A program made the position numbers and the translations under genes. 64,000 bases of DNA, from assembly GCF_017357385.1 (NCBI RefSeq), contig NZ_CP071633.1, positions 744,001-808,000 on the forward strand, in the 5' to 3' direction. The notes beneath the pieces are model-generated. The model saw nothing but the letters and a program-made list of their open reading frames with translations. It searched no databases and was not told the DNA's origin. The DNA comes from Rhizobium sp. NZLR1 (GTDB lineage: Bacteria > Pseudomonadota > Alphaproteobacteria > Rhizobiales > Rhizobiaceae). Positions 1 through 64,000 of the stretch are shown piece after piece (within the stretch, counting starts at the first letter, position 1; the number at the start of each line of letters is the position of its first letter).

Positions 1-79
1 CGCTCACGTCAGCCATGCGACAGAACGGGCCCGCGGCTTGTGTCCGCGAGTGCCAACGTCCCGAAGTCTTCAATCCATT

Positions 80-349
80 TCACGTTTTGTTGGTAAACCA
101 CACCGTCGGGGCGCCGAGCACGCCTCCCGTGCGCATCGCCGTTTTCAGCTCGTCAAGCTTGCTGAATGCCTGAGCCGCTTCCAGCGTGGCAAACTCGTGG
201 GTGACGGTAATATCGTTCGGATTGTCGATCGCGCGATAAACGGCTTGCGCCATCACCCCGTTGGCCTTCTGCACCGGAGAAAACCCATCATATATCTTGC
301 GCCAGGCGGCGTAGTCGGAGACCTCGTGCCGCACGAATAATGTCGTCAT
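80..349 (-). CDS. Small ABM-like dimeric alpha/beta-barrel protein
   Basis: Predicted 89-residue cytosolic protein. It opens with MTTLFVRHEVSDYAAWRKIYD, which has the look of antibiotic-biosynthesis-monooxygenase (ABM) or YCII-like ferredoxin-fold proteins: a first beta strand followed by an amphipathic helix carrying D-Y-x-x-W-R. The middle has a second strand (DITVTHEF) and an Ala-rich helix (TLEAAQAFSKLDELKTAM). No catalytic residue can be named. The next gene upstream on the same strand (395-658) has a similar size and predicted fold, so the two may be a co-transcribed pair separated by 45 bases. The specific function is unknown; fold-level assignment is moderate. Confidence 0.6.
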   Translation of the reverse strand: MTTLFVRHEVSDYAAWRKIYDGFSPVQKANGVMAQAVYRAIDNPNDITVTHEFATLEAAQAFSKLDELKTAMRTGGVLGAPTVWFTNKT

Positions 350-394
350 ATCATCCTCCCGCGTTGAATTTTTCAGGTTTGGTCGGGACGCGTG

Positions 395-658
395 TTATGA
401 TTGAACGAGGAGCACCAGACTCTCGGGCAAGACGCCGTCATGCGCCATCGCGTCGGCAGCTGCCTTGGTCTGCATGAAGGCCATCAACTTTTCCATATCG
501 GCGACGTCCATGACCAGGCCGACGCGGTTAGACGTTTGGGGGTCTATAAACGTGCGAATGTTCGTGACGCCGATCGGTTCGAATACCTGTTTACGCATAG
601 GTGAAGCGAGCCAGTGTTTTGTGTCTTTTACATTGTGATAGGCCATTATTGTAGGCAT
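395..658 (-). CDS. Small hypothetical protein, ABM-like fold
   Basis: An 87-residue cytosolic protein beginning MPTIMAYHNVKDTKHWLASP. I placed the start at 658 rather than the ATG six codons upstream (676) because GAGGAGAAGG sits just before it, with GGAG six bases from the ATG. The beta-alpha-beta pattern (PTIMAYHNV, then VGLVMDVADMEKLMAFM) resembles stress-responsive or ABM-type alpha/beta-barrel proteins, as in the neighbouring 80-349 gene. The two could be a duplicated pair or form a heterodimer; that is inference. No active-site residues are recognised. Confidence 0.6.
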   Translation of the reverse strand: MPTIMAYHNVKDTKHWLASPMRKQVFEPIGVTNIRTFIDPQTSNRVGLVMDVADMEKLMAFMQTKAAADAMAHDGVLPESLVLLVQS

Positions 659-910
659 TGCCTTCTCCTCTGGCATTGGAAAATGAAAGCCGAGTACATC
701 ACTACGCTTTACTGAGTTTCATTTCAACAATATTGCGTTGAATGGCCGTTTACGATCGCTGCATCAAAAATATAAATATAATTATCCGGAGTAATCCGAA
801 TATACTATGGTCGGCAGCGGGTTTGACTGTTGCGTTAGTTTTCCGAGAATGGCTTGTGGTAGTTCCGGGGTCCGCGACCGCAGCCACGCGTGAGATGGCT
901 GAGGTTCAGA

Positions 911-1420
911 ATGATCGAACGCGAACCATTTAATCTCAAAGCCTATGTGCAAGGCATCGGAACAAGGCCATGCTTTATCTGCGGCTTGGTCGAGGATGAC
1001 CCGGCCTTCTTTCATCATCGCGTTTATGACGACGACGAGACCATCATTTTCCTGAGCAAATATCCCACTCTGCCCGGCTATTGCCTTGTCTGTCCGAAGG
1101 AGCACCGTGAGGATCTGGCGCGAGACATATCGGCAGACGAATATCTGCGACTACAGGAGAAGGTTCACATTTTGTCGCGTGCCCTCAAAAGGGTGTTCGA
1201 TGCCGAGCGAATTTATGTGCTTTCGCTCGGCAGTCAGCAAGCCAATAGCCATTTACATTTTCACGTCGTTCCCTTGCCTTCGGGCGTCCCGCTTGAGGAG
1301 CAGCAATACCACGCGTTGATGGCCGAACACGGCGTTCTGCAGATACCCGATGATCAAATGGCGGAACTGGCGCAGCGGATCGCTGAAGCGTACTATTCCG
1401 AGCGGACTAATCACAGTTAG
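911..1420 (+). CDS. HIT-family protein (histidine-triad nucleotide hydrolase/transferase type)
   Basis: A 169-residue cytosolic protein with the histidine triad SHLHFHVVP in its middle part, the active-site signature of HIT proteins that hydrolyse or transfer nucleoside phosphates (Ap4A hydrolase, HINT and relatives). The N-terminal CFICG pair and PGYCLVCPKEH loop are consistent with the Fhit/Ap4A-hydrolase branch. The ATG at 911 is preferred over the ATG at 890 because GAGG lies six bases upstream. The substrate cannot be read from sequence. The last 14 bases overlap a decayed VapC fragment on the opposite strand, which shows the 3' boundary is a rearrangement scar. Confidence 0.85.
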   Translation: MIEREPFNLKAYVQGIGTRPCFICGLVEDDPAFFHHRVYDDDETIIFLSKYPTLPGYCLVCPKEHREDLARDISADEYLRLQEKVHILSRALKRVFDAERIYVLSLGSQQANSHLHFHVVPLPSGVPLEEQQYHALMAEHGVLQIPDDQMAELAQRIAEAYYSERTNHS

Positions 1421-1586
1421 CCTTACGACGCTCGAGTGGTCCAAGGATGGTGATGCCTTCGCTATGTGCGGCGTCCGCCATCTTTCGGTCGGCCGTCGCC
1501 AGAGGCAGGCCCTGTGTTTTCCCCAGGGCGACGTAACTCGCGTCATATCCCGTCAGCCCGTAGTGGCTCGCCGGCGGGATTTGCAG
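1407..1586 (-). pseudogene. Remnant C-terminus of a VapC/PIN-domain toxin
   Basis: Read leftward, these bases encode an uninterrupted tail containing HYGLTGYDASYVALG, GLPLATADRKMADAA and GITILGPLE before a TAG at 1407-1409. This is the typical C-terminal half of VapC ribonucleases: the YDASY(V/L) helix, LATAD with the conserved acidic residue, and the final GI-x-IL strand. The N-terminal half with the first catalytic Asp is absent, and no start codon or antitoxin gene is present. The fragment lies in the same frame as, and directly after, the stop codon (1587-1589) of the DUF2264 gene. It is best explained as a toxin gene truncated by insertion or deletion. Family recognition is fairly firm; loss of function follows from the missing half. 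Confidence 0.75.
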
Positions 1587-3437
1587 CTACATCCACAGAG
1601 CAAAGGCCGGCACACGCACGCCTTTCTCACGGAAGCACCGCTCCAGCTCGTCAAGATCCGGACCAGCCGGCGGATTGCCCAGCGCCTTTGTCCAGTTTTC
1701 GCGGCTCGGCAAAGCCATTGCCGCGGTTGCCAGCAAGGTGGTTCCCGGACTGATTTCGTCGCGTAGCTGCGGCAGCAGGGTCTTGGCGTGGATGAGGTTG
1801 GTATTCGGGATCGGGCTCATCGCATGGCCGGCCCTCGGATCGGGCGATAGATCCACGATGGCGCTGACGTCCGTCTGGCCGTACCAGATAGCCCGGCCTT
1901 TCGCCTGTTCGGATCGGTCGGCATTGAAATCCGCGCGTTCGATCGCAAAGCCGCCCTCGATGGTGCTCAGTGCCCGCGGCGTGGCGATGCGGTGAATGCG
2001 AATGTGCCAGGGGTTTTCGGGGATGAGCCAGGTCTCGACGGTGACATCGCTCCAAGGGTGCCAGCGCGAATAGAGCCGATCGCCAGATATCAGCGCCTCC
2101 TCGAGGGTTTCCCGCATGCGGAAGTGGACGCCGTCGTCGGAGAGGCCGAGCATGCCGTCGAAGCTTGCGGCCGAAAAATTCCGGTCGTCGGCTTCGATGT
2201 TGAAGGCGTAGCGGGTGGAATAGACGAATTTCGAATATTTCTCGTTTGCGCCGCGCATCTTGTCGTGCTGCTGGCCGGAGGAGAGCACGACGACGTTTCC
2301 CGGTGTGTGCATGGCGACCATTCCCGCTTGCTTCAACGCAACCGGCTCCGAAAATTCCGGCTGCGGCGCTTCCTCGGCGGTCCAGAATGGATGATCCCCC
2401 GCAAGTGCGAGCGGCAGGAAGAATTTCAACGCCCAATAGGGCGAGCCGGGCGAGTTGTAGCTCTCGCTCATCAGCAGGTTCGGATAGCCATAGCCGATGG
2501 AGAGAACGCCGTCTCGCTCCGCAATCGGCATGGCTGACCACCAACGGATATGGCGCATGTAGTAGCCCTTGATCTCAGCCCAGGGCAACGCTTCGACGCC
2601 GGCAAAGGCAAGTGCGCCCCAGAAGCCACCGGCCGCGAAGCGGTAGGTCTGGCTACGGCCGAAGGCAAGTGCGGCGCCATCGGGGCCGAACCAATGGCGG
2701 ATATCCCCGGCGAAGGTCCGGGCGCGATCGCGGAAGCGGTCCTTACGCGCCTCGTCGCCACGCGCCAGCACGGCATAGATCAGGCCGTAAAAATGCATGG
2801 CGAAGGGGATGTAATGATCGACCCGCCGCACAGGCCCGTCGCGATACCAGCCTTCGCCGAGATCGAAAGTCTCGAGTTCGTCGAGATAGGTCAGGGTTTT
2901 CCCACGGTCGAACGCAACACCCACGCGCTCCAGCCCGAGATCGATGAGGACGCGGAAGAATTTCCAGTTGTTGTCGATGAATTCGAGATCTCGTGCCGCG
3001 ACGAGATAGGCGGCGACCGTCTTCTTCTGGCTATCGCTCAACGGCTCCCAAATATGTTCAGGCACCAGCGCCAATGCGAAGCCGACGGCAGCCAGCTCGA
3101 CCAGCCGCTGATTGCGGTCGGCAAGATCGCCCCAATATTCGGGATGATTAGGATTGGTCCCATTAGACAGTCCGCGCCGATAGAGATCCCAATGCGGGAA
3201 ATGGCTGCCGCCGGCCGCGAGCGGGACAATGCCCCACAGTGGCCGCGCAAATCCTTCGAGATCCGCCGCTGCCCGGTCGAAGATCGCGCCGGTAGCACCG
3301 AGGCGCACACGGGCGCCGCCTTCGGAAAAATAGGGCAGAAGCGGTGCGAAGAGGTCGATGACGGCCTTCGCCAGGTCGTCGCGCGTCTTCAGAGGATTGC
3401 CGGAAAGCGGGTTGGCCGCGGTGGGATCATATATCAT
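1587..3437 (-). CDS. DUF2264 domain-containing protein
   Basis: A 616-residue protein without a signal peptide. Its N-terminal two thirds carry the DUF2264 pattern: NPLKTRDDL near residue 15, a stretch around LEGFARPLWG near residue 60, then repeated helix pairs with FIDNNWKFFRV and YRDGPVRRVDHYIPFAMH. The arrangement suggests an alpha/alpha toroid like those of many lyases and uronyl hydrolases, followed by a beta-rich C-terminus. DUF2264 proteins are often found in sugar-utilisation loci, but I know of no assured activity. It is the last gene of the leftward cluster 1 operon, 78 bases after the binding-protein gene and separated from it by a hairpin (3469-3497). A role in oligosaccharide breakdown is inferred from context. 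Confidence 0.85.
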   Translation of the reverse strand: MIYDPTAANPLSGNPLKTRDDLAKAVIDLFAPLLPYFSEGGARVRLGATGAIFDRAAADLEGFARPLWGIVPLAAGGSHFPHWDLYRRGLSNGTNPNHPEYWGDLADRNQRLVELAAVGFALALVPEHIWEPLSDSQKKTVAAYLVAARDLEFIDNNWKFFRVLIDLGLERVGVAFDRGKTLTYLDELETFDLGEGWYRDGPVRRVDHYIPFAMHFYGLIYAVLARGDEARKDRFRDRARTFAGDIRHWFGPDGAALAFGRSQTYRFAAGGFWGALAFAGVEALPWAEIKGYYMRHIRWWSAMPIAERDGVLSIGYGYPNLLMSESYNSPGSPYWALKFFLPLALAGDHPFWTAEEAPQPEFSEPVALKQAGMVAMHTPGNVVVLSSGQQHDKMRGANEKYSKFVYSTRYAFNIEADDRNFSAASFDGMLGLSDDGVHFRMRETLEEALISGDRLYSRWHPWSDVTVETWLIPENPWHIRIHRIATPRALSTIEGGFAIERADFNADRSEQAKGRAIWYGQTDVSAIVDLSPDPRAGHAMSPIPNTNLIHAKTLLPQLRDEISPGTTLLATAAMALPSRENWTKALGNPPAGPDLDELERCFREKGVRVPAFALWM

Positions 3438-3468
3438 CGTCAGCTCGGAAATTTCCTGAAACAGGATT

Positions 3469-3497
3469 GGCCGCGGGCCATGTCCTGGTCCGCGGCC
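3469..3497 (-). terminator. Intercistronic hairpin behind the binding-protein gene
   Basis: GGCCGCGG (3469-3476) pairs perfectly with CCGCGGCC (3490-3497), with an inner CCA/TGG extension and a short loop. There is no T run. Its place between a binding-protein gene and the next gene suggests partial termination or protection of the upstream mRNA end. Confidence 0.5.
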
Positions 3498-3515
3498 GTC
3501 GGCATCTCATGAAGT

Positions 3516-4790
3516 CTACTTGATGGCCTTCACGCCTTCGGTCATTTCCTTCAAGCCGTCGTCGACGGAGGTGTTGTCGGTCATCATCGCGTCATGGACG
3601 CGGTTGAGCACGACCTCGATCTTGGCAGCGTTCGGGTTGACCGCCATCTCCAGATAGGCTTTCGACGGTATCAGAGCCTCCTTGCTGGCCGCGTCCTCAG
3701 GGAAACCTGGCGTTGCGGCGATCTTTGCGCTGACGTCAGCGGTCTTAAGCGCCGGGAAGGTGCCCGTCGATGCTATGACTGCAGCGCCCTCGGGACCGGT
3801 GACGAACTTGATGAAATCGAGCGCGGCAGCCTTGTGGTCGGAATTGGCGTTGACTGCGAGGCCGGAGATCTGGGCAGCCGTGGTGCCGGCCGCTACGCCG
3901 TCCGGATGCGGAAACTTCACGATGCCCCAGTTCTTGCTCTTCGATTCACCCGATTTCACCTTGGCGATCTGGGTGCCGACGAACCAGGTTCCCATCGGCA
4001 GCATGCCGATCGTACCGTTGAAGAAGAGCGCCGAATAATGCGTGTTCGATGTCTTCAGGAAGGCGTAGGAAGGAATGGCCCCATCTTTCTGCAGGGTGAG
4101 CGCTCGCTCGTACCAAGGCTTCAGGAAGGCGTAGTCGCCATCGACGAGCGTGTGTTTCCCGTCGAGGATGCCGGGCAGCTGAACGGTCGAACGCCAGGTA
4201 TGCAAGAGCGCGCCATAGGTCTTGTTGGCGCCCATGCCGCCCGAAAGCTTCTCGGCGGTTGCGTCGAACTGCGCCCAGGTCATGTCATTGGTGGGGTAGG
4301 GAACGCCTGATTTGTCGAAGACGTCCTTGTTGTAATAGACGATCCAGAAGTCGGAGCGGAACGGCAGGGAATAGATCTTACCGTCGATGGTCAGTTCCTC
4401 GAGCAGGCCGCCATAGGGAGTTGGATCGATTTTCTGCTCGGTCACGAAGCTGCTGAGATCGGCGATATTGCCGGCACGCACCAGATTGGTGTAGCCCGGT
4501 ACGTCCTTGATGGTGACGATGTCGATATCCTTAGAGCCACCGGTCAGCTGCGTCGAAATCATCTGCTGGTAGTCCTGCGAACCGAGATCCATCGGCTCGA
4601 ATTTCACGTTCGGATGCTTGGCCTGATAGGCCTCGATCAGCGGCTTGTAATAGGCGGTCTTGTCCCAGTCCCACAAAGCCCATTTCAACGTCACCGCGTC
4701 CTGGGCAAGCGCTACGCCGGCCGTTGCCGCTGCCAGCGTGAAACCTGCTACGGCAAGTTTCATCGTCCTCCCGAGTTTATCCAAATACAT
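3516..4790 (-). CDS. Sugar ABC transporter substrate-binding protein (family 1)
   Basis: A 424-residue periplasmic binding protein of the extracellular solute-binding family 1 (MalE/UgpB type). It has a signal peptide (MKLAVAGFTLAAATAGVALA, likely cleaved before Q-DAVTL) and the usual WxxWD-like first strand (LKWALWDWDK). The ATG at 4790 is chosen because AGGAG stands seven bases upstream; a second in-frame ATG at 4763 has a crowded site. It delivers a sugar or oligosaccharide to the permeases encoded at 7878-9697. The gene lies between the YesL-like gene and the DUF2264 gene in the same operon. The ligand is unknown; the neighbouring GH88 and heparinase-like genes point to a uronate-containing oligosaccharide. 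Confidence 0.9.
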   Translation of the reverse strand: MYLDKLGRTMKLAVAGFTLAAATAGVALAQDAVTLKWALWDWDKTAYYKPLIEAYQAKHPNVKFEPMDLGSQDYQQMISTQLTGGSKDIDIVTIKDVPGYTNLVRAGNIADLSSFVTEQKIDPTPYGGLLEELTIDGKIYSLPFRSDFWIVYYNKDVFDKSGVPYPTNDMTWAQFDATAEKLSGGMGANKTYGALLHTWRSTVQLPGILDGKHTLVDGDYAFLKPWYERALTLQKDGAIPSYAFLKTSNTHYSALFFNGTIGMLPMGTWFVGTQIAKVKSGESKSKNWGIVKFPHPDGVAAGTTAAQISGLAVNANSDHKAAALDFIKFVTGPEGAAVIASTGTFPALKTADVSAKIAATPGFPEDAASKEALIPSKAYLEMAVNPNAAKIEVVLNRVHDAMMTDNTSVDDGLKEMTEGVKAIK

Positions 4791-4830
4791 TGCTGTTCTC
4801 CTTCCCTGGATCGTTTCTGAATCAGATATC

Positions 4831-5556
4831 TTATGAAGCGTCTTGTGCATGCGGTTTACGGTGCGGCTGCGTCGCCTCTGGCAAGTCCAGCACCAACACC
4901 GCCGCCCGATGGACGCCGAATGCGACGGCGAACATTCCGAGTGAAAAATTGACGGTTGCCGGCATGAAGGCGGAAACCGGATAGAAGAGGATATGCGCCA
5001 GCCACAGTGTGGCGACGAAGGTAAGCGCTGCAAGCGCCGGGAACGGACGGAGGACGGAGGCGAGCGCAGCCAACCGCAGCAGCCGGAGAGCCGGCAGATC
5101 GCGCATCACCATCAAAACGATGAGGTGACAGGCGAAAACCGCGACGAAGGCGGCGGCGGCGAGCGCGATCGTCAGCGGTGCGGCGAGCAACAGGTCATCC
5201 CGCGCGCCGGCGGCATAGGTCATGATCGCATGGATGCAGATCGCAAGAGCGCCCGTCAGTGCCAGGCCCCAGGCGGTGGCGCGCCAGAAGTAGCGCAGAA
5301 AAGCTTCGGTGAACTCTCTGAGGAGATAGGTGTTGCGATCCTCCACGAAGGCCACCGAGACGCGGGCCATGGCGGCGAGCGCGGCCGGCAGCGTTACGAC
5401 GAAGAGCGAAGCCAGGATGAACAGGACGTTCAGCTTGACCATCTCCCACCATTCGCGGGCGAGGATCTCGGCAAACAAGGCAAGACCGGTCCGCTTCGGA
5501 GCATCCTTTCGAATGCCCGGCCCCTCCCTCGTCCACATGTCCCGCAACCGCTGCAT
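4831..5556 (-). CDS. YesL/DUF624-family membrane protein
   Basis: A 241-residue inner-membrane protein with about five hydrophobic segments and the DUF624 (YesL) layout: WEMVKLNVLFILASLFVVTLPAA at the start, a middle helix pair around WGLALTGALAICIHAI, and a C-terminal pair. YesL-like genes commonly accompany carbohydrate ABC transporters (the Bacillus yes/rhamnogalacturonan operon is the namesake), but their molecular role is not known. The ATG is preceded by GGGAGAAGG. It lies 20 bases after the ATPase gene and 40 bases before the binding-protein gene, so co-transcription is likely. A YesL relative in an alphaproteobacterial uronide locus is worth noting. Confidence 0.75.
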   Translation of the reverse strand: MQRLRDMWTREGPGIRKDAPKRTGLALFAEILAREWWEMVKLNVLFILASLFVVTLPAALAAMARVSVAFVEDRNTYLLREFTEAFLRYFWRATAWGLALTGALAICIHAIMTYAAGARDDLLLAAPLTIALAAAAFVAVFACHLIVLMVMRDLPALRLLRLAALASVLRPFPALAALTFVATLWLAHILFYPVSAFMPATVNFSLGMFAVAFGVHRAAVLVLDLPEATQPHRKPHAQDAS

Positions 5557-5576
5557 AGCCTTCTCCCGCAGTCGCC

Positions 5577-6686
5577 TCAGTAAAGAATCGAGCGTTCCGT
5601 TTCCTTGTCGAACAGCTGCGCATTGCTCATGTCGGCGACGAGCCTTGCCGTCTCGCCGATCGCCGGACGGAAACGCGGCGAGACCCGGGCGATGAGATTG
5701 CGGCCGCCCGCCACCATGTTCAGGTGCACTTCCGAGCCCATTGGTTCTGCAAGTTCCACGACCGCATCCAGCGGCGCCAGATTCTCTTCCGAGATGTCGG
5801 CCGGCGGCAGTTCGTGAAAATTCTCAGGCCGGATGCCGAGCACCAGTTCACGTCCCTCATAGGGTGCGATCCTGCCCTTGTCGAAATGATCAGGCAGCGG
5901 CAATTCCCGACCATCGAAGACGGCGACATAGCCGTCGCCCCGGCGCTGAACAGTCGAGGGCAGCATGTTCATCTGCGGCGCGCCGATGAAGCCGGCGACG
6001 AACATGTTGACGGGACGATCGTAGAGGTTCTGCGGCGTATCGACCTGCTGGATGTGGCCGTCCTTCATGACGACGATCCGGTCCGCCATGGTCATGGCCT
6101 CCACCTGGTCGTGGGTGACGTAGATGAACGTGGCGTTGAGGCGCTTATGCAGCTTGGTGATTTCGGAGCGCATCGTGCCGCGCAGCTTGGCGTCGAGATT
6201 GGAAAGCGGCTCGTCGAGAAGGAAGACGGCGGGATTGCGCACCATCGCGCGGCCGAGCGCGACGCGCTGGCGCTGGCCGCCCGAAAGCGCCTTCGGCTTG
6301 CGGTTCAGGAGATGGGCGATGTCGAGGATCTTGGCTGCATCCTGCACTTGGGCATCGATGAAGTCTCGCGATACTTTTCTGAGCTGCAGGCCGAAGGCCA
6401 TGTTTTTGTAGACGGTCATATGCGGATAGAGCGCATAGTTCTGGAAGACCATGGCGATATCCCGATCCTTGGAGGGGACGTCGTTCATCAGGTCGCCGCC
6501 GATCTTCAGTTCTCCTCCCGAGATCTCCTCGAGGCCGGCGATCATCCGCAGCGTTGTCGATTTACCGCAGCCGGAAGGGCCGACCAGGATGATGAATTCC
6601 TTATCGGCGATTTCCAGATCGATGTCGTGGACGACGGTGAGCGCGCCGTAGGATTTGTTCAGCTCTTTAAGCGAAATGCTGGCCAT
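5577..6686 (-). CDS. ABC transporter ATP-binding protein, UgpC/MalK/MsmX type
   Basis: A 369-residue cytosolic ATPase that powers the cluster 1 sugar importer. It shows Walker A GPSGCGKST, the signature LSGGQRQRVALGRAMVRNP, Walker B VFLLDEPLSNLD and the H-loop THDQVEAMTMAD. The C-terminal ~130 residues form the TOBE/OB regulatory domain typical of MalK and UgpC (LGIRPENFHELPP). Length is normal for the family. It lies between the GH88 gene (15-base gap) and the YesL-like gene. MsmX-type ATPases can serve several importers, so this protein or its paralogue at 37314-38420 may also energise the ATPase-less fucoside importer at 21359-24508 (inference). Confidence 0.95.
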   Translation of the reverse strand: MASISLKELNKSYGALTVVHDIDLEIADKEFIILVGPSGCGKSTTLRMIAGLEEISGGELKIGGDLMNDVPSKDRDIAMVFQNYALYPHMTVYKNMAFGLQLRKVSRDFIDAQVQDAAKILDIAHLLNRKPKALSGGQRQRVALGRAMVRNPAVFLLDEPLSNLDAKLRGTMRSEITKLHKRLNATFIYVTHDQVEAMTMADRIVVMKDGHIQQVDTPQNLYDRPVNMFVAGFIGAPQMNMLPSTVQRRGDGYVAVFDGRELPLPDHFDKGRIAPYEGRELVLGIRPENFHELPPADISEENLAPLDAVVELAEPMGSEVHLNMVAGGRNLIARVSPRFRPAIGETARLVADMSNAQLFDKETERSILY

Positions 6687-6701
6687 CGGGTCCTCCTGAA
6701 T

Positions 6702-7874
6702 TCACCAATAGGAAGACCAGCGGCGCGAAAGGCGCGTCAAAGCTTCCATGTAATAATAATCTCCCCAGGAGACGCATTCATCGACGCCCTCGCCGCGGCA
6801 GGTGTTGAAGGGTGATTTCTTCGAATAGGTGGCGTGCAGCACCAGGCCGTTGGAGATCGTGGGATCCTTGACCGCATAGTGGTCGGCCAGGCTCTTCATC
6901 ATCCGCCGCGCCAGCGTGCGATAACGCTCGGCGGCTTCGGCTTCGACGAGATCGGCCATCTCCAGAAGGCCACAGGCGGTAATTGAGGCCGACGAGCTGT
7001 CGCGCGGCTCGCCGTCTGCGTCCGAAAAGACGAGATCCCAATAGGGCACCATGTCGGCCGGCAGCCGGTTGAGATAGAAGGTGAGCAGCCGGTCGAAGGT
7101 CTGGCGATATTCCTCAATCCGCTCGTAACGATAGGAGAGCGCCATGCCTGAAATTCCCCAGGCCTGTCCGCGCGCCCAGGCGCTGTCGTCTTTGTAGCCT
7201 TGCTTGGTGGCGCCGCGCACCGGCGCTCCGGTGACCGGGTCCATATAGAAGGTGTGATAGGTGGAATCGTCAGGCCGCACCGAATTGGCGAGCGTGGTGC
7301 GGGCGTGGATGAGCGCGATCTCGCGGTATTTCGGATCACCGGTCTCGCGGCTTGCCCAGTAGAGAAGCGGCAGGTTCAAGAGGCAGTCGATGATGTAGCG
7401 GTATTCTTCTGCTTTACCCTTGCGGCCCCAGGCCTGGATGAATTGGCCGATCGGCTGAAAACGTTCGATCAGCTGGTCGGCGGCGAGGATCGCAGCCCGG
7501 CGCCCATCCTCGTCTCCGACGAGCTTCCAGGCGGCGATGCAGGAGGGCGAATAGAGAAAGCCCATGTCGTGATGATCGGTCTCGATGCGGTTAATGATCC
7601 GATGCAGGAACGACTGGACCTGGGTCTGCGCGGCATCTCGGAAAACTGCCTCGCCGCTGTGTTCGAAAGCGAGCCACAGCTCTCCCGGCCAGAAGCCTGC
7701 TGTCCATTGGTCGTTGGCGACAGCGGGGTAGAAATTCTTGACGCTCGAATGGTTCTGCGCGGCATGGGTGAATTCGGGAAGGTTGCGCCGGATCTGATCG
7801 ACAGCGAGATCGAGCGCGGTTTTCACCTCCTCGTCGGTGATCGGCTGCGGGGCGACTGAGGAAATGGCGTTCAT
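6702..7874 (-). CDS. Glycoside hydrolase family 88, unsaturated uronyl hydrolase
   Basis: A 390-residue cytosolic enzyme of the alpha/alpha-barrel GH88 family. It hydrates the double bond of 4,5-unsaturated uronic acids at the non-reducing end of lyase products, releasing the sugar by an unusual hydration route. Family marks are visible: HHDMGFLYSPS and IIDCLLNLPLLYWAS contain the two aspartates equivalent to the catalytic pair of characterised members, followed by SAWARGQAW and ECVSWGDYYYMEAL. There is no signal peptide, so it acts on imported oligosaccharides. It lies three bases after the second permease gene. Whether the substrate is glucuronyl or iduronyl cannot be told. Confidence 0.9.
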   Translation of the reverse strand: MNAISSVAPQPITDEEVKTALDLAVDQIRRNLPEFTHAAQNHSSVKNFYPAVANDQWTAGFWPGELWLAFEHSGEAVFRDAAQTQVQSFLHRIINRIETDHHDMGFLYSPSCIAAWKLVGDEDGRRAAILAADQLIERFQPIGQFIQAWGRKGKAEEYRYIIDCLLNLPLLYWASRETGDPKYREIALIHARTTLANSVRPDDSTYHTFYMDPVTGAPVRGATKQGYKDDSAWARGQAWGISGMALSYRYERIEEYRQTFDRLLTFYLNRLPADMVPYWDLVFSDADGEPRDSSSASITACGLLEMADLVEAEAAERYRTLARRMMKSLADHYAVKDPTISNGLVLHATYSKKSPFNTCRGEGVDECVSWGDYYYMEALTRLSRRWSSYW

Positions 7875-7877
7875 GGC

Positions 7878-8714
7878 CTAACCCTTCAATCCGGTCGAGG
7901 CGATGCCTTCGACGAAGAAGCGCTGGAGTACAAGGAAGACGACGAGAACCGGGATGAGCGCGACGACGGAGGCCGCCATGATCAGCCCATACTCGGCCGA
8001 ATATTGCGAGATGAACATGCGCAGGCCGATCTGGACCGTCTTCAGCTCGGTCTTGGTCAGATAGATCATCGGCCCGAGAAAGTCGTTCCACGTGGTGACG
8101 AAGGTGAAGATCGTCAGGGTCGAGAGCGCCGGCTTCGACAGCGGCAGCATGATGCGTGCCCAGATCTGGTACTCGTTCATGCCGTCGATGCGGGCCGCCT
8201 CGCAAAGTTCGGTCGGAATCGACATATAGAATTGCCGCATGAGGAAGACGCCGAAGGCGGTGAAGGCTTGCAGGCAGATCAGCGCCAGATGGGTGTTGTT
8301 GAGGCCGAATTCGCGCATCAGCAGGAATTGCGGCACCATATAGACCTGCCAGGGCATGGCGATGGTGGCGATGTAGCCGAGGAACAGAGTGTTCTTATAG
8401 GGAAAATTCAGCTTGGCGAAGGCGTAGGCCGCAAAGCTGGAGGTCAAAAGCTGCAGCAGCGTGACGATGATCGTCAGTTTCGAGGTGTTGTAGATGAAGA
8501 GGGCGAGCGGGATCTTCGTCCAGATATCGACGTAGTTTTGCCATTGCGGTACGGACGGTATCCACTCGATCGGGAAGGCGAACACGTCGCGGCTGAGCTT
8601 CAGCGATGCCGAAAGCATCCAGGCAAAGGGCATCAGCATGATCAGCGTGACGGCGATGACGATGGCATAGATCGCGACCGTCCCGACGGTCACCTTGCGT
8701 CCGGCGATCCTCAT
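7878..8714 (-). CDS. Carbohydrate ABC transporter permease (MalG type)
   Basis: A 278-residue inner-membrane permease with six predicted helices. It carries the EAA-loop consensus (ELCEAARIDGMNEYQIWARIMLP) that docks on the ATPase, and ends with VEGIASTGLKG, typical of MalG-type proteins. The ATG at 8714 overlaps the stop of the upstream permease gene by four bases (ATGA), indicating translational coupling. It partners with 8711-9697, the ATPase 5577-6686 and the binding protein 3516-4790. Confidence 0.93.
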   Translation of the reverse strand: MRIAGRKVTVGTVAIYAIVIAVTLIMLMPFAWMLSASLKLSRDVFAFPIEWIPSVPQWQNYVDIWTKIPLALFIYNTSKLTIIVTLLQLLTSSFAAYAFAKLNFPYKNTLFLGYIATIAMPWQVYMVPQFLLMREFGLNNTHLALICLQAFTAFGVFLMRQFYMSIPTELCEAARIDGMNEYQIWARIMLPLSKPALSTLTIFTFVTTWNDFLGPMIYLTKTELKTVQIGLRMFISQYSAEYGLIMAASVVALIPVLVVFLVLQRFFVEGIASTGLKG

Positions 8715-9697
8715 GCCTCGTCCTCCCTCTGGCGCCGGAACTGGAAGACGGTGACCGCGAGGACGAGGAAGAACAGCACCAGCGAAACCATGCTGGAATA
8801 GCCGAGATCCCAGGAAATGAAAGCTTCGTTGTAGATGTGGTAGACGAGGACCAGCGTCGAGGTGCCGGGTCCGCCTTGGGTGATCATGTAGATCTGATCG
8901 AATACCTTGAAGGACTGGATGGTCAGCATGACGGTCACGAAGAAGGTCGTCGGGCCGAGCTGCGGCACTGTGACATGGATGAATTTCTGCCAGGAATTGG
9001 CGCCATCGAGGTCGGCGGCCTCGTAGAGTTCGGCATTGATGCCCTGCAGGCCGGCCAGATAGATGACCATGTAATACCCCATGTTCTTCCAGATGCCGAA
9101 GAGGATCACCGTCACCATCGCCCAGTGGCGATCGGCTGCCCATCCCGGCATGTTCTTCGGGTCGAGGCCGAGCGTGTAGAGGGCCATGTTCACCGGTCCC
9201 ATCTCGGGGTTGAAGATCATGTTCCAGACGACCGCGACGGCGACCAGCGAGGCGACATAAGGGAAGAACATCGCCGTGCGGAAGAAATCGCGCCCGACGA
9301 TCTTCTGGTTGAGGAGAACGGCGAGGCCGAGGGCGCAGACGAGCGTCGCCGGCACGGAGGCGACCGTGTAGATAACCGTGTTCCAGAACGCCGCGATGAA
9401 GGCCTTGTCCTCGAACAGCCGCCAGAAGTTGTCGAGGCCCGCGAATGTGATCGCGTTCGAGCCGTCCCAATGCATGAAGGCGAGCGCGAAGGCGAACAGG
9501 ATCGGGCCGAGCGTGAAGACGGCAAAGCCGATGAAATTTGGCGCAATGAAGGAGTAGGCGACAAGCGCGTTGCGTATCCTGCGCTGGCGCTTGGACAGGA
9601 CCGTGACCTTCCGGCCGGAGGCTGCCAGAGCGCCATCCGCTGCGATGACCGAATTCGATAGGGACACCGATGCCTCCTCTTCCTCTCGCATCGACAT
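8711..9697 (-). CDS. Carbohydrate ABC transporter permease (MalF/UgpA type)
   Basis: A 328-residue inner-membrane permease, first gene of the leftward cluster 1 operon. About six helices and the EAA motif (ELYEAADLDGANSWQKFIHVTVP) are evident. The start is uncertain: ATG 9697 has only weak upstream purines, whereas an in-frame GTG at 9667 has a good AGGAGG five bases before it and would remove ten residues of the acidic leader MSMREEEEAS. It is transcribed from the divergent promoter region shared with the heparinase-like gene at 9828. Confidence 0.92.
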   Translation of the reverse strand: MSMREEEEASVSLSNSVIAADGALAASGRKVTVLSKRQRRIRNALVAYSFIAPNFIGFAVFTLGPILFAFALAFMHWDGSNAITFAGLDNFWRLFEDKAFIAAFWNTVIYTVASVPATLVCALGLAVLLNQKIVGRDFFRTAMFFPYVASLVAVAVVWNMIFNPEMGPVNMALYTLGLDPKNMPGWAADRHWAMVTVILFGIWKNMGYYMVIYLAGLQGINAELYEAADLDGANSWQKFIHVTVPQLGPTTFFVTVMLTIQSFKVFDQIYMITQGGPGTSTLVLVYHIYNEAFISWDLGYSSMVSLVLFFLVLAVTVFQFRRQREDEA

Positions 9698-9736
9698 AGC
9701 ACAAATCCCCTATTGGTCAAACAAGTTCTGAATGTG

Positions 9737-9773
9737 TCATATGAATTTTATGGAAATCGCAAAATACATATGA
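9737..9773. promoter_or_regulatory. Inverted repeat in the divergent cluster 1 promoter
   Basis: TCATATGAATTTT (9737-9749) and AAAATACATATGA (9761-9773) are inverted copies with one mismatch, separated by 11 bases. Each arm contains a CATATG core. The element is AT-rich and lies midway between the leftward permease start (9697) and the rightward gene (9828). It is a likely binding site for a dimeric or tetrameric regulator controlling both arms. No regulator gene is adjacent. Confidence 0.6.
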
Positions 9774-9827
9774 TAAGTGGGCGGGAAAGCAGACGTCCAT
9801 CAATGCTTTTCCGGTACGGGGAGAGAC

Positions 9828-11624
9828 ATGTTCAGTCAGATTTCAGGAGAGCTGCCGGATGTGCTGGGCGATTTCACGCCCGGGGCGGTCTGCTCCGATC
9901 GCGTCAGATGGAATTCCGTGCCGCAGGCGACGCGCGAACTGGTCGTTCGGGAGGCCGAAGAGACTCTGGCGCGGGCCTGGCCTGTTATCACTGCGTCGGA
10001 CTACCGGGCGTTCACCGCGACGGGCAACCGTTCGCGCTTCGAGGAGCTCTATTTCACACGGCGCCGGATGCTCAACAATCTGGTGCTTGGCGAACTTATC
10101 GAAGGTGCAGCCCGGTTCCTGCCGAAGATCGTCGACGGCATCTTCCTGATCGTCGAGGAAAGCGGCTGGCAGCTTCCGGCGCATAATGCCTATGAACGCA
10201 GCGGCGCGCGGCTGCCGCTACCCGACAATTCGCAACCGGTCGTCGATCTCTTCGCAGCCGAAACGGCTGCCCTGCTTGCCACTATCGTGGCCTTGCTCGG
10301 CGACGAACTCGACGGCATCAGCCCCGAGATCACCGCACGGGTGGACCGCGAGATCGAGGCCCGCATCCTTACGCCCTATCTCGCCCGGCATTTCTGGTGG
10401 ATGGGCCGCGACGATGAGCGGATGAACAACTGGACGGCATGGATAACCCAGAACGTCCTCTTGACGGTCTTTTCGCTGAAAACAGATCAGGCGACGCGCC
10501 ACGCCGTCGTCAGAAAGGCACTCGGCAGTCTTGATGCTTTCCTGAAGGACTACGCCGAGGACGGCGCCTGCGAGGAGGGCGTCGTCTACTACCGCCACGC
10601 CGCGCTTTGCCTCCACGGTGCATTGACCATCCTCGATACCGTGGCCCCGGGCCTGTTTGCCAGGTTCTGGCAGCAGCCGAAGGTCCGCAACATGGCCGAA
10701 TATATCGCCAACATGCATGTCGCCGGCCGCTACTATTTCAACTTCGCCGATTCTTCCGCGGTGGTCGAACCCTGCAGTGCGCGGGAATACCTGTTCGGAC
10801 AAGCGGTCGGCTCGCCGATGCTGGCCGAGTTCGCCGCAGCCGACAGGGTCGCCGCCGACAATCCGCACCTGCCCGGGGAATGGAACCTCTGGTATCGCGT
10901 GCAGGAACTGCTGGTCGGCCCGACGCTTCCCGCTGCCGTCCACCCGCGTCATGCGCGCAGGCGCGAGATCTTCTATCCCGGCATTGGTCTGTTCATCGCT
11001 CGCGACGAGCAGTTTTCGCTTGCCGTCAAGGGCGGCAACAACGGCGAGGGCCACAATCACAACGATGTCGGAAGCGTGACGCTCTATAAGAACGGTCGTC
11101 CGTTGCTGATCGATGTCGGTGTCGAGACCTATACTGCAAAGACCTTTTCGGCGCAGCGCTACGAGATATGGACGATGCAGTCGGCTTTTCACAACCTGCC
11201 GACCTTCGCAGGCGTCATGCAATCCGCCGGCGAAGCGCTCGGCGCGCGCAATGTCGAGGTCGGGTATGACGAGCAGAGCGCGCGCATCTCTCTCGATATA
11301 TCTGGCGCCTATCCCGCCGAAGCGCAGTTGCACAGCTACCGTCGCGTCGTTTCCCTGCTGCGTGGCCGCCATGTCGAGATCGTCGACACCTATGACGGGG
11401 GCAAGCCGGCCATCCTGTCGCTGATGACATGCCTGGCACCGACCGTAACCTCGGACAGGATCGATCTCGCCGATCTCGGCAGCATTTTCGCCGACGGCAG
11501 TGGGCCGATCGAAATCGATGAGATCGACGTGGACGACATCAGGCTGAGAGCGGCCTGGCCGGAAAAAATCTACCGGCTGCGCCTATCGTTTCCCGGCAGG
11601 GTCCTGAGATTGCGGATCGTCTGA
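9828..11624 (+). CDS. Heparinase II/III-family protein (putative cytosolic polysaccharide or oligouronide lyase)
   Basis: A 598-residue protein with an alpha-helical N-terminal half and a C-terminal heparinase II/III-like beta domain. The diagnostic block GGNNGEGHNHNDVGS is near residues 402-416, followed by PLLIDVGVETYTAKTFS. Heparinase II/III lyases cleave uronate-containing polysaccharides by beta-elimination using His/Tyr; I cannot assign the exact residues here. There is no signal peptide, unlike secreted lyases, so it probably attacks imported oligosaccharides whose unsaturated ends are then removed by the GH88 enzyme. The ATG at 9828 follows a GGGGAGAG site. It diverges from the importer operon and precedes the galactose-binding-fold gene by 11 bases. 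Confidence 0.88.
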   Translation: MFSQISGELPDVLGDFTPGAVCSDRVRWNSVPQATRELVVREAEETLARAWPVITASDYRAFTATGNRSRFEELYFTRRRMLNNLVLGELIEGAARFLPKIVDGIFLIVEESGWQLPAHNAYERSGARLPLPDNSQPVVDLFAAETAALLATIVALLGDELDGISPEITARVDREIEARILTPYLARHFWWMGRDDERMNNWTAWITQNVLLTVFSLKTDQATRHAVVRKALGSLDAFLKDYAEDGACEEGVVYYRHAALCLHGALTILDTVAPGLFARFWQQPKVRNMAEYIANMHVAGRYYFNFADSSAVVEPCSAREYLFGQAVGSPMLAEFAAADRVAADNPHLPGEWNLWYRVQELLVGPTLPAAVHPRHARRREIFYPGIGLFIARDEQFSLAVKGGNNGEGHNHNDVGSVTLYKNGRPLLIDVGVETYTAKTFSAQRYEIWTMQSAFHNLPTFAGVMQSAGEALGARNVEVGYDEQSARISLDISGAYPAEAQLHSYRRVVSLLRGRHVEIVDTYDGGKPAILSLMTCLAPTVTSDRIDLADLGSIFADGSGPIEIDEIDVDDIRLRAAWPEKIYRLRLSFPGRVLRLRIV

Positions 11625-11635
11625 GGAGGACGAGC

Positions 11636-12481
11636 ATGAAATTGACGCTAAAGATCACGGACGCCAATGGGTTCGTGCTGGCAAGCTCCACTGGGCAGGA
11701 CGAGACGTTTCTAGTCTATCGCCAGAGCTATCGCGAGGGCGATTGCGTCGTCGTAGAAGCTTCAGAACTCGGGCATGTGTTCCTGGCGCTGGACAGCGCG
11801 ATCCAGCCCGGCCTCGTCTATATCAGGGAAAGCGACTATTGCTTCGCCGTGCCCTTCGGCGACAAGCGCAAGTCCTATTCGCCGAACGCCTTTAAGGGTG
11901 ATATCCATCGGCTTTCAGCAAAAAGCGCGCGGCCCGATGAGATCGCCCAGCGGCGCAATCTCGCCCTGAACCCCTGGGACGATCACGCCAATCGGACGCT
12001 TTTTCCGCATGCGCGCGCCAATGTCGAAACCCGAGGGGAAGCGGTCTTTGCGGCGCGCAACGCGATCGACGGCGAAAAGGCCAACGACGATCATGGCTTC
12101 TGGCCCTACACCAGCTGGGGCATCAATCGCGATCCGCAAGCCGCGCTGACCGTGGAGTTCGGCAGGCCCGTCCGGATCAACGAGATCGTCTTCTACCTCC
12201 GGGCCGATTTCCCGCATGATTCCTGGTGGGAGAAAGCCAGCGTCACCTTCTCGAATGGCAGAACCTCTTCTTTTCCGCTGGTGAAATCCGGCGCCGCGCA
12301 GGTTTTTTCCATCGAGCCTTGCATCGTCGAATGGGTCGAAATGCATGGCCTGATCAAGGCGGAGGACGGCTCGCCTTATCCGGCGCTGACGCAGGTCGAA
12401 ATCTGGGGAACGGAAGCGCCGGGCGCCGGAGACCGGAACGTCGCAGCCGTTGCTACCGAAGGCGAGGCTAAGCACGCCTGA
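11636..12481 (+). CDS. Uncharacterised protein with C-terminal F5/8C-like (galactose-binding fold) domain
   Basis: A 281-residue protein with a GAGGAC-preceded ATG, 11 bases after the heparinase-like gene. The C-terminal half (about residues 115-265) resembles a discoidin or coagulation factor 5/8C domain: a leading NAIDGEKANDDHGFWP segment, the strand AALTVEFGRPVRINEIVFYLR and a closing LTQVEIWGTE. The N-terminal ~105 residues form a separate all-beta region that I do not recognise. There is no signal peptide, so it should be cytosolic, which is odd for a carbohydrate-binding module. It may bind the substrate of the neighbouring lyase or act as a sugar sensor (inference). Confidence 0.7.
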   Translation: MKLTLKITDANGFVLASSTGQDETFLVYRQSYREGDCVVVEASELGHVFLALDSAIQPGLVYIRESDYCFAVPFGDKRKSYSPNAFKGDIHRLSAKSARPDEIAQRRNLALNPWDDHANRTLFPHARANVETRGEAVFAARNAIDGEKANDDHGFWPYTSWGINRDPQAALTVEFGRPVRINEIVFYLRADFPHDSWWEKASVTFSNGRTSSFPLVKSGAAQVFSIEPCIVEWVEMHGLIKAEDGSPYPALTQVEIWGTEAPGAGDRNVAAVATEGEAKHA

Positions 12482-12537
12482 TAGCAGAGAAACCGCGTCG
12501 CTTCCGTCAGAGCATGTGCCCATGCTAAGGAGGTCGG

Positions 12538-13206
12538 ATGCGACTGCTTGTGGTGGAGGACAACAAGGATCTGGCGGCCTGGCTGGGGAAAGCCCTGCGA
12601 CAGGCGCAATATGCTATCGATATCGCCCATGACGGCGAGGACGCCGAGCATATGCTCAAGGTGGCCGAGTATTCGGCAATGATCCTCGACCTTGCGCTGC
12701 CCAAGCTTGACGGATTGACGCTCTTGAAGCGATTGAGGCAGTCGGGAAGCAAGCTGCCTGTCATCATCTTGACCGCGAATGCGAGCCTGGATGGGCGTGT
12801 GGCCGGGCTCGACAGCGGCGCCGACGATTATCTCGCCAAGCCTTTCGAAATCGCCGAGCTCGAAGCGAGAATCCGCGCGGTGGTGCGCCGCGGGCAGGAT
12901 CGCGCATCGTCGGAAATCACCGTCGGAAACCTACGTTTTTCCGGTGGGACGCGGCAGTTTTTCGTCGCGGATGAGCTGTTGCAACTGACGCCGCGAGAAT
13001 ATGCTGTCCTTGAGCAGCTCGTCATGAAGCTTGGCACCACCGTCTCGAAAGCCACGCTTTCTGAAAGCGTGTTCGGTTTCGACGACGAGGCGGATCCGAG
13101 CGCCATCGAAATCTACGTCCACAGGCTGCGAAAGAAGCTCGAGAGCAGCTCGGTTCAGATCGCGACGTTGCGTGGGCTCGGTTATCTCCTCAGACATGTC
13201 CAGTAG
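12538..13206 (+). CDS. OmpR/PhoB-family response regulator (TctD/QseB-like)
   Basis: A 222-residue DNA-binding response regulator. The receiver domain has the acidic pair E7-D8, phospho-acceptor D51 in LDLALPKLDG, and the conserved Lys in DDYLAKPF. The C-terminal winged-helix output domain runs from about residue 125 (LTPREYAVLEQLVM) to VHRLRKKLE and LRGLGYLL. Start ATG follows AAGGAGG. It begins 56 bases after the galactose-binding-fold gene and overlaps its partner kinase gene by 11 bases. It may regulate cluster 1 or the ABC importer convergent to it at 14698-17518; sequence alone does not decide. Confidence 0.93.
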   Translation: MRLLVVEDNKDLAAWLGKALRQAQYAIDIAHDGEDAEHMLKVAEYSAMILDLALPKLDGLTLLKRLRQSGSKLPVIILTANASLDGRVAGLDSGADDYLAKPFEIAELEARIRAVVRRGQDRASSEITVGNLRFSGGTRQFFVADELLQLTPREYAVLEQLVMKLGTTVSKATLSESVFGFDDEADPSAIEIYVHRLRKKLESSSVQIATLRGLGYLLRHVQ

Positions 13207-14596
13207 CGTCGTCACAAAGGTAGGGGCGACGATCGCGCGGCTCAGCCGGAGCCTGAGGGTGCAACTGCTCTGCTGGGTGCTGCTGACCCTGCTCGGCGCC
13301 ATCGGCTTCAATCTTTACGACAGCTTCTGGACGGCCGACGCGACGGCAAAGCTGGTGACGGATCGAACGCTTCTGGCCTCGGCCCGGGTCATCGCCGAGG
13401 CCGTCCGCGTCGACGAGGGCGGCAATGTTCAAGTGGACGTGCCGCCTTCCGCGCTGGAGATGTTCGATACAGGCTTCGGTGACCGGGTGTCCTATCAGGT
13501 GATCACTGCGTGGGGCAGTCTTGTGAGTGGCGTTCCCGACCTGCCGTTGCCGGCCATCCATCGCGCAGGTGAGGATCGCGCGTTTCATGGCGCCGATGTG
13601 CGCGTCATAATGCTCGACCATCCTGTCGTCGGGCTGCCCGATGACGGCACCATCTCCGTGACCGTCGCCGTGACCCATAACAGCCAGTACGCGATGCGAC
13701 GGCAGCTGTGGCTCTCGGACTTTTCGAAGCAGTTTGTGCTCCTCTTCGTCGCAAGCCTGGTAACCATCCTCGGGCTTCAACGGGGCCTGGCGCCAGCTCT
13801 GCGACTGCGGGACGCTGTGCGACAGCGCGGTCGCAACCGTCTCGATCCGCTGCCGCCGGAGATGGTGCAGAGCGAACTGCAACCGCTCGTTCACGCACTC
13901 AACGACTACATGGAGCGCGTCCAGAACCAGATGGCCGCGCAGCGACGGTTCGTATCGAATGCTGCCCATCAGCTGCGAACGCCCTTGGCGCTGATTTCGA
14001 CCCAGGCGAGCGTGGCGGCCCGGGAAGACGATGCGGGTCGCCGCGACGAGGCGCTCTTTGCGCTTCGCACAAGCACGAAGCAGATTTCGCGTCTCGCCAG
14101 CCAACTCCTTACCTTGTCACGCGCCGAGCCCGGAAGCCGGCGCCCGCGCAGCGACGCTGCCGACCTCAGCAAGGCAGCCCGTGAGATTTTGGAGGCGCAT
14201 GCTGAAGAGGCGCTGAGGCGCAACATCGACGTCGGTCTGGAAGCGGATGGTCCCGTCATCGTCGAAGGCGACGGGACGATGTTGCGCGAGATGCTGGTCA
14301 ACCTCATAGACAACGCGATCCGCTATACCAGCCCGAACGGACGGGTGACCGTCACGGTCGGGCAAGCGGACGGCAACGCCGTCGTTACCGTCGAGGACAG
14401 CGGGCCGGGGATTCCCCACGGGGAGCGGGAGCAGGTTTTCGAACGGTTCTACCGGATCATGGGGACCGAAGCGGAGGGCAGCGGTCTTGGGCTTGCGATC
14501 GTCCGGGAGGTCGTCGAAGGTGCGGGAGGTTCAGTCTCGCTCGATGATGCAGATGGCGGCGGTCTTGTCGTTACCGTGCGGCTTCCGCTGACCTGA
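13196..14596 (+). CDS. Sensor histidine kinase with 2CSK_N-type sensor region (TctE-like)
   Basis: A 466-residue inner-membrane kinase. A first transmembrane helix lies at about residues 20-40 (LLCWVLLTLLGAIGFNLY). The periplasmic sensor region follows the 2CSK_N pattern of TctE/QseC kinases (TDRTLLASARVIAEAV). A second membrane helix (FVLLFVASLVTILGL) is near residue 185. The H-box is NAAHQLRTPLALIS with phospho-accepting His258; the ATPase domain has LVNLIDNAIRYT, EDSGPGIP and GSGLGLAIV. The ATG at 13196 overlaps the regulator gene by 11 bases. TctDE pairs typically sense organic acids, but the ligand here is unknown. Confidence 0.92.
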   Translation: MSSSVVTKVGATIARLSRSLRVQLLCWVLLTLLGAIGFNLYDSFWTADATAKLVTDRTLLASARVIAEAVRVDEGGNVQVDVPPSALEMFDTGFGDRVSYQVITAWGSLVSGVPDLPLPAIHRAGEDRAFHGADVRVIMLDHPVVGLPDDGTISVTVAVTHNSQYAMRRQLWLSDFSKQFVLLFVASLVTILGLQRGLAPALRLRDAVRQRGRNRLDPLPPEMVQSELQPLVHALNDYMERVQNQMAAQRRFVSNAAHQLRTPLALISTQASVAAREDDAGRRDEALFALRTSTKQISRLASQLLTLSRAEPGSRRPRSDAADLSKAAREILEAHAEEALRRNIDVGLEADGPVIVEGDGTMLREMLVNLIDNAIRYTSPNGRVTVTVGQADGNAVVTVEDSGPGIPHGEREQVFERFYRIMGTEAEGSGLGLAIVREVVEGAGGSVSLDDADGGGLVVTVRLPLT

Positions 14597-14639
14597 ACCC
14601 GAGGCGAGGTTCCTTTCAAGATTGACTGCATCAATGAAA

Positions 14640-14666
14640 GAAGGCCGGGCATGGCGCCCGGCCTTC
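14640..14666. terminator. Bidirectional terminator-like hairpin
   Basis: GAAGGCCGGGC (14640-14650) pairs perfectly with GCCCGGCCTTC (14656-14666) around a five-base loop. It lies between the convergent histidine-kinase and permease genes and probably stops transcription from both sides. Short T runs flank it only weakly. Confidence 0.7.
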
Positions 14667-14697
14667 AGTACGATCTGCCTAGGGAGGATCGATCTGT

Positions 14698-15579
14698 TTA
14701 CTGCGTGTCGAGGTGCTGCTGCGGCCGCCACTTCGCCAGACGGTTCTCGACCAACGTCATGATGTATTCCGCAACAAGCGTGACGACCATGACGAGGAGG
14801 ATTGCCGCGAACATGCCGGCCGCATCGAACGTACCCTTGGCGATCGAGATGAGCTGACCGATGCCAAACCGGGCGCCGACGAATTCGCCGACGATTGCGC
14901 CGATGATCGCGAAACCGAAGGACACGTGCAGACTGGCGAAGATCCAGCTCATCGCCGAAGGAATGATCACCGCGCGGGTCACCTGCCAGTCCGAGGCCCC
15001 AAGGATGCGGGCATTGGCGATCATATTGCGGTCGGCCTCGCGCACGCCCTGGAAGGCGTTTGCAAACACGACGAAGAACACCATGATGAAGGCGAGAGCG
15101 ACTTTGGAGGGCAGGCCGAGGCCCATGATCATGATGAAAATGGGGGCGAGAACGACGCGCGGTATCGAGTTGATCGCCTTGATGTAGACGGAGAAGATGT
15201 CCGACAGAAAGCGGTTGCGGCCGAGGCCGACGCCGACGAAAACGCCGGTGATCGAGCCGGCGAAGAAGCCGATCAGCGCCTCTTCCATCGTCACCCAGAG
15301 ATTGTACCACAGCGAACCTTCGGTGGTGCCTTCCGTTGCCCATTCATAGAGGCGCTGAACGACGCCGCTCGGGCTCGAATAGAAGAACGGGTCGATCCAC
15401 TGCATATTGGAGGAGAGTTCCCACATGCCGATCGCGAAGACCAGGATGGCGATCTGCCAGAAACGCACCAGAAATTTCCGCTGACGCATCGCCTTCAGCG
15501 CCGACGCCTCGATTTCTGTATCAGACGTGCCCGGCCGAAACATGGTGGCCGAACCGGCCTCAAGAGTGGTGTGTGCCAT
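14698..15579 (-). CDS. ABC transporter permease, SsuC/TauC/NrtB type
   Basis: A 293-residue inner-membrane permease of the nitrate/sulfonate/taurine family. It has about six helices and the EAA-like loop (GASDWQVTRAVIIPSAMSWI). The ATG at 15579 has an ideal GGAGG five bases upstream. It is the last gene of a three-gene leftward operon (binding protein, ATPase, permease), 11 bases after the ATPase gene. The substrate is not evident. Confidence 0.92.
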   Translation of the reverse strand: MAHTTLEAGSATMFRPGTSDTEIEASALKAMRQRKFLVRFWQIAILVFAIGMWELSSNMQWIDPFFYSSPSGVVQRLYEWATEGTTEGSLWYNLWVTMEEALIGFFAGSITGVFVGVGLGRNRFLSDIFSVYIKAINSIPRVVLAPIFIMIMGLGLPSKVALAFIMVFFVVFANAFQGVREADRNMIANARILGASDWQVTRAVIIPSAMSWIFASLHVSFGFAIIGAIVGEFVGARFGIGQLISIAKGTFDAAGMFAAILLVMVVTLVAEYIMTLVENRLAKWRPQQHLDTQ

Positions 15580-15590
15580 GATATCCTCCC

Positions 15591-16409
15591 TCAGGCCGCT
15601 TCGCTTGCGCGGCGGTAGCTGGTCTCGACCTCTTCGCGGAGGTCCTCCCAGATCGTCTTGCAATAGTCGATGAAGCTCTGCTCGTAGCGGATTTCCGACA
15701 CGACGCGCGGGCGTGGGAGATCGATCGTGTAGACCGACTTGACCGTCGCGGGGCCGGCGGTCAGCACATAGACTTTATCCGCGAGCGCCACAGCCTCTTC
15801 GAGATCGTGGGTCACGAACACTACCGAGGCCTTTCGCTCCGCCCAAAGCTTCAAGAGCTCTTCATGCATGACTGTGCGGGTCTGCACGTCGAGCGCCGAA
15901 AACGGCTCATCCATCAGCAGGATTTCGGGCTCGTTGATGAAGGTCTGCGCCAGCGAGACGCGCTTGCGCATGCCGCCCGAAAGCTGGTGGGGGTAGTGAT
16001 GGAGAAATTTCGAAAGACCGACACGGGCGATCCAGTCGCGGGCGCTCTTTTCCGCCTCGGCGCGGGACTTTCCGCGGAACAGTGGACCGGCCATGACATT
16101 GTCGATGACGTTCTTCCAGGGAAAGAGCGCGTCGGTCTGGAATACGAAGCCGACACGCGGGTCAATGCCGGTGATGGGCCCGCCCATCAGCCGGACTTCG
16201 CCGGCACTTGGGCGTGCGAGACCGGTCACGAGGTTGAGCGTCGTCGATTTCCCGCATCCGGTAGGACCGACGACGGCGACAAACTCTCCGCGGGCAACCG
16301 TCATGTTGAAATCGCGCAAGGCTGTGAGGGATTTTCCGGTCGGCGAGACGAAGCGCCGGCTGACGTTGATCAGCTCGATCGCCGGGATCTGCTTGTTGTC
16401 ATGTTGCAT
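15591..16409 (-). CDS. ABC transporter ATP-binding protein, SsuB/TauB/NrtD type
   Basis: A 272-residue ATPase with Walker A VGPTGCGKST, signature LSGGMRKRVSLAQTFINEP, Walker B ILLMDEPFSALD and THDLEEAVALAD. The short form without a TOBE domain fits SsuB/TauB. I take ATG 16409 (MQHDNKQIPAIEL) as the start because domain homology begins there; the ribosome site is weak. It couples to the permease at 14698-15579 and the binding protein at 16505-17518. Confidence 0.92.
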   Translation of the reverse strand: MQHDNKQIPAIELINVSRRFVSPTGKSLTALRDFNMTVARGEFVAVVGPTGCGKSTTLNLVTGLARPSAGEVRLMGGPITGIDPRVGFVFQTDALFPWKNVIDNVMAGPLFRGKSRAEAEKSARDWIARVGLSKFLHHYPHQLSGGMRKRVSLAQTFINEPEILLMDEPFSALDVQTRTVMHEELLKLWAERKASVVFVTHDLEEAVALADKVYVLTAGPATVKSVYTIDLPRPRVVSEIRYEQSFIDYCKTIWEDLREEVETSYRRASEAA

Positions 16410-16470
16410 GATGATACCTGAGGCGTGCCTTAGGGCGCGTGCACGCAATGCCCATGGATCGATCGGAGGC

Positions 16471-16494
16471 CGCTTCCGGCTGAAGCCGGAAGCG
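16471..16494 (-). terminator. Intercistronic hairpin behind the binding-protein gene
   Basis: CGCTTCCGGC (16471-16480) pairs perfectly with GCCGGAAGCG (16485-16494) around TGAA. It lies just past the stop of the NMT1-type binding protein and before the ATPase gene. It probably uncouples expression of the abundant binding protein from the membrane parts. Confidence 0.6.
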
Positions 16495-16504
16495 ATATCA
16501 CGCG

Positions 16505-17518
16505 TTACTTGACGTTCTTGACGAATTCCGTCGTGTAGGTCTTGGAAAGGTCGATCTGCTTGCCTTTGACGTTCTTGGAGAATTCCGAGAGCACGGCAAG
16601 CACGGTCTTCGGACCGTCTTCCGGCATGACACCATCAGTGGTGAACATGCCCTTGCCGTCGTTCAAAGCCTTGATGTAGCCGTCCTTGTCGCCGACGTAA
16701 AAGTCCTTCGGCATCTTGTCTGCGATCTCGGCGGCAGAATGCGTGTTGATGTAGCGCAGGGTCTTCACGAAAGCGTTGGCGAGCTTTTGTGCCTCGTCCT
16801 TGTGCGCATCGACCCAAGCGGTTTCCATATAGAGCGAGGCGGCCGGATAGGTCCCGCCGAGCGCCTTTCGGGTCGATTCGACCGTGCGCATGTCGACGAG
16901 AACGCTGGCTTCGCCGGTTTTGATCAGGCGCGAGATCGTCGGTTCCGTCGTCATGCCGGCCTGGATCTGATCCTGTTGCATGGCGGCGATGAACGTGCCG
17001 CCGGCACCGACTGGAACGGTGACGACGTCGCCCGGCTGCAGGCCGGCCTTCGACGCCATGAAGAGCGTCAGGAAGTTGGTGGAAGAGCCGAGGCCGGTAA
17101 CGCCGAGGGTCTTGCCCTTGAAATCGGCCGGCGATTTGATCTCCGGATGCTTGCTCGAGACCATCTCGACCTCACCCGGCGCCTGACTGAACTGGACGAG
17201 AGATTCGACGAACTTGCCCTTGGCCTGCAGGTCCACGCAATGGTCGTAGAAGCCGACAACACCCTGGACGGCGCCCGCCAGCAGCTGGTTTTCGGCATCG
17301 ACGCCGGCAGCTTCGTTCAGGAGTTCGACGTCGAGGCCTTCGTCCTTGAAGTACCCGAGCGATTCGGCGAGCTTGGCCGGCAGATAGATCTGCTTTTCAT
17401 AGCCGCCGACCATGATGGTGATCTTGTCGGCTGCGTTTGCGGCGCTCGCAGCGAAAGATGCTGCAGCGAAAAGCGTGGAAAGGGCTACGGTTTGAAAAAG
17501 GCTGCGTGAAGAACGCAT
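16505..17518 (-). CDS. ABC transporter substrate-binding protein, NMT1/SsuA type
   Basis: A 337-residue periplasmic protein with a clear signal peptide (AASFAASAANA, cleaved before ADKITI). The NMT1/THI5-like fold is indicated by IYLPAKLAESLGYFKDEGLDVEL and the later GLGSSTNFLTLFMASKAGL and QAGMTTEPTISRL blocks. These proteins bind sulfonates, nitrate, thiamine precursors or aromatic compounds; the ligand here is not evident. The start ATG has AGGAGGAG upstream. It is the first gene of the operon, and a TCCAT-N3-ATGGA palindrome at 17687-17699 is a candidate operator for the adjacent GntR regulator. Confidence 0.92.
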   Translation of the reverse strand: MRSSRSLFQTVALSTLFAAASFAASAANAADKITIMVGGYEKQIYLPAKLAESLGYFKDEGLDVELLNEAAGVDAENQLLAGAVQGVVGFYDHCVDLQAKGKFVESLVQFSQAPGEVEMVSSKHPEIKSPADFKGKTLGVTGLGSSTNFLTLFMASKAGLQPGDVVTVPVGAGGTFIAAMQQDQIQAGMTTEPTISRLIKTGEASVLVDMRTVESTRKALGGTYPAASLYMETAWVDAHKDEAQKLANAFVKTLRYINTHSAAEIADKMPKDFYVGDKDGYIKALNDGKGMFTTDGVMPEDGPKTVLAVLSEFSKNVKGKQIDLSKTYTTEFVKNVK

Positions 17519-17686
17519 GGAAATCTCCTCCTGGTGCTTGCATCGTCGTCTGGCCACCTTGACCGTGCTCCTCCACGATGCTGCCCTTTCCTATGACGTC
17601 GAAGCTTTCAACTAGCTTTCAGCCGCAGAAGGGTCAAATAGCGCGTCCAATCCATGCGACACGCCGAAAAACGCGTTGCGCGCGCT

Positions 17687-17699
17687 TCCATACAATGGA
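17687..17699. promoter_or_regulatory. Candidate operator palindrome upstream of the NMT1-type operon
   Basis: TCCATACAATGGA is a palindrome with five-base arms around ACA, 169 bases upstream of the binding-protein start. GntR/FCD regulators often recognise TTGTAT-containing dyads, which this contains on the minus strand. Assignment is speculative. Confidence 0.3.
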
Positions 17700-17770
17700 G
17701 GAGCCTGCTCAAATTGCCGGGAAAGTCGCTTTCGGCGTCGATTTTTGGATGGGTTGGTCGTGACTGTCGA

Positions 17771-17796
17771 AAAGCCTGCCGTGCGGCGGGGGCTTC
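17771..17796 (-). terminator. Terminator-like hairpin behind the GntR gene
   Basis: AAGCC and GCCG (17772-17781) pair with CGGC and GGCTT (17784-17795) around a small internal loop. On the minus strand the stem is followed by a short TTTT run, consistent with Rho-independent termination of the regulator gene ending at 17806. Confidence 0.5.
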
Positions 17797-17805
17797 TCGT
17801 TGGAC

Positions 17806-18537
17806 TCAGGTCGCAAAACTCCGCAGGTCCTTCAGCAGGTTGCGGTACCTCGTCTGACTGCCGACCAGGTGCTCACGCATGGCGTTGCGGGCAGCCTGCT
17901 CGTCCCTGTCGGAGATCGCAACGATGATTGCTTCATGTTCCCTGTGGATCAGCTTTCGGTAGGCGGTCTGCTCGGCAGTCCTTGTTTCCGGGACAAGTCT
18001 CGATTGCGGGATGATCGCTGACCCCTGGGATTGAAGGAAGTGCTTGAACAGTGGATTGTTGGTCGCCTCGGCGATCGCGACATGGAGTTCGAGATCCGCC
18101 TCGCGGATGGATTGATCCGTCTCGATGCACTGGAGGATCTTCCGGTGGCATTCGAAGATCGCTTCCTCCTGCGCCGGCGAGCGGCGCAAGGCGGCAAGTC
18201 CGGCCGCCTCGATTTCGACGGGGGTTCGGATTTCGAGCACTTCCAAGTCGGAGGCGACACGGGCCTTGTCGTTGCGCCCGGAGAGCGCCGCGCCCAGATC
18301 GGCGCCAACCACGAAGATGCCGGCGCCCTGGCGTACTTCGACGAGCCCGTCGGAGCGAAGTGCGGCCACCGCCTCGCGCACGACGGTCCGACTGACGCGA
18401 TGTGTTTCGGTCAGTTCATGCTCACTCGGGAGCTTGTCGCCGGCAGAATACTGGCCGCTCAATATTGCCTGTCGCAGGCTCTCGCCGACCCGCGAGACCA
18501 GCGACCCCGAGCCCTTACCGCGATCCTTCACCTGCAT
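17806..18537 (-). CDS. GntR-family transcriptional regulator, FadR/FCD type
   Basis: A 243-residue repressor-type protein. The N-terminal winged helix has GDKLPSEHELTETHRVSRTV followed by VREAVAALRSDGLVEVRQGAGIFV, the GntR signature. The C-terminal FCD all-helical effector domain shows LEIRTPVEIEAAGLAA and DLELHVAIAEATNNPLFKHFL, with the D/H residues that usually hold a metal and an organic acid or sugar acid. The ATG at 18537 has GAGG seven bases upstream. It probably controls itself and the adjacent NMT1-type importer, which lies 287 bases away in the same direction. Confidence 0.92.
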   Translation of the reverse strand: MQVKDRGKGSGSLVSRVGESLRQAILSGQYSAGDKLPSEHELTETHRVSRTVVREAVAALRSDGLVEVRQGAGIFVVGADLGAALSGRNDKARVASDLEVLEIRTPVEIEAAGLAALRRSPAQEEAIFECHRKILQCIETDQSIREADLELHVAIAEATNNPLFKHFLQSQGSAIIPQSRLVPETRTAEQTAYRKLIHREHEAIIVAISDRDEQAARNAMREHLVGSQTRYRNLLKDLRSFAT

Positions 18538-18610
18538 AGCCACGCCTCGCCCCTTGCATCGGCTGGATCCGGACGCCGCCGAGTTTGGTGGCATGCGAAA
18601 TCTCGATTCA

Positions 18611-18624
18611 TCACACATGTATGA
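18611..18624. promoter_or_regulatory. Candidate GntR auto-operator
   Basis: TCACACATGTATGA is a near-perfect dyad (one mismatched pair) centred 80 bases upstream of the GntR start. It has the size and AT/GT character of FCD-type operators. Not proven. Confidence 0.4.
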
Positions 18625-18782
18625 CAAATCGCATCGTCTTTCAATGAAGAACGGCACCCGTTGCTTGCCTGTTTTGCCGGGTAGGGTGCTGCGACCCAGA
18701 AGATCTCTTCGGCGTTAGCGAGGTATCCGCCCGCGCACCGCGTCTTCCTTCGCCTCACTAAGAGAGTTCAGGGAGGGGCGAT

Positions 18783-19790
18783 TCAGAGGCGCTTGGTCGA
18801 CTCCCCGCGCACAAATCTCGGCGTCAGGATGAAATCCTGCGGCGGCTCTGCGGCGGCCTCGGGGCTGGCTATTCTTGCCAGCAGACGCTGTGCGGCCAGT
18901 TCGCCGAGCTTCGGTGCATCCTGAACCACCATGGTGATGCGCGGCGTGATGACGTTGCTCCAGGGCACGTCGTCGACCATTGCCAGCGACACGTCGTCAG
19001 GGCAGCGGAAACCCATCTCCTGCATTACCTGCAGGGCCGCCAGCCCCGTCATATTGTTGGCGCCGATGATGGCGGTCGGCCGGTCGCGGCGGGTTAAGAG
19101 CCGCATCGCCTGCGCATGGCCGCCGGTCCTGGTGTAGCCGCCCTCGACGACCAGCGAAGGGTCGATGTCCGCGCCGGCGCCGGCCATCGTATCCATGAAG
19201 CCTTTCAGGCGTTCGTCGGCGGTGTGCAGGCCGCTTGGGCCGGAGATGAAGCCGATGCGCCGGTGGCCGAGCTGCAGCAGATGTTCGGTCAGGATAGTTG
19301 TCGTCAACGGATTGTCGGAGCCGACGAAATCGCGTTCTGCGCCCTCGACCTTCTGGTCGAACATCACGATCGGCGTCTTGAAGTCGCGCAGGAAGGTTGC
19401 GTACTCCTCGCCGCGCCCGTTGGCTGCCAAGGCAATGCCGGCAATCTTCTGTGCCTCCAGCCGCTCCAGCAGCGCCCGTTCAAGATCGGCCCTGCCGGAG
19501 GAGTCGGCGATCAGGACGAAATAGCCGTGATCGAGCGCCTGGTGTTCAATTTCGCGGCGGATGTCGCCGAAGAACATATTGCCGAGATTGGCCGAAACAA
19601 AACCGATCAGCGAACTGCGTCCGCGCGCCAGCGTCTGGGCCACCGGATCGATACGGTAGCCGGTCGATTTTATCGCCTGCTGGATGCGATCGAGCGTCTC
19701 GGCGCCGACCCGCTTCGGACTGTTGAGCGCGAGCGAGACGGTCGAGATCGAAACCCCCGCAAGACGCGCTACATCACGTATGGTGGTCAT
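18783..19790 (-). CDS. LacI-family transcriptional regulator of the fucosidase cluster
   Basis: A 335-residue repressor. The N-terminal helix-turn-helix is TTIRDVARLAGVSISTVSLAL with a hinge ending GYRIDPVAQTLARGRS, followed by a periplasmic-binding-type effector domain (IGFVSANLGNMFFGDI, LGHRRIGFISGP, PTAIIGANN). It diverges from the alpha-L-fucosidase operon. A GAACCGGTTC palindrome with the CG centre typical of LacI operators lies eight bases in front of its own ATG and a second one in front of the fucosidase gene, so it probably represses both units until a fucoside binds. Confidence 0.93.
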   Translation of the reverse strand: MTTIRDVARLAGVSISTVSLALNSPKRVGAETLDRIQQAIKSTGYRIDPVAQTLARGRSSLIGFVSANLGNMFFGDIRREIEHQALDHGYFVLIADSSGRADLERALLERLEAQKIAGIALAANGRGEEYATFLRDFKTPIVMFDQKVEGAERDFVGSDNPLTTTILTEHLLQLGHRRIGFISGPSGLHTADERLKGFMDTMAGAGADIDPSLVVEGGYTRTGGHAQAMRLLTRRDRPTAIIGANNMTGLAALQVMQEMGFRCPDDVSLAMVDDVPWSNVITPRITMVVQDAPKLGELAAQRLLARIASPEAAAEPPQDFILTPRFVRGESTKRL

Positions 19791-19798
19791 TTTTTGTC

Positions 19799-19808
19799 GA
19801 ACCGGTTC
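19799..19808. promoter_or_regulatory. LacI-type operator O1
   Basis: GAACCGGTTC, a perfect 10-base palindrome centred on CG, eight bases upstream of the LacI start codon. The same core recurs at 19949-19958, supporting autoregulation. Confidence 0.75.
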
Positions 19809-19947
19809 TATAGGTTATTTATGGCAGATTTTATTTGTCGGTGCAACACGTTGACGGCAAAAGCGGCAACATGCGGGCGAGATTCCGACTTGAACTAGAT
19901 GGATTTCGGCTTGACAGCTCGAAACTCGCGGCGGATGATCTGGCCAC

Positions 19948-19959
19948 CGAACCGGTTCG
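19948..19959. promoter_or_regulatory. LacI-type operator O2
   Basis: CGAACCGGTTCG, a perfect 12-base palindrome, about 37 bases ahead of the fucosidase GTG start. A further half-copy CGAACCGG follows at about 19969-19976, close to the ribosome site, suggesting cooperative binding. Confidence 0.78.
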
Positions 19960-19995
19960 ATGATTTAACGAACCGGAAACAGGGAGGAGAAACCT

Positions 19996-21309
19996 GTGAC
20001 GATAGCGGCACGCCAGCTGGAAAATTCGGCATCGGACAAGCACGCTTGGTTCAGCCAGGACCGCTTGGGCATGTTCATCCATTGGGGCCTCTATGCGCTC
20101 GGAGCCCGCCATGAGTGGTTGAAAAACCGCGAGGAGCTGAGCGACGAGCACTACCAGCGCTATTTCGACAATTTCGATCCCGATCTCTACGATCCCAAGG
20201 AATGGGCTCGACGCGCCCGTCTGGCCGGTATGAAATATGTCGTGGTGACGACCAAGCATCACGAGGGTTTCTGCCTCTGGGACAGCAAGGTCACCGATTA
20301 CAAGGCGACGAACACACCTTGCGGCAAGGACCTGCTGACGCCCCTGGTCGAGGCGTTTCGCGCCGAGGGGCTGAAGATCGGCTTCTATTATTCGCTGCTC
20401 GACTGGCACCACCCGGACTTTCCGATCGACGTCCACCATCCCTTGCGCAACCATCCTGACGCCAAGGCGCTGAACGCCGACCGCAAGATCGCCAACTACG
20501 CCGCCTATATGCGCGAACAGGTGCGCGAGCTTCTGACCGGATTCGGCCGCATCGACATCATCTGGTTCGATTTCAGCTATCCCGGCCGCGAATATCACGG
20601 TCTGCCGGGCAAGGGGCGTGCCGATTGGGAGAGCGAACAACTGATCGAGCTGGTGCGCGAGTTGCAGCCCGAAATCATCGTCAACAACCGCCTCGATCTG
20701 CCACCGGGCAAGCTGCCTGATGTAACGACCCCAGAGCAATATACGCCGCGCGTGGCGCCAGCTATCGCCAGCCAGGGGGTGCTCTGGGAGGCATGCCATA
20801 CCTTCAGCGGCTCCTGGGGTTATCACCGTGACGAGGATACTTGGAAGAGCCCGGAACAGATCATCCAACTGCTGATCGATTCCGTCGCGCTCGGCGGCAA
20901 CCTGCTGATGAATGTCGGTCCGACTGGGCGCGGCGCGCTCGATGCGCGCGCCATCGATGCGCTGGAGGTTTACCAGAACTGGATGGCCGTCAACGGGCGC
21001 TCAATTTATGGGGCCGGGCCATCAGAGCTGCCGGTGCCGGCCGGCTGCCGCTACACCCAGCGCGGCAACCGCCTTTATCTGCATGTCTACAACTGGCCCT
21101 ACCGCCACGTTCATATCGAGGGCCTCGCCGACAAGATCGCCTATGCGCAGTTCCTGCACGATGCCAGCGAAGTGCGCTGGCTCAACCACACGAGGGATGT
21201 GGATTCCAATATCGGCGTGATGGTGCCGGAAGGCATGATCATGCTCGAACTGCCGGTCCGGCGACCTGATGTCACCGTTCCGGTAATCGAGATCATCCTC
21301 AAGGTGTGA
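19996..21309 (+). CDS. Alpha-L-fucosidase, glycoside hydrolase family 29
   Basis: A 437-residue enzyme that removes terminal alpha-L-fucose by a retaining mechanism. GH29 marks are the N-terminal GMFIHWGLYALGARHEW, the VVVTTKHHEGFCLWDS block, and IDIIWFDFSYPG, where the Asp is the likely nucleophile. There is no signal peptide, so it acts in the cytosol on imported fucosylated oligosaccharides such as xyloglucan or glycan fragments (inference). The start is a GTG at 19996 with AGGGAGGAG upstream. It opens the operon with the binding protein 21359 and permeases 22708 and 23624, under LacI control. Confidence 0.93.
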   Translation: MTIAARQLENSASDKHAWFSQDRLGMFIHWGLYALGARHEWLKNREELSDEHYQRYFDNFDPDLYDPKEWARRARLAGMKYVVVTTKHHEGFCLWDSKVTDYKATNTPCGKDLLTPLVEAFRAEGLKIGFYYSLLDWHHPDFPIDVHHPLRNHPDAKALNADRKIANYAAYMREQVRELLTGFGRIDIIWFDFSYPGREYHGLPGKGRADWESEQLIELVRELQPEIIVNNRLDLPPGKLPDVTTPEQYTPRVAPAIASQGVLWEACHTFSGSWGYHRDEDTWKSPEQIIQLLIDSVALGGNLLMNVGPTGRGALDARAIDALEVYQNWMAVNGRSIYGAGPSELPVPAGCRYTQRGNRLYLHVYNWPYRHVHIEGLADKIAYAQFLHDASEVRWLNHTRDVDSNIGVMVPEGMIMLELPVRRPDVTVPVIEIILKV

Positions 21310-21358
21310 GCTCGGTCGCATCCGCACGTTCATTGCGTCATGGAGGGAGGAGAAACCC

Positions 21359-22579
21359 ATGAAGGTTCTGAAGAAAACGCTTTTGCTCGCCGCAATCGGC
21401 GGCAGTCTGTTGGCCACCACCGCATCGGCCGAGCAGGTGAACCTGACCTGGCAGATGTGGACCGGTTCCGATGCCGACACCAAGGGCTGGCAGCACCTGG
21501 CCGACATGGTGACCACCAAATACCCCGATATCAAGGTGACGCTGACGACGACGGGATGGGTCGACTACTGGACGCGGCTGCCGGTGCTGGCGGCATCCGG
21601 ACAGCTCGCCGACATCGTTTCCATGCAGTCGCTGCGCATGCCGAATTTTGTTTCGCTGCTCGAGCCTCTGAATGAGCGGATCGCGGCCGACAAGTTCGAC
21701 GTCGGCGCCTTTACGCCCTCGATCATCGGCGGCATGTCTGTCGACAAGCAGCTTTACGGCTTGCCTTACGACGTCGGTCCGTGGGTCATCTATTATAACC
21801 AGGACGCGCTCGAAGCTGCCGGCGTTCCGTTGCCGAAGCCGGGCTGGACGCTTGCCGAATTTACCGATGCCGCCAAGAAGTTGACCAAGGACGGTAAATA
21901 CGGCTTTGGCATCACCCCGACCAATTATTCGGTTCTGGCCGCCGCCTGGGGCGATAAATATGTCAACGACGCAGGAGAGCTAGACCTCACCAATCCGAGT
22001 GCCGTTGCTGCCGCCGATAGGGTGATTGGCTTTGCCGCCAAGGACAAGGTCGCGCCGCTGGTGCCGTCGAGCGCCGATGCCGGCACGGTCATCCAAGGTC
22101 GGTTTTATTCGGGCAATGTCGCCATGTATATCGACGGTCCGTGGTCAATCATTGGCATGAAGGACAAAGTCAAGTTCAAAATTGGTTCTACCTCCCTGCC
22201 GCGCGGAGACGGCGAGCTTACCGCCGTCACGGCGGGCTCAGGTTTCGGCATCGCCACGACGAGCAAGAACAAGGATGCGGCGTGGAAGGCGATCCAGGTG
22301 CTGACCAGCCCGGAGGCGCTGCAGTATCTTGCCGAGCAGGGCCGTGCGCTGCCGGCGCGCACGGCTTCGCAACCCTCGTGGTACAAGGTAGCGGCCAAGG
22401 ACATTACCAATGGCGGCGAGGCCATCGACTATTCCCTGGCGCATTCCGTGCCCTACGTGATCACCAACAACTGGGCGGCGGTCGAAAACCTGTTCAACCA
22501 GTATTTCCCGCCGGCCTTCGGCGGCAGCGCCGACGCCAAGCAGACGATGGAGTCCATCCAGAGCCTTGCGCAACAATAG
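21359..22579 (+). CDS. Sugar ABC transporter substrate-binding protein (family 1)
   Basis: A 406-residue periplasmic binding protein with signal peptide (LLLAAIGGSLLATTASA, cleaved before EQVNL) and family 1 features (NLTWQMWTGSDAD, LYGLPYDVGPWVIYYNQDAL). The ATG has GGAGGGAGGAG upstream, a strong site. It lies 49 bases after the fucosidase gene, and a GAGA-loop hairpin follows it. Probable ligand is a fucose-containing oligosaccharide, inferred from the operon. Confidence 0.93.
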   Translation: MKVLKKTLLLAAIGGSLLATTASAEQVNLTWQMWTGSDADTKGWQHLADMVTTKYPDIKVTLTTTGWVDYWTRLPVLAASGQLADIVSMQSLRMPNFVSLLEPLNERIAADKFDVGAFTPSIIGGMSVDKQLYGLPYDVGPWVIYYNQDALEAAGVPLPKPGWTLAEFTDAAKKLTKDGKYGFGITPTNYSVLAAAWGDKYVNDAGELDLTNPSAVAAADRVIGFAAKDKVAPLVPSSADAGTVIQGRFYSGNVAMYIDGPWSIIGMKDKVKFKIGSTSLPRGDGELTAVTAGSGFGIATTSKNKDAAWKAIQVLTSPEALQYLAEQGRALPARTASQPSWYKVAAKDITNGGEAIDYSLAHSVPYVITNNWAAVENLFNQYFPPAFGGSADAKQTMESIQSLAQQ

Positions 22580-22586
22580 AGCGCCC

Positions 22587-22606
22587 GCGCGTCTGAGAAG
22601 ACGCGC
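22587..22606 (+). terminator. Intercistronic hairpin with GAGA tetraloop
   Basis: GCGCGTCT (22587-22594) and AGACGCGC (22599-22606) form a perfect eight-base-pair stem capped by a GNRA-type GAGA loop, seven bases after the binding-protein stop. There is no T run, so mRNA stabilisation or partial attenuation is more likely than full termination. Confidence 0.6.
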
Positions 22607-22707
22607 CGTCGCTTTGGATCTGCGCATGATCGTTCGGACAATTGATTTCGATTTACGGGTCATGCGCCAGCTCTCGCCAGGCGAGATTGTCACGCATGGA
22701 GGAAGAC

Positions 22708-23634
22708 ATGTCGCAAAGCGCCGTCGCCGAAATTCCGCTGCAGCCCGGTCAGCCACGGCGCTTTCTGATGCCCGAGACCCAGACTGCCATGCTGTTCCTG
22801 CTGCCGAGCTTCCTCGGCTTCATGATCTTCATGGCTCTGCCGATCCTGGCGTCGCTAGCGCTGAGCTTCACCAATTGGCAGCTGATCTCGACGCCGTCCT
22901 TCGTCGGCTTTCAGAATTACATCAAGCTCTTCACCGTCGATCCGGCGTTTTACACCATCTTGCGCAATACGCTGTTCTTCGCCGTCGAATATCTGGCGCT
23001 GAACATTGCCGTCTCGCTGACGCTTGCGGTGTGGATATCGAGCCTGAAACGCGGCAAGGCGATCTTCCGGGTGATCTTCTTCCTGCCGACCTTCACGCCG
23101 ACGATCGCCGCGTCAGTAGTGTGGCTGCTGATCTTCACGCCGGATGGATTGGCCGACGCCGTCATCCGCGCGCTCGGCCTCGGCCTGCCGAATTTCCTGT
23201 TGAACCCGACCTGGGCCATGCAGGCAATCATCCTGGTCACGCTGTGGGCGAATGTCGGCTATAACGTCGTGATGTTCAACGCCGCGCTCGATCTGGTGCC
23301 GAAGCATTATCTCGAAGCGGCGACGATCGATGGCGCCAATGCCTGGCAGCAATTCTGGCGCATCCGCCTGCCTCTCATCTCGCCGACCGTCTTCTTCGCC
23401 ACCGTGATGACGGCGATCACTTCGCTGCAGGTCTTCGACGAGATCTTTGCGATGACGCGCGGCGGCCCAGGCTCGGCGACGGCCACACTCGGCTTTGCCA
23501 TTTATCAGAAAGGCTTCACCAACTTCCAGATGGGTTATGCCTCTGCTCTTGCCTGGGTGATGTTCGTCATGATCATGGCGCTCACCATTCTGCAATTCCA
23601 CATGCAGCGCAAATGGGTGCATTATGACGACTAA
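22708..23634 (+). CDS. Carbohydrate ABC transporter permease (MalF/UgpA type)
   Basis: A 308-residue inner-membrane permease with six helices (first LFLLPSFLGFMIFMALPILA) and the EAA loop HYLEAATIDGANAWQQFWRI. The ATG at 22708 is preferred over the one at 22642 because GGAGG stands in front and homology begins there. It overlaps the next permease gene by 11 bases. Confidence 0.92.
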   Translation: MSQSAVAEIPLQPGQPRRFLMPETQTAMLFLLPSFLGFMIFMALPILASLALSFTNWQLISTPSFVGFQNYIKLFTVDPAFYTILRNTLFFAVEYLALNIAVSLTLAVWISSLKRGKAIFRVIFFLPTFTPTIAASVVWLLIFTPDGLADAVIRALGLGLPNFLLNPTWAMQAIILVTLWANVGYNVVMFNAALDLVPKHYLEAATIDGANAWQQFWRIRLPLISPTVFFATVMTAITSLQVFDEIFAMTRGGPGSATATLGFAIYQKGFTNFQMGYASALAWVMFVMIMALTILQFHMQRKWVHYDD

Positions 23635-24508
23635 CCCGACCTCACGGCATCCGCATTCCGTCTCTGCGGATCGGAAGCGCATCCTGCGGCGCGTCGGCAC
23701 CTTTATGAGTTATGCGGGAATTTCGCTGGTCGCGCTGCTTTTCCTCTTCCCATTTTTCTGGATGGTGTCGAACGCGGTGCGCTCCAACGCCGAAGTGATG
23801 GCCGTGCCGGTCCACATTCTGCCCGAGGAGTATCAGTGGGGCACCTTCGTCGATGCCTTCGTTTCGCTGCCGTTCGGAACCTTCCTGTTGAATTCCATTA
23901 TTGTCGCCTGTGGGGTGACGGCGATCGTGGTCGCGGTTTCATGCCTTTCCGCCTACGCCTTCGCTCGGCTGAGGTTTCCCGGGCGGGAAGGGCTGCTGCT
24001 CACCTATCTGAGCACGCTGATGATCCCGCAGGTGATGCTGGTCATCCCGCTCTTCCTGCTGGTCAGCAAGCTCGGCTGGATCAATACCTATCACGGCATG
24101 ATCCTGCCGGTCGCCTTCTCTTCCTTCGGCACGTTTTTGCTGAGGCAGTTTATCCTCGGCATTCCCAAGGATCTCGACGAGGCGGCGATGATGGACGGCG
24201 CTTCGCGCCTGCGTATCCTGGTCACGGTGATCGTTCCGCTTGCCATGCCGGCGATCGGCCTGCTGTCGCTCTTCACCTTCATCGCGCAATGGAAGAGTTT
24301 CCTCTGGCCGCTGATCGCTACCAGCGGCGTCGAAAAAGCCACGCTGCCGCTCGGGCTCACCCTGTTCCAGACGCAGCAGGGCACTTCGTGGAATTACATC
24401 ATGGCGGGTGCGACGATTTCCATGCTGCCGGGCGTCATCCTAGCCATCGTGATGCAGAGGATAATCTACAAAGGCATCTCCGTCGGGTCCGGCTTCGGCG
24501 GACGATAA
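23624..24508 (+). CDS. Carbohydrate ABC transporter permease (MalG type)
   Basis: A 294-residue inner-membrane permease with the EAA motif DLDEAAMMDGASRLRILVTVI and C-terminal YKGISVGSGFGGR. It overlaps the preceding permease gene by 11 bases. The operon ends here without an ATPase gene, so the importer must borrow a shared MsmX/UgpC-type ATPase, for instance 5577-6686 or 37314-38420 (inference). Confidence 0.92.
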   Translation: MTTNPTSRHPHSVSADRKRILRRVGTFMSYAGISLVALLFLFPFFWMVSNAVRSNAEVMAVPVHILPEEYQWGTFVDAFVSLPFGTFLLNSIIVACGVTAIVVAVSCLSAYAFARLRFPGREGLLLTYLSTLMIPQVMLVIPLFLLVSKLGWINTYHGMILPVAFSSFGTFLLRQFILGIPKDLDEAAMMDGASRLRILVTVIVPLAMPAIGLLSLFTFIAQWKSFLWPLIATSGVEKATLPLGLTLFQTQQGTSWNYIMAGATISMLPGVILAIVMQRIIYKGISVGSGFGGR

Positions 24509-24529
24509 TTTATATAAAAAACAGATTAG

Positions 24530-24559
24530 AGCGTGCCGCGTCAGGTTCGACGCGAAGCT
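24530..24559 (+). repeat. Intergenic hairpin element, copy A
   Basis: AGCGTGCCGCGTC followed by a short loop and GACGCGAAGCT; the CGCGTC/GACGCG part pairs perfectly around AGGTTC. Its left arm matches 11 of 13 bases of the hairpin at 40544-40579. It may be a dispersed rhizobial intergenic repeat that doubles as a terminator for the permease gene ending at 24508. The rest of 24509-24703 holds no gene that I can see. Confidence 0.4.
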
Positions 24560-24703
24560 GGTCAAGTTCGGCTGGTGGCCGCCGAAGATGGCGCTCCCGC
24601 GCCGCAAAATACACTCGCGCTTAACTTTTGCTTCGCGTCGAAAAGTAAAATTTAACCAAAATTTGAAATAACGCAGTTCTATCCGACTTGCCCAGGGGAA
24701 CTC

Positions 24704-25633
24704 ATGAAAACGGCCACGCTTGCATCCATCGCCCTGGCGATATCGATCTCTGCCGCCAATGCCCAGACGATCGGGGTTTCGATGTCCGATCTCGACAAAT
24801 TCAGAACGGCGCTTCTAAACGGTGTCGTCGCGCATGGGCAGACGATATCCGGCCTCAAGCTCGTCACCGAGAATGCCAAGGGCGACAACGAGCTGCAGAA
24901 GAAGCAGGTTCAGAAGCTCATTGCCGACAAGGTCGACGCGATTATCCTTGCGGTCTCCGATGGCGACCTCGGGCCGCAAATGACCAAGATGGCCGCAGAT
25001 GCAGGCATTCCGCTGGTCTATATCAACAACGTCCCCTCCAACCTGCTGGACCTGCCGGACAATCAGGTGGTGGTCGCCTCCAACGAAAAGGATTCCGGAA
25101 CGCTGGAGACGAAGCAGGTCTGCTCCCTCCTTAAGGGCAAAGGCCGCGTCGTCGTGCTGATGGGCGAACCCTTCCATGCGGCCGCCCGCGCACGCACCCA
25201 GGACATTTCCGACGTCATCGCCACGCCTGACTGCAAGGGCCTTCAGATCGTCGAACGGCAGGCCGCTTACTGGTCAAGCGATTATGCCGACCAGCAGATG
25301 CAGGAATGGCTCGCGGCCGGGGTCAAATTCGATGCCGTCATCGCCAACAATGACGAAATGGCGCTCGGCGCGATCCGCGCCATGAAGAAGGCCAATATCC
25401 CGATGAAGGACGTCGTCGTCGCCGGCGTCGACGCGACCGACGACGCGCTGGCCGCGATGGTGGCCGGCGATCTCGACGTCACCATTCTCCAGAGCGCCGT
25501 CGGGCAGGGGGCGACGGCTGTCGATGCTGCCGTGAAGCTCGTCAATAAGGAAAAGGTGCCGCGCGAAAACAACGTTCCCTTCGAGCTCGTCACACCTGAG
25601 ACCATTGCCCAGTATCTGCCGAAGAGCCAGTGA
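24704..25633 (+). CDS. Ribose-type (Peripla_BP_4) substrate-binding protein, likely chemoreceptor partner
   Basis: A 309-residue periplasmic protein of the RbsB/type-1 binding family with signal peptide ([15 protein letters not shown], cleaved before QTIGVS). Features include the first strand [35 protein letters not shown] and a C-terminal [19 protein letters not shown] hinge region. No permease or ATPase gene is nearby; instead a methyl-accepting chemotaxis protein gene starts 13 bases downstream. The simplest reading is that this protein presents its ligand to that receptor, as RbsB or MglB do to Trg, though it could also serve a remote importer. The ligand is unknown. Confidence 0.88.
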
Positions 25634-25646
25634 GCATAAGAGGACT

Positions 25647-27794
25647 ATGATGTTGCATTTCTGGAATAAATTCGGCATTCGCGCACAGATCACCTCCGGC
25701 TTCGTGCCGCTGATCCTATTGATGAGCCTGCTCACGGTCAGCGCGATCTCTGGCATGAATGGGCTCGCCTCGATTTTCGCCTCCTATCGCACCACGGCAG
25801 GCCAGAGCCTCGCCATATCGGACTACAGCGACCAGCTGAACGAGATTCAGATGTCGGCTGAAGCTTTCCGCTCTACGCCGACGCAGGATGTCGTCGACCG
25901 CTTCCGTGCCGGCGTGAAGGCGTTCGACGCCGACGACCCGCGTTTTGCCGGCAACAAGGACCTGCAATCCGGCCTTGCCGCGATCCGCCAGGACATTGCT
26001 GCCTATGGCAAGGCTTTCGAACAGATCGTTTCTCTTCAGGCCCGGCGTGACGCCTTGATCTCCAAGGTCACCGAATTTGGCCCTTGGACCAGCATTGCTC
26101 TCAACGACGTCGTGCGAAGCGCCTGGCGCCAGAACGATGTGGCCCTGTTGCAAATGACGGCGGCGACGCTGGAGGCCTTGAACCGCAGTCTCTATTTCTC
26201 TGAGCGCTTCGTGCATTCCAACGATTTTGCGGCCTATGACACGGCGCAAGCTGCACTTGCCGAAGCGGTCAGCCTCAATGAAGCCGCCGCCAAGGCCGCG
26301 AAGAACGAGCTGCAGAAGAAGCGCCTGATGGGCGCCGGCCAGCTCATGCAGAACTACACCGCCCGTCTCGGCGACATGAAGGACGTCCTGCAGGCCTCGG
26401 GCAACATCCGCCAGACGCAGCTCGGCGTGCTTGCACCGAGAATATCAGGCGGTTTCAAGGACTTGCAGGCAACTGTCGCGGGGGCGCAGAAGACCCTGGA
26501 TGGTTCGGTGGACGCAACGGTTGCCTCCGCGACCAGCACGACGCTGGCCATCAGCGGATTGTTGATCGTCATCGGCCTCGTGCTTTCCTATTTCGTCGGC
26601 CGGCTGATTTCCTCGGCGGTCCGCAACATGGCCCAGGCGATGGAGCAGCTTGCCCGCGGCGAGGAAGGGATCACGATAACGGGCGTCGAGCACCGCCATG
26701 AGCTGGGCGCCATGGCGCGTTCGCTGAAGGTGTTCCAGGAGACCGGCCGCGCCAAGCTGATCGCGGAAGCCAATGCCGAACGGGCTCGCCTGGCCGCCGA
26801 AGAAGAGCGGCTCCGCCAGGAGGCCGAGCGGCTCAGCGATGCGCAGGTGATGGAACATGCCTTCCGCCAGATCTCCGTCGGCCTCGATGCGTTGTCGAAG
26901 GGTGATCTCACCGTCCGCGTCGGCGAAGTCGACCATCGCTACGTCAGGATCCGGGATCATTTCAACAACTCGGTCGCGAGCCTCGAGGAAGCCGTCGACT
27001 CCGTCATTCGCGCGGTCGCCACCATCCGGTCCGGTCTGTCGGAAATCTCCACGGCCTCCAACGATCTCGCCCGCCGCACCGAGCAGCAGGCAGCCTCCCT
27101 GGAAGAAACGGTCGCAGCACTCGGCGACGTCACCCGCGGCGTCAACGGCACGGCGGAGGGCGCAGGCCGCGCCCAGGCTGTCGTGGCGACGGCCCGCACC
27201 AATGCCGAAAAGGGCGGCGAGATCGTCGCCCGCGCCATCGACGCGATGACGGAGATCCAGAATTCGTCCTCGAAGATCGGCAACATTATCAGCGTCATCG
27301 ACGAGATCGCCTTCCAGACCAACCTGCTGGCGCTGAATGCCGGCGTCGAAGCCGCGCGCGCCGGTGAAGCAGGCAAGGGTTTTGCGGTGGTCGCCCAGGA
27401 AGTCCGCGAACTCGCCCAGCGTTCTGCCAATGCGGCAAGGGAGATCAAGCAACTGATCTCGACCTCCTCGGCGCAGGTCAAGACCGGCGTCGAGCTGGTC
27501 GGCCAATCCGGCCTCTCGCTCGAACAGATCGTCGAGCAGGTCACTGCGATGAATGCGACCGTCGCCGAGATCGCCGTTGCCGCCCGCGAACAGGCGACGA
27601 GCCTGCGCGAGGTCTCGGCCGCCGGCGACCAGATGGACAAGGTGACGCAGCAGAACGCCGCGATGGTCGAAGAAACCACGGCGGCCGCCCAGAGCCTGAC
27701 ACAGGAAACCGAAAGCCTTGCCCAGCTGCTGCTGCGGTTCAGGACGAGCAGCGGCCGGGCATCGGACCATCGCCACTACGCAATGGCATCGTGA
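25647..27794 (+). CDS. Methyl-accepting chemotaxis protein
   Basis: A 715-residue inner-membrane chemoreceptor. A first membrane helix is at about residues 12-33 ([18 protein letters not shown]), then a helical periplasmic sensor region up to about residue 295, then a second helix ([20 protein letters not shown]), HAMP segments, and the signalling domain with the near-invariant hairpin tip [20 protein letters not shown] and [18 protein letters not shown]. Glu/Gln-rich methylation helices flank the tip. A second ATG at 25650 has better spacing to AGAGG and may be the true start. It sits 13 bases behind a binding-protein gene, implying a joint sensory unit. Confidence 0.93.
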
Positions 27795-27817
27795 TGCTCT
27801 GCTGATGCAGATAATCT

Positions 27818-27849
27818 AGGAGCGCCGCTGGAAGGGCGGCGCCGCTCCT
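27818..27849. terminator. Terminator-like hairpin between convergent genes
   Basis: AGGAGCG (27818-27824) pairs with CGCTCCT (27843-27849), with further GC pairing inside. It lies between the converging chemoreceptor and DUF3422 genes and may end both transcripts. Confidence 0.55.
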
Positions 27850-27885
27850 GCCTATTTCGGTGGACGCGGTGTGGTAGGCCCGGCG

Positions 27886-29148
27886 TCAGTGGCTTTCGGC
27901 TGCCGGGCCGTGCGGCGCACCGGCGATGCTCCTGCGCACATGACGGACAGCGGTCCAGACGGCGAAGAGCACGAGCGGGATAGCGCCGAGAACAGCGAGT
28001 TTTGTCACGTGCGGATCGACGCCCAGTTCGGAAATGCTTTCGAGGCAAATCTTCGCCAGGCCGACGGTGTAATAGGTAATGGCAATGACGGAGAAGCCTT
28101 CGACCGCCTGCTGGATATGCACCTGGATGCGGGCCCGCTCTTCCATCGACGTCAGCAGCGAGGCGTTCTGATCTTCGAGCTGAACCTGCACGGTGGTTCT
28201 GAGCAAGTCTCCGGCCAGGCTGACGCGTTCGGCCAGTTCATCGAGGCGCCGCTCTGCCGCATAGACCGAGCGCACAGCCGGTTGGAAGCGCCGGTCGATG
28301 AACGTACCCAGCCGTTGCCTCTGTTCGACCCGCTCTTCTCTGAGCTCGGAGAGCCGGCTCGCGACGATCTCGGCATAGGCTTTCGTCGCGCCGAAGCGGT
28401 GGCGGGCGAGTGCGGAGAAGTTCAGCACGTCGGAAGAGAGCCTAGTCACCTCGGACAGCAGCGCCTTGTCGACCTTGATGGCGCTCTGCATATGCGCGAT
28501 CAGCAGATCGAGGCGCCGGTCAAAAGCTGAGAGCCTCGAGACGGTCTCGCGCGCCATCGGTAACGCCAGCAGCGCCATCATCCGGTATGTCTCAATTTCC
28601 AGGAAACGCCGGACCATGCGGCCGGTGCGATAGGCGTTGAGGTTGCGGTTGAAGAACAGGAATTCGACGAACCCGCTGTCGGTCAGGCGGAAGTTCGAAT
28701 GCACTTCCGCATCGCCGCCGCCGACCTGGGATGCGACATAGTCCAGCTTTGGTTTTTCGAGACGCTGTCCATCCTTCTCGTCGCGCACCAGCACTCGGAT
28801 GGCCGCCATGACCTTTCCTTCGATCTGACGGTAACAGGCCTGAAAGGCTTCCGGCGGATTGCTGCCGGGTTCGGACGAAGCGGGAACGACGAAGGTGAGG
28901 GTCAGGAACTCGGTATGCGCCTCCCACTTCAGCCGACCGGCGCCGACGCGGCCGATGCCGTGGTTGCCCCCGAGGGTCATAGTGACATCTTCCAATCCCG
29001 GCAGGCGCTCCAGGATCGAGGGAGGGGCATTGTCGCCGACGATCGCGACATGCCAGACATCGGTGTCGCCATCGAAATAAAGCGACGGCCGGGCATGCAA
29101 CTCGTTGTGAAGCTCCCTGCGCAGCGGATGCTCGGAACCCATCGGCAT
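27886..29148 (-). CDS. DUF3422-family membrane protein
   Basis: A 420-residue protein matching the DUF3422 pattern: N-terminal HPLRRELHNELHARP, central YRMMALLALPMARE and DRRLDLLIAHMQSA, then long helices likely forming coiled coils (RLSELREERVEQRQRLGTFIDRRF) and two C-terminal membrane helices (GFSVIAITYYTVGLA, AVLGAIPLVLFAVWTAV). The layout recalls membrane-anchored cytosolic proteins. The function of the family is unknown. The ATG has AGGTG seven bases upstream. Confidence 0.88.
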   Translation of the reverse strand: MPMGSEHPLRRELHNELHARPSLYFDGDTDVWHVAIVGDNAPPSILERLPGLEDVTMTLGGNHGIGRVGAGRLKWEAHTEFLTLTFVVPASSEPGSNPPEAFQACYRQIEGKVMAAIRVLVRDEKDGQRLEKPKLDYVASQVGGGDAEVHSNFRLTDSGFVEFLFFNRNLNAYRTGRMVRRFLEIETYRMMALLALPMARETVSRLSAFDRRLDLLIAHMQSAIKVDKALLSEVTRLSSDVLNFSALARHRFGATKAYAEIVASRLSELREERVEQRQRLGTFIDRRFQPAVRSVYAAERRLDELAERVSLAGDLLRTTVQVQLEDQNASLLTSMEERARIQVHIQQAVEGFSVIAITYYTVGLAKICLESISELGVDPHVTKLAVLGAIPLVLFAVWTAVRHVRRSIAGAPHGPAAESH

Positions 29149-29261
29149 GGAGATGCACCTCTATACGGTAGACAGTCGCTGGGTCGCCGGCGTAATGACC
29201 GGGTGCCGGCGCTTATGATTTGACATGGCGCCTGGGGCTGGCCAAGGCTGACAACGCCTAT

Positions 29262-29277
29262 AGCCTCTCAGGAGGCT
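29262..29277 (-). terminator. Small hairpin behind the MFS gene
   Basis: AGCCTC and GAGGCT pair around TCAG, about 40 bases past the MFS stop codon. No T run follows, so termination is only a possibility. Confidence 0.3.
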
Positions 29278-29317
29278 CGTGTCACGACGCCTTCGCACCA
29301 GTCGCCCAGCCGTGCGT

Positions 29318-30679
29318 TCAGAGTGAGCGCCAGGCAACGAAGCTCCCCAGTAATTGTACGCCGCCGCCGGCCGACATCGCGACGATGAAGCCGGTTTCGG
29401 CTTCTCCCAGGAAGGCGAAAATCGCTCCGAGTAAGGCGACGCCTATCGTCGCGCCCACCATGCGGGCAACGTTTATCAGGGCGCTCGCCGTGCCGGCGCG
29501 ATCGGCGCTCACGGTTGAAACCGCGACCGCGGTCAGAGGCCCGGTCGCCATGCCCATGCCGACTCCGGTCAGCAGCAGTCCGATCTCTTCGGCGATGAAC
29601 CAGTCGGCCAGGAAGGACGCGCCGAGCAGGAGGTTGCCCATGCCCATCAGCGTCAGCCCTGCCGATATGGTGCGTTTCTTCCCCAGGTGCTCCGAGATCG
29701 AGCCTGAGAAGGGTGAGATCGCGATGAAGCTGAGGGCCATCGGCAACAGCGACAGTCCTGCTTGAATCGAGGCCAGGCGGCCGAGGCCCAAGGAGGCAAG
29801 CGGAAAGAGAAACAGCGTGCCATACATGCCGAAGGTCATCGCCGCCGTTCCGGCCATTGCGCCGCGGAACTGGCTGTCCTGGAACATTGAGATGGGAACG
29901 AGGGCCGTCTGCTCCAGGCGCTTCTCCACCATGACGAAGAGCAGCAGGAGAGCCGCGCCGCCGATTGCCAGGAGCGCAGTCCATAGTGGCGGCAGATGCG
30001 ATGATTCAATCGCGGTGAGGGTAAGGGCGGTGAGGGATGCGATCCCCAGCAATTGACCCGGCAGGTCGAAGGACCTGCCTTGCCGATCCGCGCTTTCCGG
30101 AATGAAAAGCCGCGCTCCTGCCGCCGCGATCAACGCGATCGGGATGACGACGAAGAAGACGGATCGCCAACCGAAATCGTGGATCAGGACGCCGCCGAGA
30201 GTCGGACCGAAGGCAAGCGACATCCCATTGCAGCCGGCCCAGATTCCGAGCACCTGTGCGCGGACCTTCTCATCCCGGTAGATGACCCGGATCAGCGAAA
30301 GCGACGCGGGCAGGAGGAGGGCGGAGCCGAGGCCCGTCAAGGCCCTGGTCACGATTAACATCGCGATGGTCGGGGCAAAGGCGCAGGCGAGGCTCGCCAG
30401 GGTAAAAACAGCACAGCCGATGACGAACATCCGGCGCCGGCCGTAGAGATCGGCAAACAGACCGCCGCTGATGAGAAGTGCTGCGTAAACGAGGTTATAG
30501 GCGTCGACGACCCATTGCAATTGCGTGACCGACGCCTTGAGGGCGAGGCCTATCGGCTGGACCGCCAGATTGACGACCGATGTGTCGACCTGCGCCACGA
30601 TCACGCCGAGGCAGAGAATGGCGAGAGCGGCAGGTTTCAGGTCCGAGCGGGACCGTGAGTTTCGTTCGATGACATTCAT
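29318..30679 (-). CDS. MFS transporter, DHA2 (EmrB/QacA)-like
   Basis: A 453-residue inner-membrane permease of the major facilitator superfamily. Motif C-like and loop 2-3 sequences are visible (GGLFADLYGRRRMFVIG; VDTSVVNLAVQPI, the start typical of drug:H+ antiporter-2 proteins), with about 14 hydrophobic segments. Family members export drugs, dyes or metabolites by proton antiport. No adjacent regulator or adaptor gene is present, so the cargo cannot be inferred. The start ATG has AAGG upstream. Confidence 0.9.
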   Translation of the reverse strand: MNVIERNSRSRSDLKPAALAILCLGVIVAQVDTSVVNLAVQPIGLALKASVTQLQWVVDAYNLVYAALLISGGLFADLYGRRRMFVIGCAVFTLASLACAFAPTIAMLIVTRALTGLGSALLLPASLSLIRVIYRDEKVRAQVLGIWAGCNGMSLAFGPTLGGVLIHDFGWRSVFFVVIPIALIAAAGARLFIPESADRQGRSFDLPGQLLGIASLTALTLTAIESSHLPPLWTALLAIGGAALLLLFVMVEKRLEQTALVPISMFQDSQFRGAMAGTAAMTFGMYGTLFLFPLASLGLGRLASIQAGLSLLPMALSFIAISPFSGSISEHLGKKRTISAGLTLMGMGNLLLGASFLADWFIAEEIGLLLTGVGMGMATGPLTAVAVSTVSADRAGTASALINVARMVGATIGVALLGAIFAFLGEAETGFIVAMSAGGGVQLLGSFVAWRSL

Positions 30680-30773
30680 GACGCTACCTTTCCATCGGCA
30701 AGACGTAGCGTGATTCAGGTCATCGACAATTCGAAACCGATCGAACTGTTAGAGACGGCAATGTGAGCAGAGC

Positions 30774-30815
30774 AAAAAAAACGATCAGCCACGGCCCGTT
30801 GCGAGACCGTGGCTG
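30774..30815 (-). terminator. Rho-independent terminator of the cluster 3 binding-protein gene
   Basis: Read leftward, CAGCCACGG and CCGTGGCTG form a perfect nine-base-pair stem (30786-30794 with 30807-30815), followed within a few bases by eight consecutive T (A at 30774-30781 on the plus strand). It is 39 bases past the stop of 30854-32140. This is a textbook intrinsic terminator. Confidence 0.88.
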
Positions 30816-30853
30816 TACAGCGCGCATTCTGCGGAGGGCGCAGGCGCGGCCGG

Positions 30854-32140
30854 TTACTTGTTGGCAGCGAGCGCCACGTTGACCTTGTCGACGTCTGCAC
30901 TCATCGCTTTGAATGTCTCGTCGAGGGAAAGCTCGCCGACAATCAGCTGGCTCATGCGCTGGACGATGAGCTGATAGATGGCCGAAGATCCCTTGAGGCG
31001 TTCCAGGTCGCGGGCTGCCTTCGGTGCGCTGGCACGGCTTGCAAGGAAGACGGCCATGGCGTCCTTGGCGTTCTTGCTCTCGAGCTTGTACTGCGGGTCC
31101 TTGATGTCGGCGCCGGTCAGGATGACGTAGTTTTCGGCGATTTCACGCTGGACCTTTTCAGAGCCGAGGAACTCGATGAAGGAGGCTACGGCCTGCGGGT
31201 ACTTGGTGCGTTTGAAGCCGACGATCGCGGTGCCGCCCGGCATCGCATAGCAACCGGCATCGCCGCAGGGTGCGTTGATCGCCGTCCAGTCGAAGGCGTC
31301 GCCGATCTTCTTCTGGAACGGATTGACCATCCAGTTGCCGGCAACATAGGTCACGACATTGCCGTTGACGAACTCGTCACCCATGTTCTTGTACTGGGTT
31401 CCGCCGGCCGCCCCCCACATTTCCTTCGGGAAAGAGCCGTCCTTCGTCCAGTTATAGAGATCGGTGATGTAGTGCTTGGCGGCGTCGTCGGGGAAGGCGA
31501 ACTTGCCGTCCTTGACGTAGTTCGAGCCGTAGGAGAAGGCCGCGCCGGAAAAGCGGTGGCCCGAGCGGTCCATCGTGAAGGGGATCTGGGCTCCGGTCGC
31601 CTTGGCGACGCGCGCGGAAGCTTCGACGATGTCCTTCAAGGTGGCGGTCGGCTTCGGAAGCGGTTCCTTAGCCTGTTCGAAGAGCGTCTTGTTGACGAAG
31701 GGCAGGTTGAAGGTCTGCGACGCGACATAGCCGTTGATTGAGTTCGGATCGTTGACGCCCGGGAAACGAAGCGTGTTCAGGCTGTCGCCGTGCAGCTTGG
31801 CGAAACCATCCGGGTCTTTCATCAAGGGGCGCATATCGAGATAGTAGGGCGCCAGCTGCCAATCGGTGATCTTGGCGATATCCGGGCCTTCGCCGACGGC
31901 AAGCTGCACCGGCAGCTGCTTGGCGACCGCATCATAACCCGACGAGACGAAATTCACCTTGATGTCTGGATGCGCGGTCTCGAATTCCTTGCTCAGCGCT
32001 TCCATCCGCTCGACGTAAGCCTGGTCGTCGTCGGTGAAGAGAAAGGTGATCGTCTGGGTTTCGGCCATGGCCACGCTGGACCATGCAAAAGAAACGGTGG
32101 CAAGCGCCAGTGCGAAAGCCCCTGAAAGGCAGGTTTTCAT
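30854..32140 (-). CDS. Sugar ABC transporter substrate-binding protein of the pectin cluster
   Basis: A 428-residue periplasmic family 1 binding protein. Signal peptide MKTCLSGAFALALATVSFAW..AMA is cleaved before ETQTITF. Mature features include DIKVNFVSSGYDAVAKQLPV and FVNGNVVTYVAGNWMVNPF. The ATG at 32140 is preferred over 32146 because GGGAGG is then six bases away rather than adjoining. It is a single-gene unit ended by a strong terminator, divergent from the pectin-type operon whose permeases (38423, 39420) and ATPase (37314) it must serve. An ATGAAAA-N2-TTTTCAT operator abuts its ribosome site. Expected ligand: a galacturonide or rhamnogalacturonan fragment (inference). Confidence 0.92.
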   Translation of the reverse strand: MKTCLSGAFALALATVSFAWSSVAMAETQTITFLFTDDDQAYVERMEALSKEFETAHPDIKVNFVSSGYDAVAKQLPVQLAVGEGPDIAKITDWQLAPYYLDMRPLMKDPDGFAKLHGDSLNTLRFPGVNDPNSINGYVASQTFNLPFVNKTLFEQAKEPLPKPTATLKDIVEASARVAKATGAQIPFTMDRSGHRFSGAAFSYGSNYVKDGKFAFPDDAAKHYITDLYNWTKDGSFPKEMWGAAGGTQYKNMGDEFVNGNVVTYVAGNWMVNPFQKKIGDAFDWTAINAPCGDAGCYAMPGGTAIVGFKRTKYPQAVASFIEFLGSEKVQREIAENYVILTGADIKDPQYKLESKNAKDAMAVFLASRASAPKAARDLERLKGSSAIYQLIVQRMSQLIVGELSLDETFKAMSADVDKVNVALAANK

Positions 32141-32152
32141 TTTCATCCTCCC

Positions 32153-32168
32153 ATGAAAACATTTTCAT
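32153..32168. promoter_or_regulatory. Operator copy 1 of the pectin cluster
   Basis: ATGAAAACATTTTCAT: perfect seven-base arms around CA, immediately upstream of the GGGAGG of the binding-protein gene. The same arms recur at 32294-32309. Confidence 0.78.
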
Positions 32169-32293
32169 CAATCGCGGCATAAACCGTCGATAGGCGAATT
32201 TCATATACTTGACATTCATTCCGTCAAGCTATTTTCTATGCCAATAGCGATGTTTTTGAGCAATTTTCAAAAATCAAGCACTCGAATAACATA

Positions 32294-32309
32294 ATGAAAA
32301 TATTTTCAT
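32294..32309. promoter_or_regulatory. Operator copy 2 of the pectin cluster
   Basis: ATGAAAATATTTTCAT is a perfect 16-base palindrome, 22 bases ahead of the GTG start of the 840-residue protein. Same arms as the 32153-32168 site, so one regulator probably controls both divergent units. Confidence 0.78.
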
Positions 32310-32331
32310 TTGATTGCGGAGGAGGCGATCT

Positions 32332-34854
32332 GTGAAAACGGAAAGCATCAAGCAGCCGGGTGACGTGGCGCCGGCTTATAGCGTGGCCGAGGGCCAGACG
32401 ATAACGGCATGGGCCGTTTCGGGCCTCATCGCCAGCTATTTCCCCGGCGAGCCGGCGCTCGCCGAAGATCGCGTGAACTATCGCTTCATCAACGGTTTCG
32501 TCGACGTCGGCGACCTGCCGTGTCGCAAGGCCTTCTGGTCGACCATGGTGGGGCGGGCGCTCATCGCCGACACGTCCTGGCCGACCGAAAGCCTGTATCT
32601 CCCGTGCTCGAACCGCCGCGTCGAGTTTACCAGCTTCTGGCATGTGCCGACGCATATCAGGCGATGGCTGAAGGGCACGTTCAGGACGGAAGCTCCGCGC
32701 ACGCTCAATCTCGCGCTCAAGACCTGCGGCGGCGTTCGCATCTGGGTCAACGGGCAGGAGACGGTGCGCTTCGAGCCCTTCAAGCGCAACACCGAAAGCG
32801 CAACTGAAATAGCGCTGTCGCTCGATGCCGGCGACAATGAGATTCTCGTCCATACCGAAGATCTTGCCGAGCGCGACACGACCTGGTTCTTCGAGCTCGA
32901 AATGCTGGACAAGGAGCCGCTCTGCGTGCTGCTGCCGGTATCGCTTGATCAGGACGAGGTGCGCGAGCTGGAAGCGCTGTCACGCGGCGTGCGGCCGGCC
33001 CGCGACGTCTTCGTCAACCAGCCGCTGGAGATCATCTTCGACACGGCGCCCGAGCGCGACCTGCCGGTGGAACTCAAGGTCGTCGGCCATGGCCACGAGC
33101 GGCCCGTTCTCGCCCATTCGAAACTGACCCTGCGCGCCCATCAGAGCCGTCTGATCGCCGAAGATATCTGCGGCATTGCCGACGGTTATCACGGTATCCA
33201 CATGACGATCGGCTCCGGCCCGGGTTCGGTCAGCCGCGTCATCGATGCCGCGTTCATGAGCAGCATTTCGCCATTGCCGCCCGAGCCGTCGCTTGCCGCC
33301 CGCAAGCAGCAGGCGTTGGAATACAGCGCCCGCTTCGGCGCCAACCGCGCCGGGCGCCTGATCGCGATGATGGAAATCGGCCATCAAGACCAGGAAAGCT
33401 TCGACCGCATCGTCGACGCGACACTTGCCTCGATCGAGGCACGGGAGGATTGCTCTGATTTCATTATGGTGCCGCTCTTGTGGCTGCTCGGCGCCTATGG
33501 CGACCGGATGCCCGAGGCGACGGTCGAACGCATCCGCCGTTCCGTTCTCTCCTACCGTTACTGGGTCGACGAGCCGGGCAATGACGCGATGTGGTTCTGG
33601 AGCGAGAACCACGTGCTCTGCTTCCATACCAGTCAGCTGCTGGCCGGGCTTCTTCTCCCCGACGCGGTATTCTCGGCTTCGGGGCGGACGGGACGGCAGC
33701 AGGCGGAACTCGCCGTCACGCGCCTCGGGCGCTGGTTCGACAGCGTCGAGGCCCATGGCCTGGCGGAGTGGAATTCGGCCGCTTATTACCCGATCGATTT
33801 CATCGGCCTGCTCGCATTGGAACGTTGGGCCGAGAGCGAGATCGCCGATCGTTCTCGCGGGCAGATCGACCTCATCTTCCGGATGATCGCTCTTCATACT
33901 CTGGCCGGCGTTCCGGCCGGTTCGCAGGGCCGCGCTTACGACAAGGAATTGCGCGCCGGCCCGCTGACCGAGCTCGCGCCTTTCGCCCAGGTCGCCTTCG
34001 GAACTGGTTGGCTGAACAACGGTGTCGCCGCGTTGACCATGTTCTGCGCCGGCGGCTACGAGCCGCCCGCCGATCTCGCCGAGCTTGCAGCACTTTCGCG
34101 GGGCAGAAGCGTCGAGGCGCGTTACAGCCAGGGGCTTGAGAGCGGCAAACTCGTGCTGTTCAAGAACGAGGCGGCGCAGCTTTCGACGGTCATTGATCAC
34201 AAGACTGGCCAGAAGGGGCACCAGCAGCATGTTCTCGATATCAGGCTGGCCGGCCATCCGATGGCGAGACTCTGGGTCAATCATCCCGGCGAGGACGATC
34301 CCTGGGGCAATCAAAGGCCATCCTATTGGGCCGGCAACGGCATCCTGCCCCGCGTCGCCCAGCATCGCGACGTCGCCCTCCTGATCGAAGATACTTGCGA
34401 CGCACGGCATGCATGGATGCATGCCTATATCGGCCGCGATGGGCTCGACGATCTCATCATCGAAGACAAGTGGCTGATCGCGCGATCGGGCAGGGGATTT
34501 TCCGCCCTCTGGGCCTCGAACGGGTTGGAACTGATCACCGACGGCCCGACCGGCGGTCGCGAGGCGCGCTCCTATGGGCCGCTCTGCGGCTGGGCGGCCA
34601 TCGTTGGGTGCGGCAATGGCGACGCCTTCAAAGCCTTCCTCGAGCGCCTGTGCCAGACGACGGTATCCTTCGATCCCGCGCTTCGGTGCCTTGCGCTGAC
34701 GCCGCCGGGTGGCCCGGCGATCTCTCTCTCCTATGCCGACGGTCTTTCGATCGCCGGCCAGCCCCGGCCGTTCACGCATGATCAGCCGCACCCGATCCTC
34801 ACCCACGACAGTGCGGCCTCCGGCGCCGGCGCTGACAGACCGTTCTACTCCTGA
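32332..34854 (+). CDS. Large protein of unknown activity, putative carbohydrate-active enzyme
   Basis: An 840-residue protein without signal peptide, first gene of the pectin-type operon. The GTG at 32332 is taken as start because GGAGGAGG lies six bases upstream. I see three parts. The N-terminal ~320 residues are beta-rich and include a jelly-roll-like segment (VRIWVNGQETVRFEPF near 134-150) as in galactose-binding modules of glycosidases. The central ~300 residues are helical and carry striking aromatic/acidic blocks, WFWSENHVLCFHTSQLLAG near residue 421 and GLAEWNSAAYYPIDFIGL near 477, suggesting an alpha/alpha-toroid active site. The C-terminus is again beta-rich. I recognise no named family. 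Its place beside GH105 and GH28 genes points to a cytosolic lyase or hydrolase on pectin fragments (inference). Confidence 0.8.
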   Translation: MKTESIKQPGDVAPAYSVAEGQTITAWAVSGLIASYFPGEPALAEDRVNYRFINGFVDVGDLPCRKAFWSTMVGRALIADTSWPTESLYLPCSNRRVEFTSFWHVPTHIRRWLKGTFRTEAPRTLNLALKTCGGVRIWVNGQETVRFEPFKRNTESATEIALSLDAGDNEILVHTEDLAERDTTWFFELEMLDKEPLCVLLPVSLDQDEVRELEALSRGVRPARDVFVNQPLEIIFDTAPERDLPVELKVVGHGHERPVLAHSKLTLRAHQSRLIAEDICGIADGYHGIHMTIGSGPGSVSRVIDAAFMSSISPLPPEPSLAARKQQALEYSARFGANRAGRLIAMMEIGHQDQESFDRIVDATLASIEAREDCSDFIMVPLLWLLGAYGDRMPEATVERIRRSVLSYRYWVDEPGNDAMWFWSENHVLCFHTSQLLAGLLLPDAVFSASGRTGRQQAELAVTRLGRWFDSVEAHGLAEWNSAAYYPIDFIGLLALERWAESEIADRSRGQIDLIFRMIALHTLAGVPAGSQGRAYDKELRAGPLTELAPFAQVAFGTGWLNNGVAALTMFCAGGYEPPADLAELAALSRGRSVEARYSQGLESGKLVLFKNEAAQLSTVIDHKTGQKGHQQHVLDIRLAGHPMARLWVNHPGEDDPWGNQRPSYWAGNGILPRVAQHRDVALLIEDTCDARHAWMHAYIGRDGLDDLIIEDKWLIARSGRGFSALWASNGLELITDGPTGGREARSYGPLCGWAAIVGCGNGDAFKAFLERLCQTTVSFDPALRCLALTPPGGPAISLSYADGLSIAGQPRPFTHDQPHPILTHDSAASGAGADRPFYS

Positions 34855-34870
34855 AAGATAGGGCTCCCGC

Positions 34871-35965
34871 ATGAACACTACATCTGTCGACAACGCCGCC
34901 CTCCTGACGACGATCGATCGGGTGGCGACGGCTTTCAGCCGGCTCAGAGGCATCAAGGAAGGTCTGGTGACCGGAAGCTCCACCTCCGGGATCCAGTTCG
35001 ACGAATGGGACTGGGAAGTCGGCGTCGGCCTCTACGGCTTCCTGCGGCGGGCCATATCCACCAATGACCGGAAGGCGCTGGAGGAGCTCGTCGCCTGGTA
35101 TGCCGGCCAGATCGAACGCGGTCTGCCGCCGCGCCAGATCAACAGCACGGCGCCGATGCTGCCGCTGGCGATCCTCGTCCAGCATGTCGACCGTCCGGAT
35201 TTTCGCGCGCTCGTCGAGGACTGGGCCGATTGGCTGGTCAAGGAATTGCCGAAGACCGAGGAGGGCGGCTTTCAGCACGTCGTCAAGGAGCGCCTCAACG
35301 ACGGCGAATTGTGGGACGATACGCTGTTCATGGCCTGCCTGTTTCTCGCCCGAGCCGGCGTGCTCTGCGAGCGCAACGATTGGATCGACGAGGCCGTCTA
35401 TCAGTTCGTGATCCACACCCGCTACCTCTCCGATCCGGTGAGCGGTCTCTGGTATCACGGCTGGACCTTCAACGGCCGGCACAATTTCGCCAATGCCTTC
35501 TGGGCGCGCGGCAATGCCTGGATCACCGTCGCCATTCCCGAGCTCTTCGATCTGGTTCCGACGCTTGGCGAAAAGGACCGGCGGTTCCTTTCGAACGTTC
35601 TCGTCAGCCAGGTGCGCTCGCTGAAGGAGTACCAGAGGCCGGACGGGATGTTCACGACCCTTCTGGACGACCCCTGGTCGCCGCTGGAAACCTCGGCCAC
35701 GGCTGGCATTGCCTATGGCATATTGCGCGCCGTCGATGCCGGCATTCTCGACGATAGCGATAAGGCTTATGCGGAGCGCGCGCTTGCGGCGGTGCTGGCG
35801 CAGATCGACGAAGAAGGCATCGTTCACGGCGTCTCGGACGGCACGCCGATGGGCCATGACCTCGATTTCTACCGGCGCATCCCGAACGTGCCGACGCCTT
35901 ACGGCCAGGCGCTGACCATGCTGCTGCTGACCGAAGTCATCCTCGAAAACGGTCGTCGCCAATGA
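34871..35965 (+). CDS. Glycoside hydrolase family 105, unsaturated galacturonyl/rhamnogalacturonyl hydrolase
   Basis: A 364-residue cytosolic alpha/alpha-barrel enzyme related to YteR/YesR. It removes 4,5-unsaturated galacturonic acid from the non-reducing end of pectin-lyase products by hydration. Family features are DEWDWEVGVGLYGFLRR, GGFQHVV, GELWDDTLFMACLFLARAG (containing the likely catalytic Asp) and FWARGNAW. It begins 16 bases after the 840-residue gene and overlaps the GH28 gene by four bases (ATGA). No signal peptide. Confidence 0.92.
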   Translation: MNTTSVDNAALLTTIDRVATAFSRLRGIKEGLVTGSSTSGIQFDEWDWEVGVGLYGFLRRAISTNDRKALEELVAWYAGQIERGLPPRQINSTAPMLPLAILVQHVDRPDFRALVEDWADWLVKELPKTEEGGFQHVVKERLNDGELWDDTLFMACLFLARAGVLCERNDWIDEAVYQFVIHTRYLSDPVSGLWYHGWTFNGRHNFANAFWARGNAWITVAIPELFDLVPTLGEKDRRFLSNVLVSQVRSLKEYQRPDGMFTTLLDDPWSPLETSATAGIAYGILRAVDAGILDDSDKAYAERALAAVLAQIDEEGIVHGVSDGTPMGHDLDFYRRIPNVPTPYGQALTMLLLTEVILENGRRQ

Positions 35966-37326
35966 GCGCTGTATCTCTCGTCGCGATTGAGGCGGTCGAT
36001 GGCGACAACACGGCCCGCCTTCAGGCGGCGATCGATGCTCTATCGGCTTCCGGCGGCGGACGGCTGGAACTGCTTGCAGGCATCCACATCTGCCGGGGGC
36101 TCCGCCTTCGCTCCGGTGTCGATCTTCATCTCGCCGCCGGCGCGATCCTGCGTCCCGTTCCGGATTATAGCGCCTACGCGCATACGATTGTTTCGGTGAT
36201 CGCCGAGAAGTCGGACCGTGGCATGATCGTCGCCAAGGGCGCGCAGCGGATCAGCCTGACGGGGGAAGGGCGTATCGAAGCCGGCGGCGACAGCTTCATC
36301 ATCGGAGATGACGAGACGGTGGGAACTTTCACCCCCGCCGAATTCCGTCCCCGCGTCGTCGTCTTCGAGAGCTGCGACGAGGTCGAGATCAACGCGCTGC
36401 ATATCAGCCGCTCGCCTATGTGGACGCTGCATTTTGTCGATTGCACCGATGTCAGAGTCCGGAACGTGACGATCGACAACGACCGCCGCCTTCCCAATAC
36501 GGACGGCATCGTGCTCGACGCCTGCCGCGGCGCCGTCATCGAGGACTGCACGATATCGACGGCCGATGACGGCATCTGCCTGAAGACCAGTATCGGTCCT
36601 GATGGTGTAGCGATCGGCCGATGCGAAAATATCCTTGTCCGCCGCTGCTCGGTTCAGAGCCTCAGCTGCGCGCTGAAGATCGGCACGGAAACCCATGGCG
36701 ACATCACCAATGTCGCTTTCGAGGATTGCAGTGTCTCATCATCCAACCGGGCGCTCGGCATATTTTCGCGCGACGGCGGCCGGATATCGAACGTCCGGTT
36801 TTCGCGGATCGCGGTAGAGTGCCGCGAAACGCCCGATGGGTTCTGGGGATCCGGGGAGGCGCTGACCGTTAATGTCGTCGACCGTGTCACCGAGCGCCCT
36901 GCGGGCGCCATCGGGAACCTCATCGTCGAGGACGTCAGCGGGCAGATGCAAGGGGCGATCACCGTCATTGCGGCCGCATCGGCCGGCATCCGCAACGTAT
37001 CGCTGAGACGCATCGGCCTAGAACAGCAGCCGGGGCAACTCGGCACCGCTCAATCCTACGACCTGCGCCCGACCAGTGCCGATCTTGCCCCGAAGGTCGA
37101 CGGCGGTGGCCGCGCAAATGCCTGGACGCGCGGCTCGGACGGGCGGGTGATCGGTCTTGAGAATTATCCGGACGGAATGCCGGCCATCTATGTGGCGGGG
37201 GTTGCCGGGATATTGATGAACGAGGTGCGGATCACGAGGCCGACACCGCTGCCGCAAGGCTGGAACGCAATTGACGTCGTCTTCGAAACGGCGGCACCCG
37301 ATGGGAGTGGGGCATGGCAGAACTGA
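35962..37326 (+). CDS. Glycoside hydrolase family 28 (polygalacturonase-like)
   Basis: A 454-residue right-handed beta-helix protein with the GH28 active-site set: NTDGI with D181, DDGI with D202-D203, and THGD with H245, which act as the acid/base group and supporting residues in the inverting cleavage of galacturonan or rhamnogalacturonan. The repeating short strand pattern (VRVRNVTID, AVIEDCTIS, ILVRRCSV, VAFEDCSV) fits the beta helix. There is no signal peptide, so it probably hydrolyses imported oligogalacturonides. It overlaps the GH105 gene by four bases and the ATPase gene by 13 bases. Confidence 0.92.
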   Translation: MSAVSLVAIEAVDGDNTARLQAAIDALSASGGGRLELLAGIHICRGLRLRSGVDLHLAAGAILRPVPDYSAYAHTIVSVIAEKSDRGMIVAKGAQRISLTGEGRIEAGGDSFIIGDDETVGTFTPAEFRPRVVVFESCDEVEINALHISRSPMWTLHFVDCTDVRVRNVTIDNDRRLPNTDGIVLDACRGAVIEDCTISTADDGICLKTSIGPDGVAIGRCENILVRRCSVQSLSCALKIGTETHGDITNVAFEDCSVSSSNRALGIFSRDGGRISNVRFSRIAVECRETPDGFWGSGEALTVNVVDRVTERPAGAIGNLIVEDVSGQMQGAITVIAAASAGIRNVSLRRIGLEQQPGQLGTAQSYDLRPTSADLAPKVDGGGRANAWTRGSDGRVIGLENYPDGMPAIYVAGVAGILMNEVRITRPTPLPQGWNAIDVVFETAAPDGSGAWQN

Positions 37327-38420
37327 AACTTTCCAACGTCAACAAATCGTATGGCTCGGTCAAAGTCCTGCACGACGTCGAACTCGATATCAAGGACGGC
37401 GAGTTCGTTGTCTTCGTCGGTCCGTCGGGATGCGGCAAGTCGACCCTTTTGCGCGTCATCGCTGGCCTCGAAGAGGTCACGTCGGGGGCAATCGCGATCG
37501 GAGGCCGGGACGTCAGCGCACTCTCGCCGGCCGAGCGCAAGATCGCCATGGTCTTCCAGTCCTACGCGCTCTATCCGCATATGAGCGTTCGCAAGAACCT
37601 CGCTTTCGGCCTTGAAAATCTGAAGTTCAAGCGCGCCGAGATCGAGGCGCGCATTGCCGAGGCCGCCAGGATGCTGGCGATCGAACCCTATCTCGACCGG
37701 CGCCCGAAGCAACTTTCGGGCGGCCAGCGCCAACGTGTTGCCATCGGCCGGGCCATCGTGCGCGAACCGGATATTTTTCTCTTCGACGAGCCGTTGTCGA
37801 ATCTCGACGCGGCGCTGCGCGTCCAGACCCGGGCTGAGATCACCAAGCTCCACCGCGAGATCAAGACGACGATGGTCTATGTGACGCATGACCAGGTCGA
37901 GGCGATGACGATGGCCGACAAGATCGTCGTGCTGCGCGCCGGGCGGGTCGAGCAGGTCGGCGCGCCGCTGGAACTCTTCGACAACCCGCGCAATCTCTTC
38001 GTCGCCGGCTTCCTCGGCTCACCGCGCATGAACATCATCAGGGGCAGGGTCTCGGCTATCGGTGAAAGCGGTGTGGCCATCGATGTCGACAACGGCGGCA
38101 AGATCGTCAGCGATGTCGACCCTGCCGGCATCGCGGTCGGGCAGGCCGTTCTTGCCGGTATAAGGCCTGCGCATTTTTCACGCGTCGGAGAGCAAGGACT
38201 GCCATTCGTCGTCCAGTATCACGAGGGCCTCGGCACCGAGACCTATGTCTACGGCAACCTTGCCGGCCACGACGAGCAGATCATCATTCATGAGGCCGGC
38301 CATTTCGCGCCCACGCAAGGCGACCTGATCTCGATCGACGCCGCTCCGGAACGGGTTCATCTGTTCGATCCCGAAAGCGGCCTGGCCTTTGGCCGGCGGC
38401 CCGGACAGGGGAGACGCTGA
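37314..38420 (+). CDS. ABC transporter ATP-binding protein, UgpC/MalK type
   Basis: A 368-residue ATPase with Walker A GPSGCGKST, signature LSGGQRQRVAIGRAIVREP, Walker B IFLFDEPLSNLD and THDQVEAMTMAD, followed by the TOBE regulatory domain (LAGIRPAHFSRVGEQG). Its 5' end overlaps the GH28 gene by 13 bases, showing tight coupling. It drives the cluster 3 importer and is a paralogue of 5577-6686. Confidence 0.95.
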   Translation: MAELKLSNVNKSYGSVKVLHDVELDIKDGEFVVFVGPSGCGKSTLLRVIAGLEEVTSGAIAIGGRDVSALSPAERKIAMVFQSYALYPHMSVRKNLAFGLENLKFKRAEIEARIAEAARMLAIEPYLDRRPKQLSGGQRQRVAIGRAIVREPDIFLFDEPLSNLDAALRVQTRAEITKLHREIKTTMVYVTHDQVEAMTMADKIVVLRAGRVEQVGAPLELFDNPRNLFVAGFLGSPRMNIIRGRVSAIGESGVAIDVDNGGKIVSDVDPAGIAVGQAVLAGIRPAHFSRVGEQGLPFVVQYHEGLGTETYVYGNLAGHDEQIIIHEAGHFAPTQGDLISIDAAPERVHLFDPESGLAFGRRPGQGRR

Positions 38421-38422
38421 AG

Positions 38423-39418
38423 ATGGCGGCGCTCAAAGCAGGTGCATTGCTGTCGCAGACAGGAGAAACGGCAATGAGGGTGGTCGAAGCCCCGATTAAT
38501 GTGATTGAACGCATCTTCGGCCGCAAGCGCATGCCATGGCTGTTCCTGGCGCCGAACCTCGTTCTGTTCGCGATCTTCACGTTCCTTCCGATCGCGATTG
38601 CAGTGGGTTACGCCTTCACCGGCGGCACCAATCTTTTCGTGTCGGAGCGGCCCTTCGTCGGCCTGGACAATTTCCGGACGCTGCTTTCCTGCGGCAATTA
38701 CCTGCAGCCGGGAACCTGCCAGGAATCGCTGTTCTGGACGGCGGTGTGGAATACGCTCTGGTTCGTGTCGTTCAACGTCGTCGCCACATTGCTGGTGGCG
38801 CTGATCACCGCGCTGATCCTCAACCGGGCGATTTTTGCGCGCGGCTTCTTCAGGGCGATGTTCTTCTATCCCGTCTTGCTGTCGCCCGTCGTCATCGGCC
38901 TGATCTGGAAATGGTTCCTCGATCGCAACGGGCTGCTGAACGCCTTCTTTCAGATGATCGGCGTTCCCCCGGAGATTTTCCTGCTGGATGTCGGCTGGTC
39001 GCGTTTCTTCGTCGTCGTGGTGTCGGTCTGGTTCCATATGGGCTTTTACACGCTCATCCTGCTCGCCGGCCTCCAGGCGATCCCGAAGGAACTCTACGAA
39101 GCAGCCTCCATCGACGCCGCTTCGCCGCGCCGCACGCTTTTCAGGATCACGCTTCCGCTGTTGGCCCCGAACCTGCTGGTCGTCTTCATCCTTCTGATGA
39201 TCAAATCCGTGCAAATCTTCGATGAGGCGTGGGTTCTGACCAACGGCGGTGGCGCGGGCACGGCCAACAGCTTCATCGTCCAATACATCTACCAGATGGC
39301 GTTCAGCAGCGACCTTCGCCTCTTCGGACTTGCGTCGGCCGCATCGGTTCTCATGGGACTGGTGCTTCTGGTTCTCACCCTCATACAGCTGCGCCTCGGC
39401 AAGCGAATGGAGTCCTGA
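38423..39418 (+). CDS. Carbohydrate ABC transporter permease (MalF/UgpA type)
   Basis: A 331-residue inner-membrane permease with helices starting at WLFLAPNLVLFAIFTFLPI and the EAA loop ELYEAASIDAASPRRTLFRI. Starts at 38423 (GGAG nine bases upstream) or 38474 (MRVVEAP, AGGAGAAA upstream); the longer form is given. The loop near residues 80-105 contains two cysteines (SCGNYLQPGTCQES), which could form a periplasmic disulfide. It follows the ATPase gene directly. Confidence 0.9.
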   Translation: MAALKAGALLSQTGETAMRVVEAPINVIERIFGRKRMPWLFLAPNLVLFAIFTFLPIAIAVGYAFTGGTNLFVSERPFVGLDNFRTLLSCGNYLQPGTCQESLFWTAVWNTLWFVSFNVVATLLVALITALILNRAIFARGFFRAMFFYPVLLSPVVIGLIWKWFLDRNGLLNAFFQMIGVPPEIFLLDVGWSRFFVVVVSVWFHMGFYTLILLAGLQAIPKELYEAASIDAASPRRTLFRITLPLLAPNLLVVFILLMIKSVQIFDEAWVLTNGGGAGTANSFIVQYIYQMAFSSDLRLFGLASAASVLMGLVLLVLTLIQLRLGKRMES

Positions 39419-39419
39419 G

Positions 39420-40478
39420 ATGACCAGCTCTATGAACCCGATCAGCTTCATGACGCGCACGCGCCGGGCCGGACGCATAGACATCACCGATATTCTGTCA
39501 TGGGTCTGGCTGATCGGTGGAACGCTGGCGGTGCTCGTTCCCGTCGTCTGGGCGGGCCTCTCTTCGCTGAAGCCGGCGGCCGAGATCACCCGTTTTCCGC
39601 CGACGTTGCTTCCGCGCGCCGCCGTGGAGCAGACGGTGCCCGGCTTCGACAAGCCGCTCAGTCTCTGGCAGGTCACTATCGACGGTCAGCAGCGCGAAAT
39701 GGCCATGGTGCGGCGCATCGGCCTCAAGGCGCAAGTGGTCGATCCGGCAAATCCGGGACCACCGGTCAGCGTCGACGTGAAGGGGATGACGCCGGTGCAG
39801 CATCTGACTATTGCCACCGAGAACTACACCGATCCGCTGACGCGCTTCAACTTCCTGACCTTCCTCAAGAATTCGGTGTTCGTCACGGTGGTTGCGACGC
39901 TGCTGACCCTCGTCGTCAATGCGATGGCGGCTTTTGCGCTGTCGAAATACAAATTTCGTGGCGACACAACTGTTTTCGTCATCATCATTTCAACCTTGAT
40001 GATCCCGCTCGCCGTCGTCATGGTTCCGGCCTATCTCGTCATCGTCGGGGTCGGGCTTGCCGACAACCTCTGGGGTGTCATCCTGCCGACAGTCGCCTCT
40101 CCGACGGCCGTCTTCCTGCTGCGGCAATATATGCTGACCATACCCGATGAGCTGATCGAGGCGGCGCGCGTCGACGCGGCGAGCGAATTCTGCATTTTCT
40201 GGAGCATCATCCTGCCGCTGACGGCGCCGGCGCTGGCAGTGCTGGCGATCTTTTCGGTGCTCTGGCGCTGGAACGATTTCCTCTGGCCGCTCATCGTCCT
40301 CAACAGCCGCGAGAATTTCACGCTGCAGGTCGGTCTCAACGCATTTCAGGGAGAGTTCTCGGTGCAGTGGCACTATATCCTGGCGATGACCTTCCTCAGT
40401 CTGCTGCCTGTCACTATCGTGTTCCTGTTCCTGCAGAAATACATCACCACCGGCATCGCCGGAACAGGGATGAAGTGA
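39420..40478 (+). CDS. Carbohydrate ABC transporter permease (MalG type) with enlarged periplasmic loop
   Basis: A 352-residue permease, longer than the usual 275-295. Helix 1 is VWLIGGTLAVLVPVVWAGLS; the next hydrophobic segment (FLTFLKNSVFVTVVATLL) comes only after about 90 residues that include VPGFDKPLSLWQVTIDGQQ and MAMVRRIGLKAQVVD, a beta-like insert. The EAA loop is ELIEAARVDAASEFCIFWSI and the end is TGIAGTGMK. Starts at 39420, two bases after the previous stop. The insert may form a docking or substrate-gating element. Confidence 0.92.
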   Translation: MTSSMNPISFMTRTRRAGRIDITDILSWVWLIGGTLAVLVPVVWAGLSSLKPAAEITRFPPTLLPRAAVEQTVPGFDKPLSLWQVTIDGQQREMAMVRRIGLKAQVVDPANPGPPVSVDVKGMTPVQHLTIATENYTDPLTRFNFLTFLKNSVFVTVVATLLTLVVNAMAAFALSKYKFRGDTTVFVIIISTLMIPLAVVMVPAYLVIVGVGLADNLWGVILPTVASPTAVFLLRQYMLTIPDELIEAARVDAASEFCIFWSIILPLTAPALAVLAIFSVLWRWNDFLWPLIVLNSRENFTLQVGLNAFQGEFSVQWHYILAMTFLSLLPVTIVFLFLQKYITTGIAGTGMK

Positions 40479-40543
40479 AGGGCGAGGCGTGGAAATAGAC
40501 CTGCGCCCAACATCGAAGAACCATACCCGTACCTCCCGGCTGA

Positions 40544-40579
40544 AGCGTGTCGCATCGAACGTGATTCATGCGGTGCGCT
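40544..40579 (+). repeat. Intergenic hairpin element, copy B
   Basis: AGCGTGTCGCAT (40544-40555) pairs with ATGCGGTGCGCT (40568-40579), using three consecutive G-U pairs, so the structure is stable only in plus-strand RNA. It is 65 bases past the permease stop and shares its left arm with the element at 24530. It may act as terminator or be a dispersed repeat. Confidence 0.4.
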
Positions 40580-40642
40580 TTGGCCGTTGGTTTGGTCATG
40601 GTTCCGAAGGTCTGCGTCATCCAGGCACTGCTGGCAAAGGTA

Positions 40643-41794
40643 TCACAAAACAGTTTCAAATAGCGGGATCAAGGCCGCGCCGATTGCGCCTGGGGCATCG
40701 ATGATCTGTGCCACCGCAAGGCTGGGAACGTCGCGCAACACGCCGTGCCGAGGCAGATTGTTGAATTCGGTCCGTTCGATAAGCATTCTCGCGAGTGAAT
40801 GCGGAAGCTCGCCGCCAAGGACGATCAGTGCCGGGTCGAATATCGCGCTGATCGCATTGATGGCGCGATTGTGGGCCGGAGTGACGCGGTCGACCCATTC
40901 GCGAACGCCATCCCAATCCACCAGGTTTTCGTTCTTCAGATCCTTGAGGGTCAAGTCGGAGCGACCTTTGCTGCGTAGGTATTCAAGCAATTGGCCGAGT
41001 GCAGGACGGTCGCCGTAATCCTGACGCGCGAAGAGAACGGAGAATTCACCGGCGTTACCGAAACTGCCGCGAAACGGCATGCCCCCGGAAACCAGGCCGC
41101 CGCCATAGCCATGAAGATGAGCGATATAAGCGAAATCCGCGGCATCACGGCCAACGCCGAAGATCGCTTCCGCCAAAGCTGCGGTCCTGGTGGCATTGTC
41201 TGCCCAGACCGGCAAGCCGAGCTGCTTCCCAAGCAAAGGCGCTAGGTCGATCAATGACCAATGAGCGAGCGGCAGAGGACAATTGAAGGCCGTTTCCAGC
41301 ATACGGTGGCCGGCGACCGCCAGGCCGACGCCGAGAATGTCGCGGCGTTTGGCGCCCCGGCGAGCCAGAATGTCTTCGACCGCCGCTTCGATCTGTTCCA
41401 GCTCAGCCGACAGCGAAGTGCCCGCCTGCTGGATTTCCAAGTTTTCCAATGGTTCCCCAAAGCCCATGAGGCAAAGGCCGATCGAGCCGACGTTGACGGA
41501 GATTCCAAGTGTCAGACACCAGTCCTTTCGAAGGGTCAGCTCCGGGCTGGGCGGACCTGACCGTCGGCCTTCAGAATGCGAAAAGGCGATCATTCCTCGC
41601 TCATGAAGCCGTGCGACGATCCTGTGCAGGGATTGCTGGGTGAGATCGAGCGGCTCGGTCAGGTCGGAGCGCTCGATCCCTGGGGATTTCCAGATCAGCC
41701 GCAAGAGGTCCCGTTCGTTGCGGGACGCCACTCGGGCCGGTTGTGCATCGCGCAAAAAATGCGCGGCAACATGTTTTAGCGGATCATACTTCAT
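40643..41794 (-). CDS. ROK-family transcriptional regulator
   Basis: A 383-residue protein with an N-terminal winged helix (NERDLLRLIWKSPGIERSDL, then TQQSLHRIVARLHERGMI) and a ROK sugar-kinase-like domain (LGVGLAVAGHR, WADNATRTAALAEAIFG, GYGGGLVSGG and GSFGNAGEFS). NagC/XylR-type ROK repressors bind a sugar or sugar phosphate in this domain. The usual Cys zinc cluster of active ROK kinases is not visible, supporting a pure regulator. Convergent with the pectin operon and divergent from the AraC gene; ATG 41794 lacks a clear ribosome site. Possible regulator of cluster 3. Confidence 0.87.
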   Translation of the reverse strand: MKYDPLKHVAAHFLRDAQPARVASRNERDLLRLIWKSPGIERSDLTEPLDLTQQSLHRIVARLHERGMIAFSHSEGRRSGPPSPELTLRKDWCLTLGISVNVGSIGLCLMGFGEPLENLEIQQAGTSLSAELEQIEAAVEDILARRGAKRRDILGVGLAVAGHRMLETAFNCPLPLAHWSLIDLAPLLGKQLGLPVWADNATRTAALAEAIFGVGRDAADFAYIAHLHGYGGGLVSGGMPFRGSFGNAGEFSVLFARQDYGDRPALGQLLEYLRSKGRSDLTLKDLKNENLVDWDGVREWVDRVTPAHNRAINAISAIFDPALIVLGGELPHSLARMLIERTEFNNLPRHGVLRDVPSLAVAQIIDAPGAIGAALIPLFETVL

Positions 41795-41813
41795 TTGCAG
41801 TTCGTTTTGATTT

Positions 41814-41826
41814 ACACTGTGAGTGT
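41814..41826. promoter_or_regulatory. Palindrome between the ROK and AraC genes
   Basis: ACACTGTGAGTGT: arms ACACT and AGTGT around GTG, extended imperfectly outward by TT and AA. It is 20 bases upstream of the ROK start and could be an auto-operator. Confidence 0.4.
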
Positions 41827-41863
41827 GAAGCAGATTGCAGGTGCATGTTGCTTCTGTCAAATG

Positions 41864-41880
41864 AGGGGATTCGATCCCCT
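41864..41880. repeat. Perfect hairpin in the ROK/AraC intergenic region
   Basis: AGGGGAT and ATCCCCT pair perfectly around TCG. Purpose unknown; it may be an operator half-set or mRNA leader structure for the AraC gene. The remaining 266-base gap shows no gene. Confidence 0.4.
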
Positions 41881-42060
41881 GTTTGCCGAGCTTGCTTACC
41901 TCATCAAGATTGGCCAAGCCAGCCGAGATGAGTGCATTTCAGGGACTCGAAGAGCGGGTCCGTGCGTTTGGAGGAACCCATTCGCCATCACTGCAAGCTC
42001 GAGCGAGATGGAACGCTCGGCCTTGCGGCAGGCGGGTGCTGAAAGAGAGGATCGAGCAAC

Positions 42061-43089
42061 ATGATTTCCTCGCGATACGAGAATACGGCGCGCGCTCCTG
42101 AGCGCGAGAATTATGGGTTCGCACCGATGCATCAAGGCCGCGACTTCGAGTCGATGGTTCAAACACTGTCGGCGGGTTATGGGGTTTTCGCCGCACAGCC
42201 GCTAGGCAACGATCGAATCTTCCCCTGGGCGGCAGACTTGAGAAGAGGCAATGGATTTACGGTTCTTCACTCCGTCTTTCAAAGTTCTTGGACAGTTCGA
42301 ACGCTCAATGAGACGCCGCAACACCTTGCCTTCTACCTTCCGCATACCGGATCTTTTCGGGTGTCCATTGGAAAAAGGTCGGTTGAAAGTGGAGCGGGTC
42401 ACCTTCTCATGGCCAATAATCATGAGGCCGATGATCGTTTCGTCCAAGGTCCGCACACTTCGGATGTACTCTTCCTCGACTGGGGAGTCGTGAAGCGAAT
42501 GCTCGTTTCACTTATGGAAACACCGCTCTCCGAGTCGCTCGACCTTGAGCCCGTTCTGGATCTTGCGACACAGTCGGGCCAGCTTATCGGCAATTTGGTA
42601 CAGACAATCGTCCAGGGTATGCGCAACGGCGGTCCGCTTTTGTCCTCCCCTCTCGCCATGGCGACGATGAGCGAGACCCTCGCTCACCTCGTGATCCGAT
42701 TTGGCCACCACCGCCTTTCAGGTCAAATGGAAAAAAAGAAAATATCGCTGGTTGCGCCTTGGCATGTCCGACGGGCCATCGACTATATGCATGCCAAGAT
42801 CGCCGAGCCTCTCACCATGGCGATGGTTGCGGATAATGTCGGCGTTTCACTTCGCGCGCTGCAGACGGGATTCAAAGCTTTCAGGGGGACTTCTCCGGCC
42901 TGTTATCTGCGCTCCATCCGGCTGCAGGCAGCCCGCGAACAACTGCGGGATCCAACAAACCAACGATCCGTCCGCGAGATCTGCGCGATATGGGGTTTTG
43001 CGCATGCGGGCAGGTTTTCCATCATCTACCGCGGCACCTTTGGCGAGAGCCCGCGGGATACGCGACTGCGGGCAGAGCGTTTGCGTTAA
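42061..43089 (+). CDS. AraC-family transcriptional regulator
   Basis: A 342-residue regulator. The C-terminal double helix-turn-helix (HVRRAIDYMHAKIAEPLTMA, VADNVGVSLRALQTGFKAF, REICAIWGFAHAGRFSIIYR) is typical AraC; the N-terminal ~200 residues match the AraC-binding-2 (XylS/FeaR-like) type with YLPHTGSFRVSIGKR. The ATG has AGAGGA upstream with long spacing. Its stop codon overlaps the convergent LacI gene stop by four bases. The target is unknown. Confidence 0.9.
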   Translation: MISSRYENTARAPERENYGFAPMHQGRDFESMVQTLSAGYGVFAAQPLGNDRIFPWAADLRRGNGFTVLHSVFQSSWTVRTLNETPQHLAFYLPHTGSFRVSIGKRSVESGAGHLLMANNHEADDRFVQGPHTSDVLFLDWGVVKRMLVSLMETPLSESLDLEPVLDLATQSGQLIGNLVQTIVQGMRNGGPLLSSPLAMATMSETLAHLVIRFGHHRLSGQMEKKKISLVAPWHVRRAIDYMHAKIAEPLTMAMVADNVGVSLRALQTGFKAFRGTSPACYLRSIRLQAAREQLRDPTNQRSVREICAIWGFAHAGRFSIIYRGTFGESPRDTRLRAERLR

Positions 43090-44165
43090 TTCAAGCCTTT
43101 GGGATTCTGAGGCCTTCCGACAGGTTCTTGACGCGGCGGCGCGACGCTGCGGCGCAGGACGAGATGGCATCCGAGTTCCAGGCGATGGGCCGGGCGCTGC
43201 GGGTCGTTGGCGATCAGCCTTTGTTCGATGAGTGCCAGTGCGGCGGCGCCGAGCTTGTCGGTAGGAACGCTGACCGTTGAAAGCGGCGGACGGCTGAATT
43301 CGCCGGGGACGATATCGTCGAAGCCCAGCACAGAGATCGCTTCCGGCACGCCTATGTCGCGATCGGCCAATGCCTTCAGGCAGCCGAGCGCCAGATTGTC
43401 GGCCGCGCAGAAGACGGCGGTCGCCCCTTTCAGCGTAGGATCGCGGTCGAGCAACGCATTGATGGCAGCCTCGCCGTGTCTCGGCTCATATCCCTCGGCC
43501 TCCAGAATCATATCGTCCGGCACGGGAAGCTGGGCGGCGAAATAGGCATCGGAAAAGCCGTCATATCTCCGCTGGATCGTCGTGCGGCCCTTCCAGGTCA
43601 GGTGCAGGATGCGGCGATGCCCGAGCGCCAGCAAGTGCGCGATGCCGAGCCTTGCTCCGAAGCGGTTTTCGGGTGTCACCGTATCGACCAGCATAGCGGG
43701 ATCCTCGCCGTTGACGATGACGACCGGCATGTCAGGGGAGGCGAGGCTGCGGATGAGTTCCGGCTGATCGTCGTTCAGGACCACGATGCCGTCGGCACGC
43801 TCCGAAAGCGCGATCTGCCTGACATGAGCGCCGTCGATGCGCCGTCCGGTGCTGACGAAGGGTACGATCCGGATGCCGCGACGCTCGCACTCCCTTCGAA
43901 GACCGTTGAGGATCGTCCAGCTCACTAGGTTAAGGTCGCTCTCCGGCGCGGCATCATCGGGAATGGCGAGAAGCAGAACGCGCAGCGCCGCAATCGTCGC
44001 CTTCTTTCGCCGGCGGTCGAGGTAACCCAAGCGTTTGGCCGAATCCAGAACCCGTTCGCGCACTTCTATCGTCAGCGGCGCGGTTCCGTTCAGAGCGTGC
44101 GAGGCCGTGCTCAGCGATACATCAGCGTCGCGCGCGACATCCTTGAGATTGACTTTGCGTTCCAC
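43086..44165 (-). CDS. LacI-family transcriptional regulator
   Basis: A 359-residue repressor with N-terminal VNLKDVARDADVSLSTASHAL, hinge LDSAKRLGYLDRRRKK and a periplasmic-binding-type effector domain (LRREC.RRGIRIVPFVS, LALGHRRILHLTWKGR, AVFCAADNLALGCLKAL). No ATG is available; GTG 44165 is chosen because HTH homology begins two codons later and GGA lies upstream, with a TTG at 44207 as alternative. It could recognise the ATGAAAA-N2-TTTTCAT operators of the pectin cluster, but most LacI sites have a CG centre, so the assignment is open. Confidence 0.88.
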   Translation of the reverse strand: MERKVNLKDVARDADVSLSTASHALNGTAPLTIEVRERVLDSAKRLGYLDRRRKKATIAALRVLLLAIPDDAAPESDLNLVSWTILNGLRRECERRGIRIVPFVSTGRRIDGAHVRQIALSERADGIVVLNDDQPELIRSLASPDMPVVIVNGEDPAMLVDTVTPENRFGARLGIAHLLALGHRRILHLTWKGRTTIQRRYDGFSDAYFAAQLPVPDDMILEAEGYEPRHGEAAINALLDRDPTLKGATAVFCAADNLALGCLKALADRDIGVPEAISVLGFDDIVPGEFSRPPLSTVSVPTDKLGAAALALIEQRLIANDPQRPAHRLELGCHLVLRRSVAPPRQEPVGRPQNPKGLN

Positions 44166-44341
44166 TTTATTCCGTCGCGAATTGAGGTCGTGCCTTCGAA
44201 GGCACAAGCTAACTCGATGTTTTCACATAAAAACTTCAGAAAATCTACGTGCGCTGCAGCCTATTTTTCCTCTTTCGGCGAAAACCGGCCGCAGCGCTGC
44301 CGCAAATGAGCGATGATCGCGGGCGCTGGAACCATTGGCGA

Positions 44342-44974
44342 TCAGTGAGGCTTGGCGAGCAAGCCGTTGAACAGCAGGTCGAAATAGGTCCGCAGGAAGG
44401 CCTCCTTGTTGGGAGTGGGCACGCGGCGGTCGTCGAATATCAGTCGCAGTACCGTCGTCGTCAGGATGGGCGCGACCACGATGTCGGAAAATTCCACCGG
44501 AACCTGACGAAACTCCCCCGAGGCCATGCCCTCCAGAATGAGAGCGTCGATCTTGGCGATGATCGGCGCAATGAACTGATCGTGGTGGCGATCGATCAGG
44601 TCGGGAAAGCGCTGTCCCTCCGAAATGACGAGTCGCGTTAACTCGCGCGTCGCGCGGTCCTCGGGAATTTGCTCGTAGAAGAGTCCCAGAATTGAAACCA
44701 GTCTGTCGGTAGCGCTGCCGCTGAGCCGATCGGCGATCACGACCAGTTCCTGAAACGGCACGGAGAAGTGGTTGATCATCGCTTCGAATAGCTTTTCCTT
44801 GGTTTCGAAATAGACGTAGACCGTGCCCTTGGTGACGCCGACCCGCTCGGCGATGTCTTCGACCCTCGTTCCGGCAAAACCGCTTCTGACGAATTCCTCG
44901 AAAGCGGCATCCAGGATCTGGATGGGTCGCAGCGCTTTCTGTTCTGCGCGTGTGAGTTTCTTCTGAGCTGCCAT
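44342..44974 (-). CDS. TetR-family transcriptional regulator of the RND pump
   Basis: A 210-residue repressor. The N-terminal DNA-binding domain contains ILDAAFEEFVRSGFAGTRVE, IAERVGVTKGTVYVYFETKE and KLFEAMI, and the rest is an all-helical ligand domain with a C-terminal TetR_C-like end (VVAPILTTTVLRLIFDD). The ATG at 44974 has GGAAGG upstream. It diverges from the adaptor gene at 45087, with a palindromic operator between, so it should repress the pump until a toxic compound binds. Confidence 0.92.
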   Translation of the reverse strand: MAAQKKLTRAEQKALRPIQILDAAFEEFVRSGFAGTRVEDIAERVGVTKGTVYVYFETKEKLFEAMINHFSVPFQELVVIADRLSGSATDRLVSILGLFYEQIPEDRATRELTRLVISEGQRFPDLIDRHHDQFIAPIIAKIDALILEGMASGEFRQVPVEFSDIVVAPILTTTVLRLIFDDRRVPTPNKEAFLRTYFDLLFNGLLAKPH

Positions 44975-45028
44975 TTTTCTCGCCTTCCTTTGTCGTGCGC
45001 GCCCTCGTTCCCTCCGGCGCAAAGTTTC

Positions 45029-45056
45029 ATTGACTAATGCGTCAGTCAATTATATA
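45029..45056. promoter_or_regulatory. TetR operator overlapping the pump promoter
   Basis: ATTGACT (45029-45035) and AGTCAAT (45044-45050) are perfect inverted arms eight bases apart. TTGACT can serve as -35 and TATATA (45051-45056) as -10 for the rightward pump operon, with 15-base spacing, so a bound dimer would block RNA polymerase. Confidence 0.75.
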
Positions 45057-45086
45057 GGAGCTGCCGTTGAGAGCAAGAGGTCTATT

Positions 45087-46160
45087 ATGAGAACCATTCA
45101 GGTCGCCGCAGCGATCGTATGCGCCATCGGTCTCGGGTCATGCAGTGATGACAGCCGACCGGCCGGACCAACCCCGCGGCAGGTCGGTGTTGTCGTCGCC
45201 AAGCCTGAGCCGCTGGTCCAGGGCGGTGCGATCACGGGAGAAGTCCGCGCCCGCGTTCAGACCGATCTGTCCTTCCGCGTCAGCGGCAAGATCGTCGAAC
45301 GGCTGGTGGAAATCGGGCAGTCCGTGAAGGCGGGTCAGCTTTTGGCCCGCATCGATCCGGAAGAGCAGAAGGCCGATCTGGACGTGGCGGCGGCCAATCT
45401 TCAGTCGGCGCAAGCGCAGCAGACCCAGGCGCAGCTGGCATTCGATCGCCAGCAGAGCCTGTTTCGAACGCAGGTGACGACCCGCGCTGCGCTCGATCAG
45501 GCGCAGGAGGCGCTTCTGACGGCCCGGGCATCGACGAAGTCGGCGCAGGCGCTTTTCGAAACCGCCCAGGACACCCTGTCCTACACCGAGCTGAAGGCGG
45601 ACGTCGACGGGGTGATCACCGCCCGCAATGCCGAGGTCGGGCAGGTGGCGCAGGCCGCTCAGGTCGTCTTCACCCTTGCTCATGACGGCGACCGGGACGC
45701 CGTCTTCGAGGTGGTCGAAAGCGCCTTCCTGCGCCCGATCGCAGGCGACGGGACCGTGGCCCTCCTTTCGGACCCGACGCAAAAGATCACGGCGAAGGTT
45801 CGCGAGATTTCGCCGACGATCGATTCCTCCACCGGCACCATCAAGGTCAAGGTCGCGATCTCGAGCGACGCTCCCATTCCGCTGGGCGCTCCCGTCGTCG
45901 GAAGATTCAATTACGTCTCCCAGGACGTCATCCAGCTTCCCTGGTCGGCAATGACCGCCAAGGACGGCAAGCCAGCCGTCTGGATAGCCGATCCCGCATC
46001 GTCAGAGGTCTCTGTGCGGGCCGTCGATGTCACCGGCTACGAGACCGGCAGCTTTATCGTGAAATCGGGCGTGTCGGCAGGAGAGGTCGTGGTGACTGAA
46101 GGAACAAAGTTCCTCAGGCCCGGTGAAATCGTTTCTTATGTCAAGGAAGCTTCCAAGTGA
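45087..46160 (+). CDS. RND efflux periplasmic adaptor lipoprotein, first copy
   Basis: A 357-residue membrane-fusion protein of the HlyD/AcrA family. A lipoprotein signal (AAAIVCAIGLGSC) puts the acyl-Cys near residue 19. The biotinyl-lipoyl-like half motif VSGKIVERLVEIGQSVKAGQLLARID leads into an alpha-hairpin (AAANLQSAQAQQTQAQLAFDR) and LKADVDGVITARNAEVGQVV-like second half, then beta-barrel and membrane-proximal domains. The ATG has AGAGG upstream. It overlaps the second adaptor gene by four bases (GTGA). Together with 46157 and 47239 it resembles the TriABC type of pump with two different adaptors. Confidence 0.92.
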   Translation: MRTIQVAAAIVCAIGLGSCSDDSRPAGPTPRQVGVVVAKPEPLVQGGAITGEVRARVQTDLSFRVSGKIVERLVEIGQSVKAGQLLARIDPEEQKADLDVAAANLQSAQAQQTQAQLAFDRQQSLFRTQVTTRAALDQAQEALLTARASTKSAQALFETAQDTLSYTELKADVDGVITARNAEVGQVAQAAQVVFTLAHDGDRDAVFEVVESAFLRPIAGDGTVALLSDPTQKITAKVREISPTIDSSTGTIKVKVAISSDAPIPLGAPVVGRFNYVSQDVIQLPWSAMTAKDGKPAVWIADPASSEVSVRAVDVTGYETGSFIVKSGVSAGEVVVTEGTKFLRPGEIVSYVKEASK

Positions 46161-47242
46161 GTATTCGTCCCAAGATAGTCGCATTAATGATGGGTACGGC
46201 CCTGATCTCCTCCTGCACGCGGCAAGAGGATAACAACGAAGAAGCGCCGCGTCCCGTGCTGTCGATGACAGTCACGCAGACGCCTGCCACCAGTCTCAGC
46301 CTGACCGGTACAGTCGAGCCGAAGCTCGAGACCGAGCTCGGCTTTAGGATTCTCGGGCGGATGATCGCCCGCAACGTCAATGTCGGAGATGTCGTCAAGA
46401 AGGGCGGTGTCGTCGCAGCCATCGATCCGCTGGCGCTGGAGCTTGCCGTGCGCAGCTCCCAGTCCGATGTGGAAAACAGCGACGCCCAGTTGAGGAACGC
46501 GGTGACCACCGAGCAGCGCCAGCGCGCGCTGGTGGAATCGCGCTCCGGTACCGAAGCCTCGCTCGAAGAGGCCGAGCTGGCGAGACGATCGGCCTCGGCC
46601 GCGGTCGCCAAGGCGCAGGCCAATCTCGACAAGGCCAATGAGCAGCTCGGCTATGCGCAGCTTCGCGCGGAATTCGACGGTGTGGTGACGGCGGCCTCGG
46701 CCGAGGTCGGGCAGGTGGTATCAGCCGGCCAGACGGTCGTGACCATCGCGCGGCCGGACAAGCGCGACGCCGTGGTCGACGTGCCGCAGGGCACTGCCCA
46801 GAAACTGAAGATCGGCGCGCCCTTCGAAGTGACGCTGCAGCTCGATCCCGCAATTCGTGCGTCAGGGGTCGTGCGCGAGATCGCGCCGGAGGCGGACGCC
46901 TCCACTCGCACGAGCCGAACGAAGATCGCGCTTACCGATCCGCCGGAGGCCTTCAGGCTCGGTGCCGTTATATCAGCCTCGGCCACCATTGCCGCCGATC
47001 TGGAGATCGTGCTGCCGTCTTCGGCAATCCTTGCCGGCGCCGAGGGCCCGAGCGTCTGGATCGTCGACGTGCCCGGCAAGAAGGTATCGCTGCGCCGCGT
47101 GAAGATTGACGGCGACGTCGTCGAAGGCGGCAGCGTCCGCATCGCAGAGGGGCTTGCCCCCGGAGACAGGGTGGCCGTGGCAGGCGTGCATAAACTTGAA
47201 GATGGCCAGGCCATCAGGATCGACCAGGAGATCAGCCAGTGA
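46157..47242 (+). CDS. RND efflux periplasmic adaptor lipoprotein, second copy
   Basis: A 361-residue membrane-fusion protein paralogous to its neighbour. Lipobox region ALISSCTRQ gives a lipidated Cys near residue 17. FRILGRMIARNVNVGDVVKKGG and LRAEFDGVVTAASAEVGQVV form the lipoyl-type domain, joined by a helical hairpin. The GTG start overlaps the first adaptor stop (GTGA), and its own stop overlaps the pump start in the same way, so all three products are translationally coupled. It should form a mixed adaptor ring with the first copy, as TriA and TriB do in Pseudomonas (family knowledge). Confidence 0.92.
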   Translation: MSIRPKIVALMMGTALISSCTRQEDNNEEAPRPVLSMTVTQTPATSLSLTGTVEPKLETELGFRILGRMIARNVNVGDVVKKGGVVAAIDPLALELAVRSSQSDVENSDAQLRNAVTTEQRQRALVESRSGTEASLEEAELARRSASAAVAKAQANLDKANEQLGYAQLRAEFDGVVTAASAEVGQVVSAGQTVVTIARPDKRDAVVDVPQGTAQKLKIGAPFEVTLQLDPAIRASGVVREIAPEADASTRTSRTKIALTDPPEAFRLGAVISASATIAADLEIVLPSSAILAGAEGPSVWIVDVPGKKVSLRRVKIDGDVVEGGSVRIAEGLAPGDRVAVAGVHKLEDGQAIRIDQEISQ

Positions 47243-50200
47243 AGTCCTTCAACCTTTCCGACTGGGCGCTCAAACACCGTTCGCTCGTCTGGTACTTCAT
47301 GATCGTCTTCATTCTCGCCGGCGCCTTCTCCTATTTGAACCTCGGCCGCGAGGAAGACCCGAACTTCACGATCAAGACAATGGTGATTACGGCGCAGTGG
47401 CCCGGCGCTTCCGCCGAAGAGATAACGCGGCAGGTGACGGACAGGATCGAAAAGAAGCTTCAGGAATTGGAGTCGCTTGACTACACCAAGAGTGAGACCG
47501 TCGCTGGCCAGACGACCGTCTTCGTCGAACTGCTGCCGACCACCAAGGCTGGGGATGTCGCGCCGACCTGGCTGCGCATCCGCAACATGATCGCCGACAT
47601 TAAGGGAGATTTTCCGAGCGGTGTCGTCGGACCTTTCTTCAACGATCGCTTCGGCGACGTGTTCGGAAACATCTACGCCTTCACGAGCGATGGGCTGACC
47701 CAGCGGCAGCTTCGCGACCTCGTGGAAAACGCCCGCTCCGAGGTTCTGACCGTGCCCAATGTCGGCAAGGTCGATGTGGTCGGCGCTCAGGATGAAGCGA
47801 TTTACCTCGAATTCTCCACGCGCCAGATCGCAGCACTCGGCATCGACCAGCAGTCGGTGATCAGCACCCTGCAGGCGCAGAACGCCGTTACCCAGTCCGG
47901 CTTTGTCGATGCCGGGCCGGAGCGTATCGCCTTGCGGGTGAGCGGACAGTTCACCTCCGAGGAAAGCCTGCGGTCGATCAACCTTCGCATCAACGACCGC
48001 TTCTTTCCGCTGACCGACGTCGCCACGATCAAGCGCGGTTATGTCGATCCGCCGTCGGCGCTGTTCCGCTTCAATGGCGAACCGGCGATCGGACTTGCGA
48101 TCGGCATGAAGCAGGGCGCCAATCTGCTGGAGTTCGGCGAGGCGCTGGACGCGCAGATGAAACGTATCGTTGCCGATCTTCCGATCGGCGTCGATGTCCA
48201 CCGCGTTTCCGATCAGCCGGCCGTCGTCGACGAAGCGGTTTCGGGCTTCACCCGCGCGCTCTTCGAAGCGATCGCTATCGTGCTTGTCATCAGTTTCATC
48301 AGCCTCGGCTTGCGCGCCGGCATGGTGGTGGCGATTTCCATCCCTCTTGTGCTCGCCATCACCTTCGTGGTGATGGAATATTCCGGCATCTCGCTGCAGC
48401 GTATTTCGCTCGGCGCGCTCATCATTGCGCTCGGACTGCTCGTCGACGACGCCATGATTGCCGTAGAGATGATGGTGGCCCGTCTGGAAGCGGGCGACGA
48501 TCTCAAGAAAGCCGCCACTTACGTCTATACATCGACGGCTTTTCCGATGCTGACGGGAACGCTCGTCACCGTCGCGGGCTTCATTCCCGTTGGTCTCAAC
48601 AACAGCGCCGCAGGCGAATTCACTTTCACGCTTTTCGTGGTCATCGCGGTTTCGCTGGTTGTCTCCTGGATCGTGGCGGTGCTGTTCACGCCGCTTCTCG
48701 GCGTCACCATCCTGCCGAAGACCATGAAGTCGCATCACGAGAAGAAGGGCCGCTTCGCCTCCTTCTTCTCCTGGCTTCTGGGGCTGGCGATGGGCTGGCG
48801 CTGGATCACCATCGCGCTCACCGTCGCCGTGTTCGGCCTCTCGGTCGTCGGCATGGGGCTGGTGCAGCAGCAGTTCTTCCCGAACTCGGACAGGACCGAG
48901 CTCGTCGTCGACTGGAACCTGCCGCACAACAGCTCGATCGCCGAGACCAACAGGCAGATGGCCAAGTTCGAAAAGGAGATGCTGGCCGGCAACAAGGACA
49001 TCGATCACTGGACCACTTATGTCGGCCAGGGCGCGCCGCGCTTCATCCTCTCCTTCGATGTGCAGACGCCTGATGTCTCGTTCGGACAGACGGTGATCGT
49101 CACCAAGGGGCTTGACGTGCGCGACAAGGTGCGGGCGGACCTGCAGGGCTATCTGACGAAAACCTTTCCCGGCACCGACGCCTTCGTCAAGCTCCTCGAT
49201 ATCGGCCCTCCGGTGGGCAAGCCGGTCCAGTACCGGGTCAGCGGCCCCGATATCCAAAAGGTGCGTGACATCTCCCAGCAATTTGCCGGCATCGTCGGTA
49301 CGCATCCGCTTCTCGCCAACATGGTCCTGGACTGGAACGAGCCCTCCCGCGTCGTCAAGGTCGATGTGCTGCAGGACAAGGCGCGCCAACTCGGCGTCTC
49401 CTCCGAGGATATCGCCACCGCCATTAACGGCATCGTCGAAGGCTCGACGGCGACGCAGATCCGCGACGACATCTACCTGGTCAATGTCATCGGGCGGGCC
49501 AGGGCATCGGAGCGCGGTTCCATCCAGACGCTGCAGAACCTTCAACTTTCCACCTCCAACGGCAAGGTCGTGCCGCTCTCAGCCGTCGCCAATTTCCGCT
49601 ACGAGCTCGAGCAACCGACGATCTGGCGTCGCGACCGGCAGCCCACCATCACGCTCAAGGCAGCCGTTATCGGCTCGACGCAGCCGGCCACGATCGTCGA
49701 CCAGTTGAAGCCGAAGGTGGAAGAATTCCAGAAGAGCCTGCCCGTGGGATACAAGGTGGAAATCGGCGGCGCGGTCGAATCCAGCGCCGAGGCGCAAGGG
49801 CCGATCGCGGCGGTCGCTCCGATGATGCTGTTCGTAATGGCGACGATCCTGATGATCCAGCTGCAGAGCTTCAGCCGCCTGTTCCTGGTCTTTGCGGTGG
49901 CTCCGACGGCTCTAATCGGTGTGGTTGCGGCGCTGTTGCTGAGCCATGCGCCGATGGGCTTCGTCGCCATCCTCGGCGTGCTGGCGCTGATCGGCATCCT
50001 GATCCGCAACTCCGTCATCCTCGTCGTGCAGATAGAGCATCTGCGCGCCGAAGGTGTCCCGGCCTGGCAGGCCGTCATCGAGGCGACCGAACATCGCATG
50101 CGGCCGATCATGCTGACGGCAGCGGCCGCCACCCTCGCGCTGATCCCGATCTCGCGCGAGATATTCTGGGGACCGATGGCTTACGCCATGATGGGCGGCA

Positions 50201-50310
50201 TCGTCGTCGGAACCGCGCTCACCCTGCTGTTCCTGCCGGCGCTCTACGTCGCGTGGTTCAGGATCCCGAGGGATGAAGGCGCCCAGGCCGGTGCCGCGGC
50301 AGAGGCGTGA
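47239..50310 (+). CDS. RND multidrug efflux pump (AcrB/TriC-like)
   Basis: A 1023-residue inner-membrane proton-driven exporter, full length for the HAE1/RND family. The N-terminal GREEDPNFTIKTMVITAQWPGAS-like start, the first helix, two large periplasmic loops and twelve membrane helices are apparent. The proton-relay helix region ALIIALGLLVDDAMIAVEMM has the paired Asp residues of AcrB-like pumps, and IGILIRNSVILVVQ and AAAATLALIPISREIFWGPM are in the second half. No outer-membrane channel gene is adjacent, so a shared TolC-type channel is needed. Regulated by the TetR protein at 44342. Confidence 0.95.
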   Translation: MKSFNLSDWALKHRSLVWYFMIVFILAGAFSYLNLGREEDPNFTIKTMVITAQWPGASAEEITRQVTDRIEKKLQELESLDYTKSETVAGQTTVFVELLPTTKAGDVAPTWLRIRNMIADIKGDFPSGVVGPFFNDRFGDVFGNIYAFTSDGLTQRQLRDLVENARSEVLTVPNVGKVDVVGAQDEAIYLEFSTRQIAALGIDQQSVISTLQAQNAVTQSGFVDAGPERIALRVSGQFTSEESLRSINLRINDRFFPLTDVATIKRGYVDPPSALFRFNGEPAIGLAIGMKQGANLLEFGEALDAQMKRIVADLPIGVDVHRVSDQPAVVDEAVSGFTRALFEAIAIVLVISFISLGLRAGMVVAISIPLVLAITFVVMEYSGISLQRISLGALIIALGLLVDDAMIAVEMMVARLEAGDDLKKAATYVYTSTAFPMLTGTLVTVAGFIPVGLNNSAAGEFTFTLFVVIAVSLVVSWIVAVLFTPLLGVTILPKTMKSHHEKKGRFASFFSWLLGLAMGWRWITIALTVAVFGLSVVGMGLVQQQFFPNSDRTELVVDWNLPHNSSIAETNRQMAKFEKEMLAGNKDIDHWTTYVGQGAPRFILSFDVQTPDVSFGQTVIVTKGLDVRDKVRADLQGYLTKTFPGTDAFVKLLDIGPPVGKPVQYRVSGPDIQKVRDISQQFAGIVGTHPLLANMVLDWNEPSRVVKVDVLQDKARQLGVSSEDIATAINGIVEGSTATQIRDDIYLVNVIGRARASERGSIQTLQNLQLSTSNGKVVPLSAVANFRYELEQPTIWRRDRQPTITLKAAVIGSTQPATIVDQLKPKVEEFQKSLPVGYKVEIGGAVESSAEAQGPIAAVAPMMLFVMATILMIQLQSFSRLFLVFAVAPTALIGVVAALLLSHAPMGFVAILGVLALIGILIRNSVILVVQIEHLRAEGVPAWQAVIEATEHRMRPIMLTAAAATLALIPISREIFWGPMAYAMMGGIVVGTALTLLFLPALYVAWFRIPRDEGAQAGAAAEA

Positions 50311-50365
50311 GGAAGCTAGTGGCTATTTCATGCCGCCGTGGCTGCAACACGGACTGGAACGCAAT

Positions 50366-50399
50366 GCGTGGGATGGCACAAGCGATTGCCATCCCACGC
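50366..50399. terminator. Thirteen-base-pair hairpin behind the RND pump gene
   Basis: GCGTGGGATGGCA (50366-50378) pairs perfectly with TGCCATCCCACGC (50387-50399) around an eight-base loop. It lies 56 bases past the pump stop and upstream of both plausible starts of the next gene. It probably ends pump transcription, though no T run follows. Confidence 0.7.
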
Positions 50400-50480
50400 G
50401 GGAGCAGGAATCGCACTCCGAGTGACGACATGGGCAAAACCACACTCGTGACCGCCAGCGACCTTTGGAAGAATGGATCG

Positions 50481-51677
50481 ATGGCGGAGCGGCATTCCCG
50501 AGAGGTGTCGAAGGGAACTCCTGCTGGTCCGCCGAGCATCGCTGCGGCCATCACCGTTGGCATCGCCCTGGCGATGCTTGGCGGCTGCGCCACGCGGCCA
50601 TCGCCGGATGTCCTGCAACCCGTGCATCTCGATAAGCCCGTTTCGCTGAACAAGCAGGTTCATGGCGAGAAGGCCCCGGATCGGGTGAGGGTCCTCGCCT
50701 CCACGAATCGAACCCCCGACAGAGTGCGCGGCGGTTTCGGCAGCGCATGGGCCGAGACGCTCACCTATGAGGAGTATGAGTTTTCGGTTCCTCCCGACCG
50801 AAAGGATACCGCGATCACCTATCCGACCGCGACGCCGGATCCCGAGCGGCAATTTGCCGTCATCGAGCGCGAGCAACTGCCGAAGGATGCCTTCGTGCAA
50901 CAGGCGCTCGGTTCCGTGCAGGCCGACGGCACCGTTGGCATCTTCGTGCATGGCTACAACTACAGTTACCAGGAGGCGCTTTACCGCACCGCGCAGATCG
51001 CCGCGGATGCGAATATACCGGGTGCCCCGATTCTGTTCTCCTGGCCTTCGGCCGCGGCGGTCGCCGGCTATGTCGCCGACCGCGATGCGGCCCTGTCTTC
51101 GCGCACCGAACTCGCCTCGCTCGTCACGTCGCTCTCGGCTTCGGGCAAGGTGAAGCGTATTGTCCTTTTCGGACACAGCATGGGCGGGTTTCTGGTCATG
51201 GAAACGGTGCGCCAGCTCAAGCTGCAGCATCGCGACGATGTCATCGGCAAACTGGCGGTGTTGCTTGCCGCCCCCGACATCGATGTCGACGTTTTCCGCG
51301 CCCAGCTGAAGGACGTCGGGCGGATGCCGATCCCGATATCGCTTCTCGTTTCGAAGGACGACCGGGCGCTCGTGGCCTCGAGTTTCATCGCCGGAGAGCG
51401 GCCGCGCGTCGGGCGCCTTGATATCGACGATCCCGTCGTCGAGGAGGCTGCCGTGAAGGAAAGGCTTCGGGTCATCGACATCACGTCGATCCAAGCGTCC
51501 GACGGGCTGGGGCACGACCGCTACGCATCGCTCGCCAGGTTCGGCGCGCAGCTCGCCTCCTTCGAGAGCGGCAGGCGTTCGACCGCTGGTGACGTCGGCG
51601 CTTACGTCTTCGACGCCGCAGGTGCCGCGGTTGCAAGCCCGTTTCGCCTGGCTGGGCGTGTCGTCGGCTCACAGTGA
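50481..51677 (+). CDS. Alpha/beta-hydrolase lipoprotein (DUF900 type)
   Basis: A 398-residue protein whose N-terminus carries a hydrophobic segment and lipobox (IALAMLGGC), so it is probably a lipoprotein in the periplasm. The DUF900 hydrolase core follows: GIFVHGYNYSYQEAL (oxyanion region), FSWPSAAAVAGYVADRDAA, and the nucleophile elbow FGHSMGGFLVME with the catalytic Ser; a DRYASLARF near the end could provide a late acid/His element. The start at 50481 is chosen because the longer reading would include the upstream hairpin; ATG 50430 is the alternative. Substrate unknown. Confidence 0.85.
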   Translation: MAERHSREVSKGTPAGPPSIAAAITVGIALAMLGGCATRPSPDVLQPVHLDKPVSLNKQVHGEKAPDRVRVLASTNRTPDRVRGGFGSAWAETLTYEEYEFSVPPDRKDTAITYPTATPDPERQFAVIEREQLPKDAFVQQALGSVQADGTVGIFVHGYNYSYQEALYRTAQIAADANIPGAPILFSWPSAAAVAGYVADRDAALSSRTELASLVTSLSASGKVKRIVLFGHSMGGFLVMETVRQLKLQHRDDVIGKLAVLLAAPDIDVDVFRAQLKDVGRMPIPISLLVSKDDRALVASSFIAGERPRVGRLDIDDPVVEEAAVKERLRVIDITSIQASDGLGHDRYASLARFGAQLASFESGRRSTAGDVGAYVFDAAGAAVASPFRLAGRVVGSQ

Positions 51678-51739
51678 ACGCTTTCGCCAAGGACCGATCC
51701 GGCTCCGGCGATGGCTAATTCTCAGGCATCGCCAAGAGA

Positions 51740-51775
51740 TGTGCATAATGTGACTATTAAATTGTCAGATGCACA
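51740..51775. promoter_or_regulatory. Nested inverted repeats upstream of the NCS1 transporter gene
   Basis: TGTGCAT (51740-51746) and ATGCACA (51769-51775) flank an inner TGAC/GTCA dyad (51751-51766). AT-rich centre, about 60-95 bases ahead of the ATG at 51835. A likely regulator site. Confidence 0.5.
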
Positions 51776-51834
51776 AAGGAGGAGCAGACTTCCGGCTGTG
51801 GTCGATTTGACCTCAGGGATATGGGAGGGCATTC

Positions 51835-53286
51835 ATGAGCATTCGAAATCCGTCTCCCTCGTTGTACAACGAGGATCTTGCACCCGCCGAGGAGCGTAAA
51901 TGGGGTGCATTCAGTATCTTTAACGTCTGGACATCCGACGTTCACAGCCTGTGGGGCTATTATCTGGCGGCGAGCCTGTTCCTGCTGTGCGGCAGCTTCG
52001 TCAATTTCGTCATCGCTATCGGCATCGGATCGCTGGTCATTTTCGTGTTGATGAGCTTGGTCGGCAATGCCGGCGTGCGCACCGGCGTACCTTTTCCGGT
52101 GCTGGCGCGCGCCTCCTTCGGCACATTCGGGGCGAATGTTCCGGCCCTTGTCCGGGCCGTGGTCGCCTGCTTCTGGTACGGGGCGCAGACCGCCGCTGCA
52201 TCCGGCGCCATCGTCGCCTTGCTGATCCGCAACGACAGCCTGCTCGCCTTTCATCAGAACAGCCATATGCTCGGCCACTCGACCCTCGAACTCATCTGCT
52301 ATGTGATCGTCTGGGCGCTGCAGCTGCTGATCATTCAGCGGGGGATGGAAACGGTTCGCAAGTTCCAGGATTGGGCCGGTCCGGCCGTCTGGATCATGAT
52401 GCTGATCCTTGCGGTCTATCTGGTCGTCAAATCAGGCACCTTCTCCTTCGGTGCCGAAATTCCGCGCGACGTGCTGATCGAAAAGACCAAGGATGCCGGC
52501 GTGCCGGGCGAGCCAGGCTCGGTCGCAGCGCTTGCCGCCGTGTCCGCCACCTGGATCACCTATTTCGCGGCGCTCTACCTGAACTTCTGCGATTTCTCGC
52601 GTTACGCAACGAATGAAAAGGTGCTCAGGAAAGGCAATCTTTGGGGGCTGCCGATCAATCTCCTGGCATTCTGCCTCGTCGCAGGTGTGACGACCACCGC
52701 CGCCTTCACCGTCTACGGGGAGGTCCTGCTGCATCCGGAAATGATATCGGCGAAATTCGAAAGCTGGTTCCTGGCGCTGCTTGCGGCGCTGACATTTGCG
52801 ATCGCAACGCTCGGCATTAACGTCGTGGCGAATTTCGTGTCGCCGGCCTTCGACTTCGCCAATGTCTTCCCACGCCAGATCAACTTCAAACGCGGGGGAT
52901 ATATCGCCGCAATGATCGCTCTCGTGCTTTACCCGTTTGCCCCCTGGGAGACAGGTGCGGCGCATTTCGTCAATTTCATCGGATCGACCATGGGACCGAT
53001 CTTCGGCGTCATGATGGTGGACTACTATCTCATCCGCAAGAGCCAGCTGAACGTCGAGGCGCTTTACCATGAGAATGGCGAGTTCCGCTTCCAGAACGGA
53101 TGGCACGGCAATGCCTTCATCGCATTCGCGGTCGGCGCGCTTTTCTCCTCGATCCTGCCGACCTTCACCAGCATCCTGCCGGATTGGTGGGGTACCTATG
53201 GCTGGTTCTTCGGCGTCGGAATCGGCGGGGCGATCTATTTCGTGCTGAGAATGGGCGCGCGGCGCAATCCAGCCTTCGCGTCATGA
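51835..53286 (+). CDS. NCS1-family nucleobase/allantoin/hydantoin transporter
   Basis: A 483-residue inner-membrane symporter with about twelve helices. NCS1 features: NEDLAPAEERKWGAFSIFNVW at the start, SFGTFGANVPALVRAVVACF (the helix 2-3 region), MMVDYYLIRK near the end. Family members import cytosine, purines, allantoin, hydantoins or thiamine with Na+ or H+. The ATG has GGGAGGG upstream. No catabolic genes lie nearby, so the cargo is not evident. Confidence 0.92.
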   Translation: MSIRNPSPSLYNEDLAPAEERKWGAFSIFNVWTSDVHSLWGYYLAASLFLLCGSFVNFVIAIGIGSLVIFVLMSLVGNAGVRTGVPFPVLARASFGTFGANVPALVRAVVACFWYGAQTAAASGAIVALLIRNDSLLAFHQNSHMLGHSTLELICYVIVWALQLLIIQRGMETVRKFQDWAGPAVWIMMLILAVYLVVKSGTFSFGAEIPRDVLIEKTKDAGVPGEPGSVAALAAVSATWITYFAALYLNFCDFSRYATNEKVLRKGNLWGLPINLLAFCLVAGVTTTAAFTVYGEVLLHPEMISAKFESWFLALLAALTFAIATLGINVVANFVSPAFDFANVFPRQINFKRGGYIAAMIALVLYPFAPWETGAAHFVNFIGSTMGPIFGVMMVDYYLIRKSQLNVEALYHENGEFRFQNGWHGNAFIAFAVGALFSSILPTFTSILPDWWGTYGWFFGVGIGGAIYFVLRMGARRNPAFAS

Positions 53287-53292
53287 CAAACG

Positions 53293-53321
53293 AAGGGCGC
53301 CCGGCATTGCCGCGCGCCCTT
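53293..53321. terminator. Bidirectional terminator between NCS1 and chemoreceptor genes
   Basis: AAGGGCGC (53293-53300) pairs with GCGCCCTT (53314-53321), with an inner CGGC/GCCG stem closing a three-base loop after one mismatch. T-rich bases follow on the plus strand. It lies between two convergent stop codons. Confidence 0.75.
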
Positions 53322-53344
53322 TATCGACTCCTGTTGCCGATAGT

Positions 53345-55228
53345 TCAGCGGCGTGCGGCAACCGCATGCACCGTTGCGCGGGCCATTGGTTGTTCCATTG
53401 TTCTAGCGGTGGAGCGAAGGGCTGAGGATTGGCTAGATGCGGCGTCGTCGAGCCTGAACTGGCTGATGAGTTCGCGCAGCGTCTGGGCCTGCTGGGCTAG
53501 CGAATCGGAGGCAGCGGTCGATTGTTCCACCATGGCCGCGTTCTGTTGCGTGGTCTGATCCATGCGATTGACGGCGACGTTGACTTCGCTGAGGCCGACC
53601 GACTGCTCTTTCGCCGAGGTGGCGATCGAATCCATATGGTGATTGATCTGGCTGATGAAGCCACCAATGGTCTTCAGGGCCTGGCCGGTGTCGCGCACAA
53701 GCTTGACACCGCTTTCCACCTCTTTCGACGAGTTCTGGATAAGACCCTTGATCTCCTTGGCAGCCGTTGCGGAACGCTGCGCAAGTTCGCGCACCTCCTG
53801 GGCGACGACGGCAAAGCCCTTGCCGGCCTCGCCGGCTCTTGCCGCTTCCACGCCGGCATTCAGCGCGAGAAGATTGGTCTGGAATGCAATTTCATCGATG
53901 ACACTGATGATGTTGGAAATCTGCTGAGACGAGGTTTCGATCCGCCCCATTGCCTCCTCGGCGTGGGACACGACCTCGGCGGAGATCCCGGCGCTGCGAT
54001 TTGCCTCGGTGGCGACCGTGCGCGTCTCCTCGGTTCGCTTGCTGGAGTTCGACACATTCGCCGTGATCTCTTCCAGCGCAGCCGCGGTTTCTTCGAGCGA
54101 CGCTGCCTGCTCCTCCGTGCGTTTTGAAAGATCGCCCGCACCTGAGGAGATCTCCCGCGAGCCTTCGTCGATCGTGCCGATGCTTTCGGAAATCGCTCGA
54201 AGCGTTGTGCCAAGCTGCGTGACAGACTGGTTGAAGTCACGGCGCAGCGCCTCGAAGTCGGGTGCGAAGGCCTCGTTGAGCTGGAAGGCCAGGTCGCCTG
54301 CGGCCAACCGCTTTAGACCGGCGGCGAGGCCCGAGGTGGCGATGCGTAGCCGCTCCGAGGCGTCGGCTTCGGCCTGCCTCTGTGCGGCAACGCGGTCGGT
54401 CTCCGCTCTATTGCGATTCTCCTCGGCTTCCATCGCCATCCGCTTGTTGGTGATCGCGGCCTGGCGGAAGATTTCGACCGCCTCCGCCATCGACCCGATT
54501 TCGTCGGCGCGGTCGGCGAACGGGATCTCCGAACCGGTGTCCCCGTCGGCCAGCCGTCGCATCGAAGCGGTGATGCCGGTAATCGGATTGGCGATGCTCT
54601 TCAGCACGAAGGCGACAGCGCCGAGAACGAGCAATCCGGCAACACCGATCGTTGCAAGCAGGTAGAATTCTATGGAGGCGAAGGTCTCCTTGCTGAGGTC
54701 GGCAGCCTTCTTGCTGCCACTGACGTTCAACTCGACCAGGGCCGCTGTGGCTTCCTTGAGCTTGTCCGAATAGGAGCGCATCTCCCCGCCGAGATATTTC
54801 CCGGCTTCTTCGGTCTTGTTGGCGCGGGAAAGATCAAGCAACTGCGCGCTACTGGCGATGTAGCCTTCGACGCTTTCCTCGATCGTCTTGATCAACTCGC
54901 GCTCGTGGTCGGATGAAGCCAGAGGAAGGTAGGCGTCCGCCGATTTGCGAATCGCATCCTCGGCGACCTTGATGGCCTCTTCGCGTGTTTTCTTTTCCGC
55001 CTCCGTCTGCGCAATGATGTGATCGCGGTAAACGAGGCGCAAATTCGTCATGGCGAGATTGATCGCCTGGGAAGCCTGTACGCTCGGCAACCAATTACTT
55101 GCAATCTCTTCCGTCGATCCGTTCGTCTTCCGAAGACCATCGACCGCGAGATAGGCGACAAGGCCGAAAAGAAGAGCTATGACACTGAAAATCAACAGCA
55201 AACTTGATTTGATGTTTGGGCGGCGCAT
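53345..55228 (-). CDS. Methyl-accepting chemotaxis protein with four-helix-bundle-like sensor
   Basis: A 627-residue inner-membrane chemoreceptor. First helix SLLLIFSVIALLFGLVAYLA near residues 9-28; periplasmic helical bundle (about 30-185) resembling the 4HB_MCP sensor (NWLPSVQASQAINLAMTNLR); second helix LLATIGVAGLLVLGAVAFVL; HAMP; then the signalling hairpin [20 protein letters not shown] and [18 protein letters not shown]. No adjacent che genes. The ATG has GAGGAC upstream. Confidence 0.94.
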   Translation of the reverse strand: MRRPNIKSSLLLIFSVIALLFGLVAYLAVDGLRKTNGSTEEIASNWLPSVQASQAINLAMTNLRLVYRDHIIAQTEAEKKTREEAIKVAEDAIRKSADAYLPLASSDHERELIKTIEESVEGYIASSAQLLDLSRANKTEEAGKYLGGEMRSYSDKLKEATAALVELNVSGSKKAADLSKETFASIEFYLLATIGVAGLLVLGAVAFVLKSIANPITGITASMRRLADGDTGSEIPFADRADEIGSMAEAVEIFRQAAITNKRMAMEAEENRNRAETDRVAAQRQAEADASERLRIATSGLAAGLKRLAAGDLAFQLNEAFAPDFEALRRDFNQSVTQLGTTLRAISESIGTIDEGSREISSGAGDLSKRTEEQAASLEETAAALEEITANVSNSSKRTEETRTVATEANRSAGISAEVVSHAEEAMGRIETSSQQISNIISVIDEIAFQTNLLALNAGVEAARAGEAGKGFAVVAQEVRELAQRSATAAKEIKGLIQNSSKEVESGVKLVRDTGQALKTIGGFISQINHHMDSIATSAKEQSVGLSEVNVAVNRMDQTTQQNAAMVEQSTAASDSLAQQAQTLRELISQFRLDDAASSQSSALRSTARTMEQPMARATVHAVAARR

Positions 55229-55360
55229 TGAAAGTCCTCGATCGAACTTCCGGCTTCTGACCGGACTGGATGAGGAGTTTCTAACAAAAACAATTTAACG
55301 ATTTGCTCAATATGTAAAACGCCGTTTACCACCTTTTTGGAAAGCCTATGTCGCTTTTGC

Positions 55361-55453
55361 GCTCAGGGGGCTGTCTACGCACGCCACTACGCTCTCAACT
55401 GGCTGATCGGCTACATGGATCAGGACTGGGACGATATTTCCACGGATACGTGA
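55361..55453 (+). pseudogene. Remnant C-terminus of a DUF4272-like protein
   Basis: The bases encode VYARHYALNWLIGYMDQDWDDISTDT before a TGA; only the first ~20 residues of this tail are distinctive (ARHYALNWLIGYMDQDWDD). This matches my memory of the end of DUF4272 proteins. No start codon or upstream domain is present, and a nearby out-of-frame AYVAFALR segment suggests a frameshifted body. The surrounding 381-base gap (55229-55609) otherwise holds no gene that I can see. Confidence 0.5.
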
Positions 55454-55609
55454 TTGCACGCGCCTTGCCACGATGAAGGCGCTGGGTCAGCCCTCCACAT
55501 CGAGGCAGATGCATGTTTTACGAAATAGCATTATGATGGGCTGACCGCCTGACCGGCAGACGGATGGCTGCGGATATGTGATCCGTGCGGGAGTGGAGGA
55601 CGGCAGGAT

Positions 55610-56653
55610 TTGGAACAGCTGAAGAATCTGGACAGCATTTCCCCGCGGGCCGGCAGCGGTTCGACATCGCCGCCCTATGAACGTCCCGGCGTCGTGGCTG
55701 CTGCCGTTTACCAGCATGGGCAACGCATTCGCGACATCAGGATAGAAGAGGCCGGTGAATGGCGAGGCCGGGAGAATGCCGTCGTCTGGATCGGCCTGCA
55801 CGAGCCGGATGAAGTGCTGCTGCACCAGGTCCAGGCCGAGTTCAATCTCCATGCCTTGGCGATCGAGGACGCGGCACAGCCCCACCAGCGACCGAAGCTG
55901 GAGACCTATGGGGACGCAATGTTCATCGTTGCCCGGACCGCCCATATGAAGGATGACGAAATCGTCTTCGGCGAAACGCATTTGTTCGTCGGTCGCGGTT
56001 ATGTCGTCTCGGTCCGCCACGGGGACTCGTCCTCGTACCTGGCGGTGCGGCAGCGGTGCGAGGCGACGCCGACGGCGCTGGCCCACGGCGAGAATTATAT
56101 TCTTTATTCCATCCTGGATTTCATCGTCGACAACTACATGCCGGTGATCGAGGTCGTGCAGGAGGAGGTCGAAAAACTTGAAGATCTGGTGCTGCGCGAA
56201 CAGCTGGCAAAGTCCGACATCGAACGGCTTTACCTCTTACGCCGCAAGCTTCTGCGGCTGCGCAATGCCGTGGTGCCGCTCGTCGACGTCTGCCGGCGAT
56301 ATGAGCATGTCGATCTTCCCGGCATGGATCCGACGCTGCAATCGCTGTTTCGCGATGTGACCGATCATGTGCGCCGGGTCCAGGAGGATATCGACGCGCT
56401 GCGCGAGGTGCTGGCCTTCGCCTTCGAGGCCAGTGTGATGATCGGCCAGACGGAGCAGACGGCGATTGCCCGCAAGCTTGCCGCCTGGGCGGCGATCCTC
56501 GCCGTTCCCACCGCGATCGCCGGTATCTACGGCATGAATTTCAGCGATATGCCGGAACTGAAATTCCAGTATGGCTATTTCTTCGTGCTGGGTGTCATTG
56601 CCGTCTTGTGTCTGGGTCTGTTCGGTTTTTTCCGCCGAAGGAAGTGGCTGTAA
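55610..56653 (+). CDS. CorA-family magnesium/cobalt transporter
   Basis: A 347-residue pentameric-type channel subunit. Long cytosolic N-terminal alpha/beta part (VVWIGLHEPDEVLLHQVQ, FIVARTAHMKDDEIVFGETH), a long stalk helix (LREVLAFAFEASVMIGQTEQ), then two C-terminal membrane helices around the YGMNF signature that forms the ion-selectivity loop, ending in basic FRRRKWL. The start is a TTG at 55610; the ribosome site GGAGG is ten bases upstream, so the exact start is uncertain. Divergent from the chemoreceptor gene. Confidence 0.93.
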   Translation: MEQLKNLDSISPRAGSGSTSPPYERPGVVAAAVYQHGQRIRDIRIEEAGEWRGRENAVVWIGLHEPDEVLLHQVQAEFNLHALAIEDAAQPHQRPKLETYGDAMFIVARTAHMKDDEIVFGETHLFVGRGYVVSVRHGDSSSYLAVRQRCEATPTALAHGENYILYSILDFIVDNYMPVIEVVQEEVEKLEDLVLREQLAKSDIERLYLLRRKLLRLRNAVVPLVDVCRRYEHVDLPGMDPTLQSLFRDVTDHVRRVQEDIDALREVLAFAFEASVMIGQTEQTAIARKLAAWAAILAVPTAIAGIYGMNFSDMPELKFQYGYFFVLGVIAVLCLGLFGFFRRRKWL

Positions 56654-56667
56654 TTGCCAGAGGCGCG

Positions 56668-57441
56668 TCACCGCAGCGCGCGCAGCAGCCGATCTCGATG
56701 TTTGCTGATGTAGTCGATGTCGTTTAGATACAGCCGATCGTCTCCTGCGGCCACGTCCTCCACGAAGGTCTCGTCTCCGGCCGAGGCCCTTGTTTGCATG
56801 AAATTCACGAGCGCTTGAAGCCGCCTGCAGATCGTCTCCGGCAGCTGGCGCCGCTCTTCTGCCGTCGTGCCGTAAGCCATGCAGAAGATTTCCGTCCGCC
56901 GCAGCTGCTCATCAAGGCCTGATATCACGCCGGGATTGGAAGGATCGGACAAGGGCCCCCAGCGGTAAACAGCATAGGCCAGATCCCATAGGCGCGGCGC
57001 GGGATGGGCGGCGTCGAAATCGATGACCCCGACAGCCTCATGTTCTGCGGTTGCGACATTGTAAGGCGCATAATCTCCGTGGCAGACGATCTCGCGCGGT
57101 TCCTGCGGCGGCAGCATCCATGTCTGGACCTCGCCATCCCTTGCCAGAAACCCTTGAGACGCCGAGTGAAAATCGCGCAGAAGCCTGGCCGCGGAAATCA
57201 GCATGGTCTCTGATCCGACAAATGGGTCACGCAAGTCTTCGCAGACGCGCCCGGAGACGTAGCTGACGATCTCCTGGCCTTCCCCTGTGATGTCGATCGG
57301 CACCGGCGCTCCCAGAAAGTCTCTGGTCCTGAGATGGCGCAAAAACCGATGAACCGTCGGCGTCCATACGCCTGATGGTCTGATGACGGTGTTGCCGTCA
57401 CGCCAGATCTGCCCGGCTCGCCCGCCCTCCAATGGTTTCAC
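56668..57441 (-). CDS. Aminoglycoside phosphotransferase-like (APH-family) protein
   Basis: A 257-residue protein kinase-fold enzyme. The catalytic loop HGDYAPYN and the metal-binding VIDFDAAHPAPRLWDLAY are intact, as in APH and choline/homoserine kinase relatives. The start is a GTG at 57441 with AGGAG eight bases upstream. It ends 14 bases from the convergent CorA gene and lies 25 bases downstream of the MBL-fold gene. Substrate (drug, sugar or metabolite) is unknown; resistance function should not be assumed. Confidence 0.88.
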   Translation of the reverse strand: MKPLEGGRAGQIWRDGNTVIRPSGVWTPTVHRFLRHLRTRDFLGAPVPIDITGEGQEIVSYVSGRVCEDLRDPFVGSETMLISAARLLRDFHSASQGFLARDGEVQTWMLPPQEPREIVCHGDYAPYNVATAEHEAVGVIDFDAAHPAPRLWDLAYAVYRWGPLSDPSNPGVISGLDEQLRRTEIFCMAYGTTAEERRQLPETICRRLQALVNFMQTRASAGDETFVEDVAAGDDRLYLNDIDYISKHRDRLLRALR

Positions 57442-57466
57442 GTCATGGTCTCCTGCATGCTATCCC

Positions 57467-58348
57467 CTATGCGTGATTCCGTTTTTCGATATGGGCCTGA
57501 ACCGTGGCGCCAAGATTTGTCTCGTGGCAGTTCCGGTAGAATGTCACCGTATCCAAAGGCATCCCGTCGGGAATGATGACGAAATCTTCAAGCCGGAAGT
57601 CGCTTGAGCGGCTGAGTTGTCCATCCGCCAGTTGGTTTTCGCTCAACCCATCGACACGATCGGCCAAGGCTTCGAAATAGACGAGGTTCGCATTCACCGT
57701 TGAAGGTGAAGACGTCTGGCCATGCGCGGGGATGACCAGTCTCGCATCGAGGTCACGGATACGCTCCAGCGAGGAACGGATCAGGCGAAGGTCTTCGGCA
57801 CTTTTGCTCCAGACTTCGGGAATGGGGTATTCCACCGCATCGACCGCCAGGCAGATGCGAAGTTCGGGGATCCATACGGCGATATGGTCGGGCGTGTGCC
57901 CGGGCGTATGGATCAGTTCGAGCGTGAGATCGCCGCCGTTGAGAACCATCGAGCCGGAGAAGGTGATATCGGGACCGATGAGCTCGACATTCCGAAATCT
58001 CGATTCCTGACTGGCCTTGTCTCTGAGGATCTGCTGCGCGGAGGGATCACGCAAGCGGTCGAGCGCCGCGGCATGCGCTATGATGGGAGCGCGGCCCGCA
58101 ATGGCGGCATTTCCCCAGAAATGATCCCAATCCATGTGCGAGTTGATGACCATCAGCGGGCGAGCTGCAGCCTTCTCTTCAAGCAGATCCAGCGCCATTC
58201 GGCATAGCTCGGGCGTCCCGAGCGTATCGATCAGGACGTTGAACCTCTCGGTCCGGACAAACACGCCATCGACTTCGTCGCCCGCTCGAACGATCACGAT
58301 CCGGTCGTCAAGTTCGGGATAGGAGCACAGTTCTACCGATACATCCAC
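57467..58348 (-). CDS. MBL-fold metallo-hydrolase
   Basis: A 293-residue metallo-beta-lactamase-fold hydrolase. The metal-binding motif is SHMDWDHFWGN (H-x-D-x-D-H arrangement), followed by LELIHTPGHTPDHIAVW with the third His, the later Asp in CLAVDAVEYP and the VIPAHGQ His. Start is a GTG at 58348 with a weak GAGA site. Natural substrates of this subfamily include lactones, thioesters and phosphoesters; none is evident here. It is probably co-transcribed with the APH-like gene 25 bases downstream. Confidence 0.88.
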   Translation of the reverse strand: MDVSVELCSYPELDDRIVIVRAGDEVDGVFVRTERFNVLIDTLGTPELCRMALDLLEEKAAARPLMVINSHMDWDHFWGNAAIAGRAPIIAHAAALDRLRDPSAQQILRDKASQESRFRNVELIGPDITFSGSMVLNGGDLTLELIHTPGHTPDHIAVWIPELRICLAVDAVEYPIPEVWSKSAEDLRLIRSSLERIRDLDARLVIPAHGQTSSPSTVNANLVYFEALADRVDGLSENQLADGQLSRSSDFRLEDFVIIPDGMPLDTVTFYRNCHETNLGATVQAHIEKRNHA

Positions 58349-58417
58349 GTCTGGTTGTCTCTATTGCAATCGAAGTGTTTTCATTCAGTACATCAAATCT
58401 TGCTCAGGTGCCCGCCC

Positions 58418-58801
58418 TTAAGGATGGTGCGACTTCCGCTCTACGGGAACATGCACATCCCAAGTTTTCATCACGGTGTTCGGCACCGCGGCTGCGCAAA
58501 TCACCATGACGCTGGGTTTCGAACGGCCGAGGCTCGTCGGCGTCCATTGTGTTTGGAGCGGGACCGCGCATCGAGGAACCAGCACCTTGGCGTTGGGCTC
58601 CAACGCTTGCCATTGCTCGCTCCCCTTGGCGTTCTCACCCGAGATGAAACGCCTGGCCTCCTCGCGGATCTCAAACAGGCCGTGCTTGTGAGGAGTCGAA
58701 CGATCGGTATCGATGCTCCAGGAGGCGAGGGACGAGACGCACGCTGCAAGCGTTGCAGTGACGAGTATCGTTCGAAACACCGATGCGCCGTCAACAGCCA
58801 A
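58418..58801 (-). CDS. Small secreted or lipid-anchored hypothetical protein
   Basis: A 127-residue protein starting at a TTG that has a perfect AGGAGGG seven bases upstream. The N-terminus is hydrophobic (FRTILVTATLAACVSSLAS), either a Sec signal or a lipobox-like LAAC. The mature part includes NAKVLVPRCAVPLQTQW and PSVMVICAAAVPNTVMKTW with two cysteines that could pair. The look is of short periplasmic proteins seen in rhizobia (memory, not a search). Function unknown. Confidence 0.72.
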   Translation of the reverse strand: MAVDGASVFRTILVTATLAACVSSLASWSIDTDRSTPHKHGLFEIREEARRFISGENAKGSEQWQALEPNAKVLVPRCAVPLQTQWTPTSLGRSKPSVMVICAAAVPNTVMKTWDVHVPVERKSHHP

Positions 58802-58969
58802 ATGGGTACCCTCCTGGGAGAGGCGAGACTACCCAAAAGCGGCATGAATCCTCAAGCACTCTCTGCATCATTGAGCGCCGTTGATGAGCGAACGTCGGTG
58901 CGATCGGTGATCGTCGCGCATCGCGAATTGGCGGTTTCGGTGGAACAACCACCGCCAAGGGAAGTTTGC

Positions 58970-61900
58970 ATGGAAAGCAACTCGAGGCGGCGGCCGATGC
59001 CATTTTCTACGAACCAGGGTGTGTTGAGCACCCCACCCCGGATCTATTATGTCAATCCGCTTCTACTTCAGGGCATCGACGCATGGCGCGAGGTTTTCGA
59101 CCATGCGGCGGATACGGGTTTCGATCGTGTGCTGACGGCGCCTCTCTTCGACCGGGGCGGGGAGTGCAGCGTCTTTGCCCCGCGGGACTTCGATCGCCTC
59201 GATCCTCCGCTGTCGCTCGGGAGCGCGGTCGAGGATGGGGTAGCGCGCTTGGCGGAGGCTGCCGGCAAGAGCGGTGTCGCCTTGATGATGGACCTGATGC
59301 TCGATGGCAAGTCTCGGGATCCCGAAGCGGGCTTTCATCCCGTCGACCCCCGTCGCTCACCATTAGACCCGGCGGAGCCGATGTCCGCGATGGCGGCGGA
59401 GTCTCAATCCCGGCTATTGGAAGAATGGACCGAACGGCTGCGAAGACTGGCCCCTCTAGGCCTCTCCGGCTACCGGGTGCTCGGGATCGATCGCGCCGCG
59501 CCGACGCTCTTCAAATCGCTGATTTCGGCGGTGCGCGAGAAGGCGGACGCGCAATTCTTCGCCTGGACCCCCGGCACCGATTTCGGCGCGAGGGAAGCGG
59601 TCAAGGATGCAGGCTTCGATGGATGTTTTTCATCGATGGCCTGGTGGGATTTCGACGAGAGATGGTTTATCGAAGAACACCGCGTGCAGGCGTTATTCGG
59701 CCGGCAGATCGCCTTTCCGGAGCCGCCATTCTCCCGGCGGATCGCGCACGGAACCGAGAGCCGCGAAATCCTCGAACGGCGCGCCGTCCGTGCGCTGCGC
59801 CTTGCCGCCGCGCTCGGTGGTGGCGTGATGGTTCCGATGGGCTTCGAGTATGGCGCAGCCACGCCGCTCGATCCGACCCATGGGAATGGAACGGGCTTGC
59901 GAGGCCTGCGCCATGACCTCGCTTTCGATATCTCCTCCCAAATTCGCCTTGCGAACACGGAAATCGGCAAGAACCCAGATGCCTTCGCTGCAACGCTTCG
60001 GCTCATCCGCAACGCCAATGGCCCGGTCTCAGCGCTTCTGCAATCCGAGGCGGAAGACCTTCGCAGCACGGAGAATGTGCGCTTCATCTTAATCAACAGG
60101 GACCTTCGGAAAAGCGCGCCCGCTCCGGTTACGGCACTTCGCGAAGCGGCTTCGGGTTTTCTTCCCGTGGCTGCCGGCAGCGCGGCTCTACGGCTGCGGG
60201 CAGGGGAGACCCTGGTAATCGAAGGCAAAGCGCCGGCACCGATCACATCCCGGCCCATTCTCGATATCGAGCAGGCGACGGCGTCGCCGCGGCTCGCCAT
60301 CGAAAACATCCTGCCGCGCGTCGATGAAGGGCGCTTCCCAGTCAAGCGAGTGGTCGGCGACATCGTCACCGTCGAGGCAGATATATTCGCAGACGGCCAC
60401 GACCCGATCGCCGCCGTCCTGCTCTGGCGGCCGCTCGATGCGGCGGACTGGAACGAGACGGAGATGCAGCTGGTCGAAAACGACCGCTGGCGCGCCGAAT
60501 TCCTGTTGGAGCGGACCGGCCGCTATGAGTTTGCCGTCGAGGCATGGAGGAACCTGTTTGCGATCTTTCGCTACGAACTGACGAAGAAGAACGATGCCAG
60601 GCTGGACCTGAAGCTCGAGCTGCAGGAGGGGGTGAATCTCGTCCGCTCGGCTGAGACCCAGGCCAGCACAGCGCTCAGCGCGGAATTGAAAGCCCTTGCC
60701 GACCGTCTCGAACACGCGCCGGATGCCGAGCGCGCGGCGATCCTGCTTGATCCTAAGACATCGGAACTGATGAACAAGGCCGACAGGCGGCCGTTTCGGC
60801 TTTGCTCGGCGGCAAGCGCCGTCGATGCCGAACGCAAGGCCGCCGCCTTTGCCAGCTGGTACCAGATCTTCCCGCGCTCGCAGAGTGGCGATCCGGACCG
60901 GCATGGCACGTTCGACGACGTCATCGCGAGATTGCCGGCCATCCGCGATATGGGCTTCGACGTGCTCTATTTCCCGCCAATTCATCCGATCGGTTCGACC
61001 AACCGCAAAGGCCGCAACAACAGCCTGAAAGCCGCGCCGGATGATCCCGGAAGCCCCTATGCCATAGGCTCGGAGGATGGCGGCCACGATGCCATCCATC
61101 CAGAACTTGGCGAGTTCGAGGATTTCCGGCGGCTGATCGAGGCGGCGGGCCGGCATGGCCTGGAGATCGCCCTCGACCTCGCAATCCAGGCGTCGCCGGA
61201 TCACCCCTGGCTCACGGAGCATCCTGGCTGGTTCGACTGGCGTCCCGACGGCACGATCAAATATGCCGAAAACCCGCCGAAGAAATACGAGGACATCGTC
61301 AACGTCGATTTCTACACCAGGGATGCGCTACCTTCGCTATGGGTGGAGCTCAGGGATGTCGTCCAGCTTTGGGTGGACCAGGGCGTCAAACTTTTTCGCG
61401 TCGACAATCCACACACCAAGCCCTTTCCGTTCTGGGAATGGCTGATCGGAGACATCAGGGCGCGTCATCCCGATGTCGTCTTCCTGTCGGAAGCCTTCAC
61501 CAAGCCGAAGGTCATGTACAGGCTGGCAAAGATCGGCTTTTCCCAGTCCTACACCTATTTCACCTGGCGCAATGCCAAGTGGGAACTCGAGCAATATATG
61601 CGGGAGCTGACGGAGACGGCGGCGAAGGAATTCTTCCGCCCGCATTTTTTCGTCAACACCCATGATATCAATCCGGATTTCCTGCAGAACGCACCGCGCC
61701 CGGCCTTCCTGATCCGCGCAGCCCTTGCCGCCACCCTCTCGGGCCTGTGGGGCGTCTATAACGGTTTCGAACTTTGCGAGGGGCGCCCCGATGCCAAGCG
61801 CAAGGAATATGCCGATAGCGAGAAGTACGAGATCCGCGCCTGGGACTACGACCGACCGGGCAACATCATCGCCGAGATCAGCATGCTCAACCGCATCCGG

Positions 61901-62221
61901 AGTGAAAATACCGCGCTGCATTCACATCTCGGGCTGACGCTGCTGAATGCACGAAATGGCAATATCCTGTTTTTCGAGAAGGCAAGCCGTGCGCGTGACA
62001 ACGTCCTGCTGATCGCCATCAGCCTCGACCCCCACAATTTCCAGCAAAGCGATGTCGAGCTGCCGCTCTGGCAGTGGTCGCTCGGGGATGGCGGCACGCT
62101 GGATGCCGAAGATCTGATCGGCGGGCATCGTTTCAAGTGGACTGGCAAATGGCAGAGCATCGGGCTCAATCCCCACGTCCTGCCCTATGCGATCTGGCGT
62201 ATTCGCTCAAGGGAGGCATGA
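58970..62221 (+). CDS. glgE: Alpha-1,4-glucan:maltose-1-phosphate maltosyltransferase with N-terminal extra domain
   Basis: A 1083-residue GH13-type enzyme that transfers maltosyl units from maltose 1-phosphate to growing alpha-1,4-glucan. The C-terminal ~660 residues are GlgE proper: an N/S-type beta domain (IENILPRVDEGRFPVKRVVG), then the barrel with ASWYQIFPRSQ, YFPPIHPIGSTNRKG, nucleophile D812 in LFRVDNPHTKPF and acid/base E841 in FLSEAFTKPKV, 29 residues apart as in characterised GlgE. The first ~410 residues form an extra barrel-like module lacking a catalytic pair. ATG 58970 has GGGAAG upstream. The stop is directly followed by the treS start. Confidence 0.94.
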   Translation: MESNSRRRPMPFSTNQGVLSTPPRIYYVNPLLLQGIDAWREVFDHAADTGFDRVLTAPLFDRGGECSVFAPRDFDRLDPPLSLGSAVEDGVARLAEAAGKSGVALMMDLMLDGKSRDPEAGFHPVDPRRSPLDPAEPMSAMAAESQSRLLEEWTERLRRLAPLGLSGYRVLGIDRAAPTLFKSLISAVREKADAQFFAWTPGTDFGAREAVKDAGFDGCFSSMAWWDFDERWFIEEHRVQALFGRQIAFPEPPFSRRIAHGTESREILERRAVRALRLAAALGGGVMVPMGFEYGAATPLDPTHGNGTGLRGLRHDLAFDISSQIRLANTEIGKNPDAFAATLRLIRNANGPVSALLQSEAEDLRSTENVRFILINRDLRKSAPAPVTALREAASGFLPVAAGSAALRLRAGETLVIEGKAPAPITSRPILDIEQATASPRLAIENILPRVDEGRFPVKRVVGDIVTVEADIFADGHDPIAAVLLWRPLDAADWNETEMQLVENDRWRAEFLLERTGRYEFAVEAWRNLFAIFRYELTKKNDARLDLKLELQEGVNLVRSAETQASTALSAELKALADRLEHAPDAERAAILLDPKTSELMNKADRRPFRLCSAASAVDAERKAAAFASWYQIFPRSQSGDPDRHGTFDDVIARLPAIRDMGFDVLYFPPIHPIGSTNRKGRNNSLKAAPDDPGSPYAIGSEDGGHDAIHPELGEFEDFRRLIEAAGRHGLEIALDLAIQASPDHPWLTEHPGWFDWRPDGTIKYAENPPKKYEDIVNVDFYTRDALPSLWVELRDVVQLWVDQGVKLFRVDNPHTKPFPFWEWLIGDIRARHPDVVFLSEAFTKPKVMYRLAKIGFSQSYTYFTWRNAKWELEQYMRELTETAAKEFFRPHFFVNTHDINPDFLQNAPRPAFLIRAALAATLSGLWGVYNGFELCEGRPDAKRKEYADSEKYEIRAWDYDRPGNIIAEISMLNRIRSENTALHSHLGLTLLNARNGNILFFEKASRARDNVLLIAISLDPHNFQQSDVELPLWQWSLGDGGTLDAEDLIGGHRFKWTGKWQSIGLNPHVLPYAIWRIRSREA

Positions 62222-64000
62222 ATGGACACGACGAATACCGATGGCTCGCATCAGCCGCTGTGGTACAAGGATGCGATCATTTACCAGCTGCATATCAAGT
62301 CGTTCTACGACGCCAATGGCGACGGCGTCGGCGACTTTGCCGGTCTGCACCAGAAGCTCGATCACATCGCAGCGCTCGGCGTCAACGCCATCTGGCTGCT
62401 GCCGTTCTTTCCCTCTCCGCGCCGCGACGACGGCTATGATATCGCTGATTACGGCAATGTCAGCCCCGACTACGGGACGGTGGAGGATTTTCGCGCCTTC
62501 GTCGATGCCGCCCACCGGCGCAATATCCGCGTCATTATCGAGCTCGTCATCAACCACACCTCTGACCAGCATCCCTGGTTCCAGCGCGCGCGCCAGGCGC
62601 CAGCGGGGTCGCCGGAGCGCGACTTCTACGTCTGGTCGGATACCGATCAGAAGTTTCCGGAAACGCGCATCATTTTCATAGATACGGAAAAATCCAACTG
62701 GACATGGGATGCTGTCGCCGGCGCCTATTACTGGCACCGCTTCTATTCGCATCAGCCCGACCTGAATTTCGACAGCCCGCTCGTCATGGAGGAACTCCTG
62801 AAGGTGATGCGCTTCTGGCTGGAAACCGGCATCGACGGGTTTCGCCTCGACGCGATCCCCTACCTCGTCGAGCGTGAGGGGACCATCAACGAAAACTTGC
62901 CGGAAACCCACGCAATCCTCAAACGCATCCGCGCTGCGCTCGATGCCACCCATCCCGGCGTGATGCTGCTTGCCGAGGCCAATCAATGGCCGGAGGACAC
63001 GCGCGAGTATTTCGGCGAGGGTGACGAATGCCACATGGCCTTCCACTTCCCGCTGATGCCGCGCATGTATATGGCGATCGCCAAGGAGGACCGGTTTCCG
63101 ATCACCGATATCCTGCGGCAGACGCCTGAGATTCCCGACAACTGCCAATGGGCGATCTTCCTTCGCAACCACGACGAGCTGACGCTCGAAATGGTGACCG
63201 ACGCCGAGCGCGACTATCTTTGGGAGACCTATGCATCCGACAAGCGTGCCCGCATCAATCTCGGGATCAGGCGGCGCCTGGCACCGCTGATGGAGCGCGA
63301 CCGCCGGCGGATCGAGCTGATGAACGCGCTGCTTCTCTCGATGCCGGGAACGCCGGTGATCTATTACGGCGACGAGATCGGCATGGGCGATAATATCTAC
63401 CTCGGCGACCGGGATGGGGTCAGGACGCCGATGCAATGGTCTCCGGACCGCAATGGCGGCTTCTCCAGGGTAGACCCGGCGCGTCTCGTCCTGCCGCCGG
63501 TGGCCGACCCGCTCTACGGTTTCGAGGCCGTCAACGTCGAGGCGCAGAGCACTGACGCGCATTCGCTGCTCAACTGGACGCGCAAGATGCTGGCGCTGCG
63601 CGGCAGGCATCCGGCCTTTGGCCGTGGTTCGTTGCGGTTCCTCGCACCGGAGAACCGCAAGATCCTCGCTTACCTCAGGGAATATGAAGGCGAGACCCTG
63701 ATGTGCGTCGCAAATCTCTCGCGGCTGCCCCAGGCCGTCGAACTCGACCTGTCGAGCTTCGAGGGCCGCGTGCCGATCGAATTGACCGGCATGTCGCCCT
63801 TTCCGCCGATCGGCCAGCTGACCTATCTGCTGACACTGCCGCCCTATGGCTTCTTCTGGTTCCAGTTGGAGGCCGATGCCGACCCGCCGGCATGGCGCAC
63901 GGCGCCACCTGAGCAGCTTCCCGATCTGGTGACGATGGTCATCCGCCGTGGCCTGCTCGATCTCGTCGATGAACCCAAGCTTGCACGGGTCCTCAGCACC
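62222..64000 (+). CDS. treS: Trehalose synthase (maltose alpha-glucosyltransferase), partial at window end
   Basis: The first 593 residues of a GH13 enzyme that interconverts trehalose and maltose, feeding maltose to maltokinase and GlgE. Marks: WYKDAIIYQLHIKSFYDANG at the start, nucleophile D210 in FRLDAIPYLV, acid/base E252 in LLAEANQWPED, and LRNHDELTLEM. The ATG follows the glgE stop by one base, with GGAGG five bases upstream. The reading frame is still open at 64000 and past the barrel and its beta domain, so a C-terminal maltokinase domain fusion is likely (inference). Confidence 0.95.
   Translation, partial: MDTTNTDGSHQPLWYKDAIIYQLHIKSFYDANGDGVGDFAGLHQKLDHIAALGVNAIWLLPFFPSPRRDDGYDIADYGNVSPDYGTVEDFRAFVDAAHRRNIRVIIELVINHTSDQHPWFQRARQAPAGSPERDFYVWSDTDQKFPETRIIFIDTEKSNWTWDAVAGAYYWHRFYSHQPDLNFDSPLVMEELLKVMRFWLETGIDGFRLDAIPYLVEREGTINENLPETHAILKRIRAALDATHPGVMLLAEANQWPEDTREYFGEGDECHMAFHFPLMPRMYMAIAKEDRFPITDILRQTPEIPDNCQWAIFLRNHDELTLEMVTDAERDYLWETYASDKRARINLGIRRRLAPLMERDRRRIELMNALLLSMPGTPVIYYGDEIGMGDNIYLGDRDGVRTPMQWSPDRNGGFSRVDPARLVLPPVADPLYGFEAVNVEAQSTDAHSLLNWTRKMLALRGRHPAFGRGSLRFLAPENRKILAYLREYEGETLMCVANLSRLPQAVELDLSSFEGRVPIELTGMSPFPPIGQLTYLLTLPPYGFFWFQLEADADPPAWRTAPPEQLPDLVTMVIRRGLLDLVDEPKLARVLST

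Follow-up and report, generated by a model that had tools for sequence, protein, structure and literature searches.

An unnamed protein family encoded beside GH105 in rhizobia has the predicted fold of uronate lyases

RESULTS

DUFX and its operon

The window analyzed in this study, a stretch of 64,000 nucleotides from Rhizobium sp. NZLR1, encodes an 840-residue protein (DUFX; 32332..34854, + strand) that belongs to a conserved, so far unnamed family and is predicted to take the (α/α)6-toroid plus antiparallel β-sandwich fold of uronate lyases. We lean, by a little, toward reading DUFX as a cytosolic uronate β-eliminase, most likely an oligosaccharide lyase, which would make Δ4,5-unsaturated ends for GH105; this reading is based on the predicted fold, the pairing and fusion with GH105, the KduI/KduD neighbors of relatives, and the near-absence of five lyase families from the genomes that carry the family.

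The DUFX open reading frame is genuine. An in-frame TTG at 32314 would extend the product to 846 residues, and the GTG start at 32332 is preferred because the 11 closest relatives listed have 840 to 841 residues. As the earlier sequence-only reading had described, DUFX leads an operon of GH105, GH28, and ABC importer genes. It is followed on the same strand, after a gap of 16 nt, by a GH105 unsaturated uronyl hydrolase (34871..35965, +), a GH28 enzyme (35962..37326, +; PglB in NCBIfam) whose gene overlaps that of GH105, an ABC importer ATPase (37314..38420, +), and two permeases (open reading frames at 38423..39418 and 39420..40478, both +), the synteny of which is kept among relatives; the operon ends at 40478. 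The solute-binding protein of the importer, which has a hydrophobic leader, is encoded divergently (30854..32146, −).

The GH105 protein is read as an unsaturated uronyl hydrolase because of its Pfam match (Glyco_hydro_88), its closest crystal structure (3qwt, named GH105), and the KduI neighbors of relatives; its NCBIfam label, beta-galactosidase BglB, may be misleading. The GH28 and GH105 proteins of the window score above the NCBIfam cut-offs for PglB and BglB, as named from Agrobacterium pglB/bglB. PglB (Atu4560) is reported to take part in polygalacturonate breakdown in a passage that does not mention DUFX (PMC6683767).

In a simple hydropathy scan (a crude measure, not SignalP), no signal-like segment was found at the N terminus of DUFX, in line with the earlier claim that a signal peptide is absent; the best 12-residue value was 1.58, compared with 2.07 for the binding protein, and 1 of 232 relatives exceeded 1.8. 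The same scan found no leader like that of the binding protein in GH105, and the start of GH28 reached 1.93, near the value of the binding protein. Since DUFX and GH105 have no leader of the binding-protein type, DUFX probably acts in the cytosol on imported oligosaccharides.

Sequence searches and distribution of the family

No description of the family was found in Pfam, NCBIfam, the PDB sequences, or the literature searched, and the protein has remained, as first noted, without a recognized family. DUFX matched no NCBIfam model at E ≤ 1 and no PDB sequence at E ≤ 10, and its sole Pfam match is a subthreshold galactose-binding one (residues 112 to 149, E = 0.1); some members of the family have a weak PA14/BetaGal_gal-bd match. 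The best PDB matches by phmmer or by profile search, 6qe7 (E = 0.0022) and 9rhi (E = 0.023), were set aside as N-terminal in position or chance-like. The heparinase II/III models PF07940 and PF16889 matched 0 of 29 family members at E ≤ 1. Alignment of DUFX to heparinase II/III with hhalign was weak with both a roughly chosen set (E = 0.4) and one template sequence (E = 0.37); in the latter alignment, which is not significant, the GHQQ motif of DUFX falls on a GHNH motif. No Pfam match to PL26 was found in the family members scanned. No paper was found on Atu4561 or Atu4562, which may be the neighbors of Atu4560.

At E ≤ 1e-3, DUFX matches 552 of the 7,999 candidate proteins scored, and the in-genome paralogue as query matches 752 of 8,000. 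Its nearest listed relatives belong to Rhizobium. The names of the 120 family members listed are nearly all "hypothetical" or "uncharacterized," a few being heparinase II/III-like, six-hairpin glycosidase, or PA14. The spread is patchy: with the own genome counted, the family occurs in 13 of 61 relatives, 19 of 297 genomes of the order, and 9 of 398 genomes of the phylum. It falls into two clades, clade 1, which contains DUFX of the window and has L119 as an outlier, and clade 2, at about 30% identity, which includes the in-genome paralogue (G000:C1:2225374).

Predicted structure

The AlphaFold model of DUFX is confident (pTM = 0.91) and confirms the β front, helical center, and β tail deduced earlier. 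It comprises an N-terminal β region (residues 1 to 310; 32332..33261, +), an α/α toroid seen in two models (residues 318 to 586; 33283..34089, +), which holds the candidate catalytic residues, and a modeled C-terminal β-sandwich (residues 593 to 826; 34108..34809, +). In structure matches, residues ~19 to 195 look like jelly-roll domains of the GH2 type and carbohydrate-binding domains of the PA14 type. Because a Foldseek search with the full model gave N-terminal partial matches and one TEP1s (TM-scores of 0.09 to 0.16), the C-terminal half was modeled as a domain. With this half alone, each of the 19 PDB entries matched at E ≤ 0.001 is a toroid-plus-sandwich lyase (PL8, PL15, PL17, PL35, and PL39), though the TM-scores are modest, a point against the lyase reading; GH127 and GH146 follow as weak matches (E = 2.2e-3 to 3.6e-3). 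In VIA-align, several glycosidases and GH154-type structures match the toroid, and only lyases and one epimerase match the toroid and C-terminal sandwich jointly among the 50 rows listed. No row was recognized as the PL26 exo-rhamnogalacturonan lyase among the 50 structure matches listed from Foldseek and VIA-align. The sequence-only reading had named α/α-toroid lyases as the structures for comparison, and its guess of a toroid lyase is largely supported by these predicted models.

The best Foldseek and VIA-align matches are the PL35 glycosaminoglycan/chondroitin lyases (8khw, 8khv, and 9o3q), which differ from DUFX in their glycosaminoglycan substrates and their catalytic sheet histidine and share 9% identity or less. 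The predicted toroid plus β-sandwich is also that of the PL15 exo-alginate lyase Atu3025 (3afl and 3a0o), an exotype enzyme from Agrobacterium, and of PL17 Alg17c; DUFX is only ~10% identical to these, has its own N-terminal β region, and is set apart from them by their alginate substrate. The two-domain fold is likewise common to the DUFX model and the PL8 chondroitin AC and hyaluronate lyases (2wda, 1rw9, and 1ojn).

Candidate active site

The candidate catalytic residues in the toroid are Asn426 (33607-33609), His427 (33610-33612), Tyr485 (33784-33786), and Arg534 (33931-33933), all on the + strand. Asn426, His427, and Tyr485 are invariant in all 67 aligned relatives, the first two in the context S-E-N-H, and lie within the two motifs quoted earlier, which are present at residues 421 to 439 and 476 to 490. 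According to two reports, lyases of this fold group have an Asn (or His) neutralizer, a Tyr 53 to 63 residues on, and, in many families, a sheet His another 130 to 166 residues on (PMC12088678; PMC11848413). The residues given there are Asn192/Tyr246/His401 in PL35, Asn201/Tyr258/His413 in PL17, His311/Tyr365/His531 in PL15, and His202/Tyr257/His406 in PL21 (PMC12088678, Table 4), Asn183/Tyr242 in PL8 (1RWA; PMC12088678), and Asn238/Tyr291/His444 in PL33 (PMC11848413). The distance from Asn426 to Tyr485, 59 residues in 67 of 67 rows, fits this range in a comparison made at the level of sequence rather than by residue superposition; it equals that of PL8 (59), and the His/Asn-to-Tyr distance is 54 in PL35 and 54 to 57 in PL15 and PL17, compared with 58 to 59 in DUFX.

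The counterpart of the sheet histidine is ambiguous. A G-H-Q-Q-H motif in the C-terminal sandwich (residues 629 to 633; 145 to 148 after Tyr485) is present in all 41 clade-1 rows, whereas 25 of the 26 rows outside clade 1 read G-Y-Q-E-T; His630 and His633 are limited to clade 1 and the outlier L119, and nothing invariant at the motif corresponds to the sheet His of PL15 and PL17 (His531 and His413). Gln631 is kept in all 67 rows, across all clades. His651, likewise in the sandwich and 166 residues after Tyr485, is found in 66 of 67 rows, also across all clades; among the 65 rows that have the NHPGE motif, the distance ranges from 166 to 173. The catalytic His of PL8, nine residues before the Tyr (His233 in 1RWA), has no invariant counterpart either, with His475 present in 32 of 67 rows. 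An equivalent of the sheet His of known lyases appears not to be kept throughout the family, which counts against the lyase reading. Because of this ambiguity, the base is not fixed to one residue, and His427, Tyr485, and His651 are candidates.

Gene neighborhoods

The 80 genome loci compared are the best-scoring of 198 confirmed and come mostly from Rhizobiaceae, so they do not represent independent events. The GH105 gene starts within 150 nt of the end of DUFX on the same strand in 77 of them, the exceptions being one contig end and two Chelativorans loci, and GH28 is present in 74. In two proteins from contig assemblies (P0110 and P0111), DUFX (50 to 51%) and GH105 (63 to 64%) are fused in a single chain. 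The DUFX tree agrees with that of GH105 (r = 0.974; 0 of 999 permutations) for 35 of 44 loci, nine having been dropped for want of GH105 in the stretch, as expected of co-inherited genes.

Of the 25 places found by the search of the order, 18 and a further 5 were covered with stretches of about 20 kb; L121, L164, and L168 end at contig ends, where an absent neighbor is no proof, and L094 and L171 are apparently one genome, as are some contig and G-handle loci. Among 16 clade-2 loci, GH105 occurs in the same stretch in 11, together with KduI in 10, and KduD occurs in 8; some also have a TRAP importer, an ABC importer, or an MFS gene. An NCBIfam check of names gave KduI, KduD, and GH105 in L103 and L118, KduD and GH105 in L121, and GH105 in L120. 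Five clade-2 loci have neither GH105 nor KduI, four of them from the own genus, the own genome included. In the latter (L101), the paralogue on contig C1 is accompanied by a separate binding protein, permeases, an ATPase, and a LacI, and differs from most clade-2 loci outside the genus in the absence of GH105 and KduI from the stretch.

Fifteen clade-1 loci, L119 apart, are without GH28; GH105 is found in eight of these, a GH38 α-mannosidase in nine (L094, L096, L100, L104, L174, L176, L177, L178, and L181), and KduI with KduD in two. The substrate may be different there, and the GH38 neighbors suggest a mannose-containing uronate glycan. In several GH38 loci there is also an ABC importer of the oligopeptide type, together with a ~409-residue protein without a name (L096:8730-9959) near DUFX. 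The absence of GH105 from some branches of the family counts against a role in serving GH105.

Two palindromes, candidate LacI-type operators, lie between the divergent binding-protein and DUFX genes: ATGAAAACATTTTCAT, with one mismatch, before the binding-protein gene (32153..32168), and ATGAAAATATTTTCAT, which is perfect, before DUFX (32294..32309); the pattern occurs nowhere else in the window. With up to two mismatches, the 16-bp ATGAAAATATTTTCAT palindrome has at least one site in 72 of 78 upstream regions and two in 60, compared with 0 of 100 shuffles in which base composition alone was kept; the clade-2 loci examined gave no such site. A LacI-family regulator identified by Pfam (43086..44207, −), a candidate repressor of the operon, has counterparts in 74 of 84 loci (the 80 loci plus L101 to L104) and may bind these palindromes.

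Elsewhere in the window, a second uronate cluster (1587-12481) encodes a DUF2264 protein (1587-3437, −) related to the β-D-glucuronate dehydratase 9o4u (E = 7.9e-26), a GH88 (6702-7874, −), a PL33-like heparinase-type lyase (9777-11624, +; 8r73, E = 1.3e-89), an F5/8 C-like protein, and unscanned open reading frames with the appearance of an ABC importer. The cluster is similar to the set of lyase, GH88, and dehydratase in Bacteroides caccae PUL25. Next to these two clusters, a third island for glycan uptake (19996-24508) has an α-L-fucosidase (PF01120) followed by unscanned open reading frames resembling a sugar ABC importer. A methyl-accepting chemotaxis protein (25647-27794) lies directly behind a sugar-binding protein (24704-25633), between two sugar-uptake clusters, and a chemotaxis gene is found immediately downstream of the DUFX operon in R. 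etli IE4803.

Lyases in family-bearing genomes

The operon contains no recognized lyase, as had been stated before, although the PL33-like protein is encoded ~20 kb upstream in its different cluster. Of the 34 genomes found to carry the family, 24 were surveyed for five lyase families; nine close relatives of the own genome were left out, as was G390. Matches above the cut-off were found for PL1 (PF00544) in one genome, PL22 (PF14583) in two, PL10 (PF09492) in one, PL9 (PF22842) in two, and PL11 (PF21348) in none of the 24. Strong matches to the five families were limited to G279, with clear PL1, PL9, and PL22, and the others were weak. The own genome has three KduI, two Glyco_hydro_88, and two Hepar_II_III_C matches. 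Most of the 24 genomes thus have enzymes for unsaturated uronates without lyases of these five families, and this near-absence favors DUFX as the source of the unsaturated ends; other lyase families, or fragments from other microbes, would equally explain the gap.

DISCUSSION

If DUFX is an eliminase, it would act on a uronic acid within an imported pectic oligosaccharide, abstracting the proton at C5 and cleaving the bond at C4, thereby leaving a Δ4,5-unsaturated uronyl residue at the non-reducing end, which GH105 would then take off and KduI/KduD would convert onward to 2-keto-3-deoxygluconate. DUFX would most likely be an exo- or oligo-lyase whose leaving group is a sugar, as it would be at Rha-1,4-GalA, for instance, with the substrate and exo mode both putative. 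Asn426 and His427 would hold the carboxylate and Tyr485 would serve as acid or acid/base, with the base uncertain.

Gene company by itself cannot separate a lyase from a dehydratase. An oligosaccharide dehydratase would remove water from the saturated non-reducing-end uronate and so prime GH105, one uronate per cycle and with no lyase, and we regard this as possible, though on the unlikely side. GH105/GH88 enzymes are also reported to be served by dehydratases that act on a saturated terminal uronate, BcGDH (formerly GH154) and P29_PDnc (PMC12269599, PMC8511951), which would fill the place of DUFX. The close coupling to GH105 suits a dehydratase as well as a lyase, and GH154-type structures have the toroid in common with DUFX; however, these dehydratases match the toroid only and not the sandwich, the DUF2264 model (PF10022), which does match the DUF2264 protein of the window, matches 0 of 29 family members, and the solved proteins found by Foldseek at E ≤ 0.001 are all lyases. 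P29_PDnc is reported to use Asp/Arg/Lys residues unlike those of DUFX, a comparison of residue types and not of sequence, and GH28 of the operon could already take off saturated ends. The lyase is favored because the two-domain fold speaks for it. A "prime and cut" scheme, in which a lyase-fold dehydratase DUFX and GH105, in some cases fused in a single chain, peel uronates singly from imported pectic oligosaccharides in rhizobia and other Pseudomonadota and no classical lyase is required, is likewise on the unlikely side. To our knowledge, DUFX, if a dehydratase, would be the first with the toroid-plus-sandwich fold.

The sequence-only reading had left a choice between the missing lyase and a new glycosidase; the match of the C-terminal half to toroid-plus-sandwich uronate lyases and the pairing with GH105 speak for the former, and the latter is less likely. 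On this rather improbable reading, DUFX would found a new family of glycoside hydrolases or debranching enzymes and would free the end on which GH105 acts, and the unsaturated ends would come from lyases of other organisms. The GH2-like N-terminal sandwich, the weak Foldseek matches to GH127/GH146, the glycosidases matching the toroid in VIA-align, and the GH38 neighbors at 9 of the 15 clade-1 loci without GH28, which hint at a glycan with hydrolyzable branches, would fit such an enzyme, but in the 50 VIA-align rows listed, the combination of toroid and C-terminal sandwich is shared only with lyases and one epimerase, and the N-terminal domain by itself is uninformative on catalysis. A uronate C5 epimerase would share the proton abstraction without cleavage; the operon gives no reason for an epimer and the KduI/GH105 neighbors require elimination products, which makes an epimerase very improbable.

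If the eliminase reading is true, DUFX would fill a gap in genomes that have GH105, and often KduI/KduD, but are mostly without the five known pectin-lyase families. The pectin catabolism of nodulating rhizobia and Agrobacterium would then include a further family with a lyase fold, which would bear on how these bacteria feed on root cell walls.
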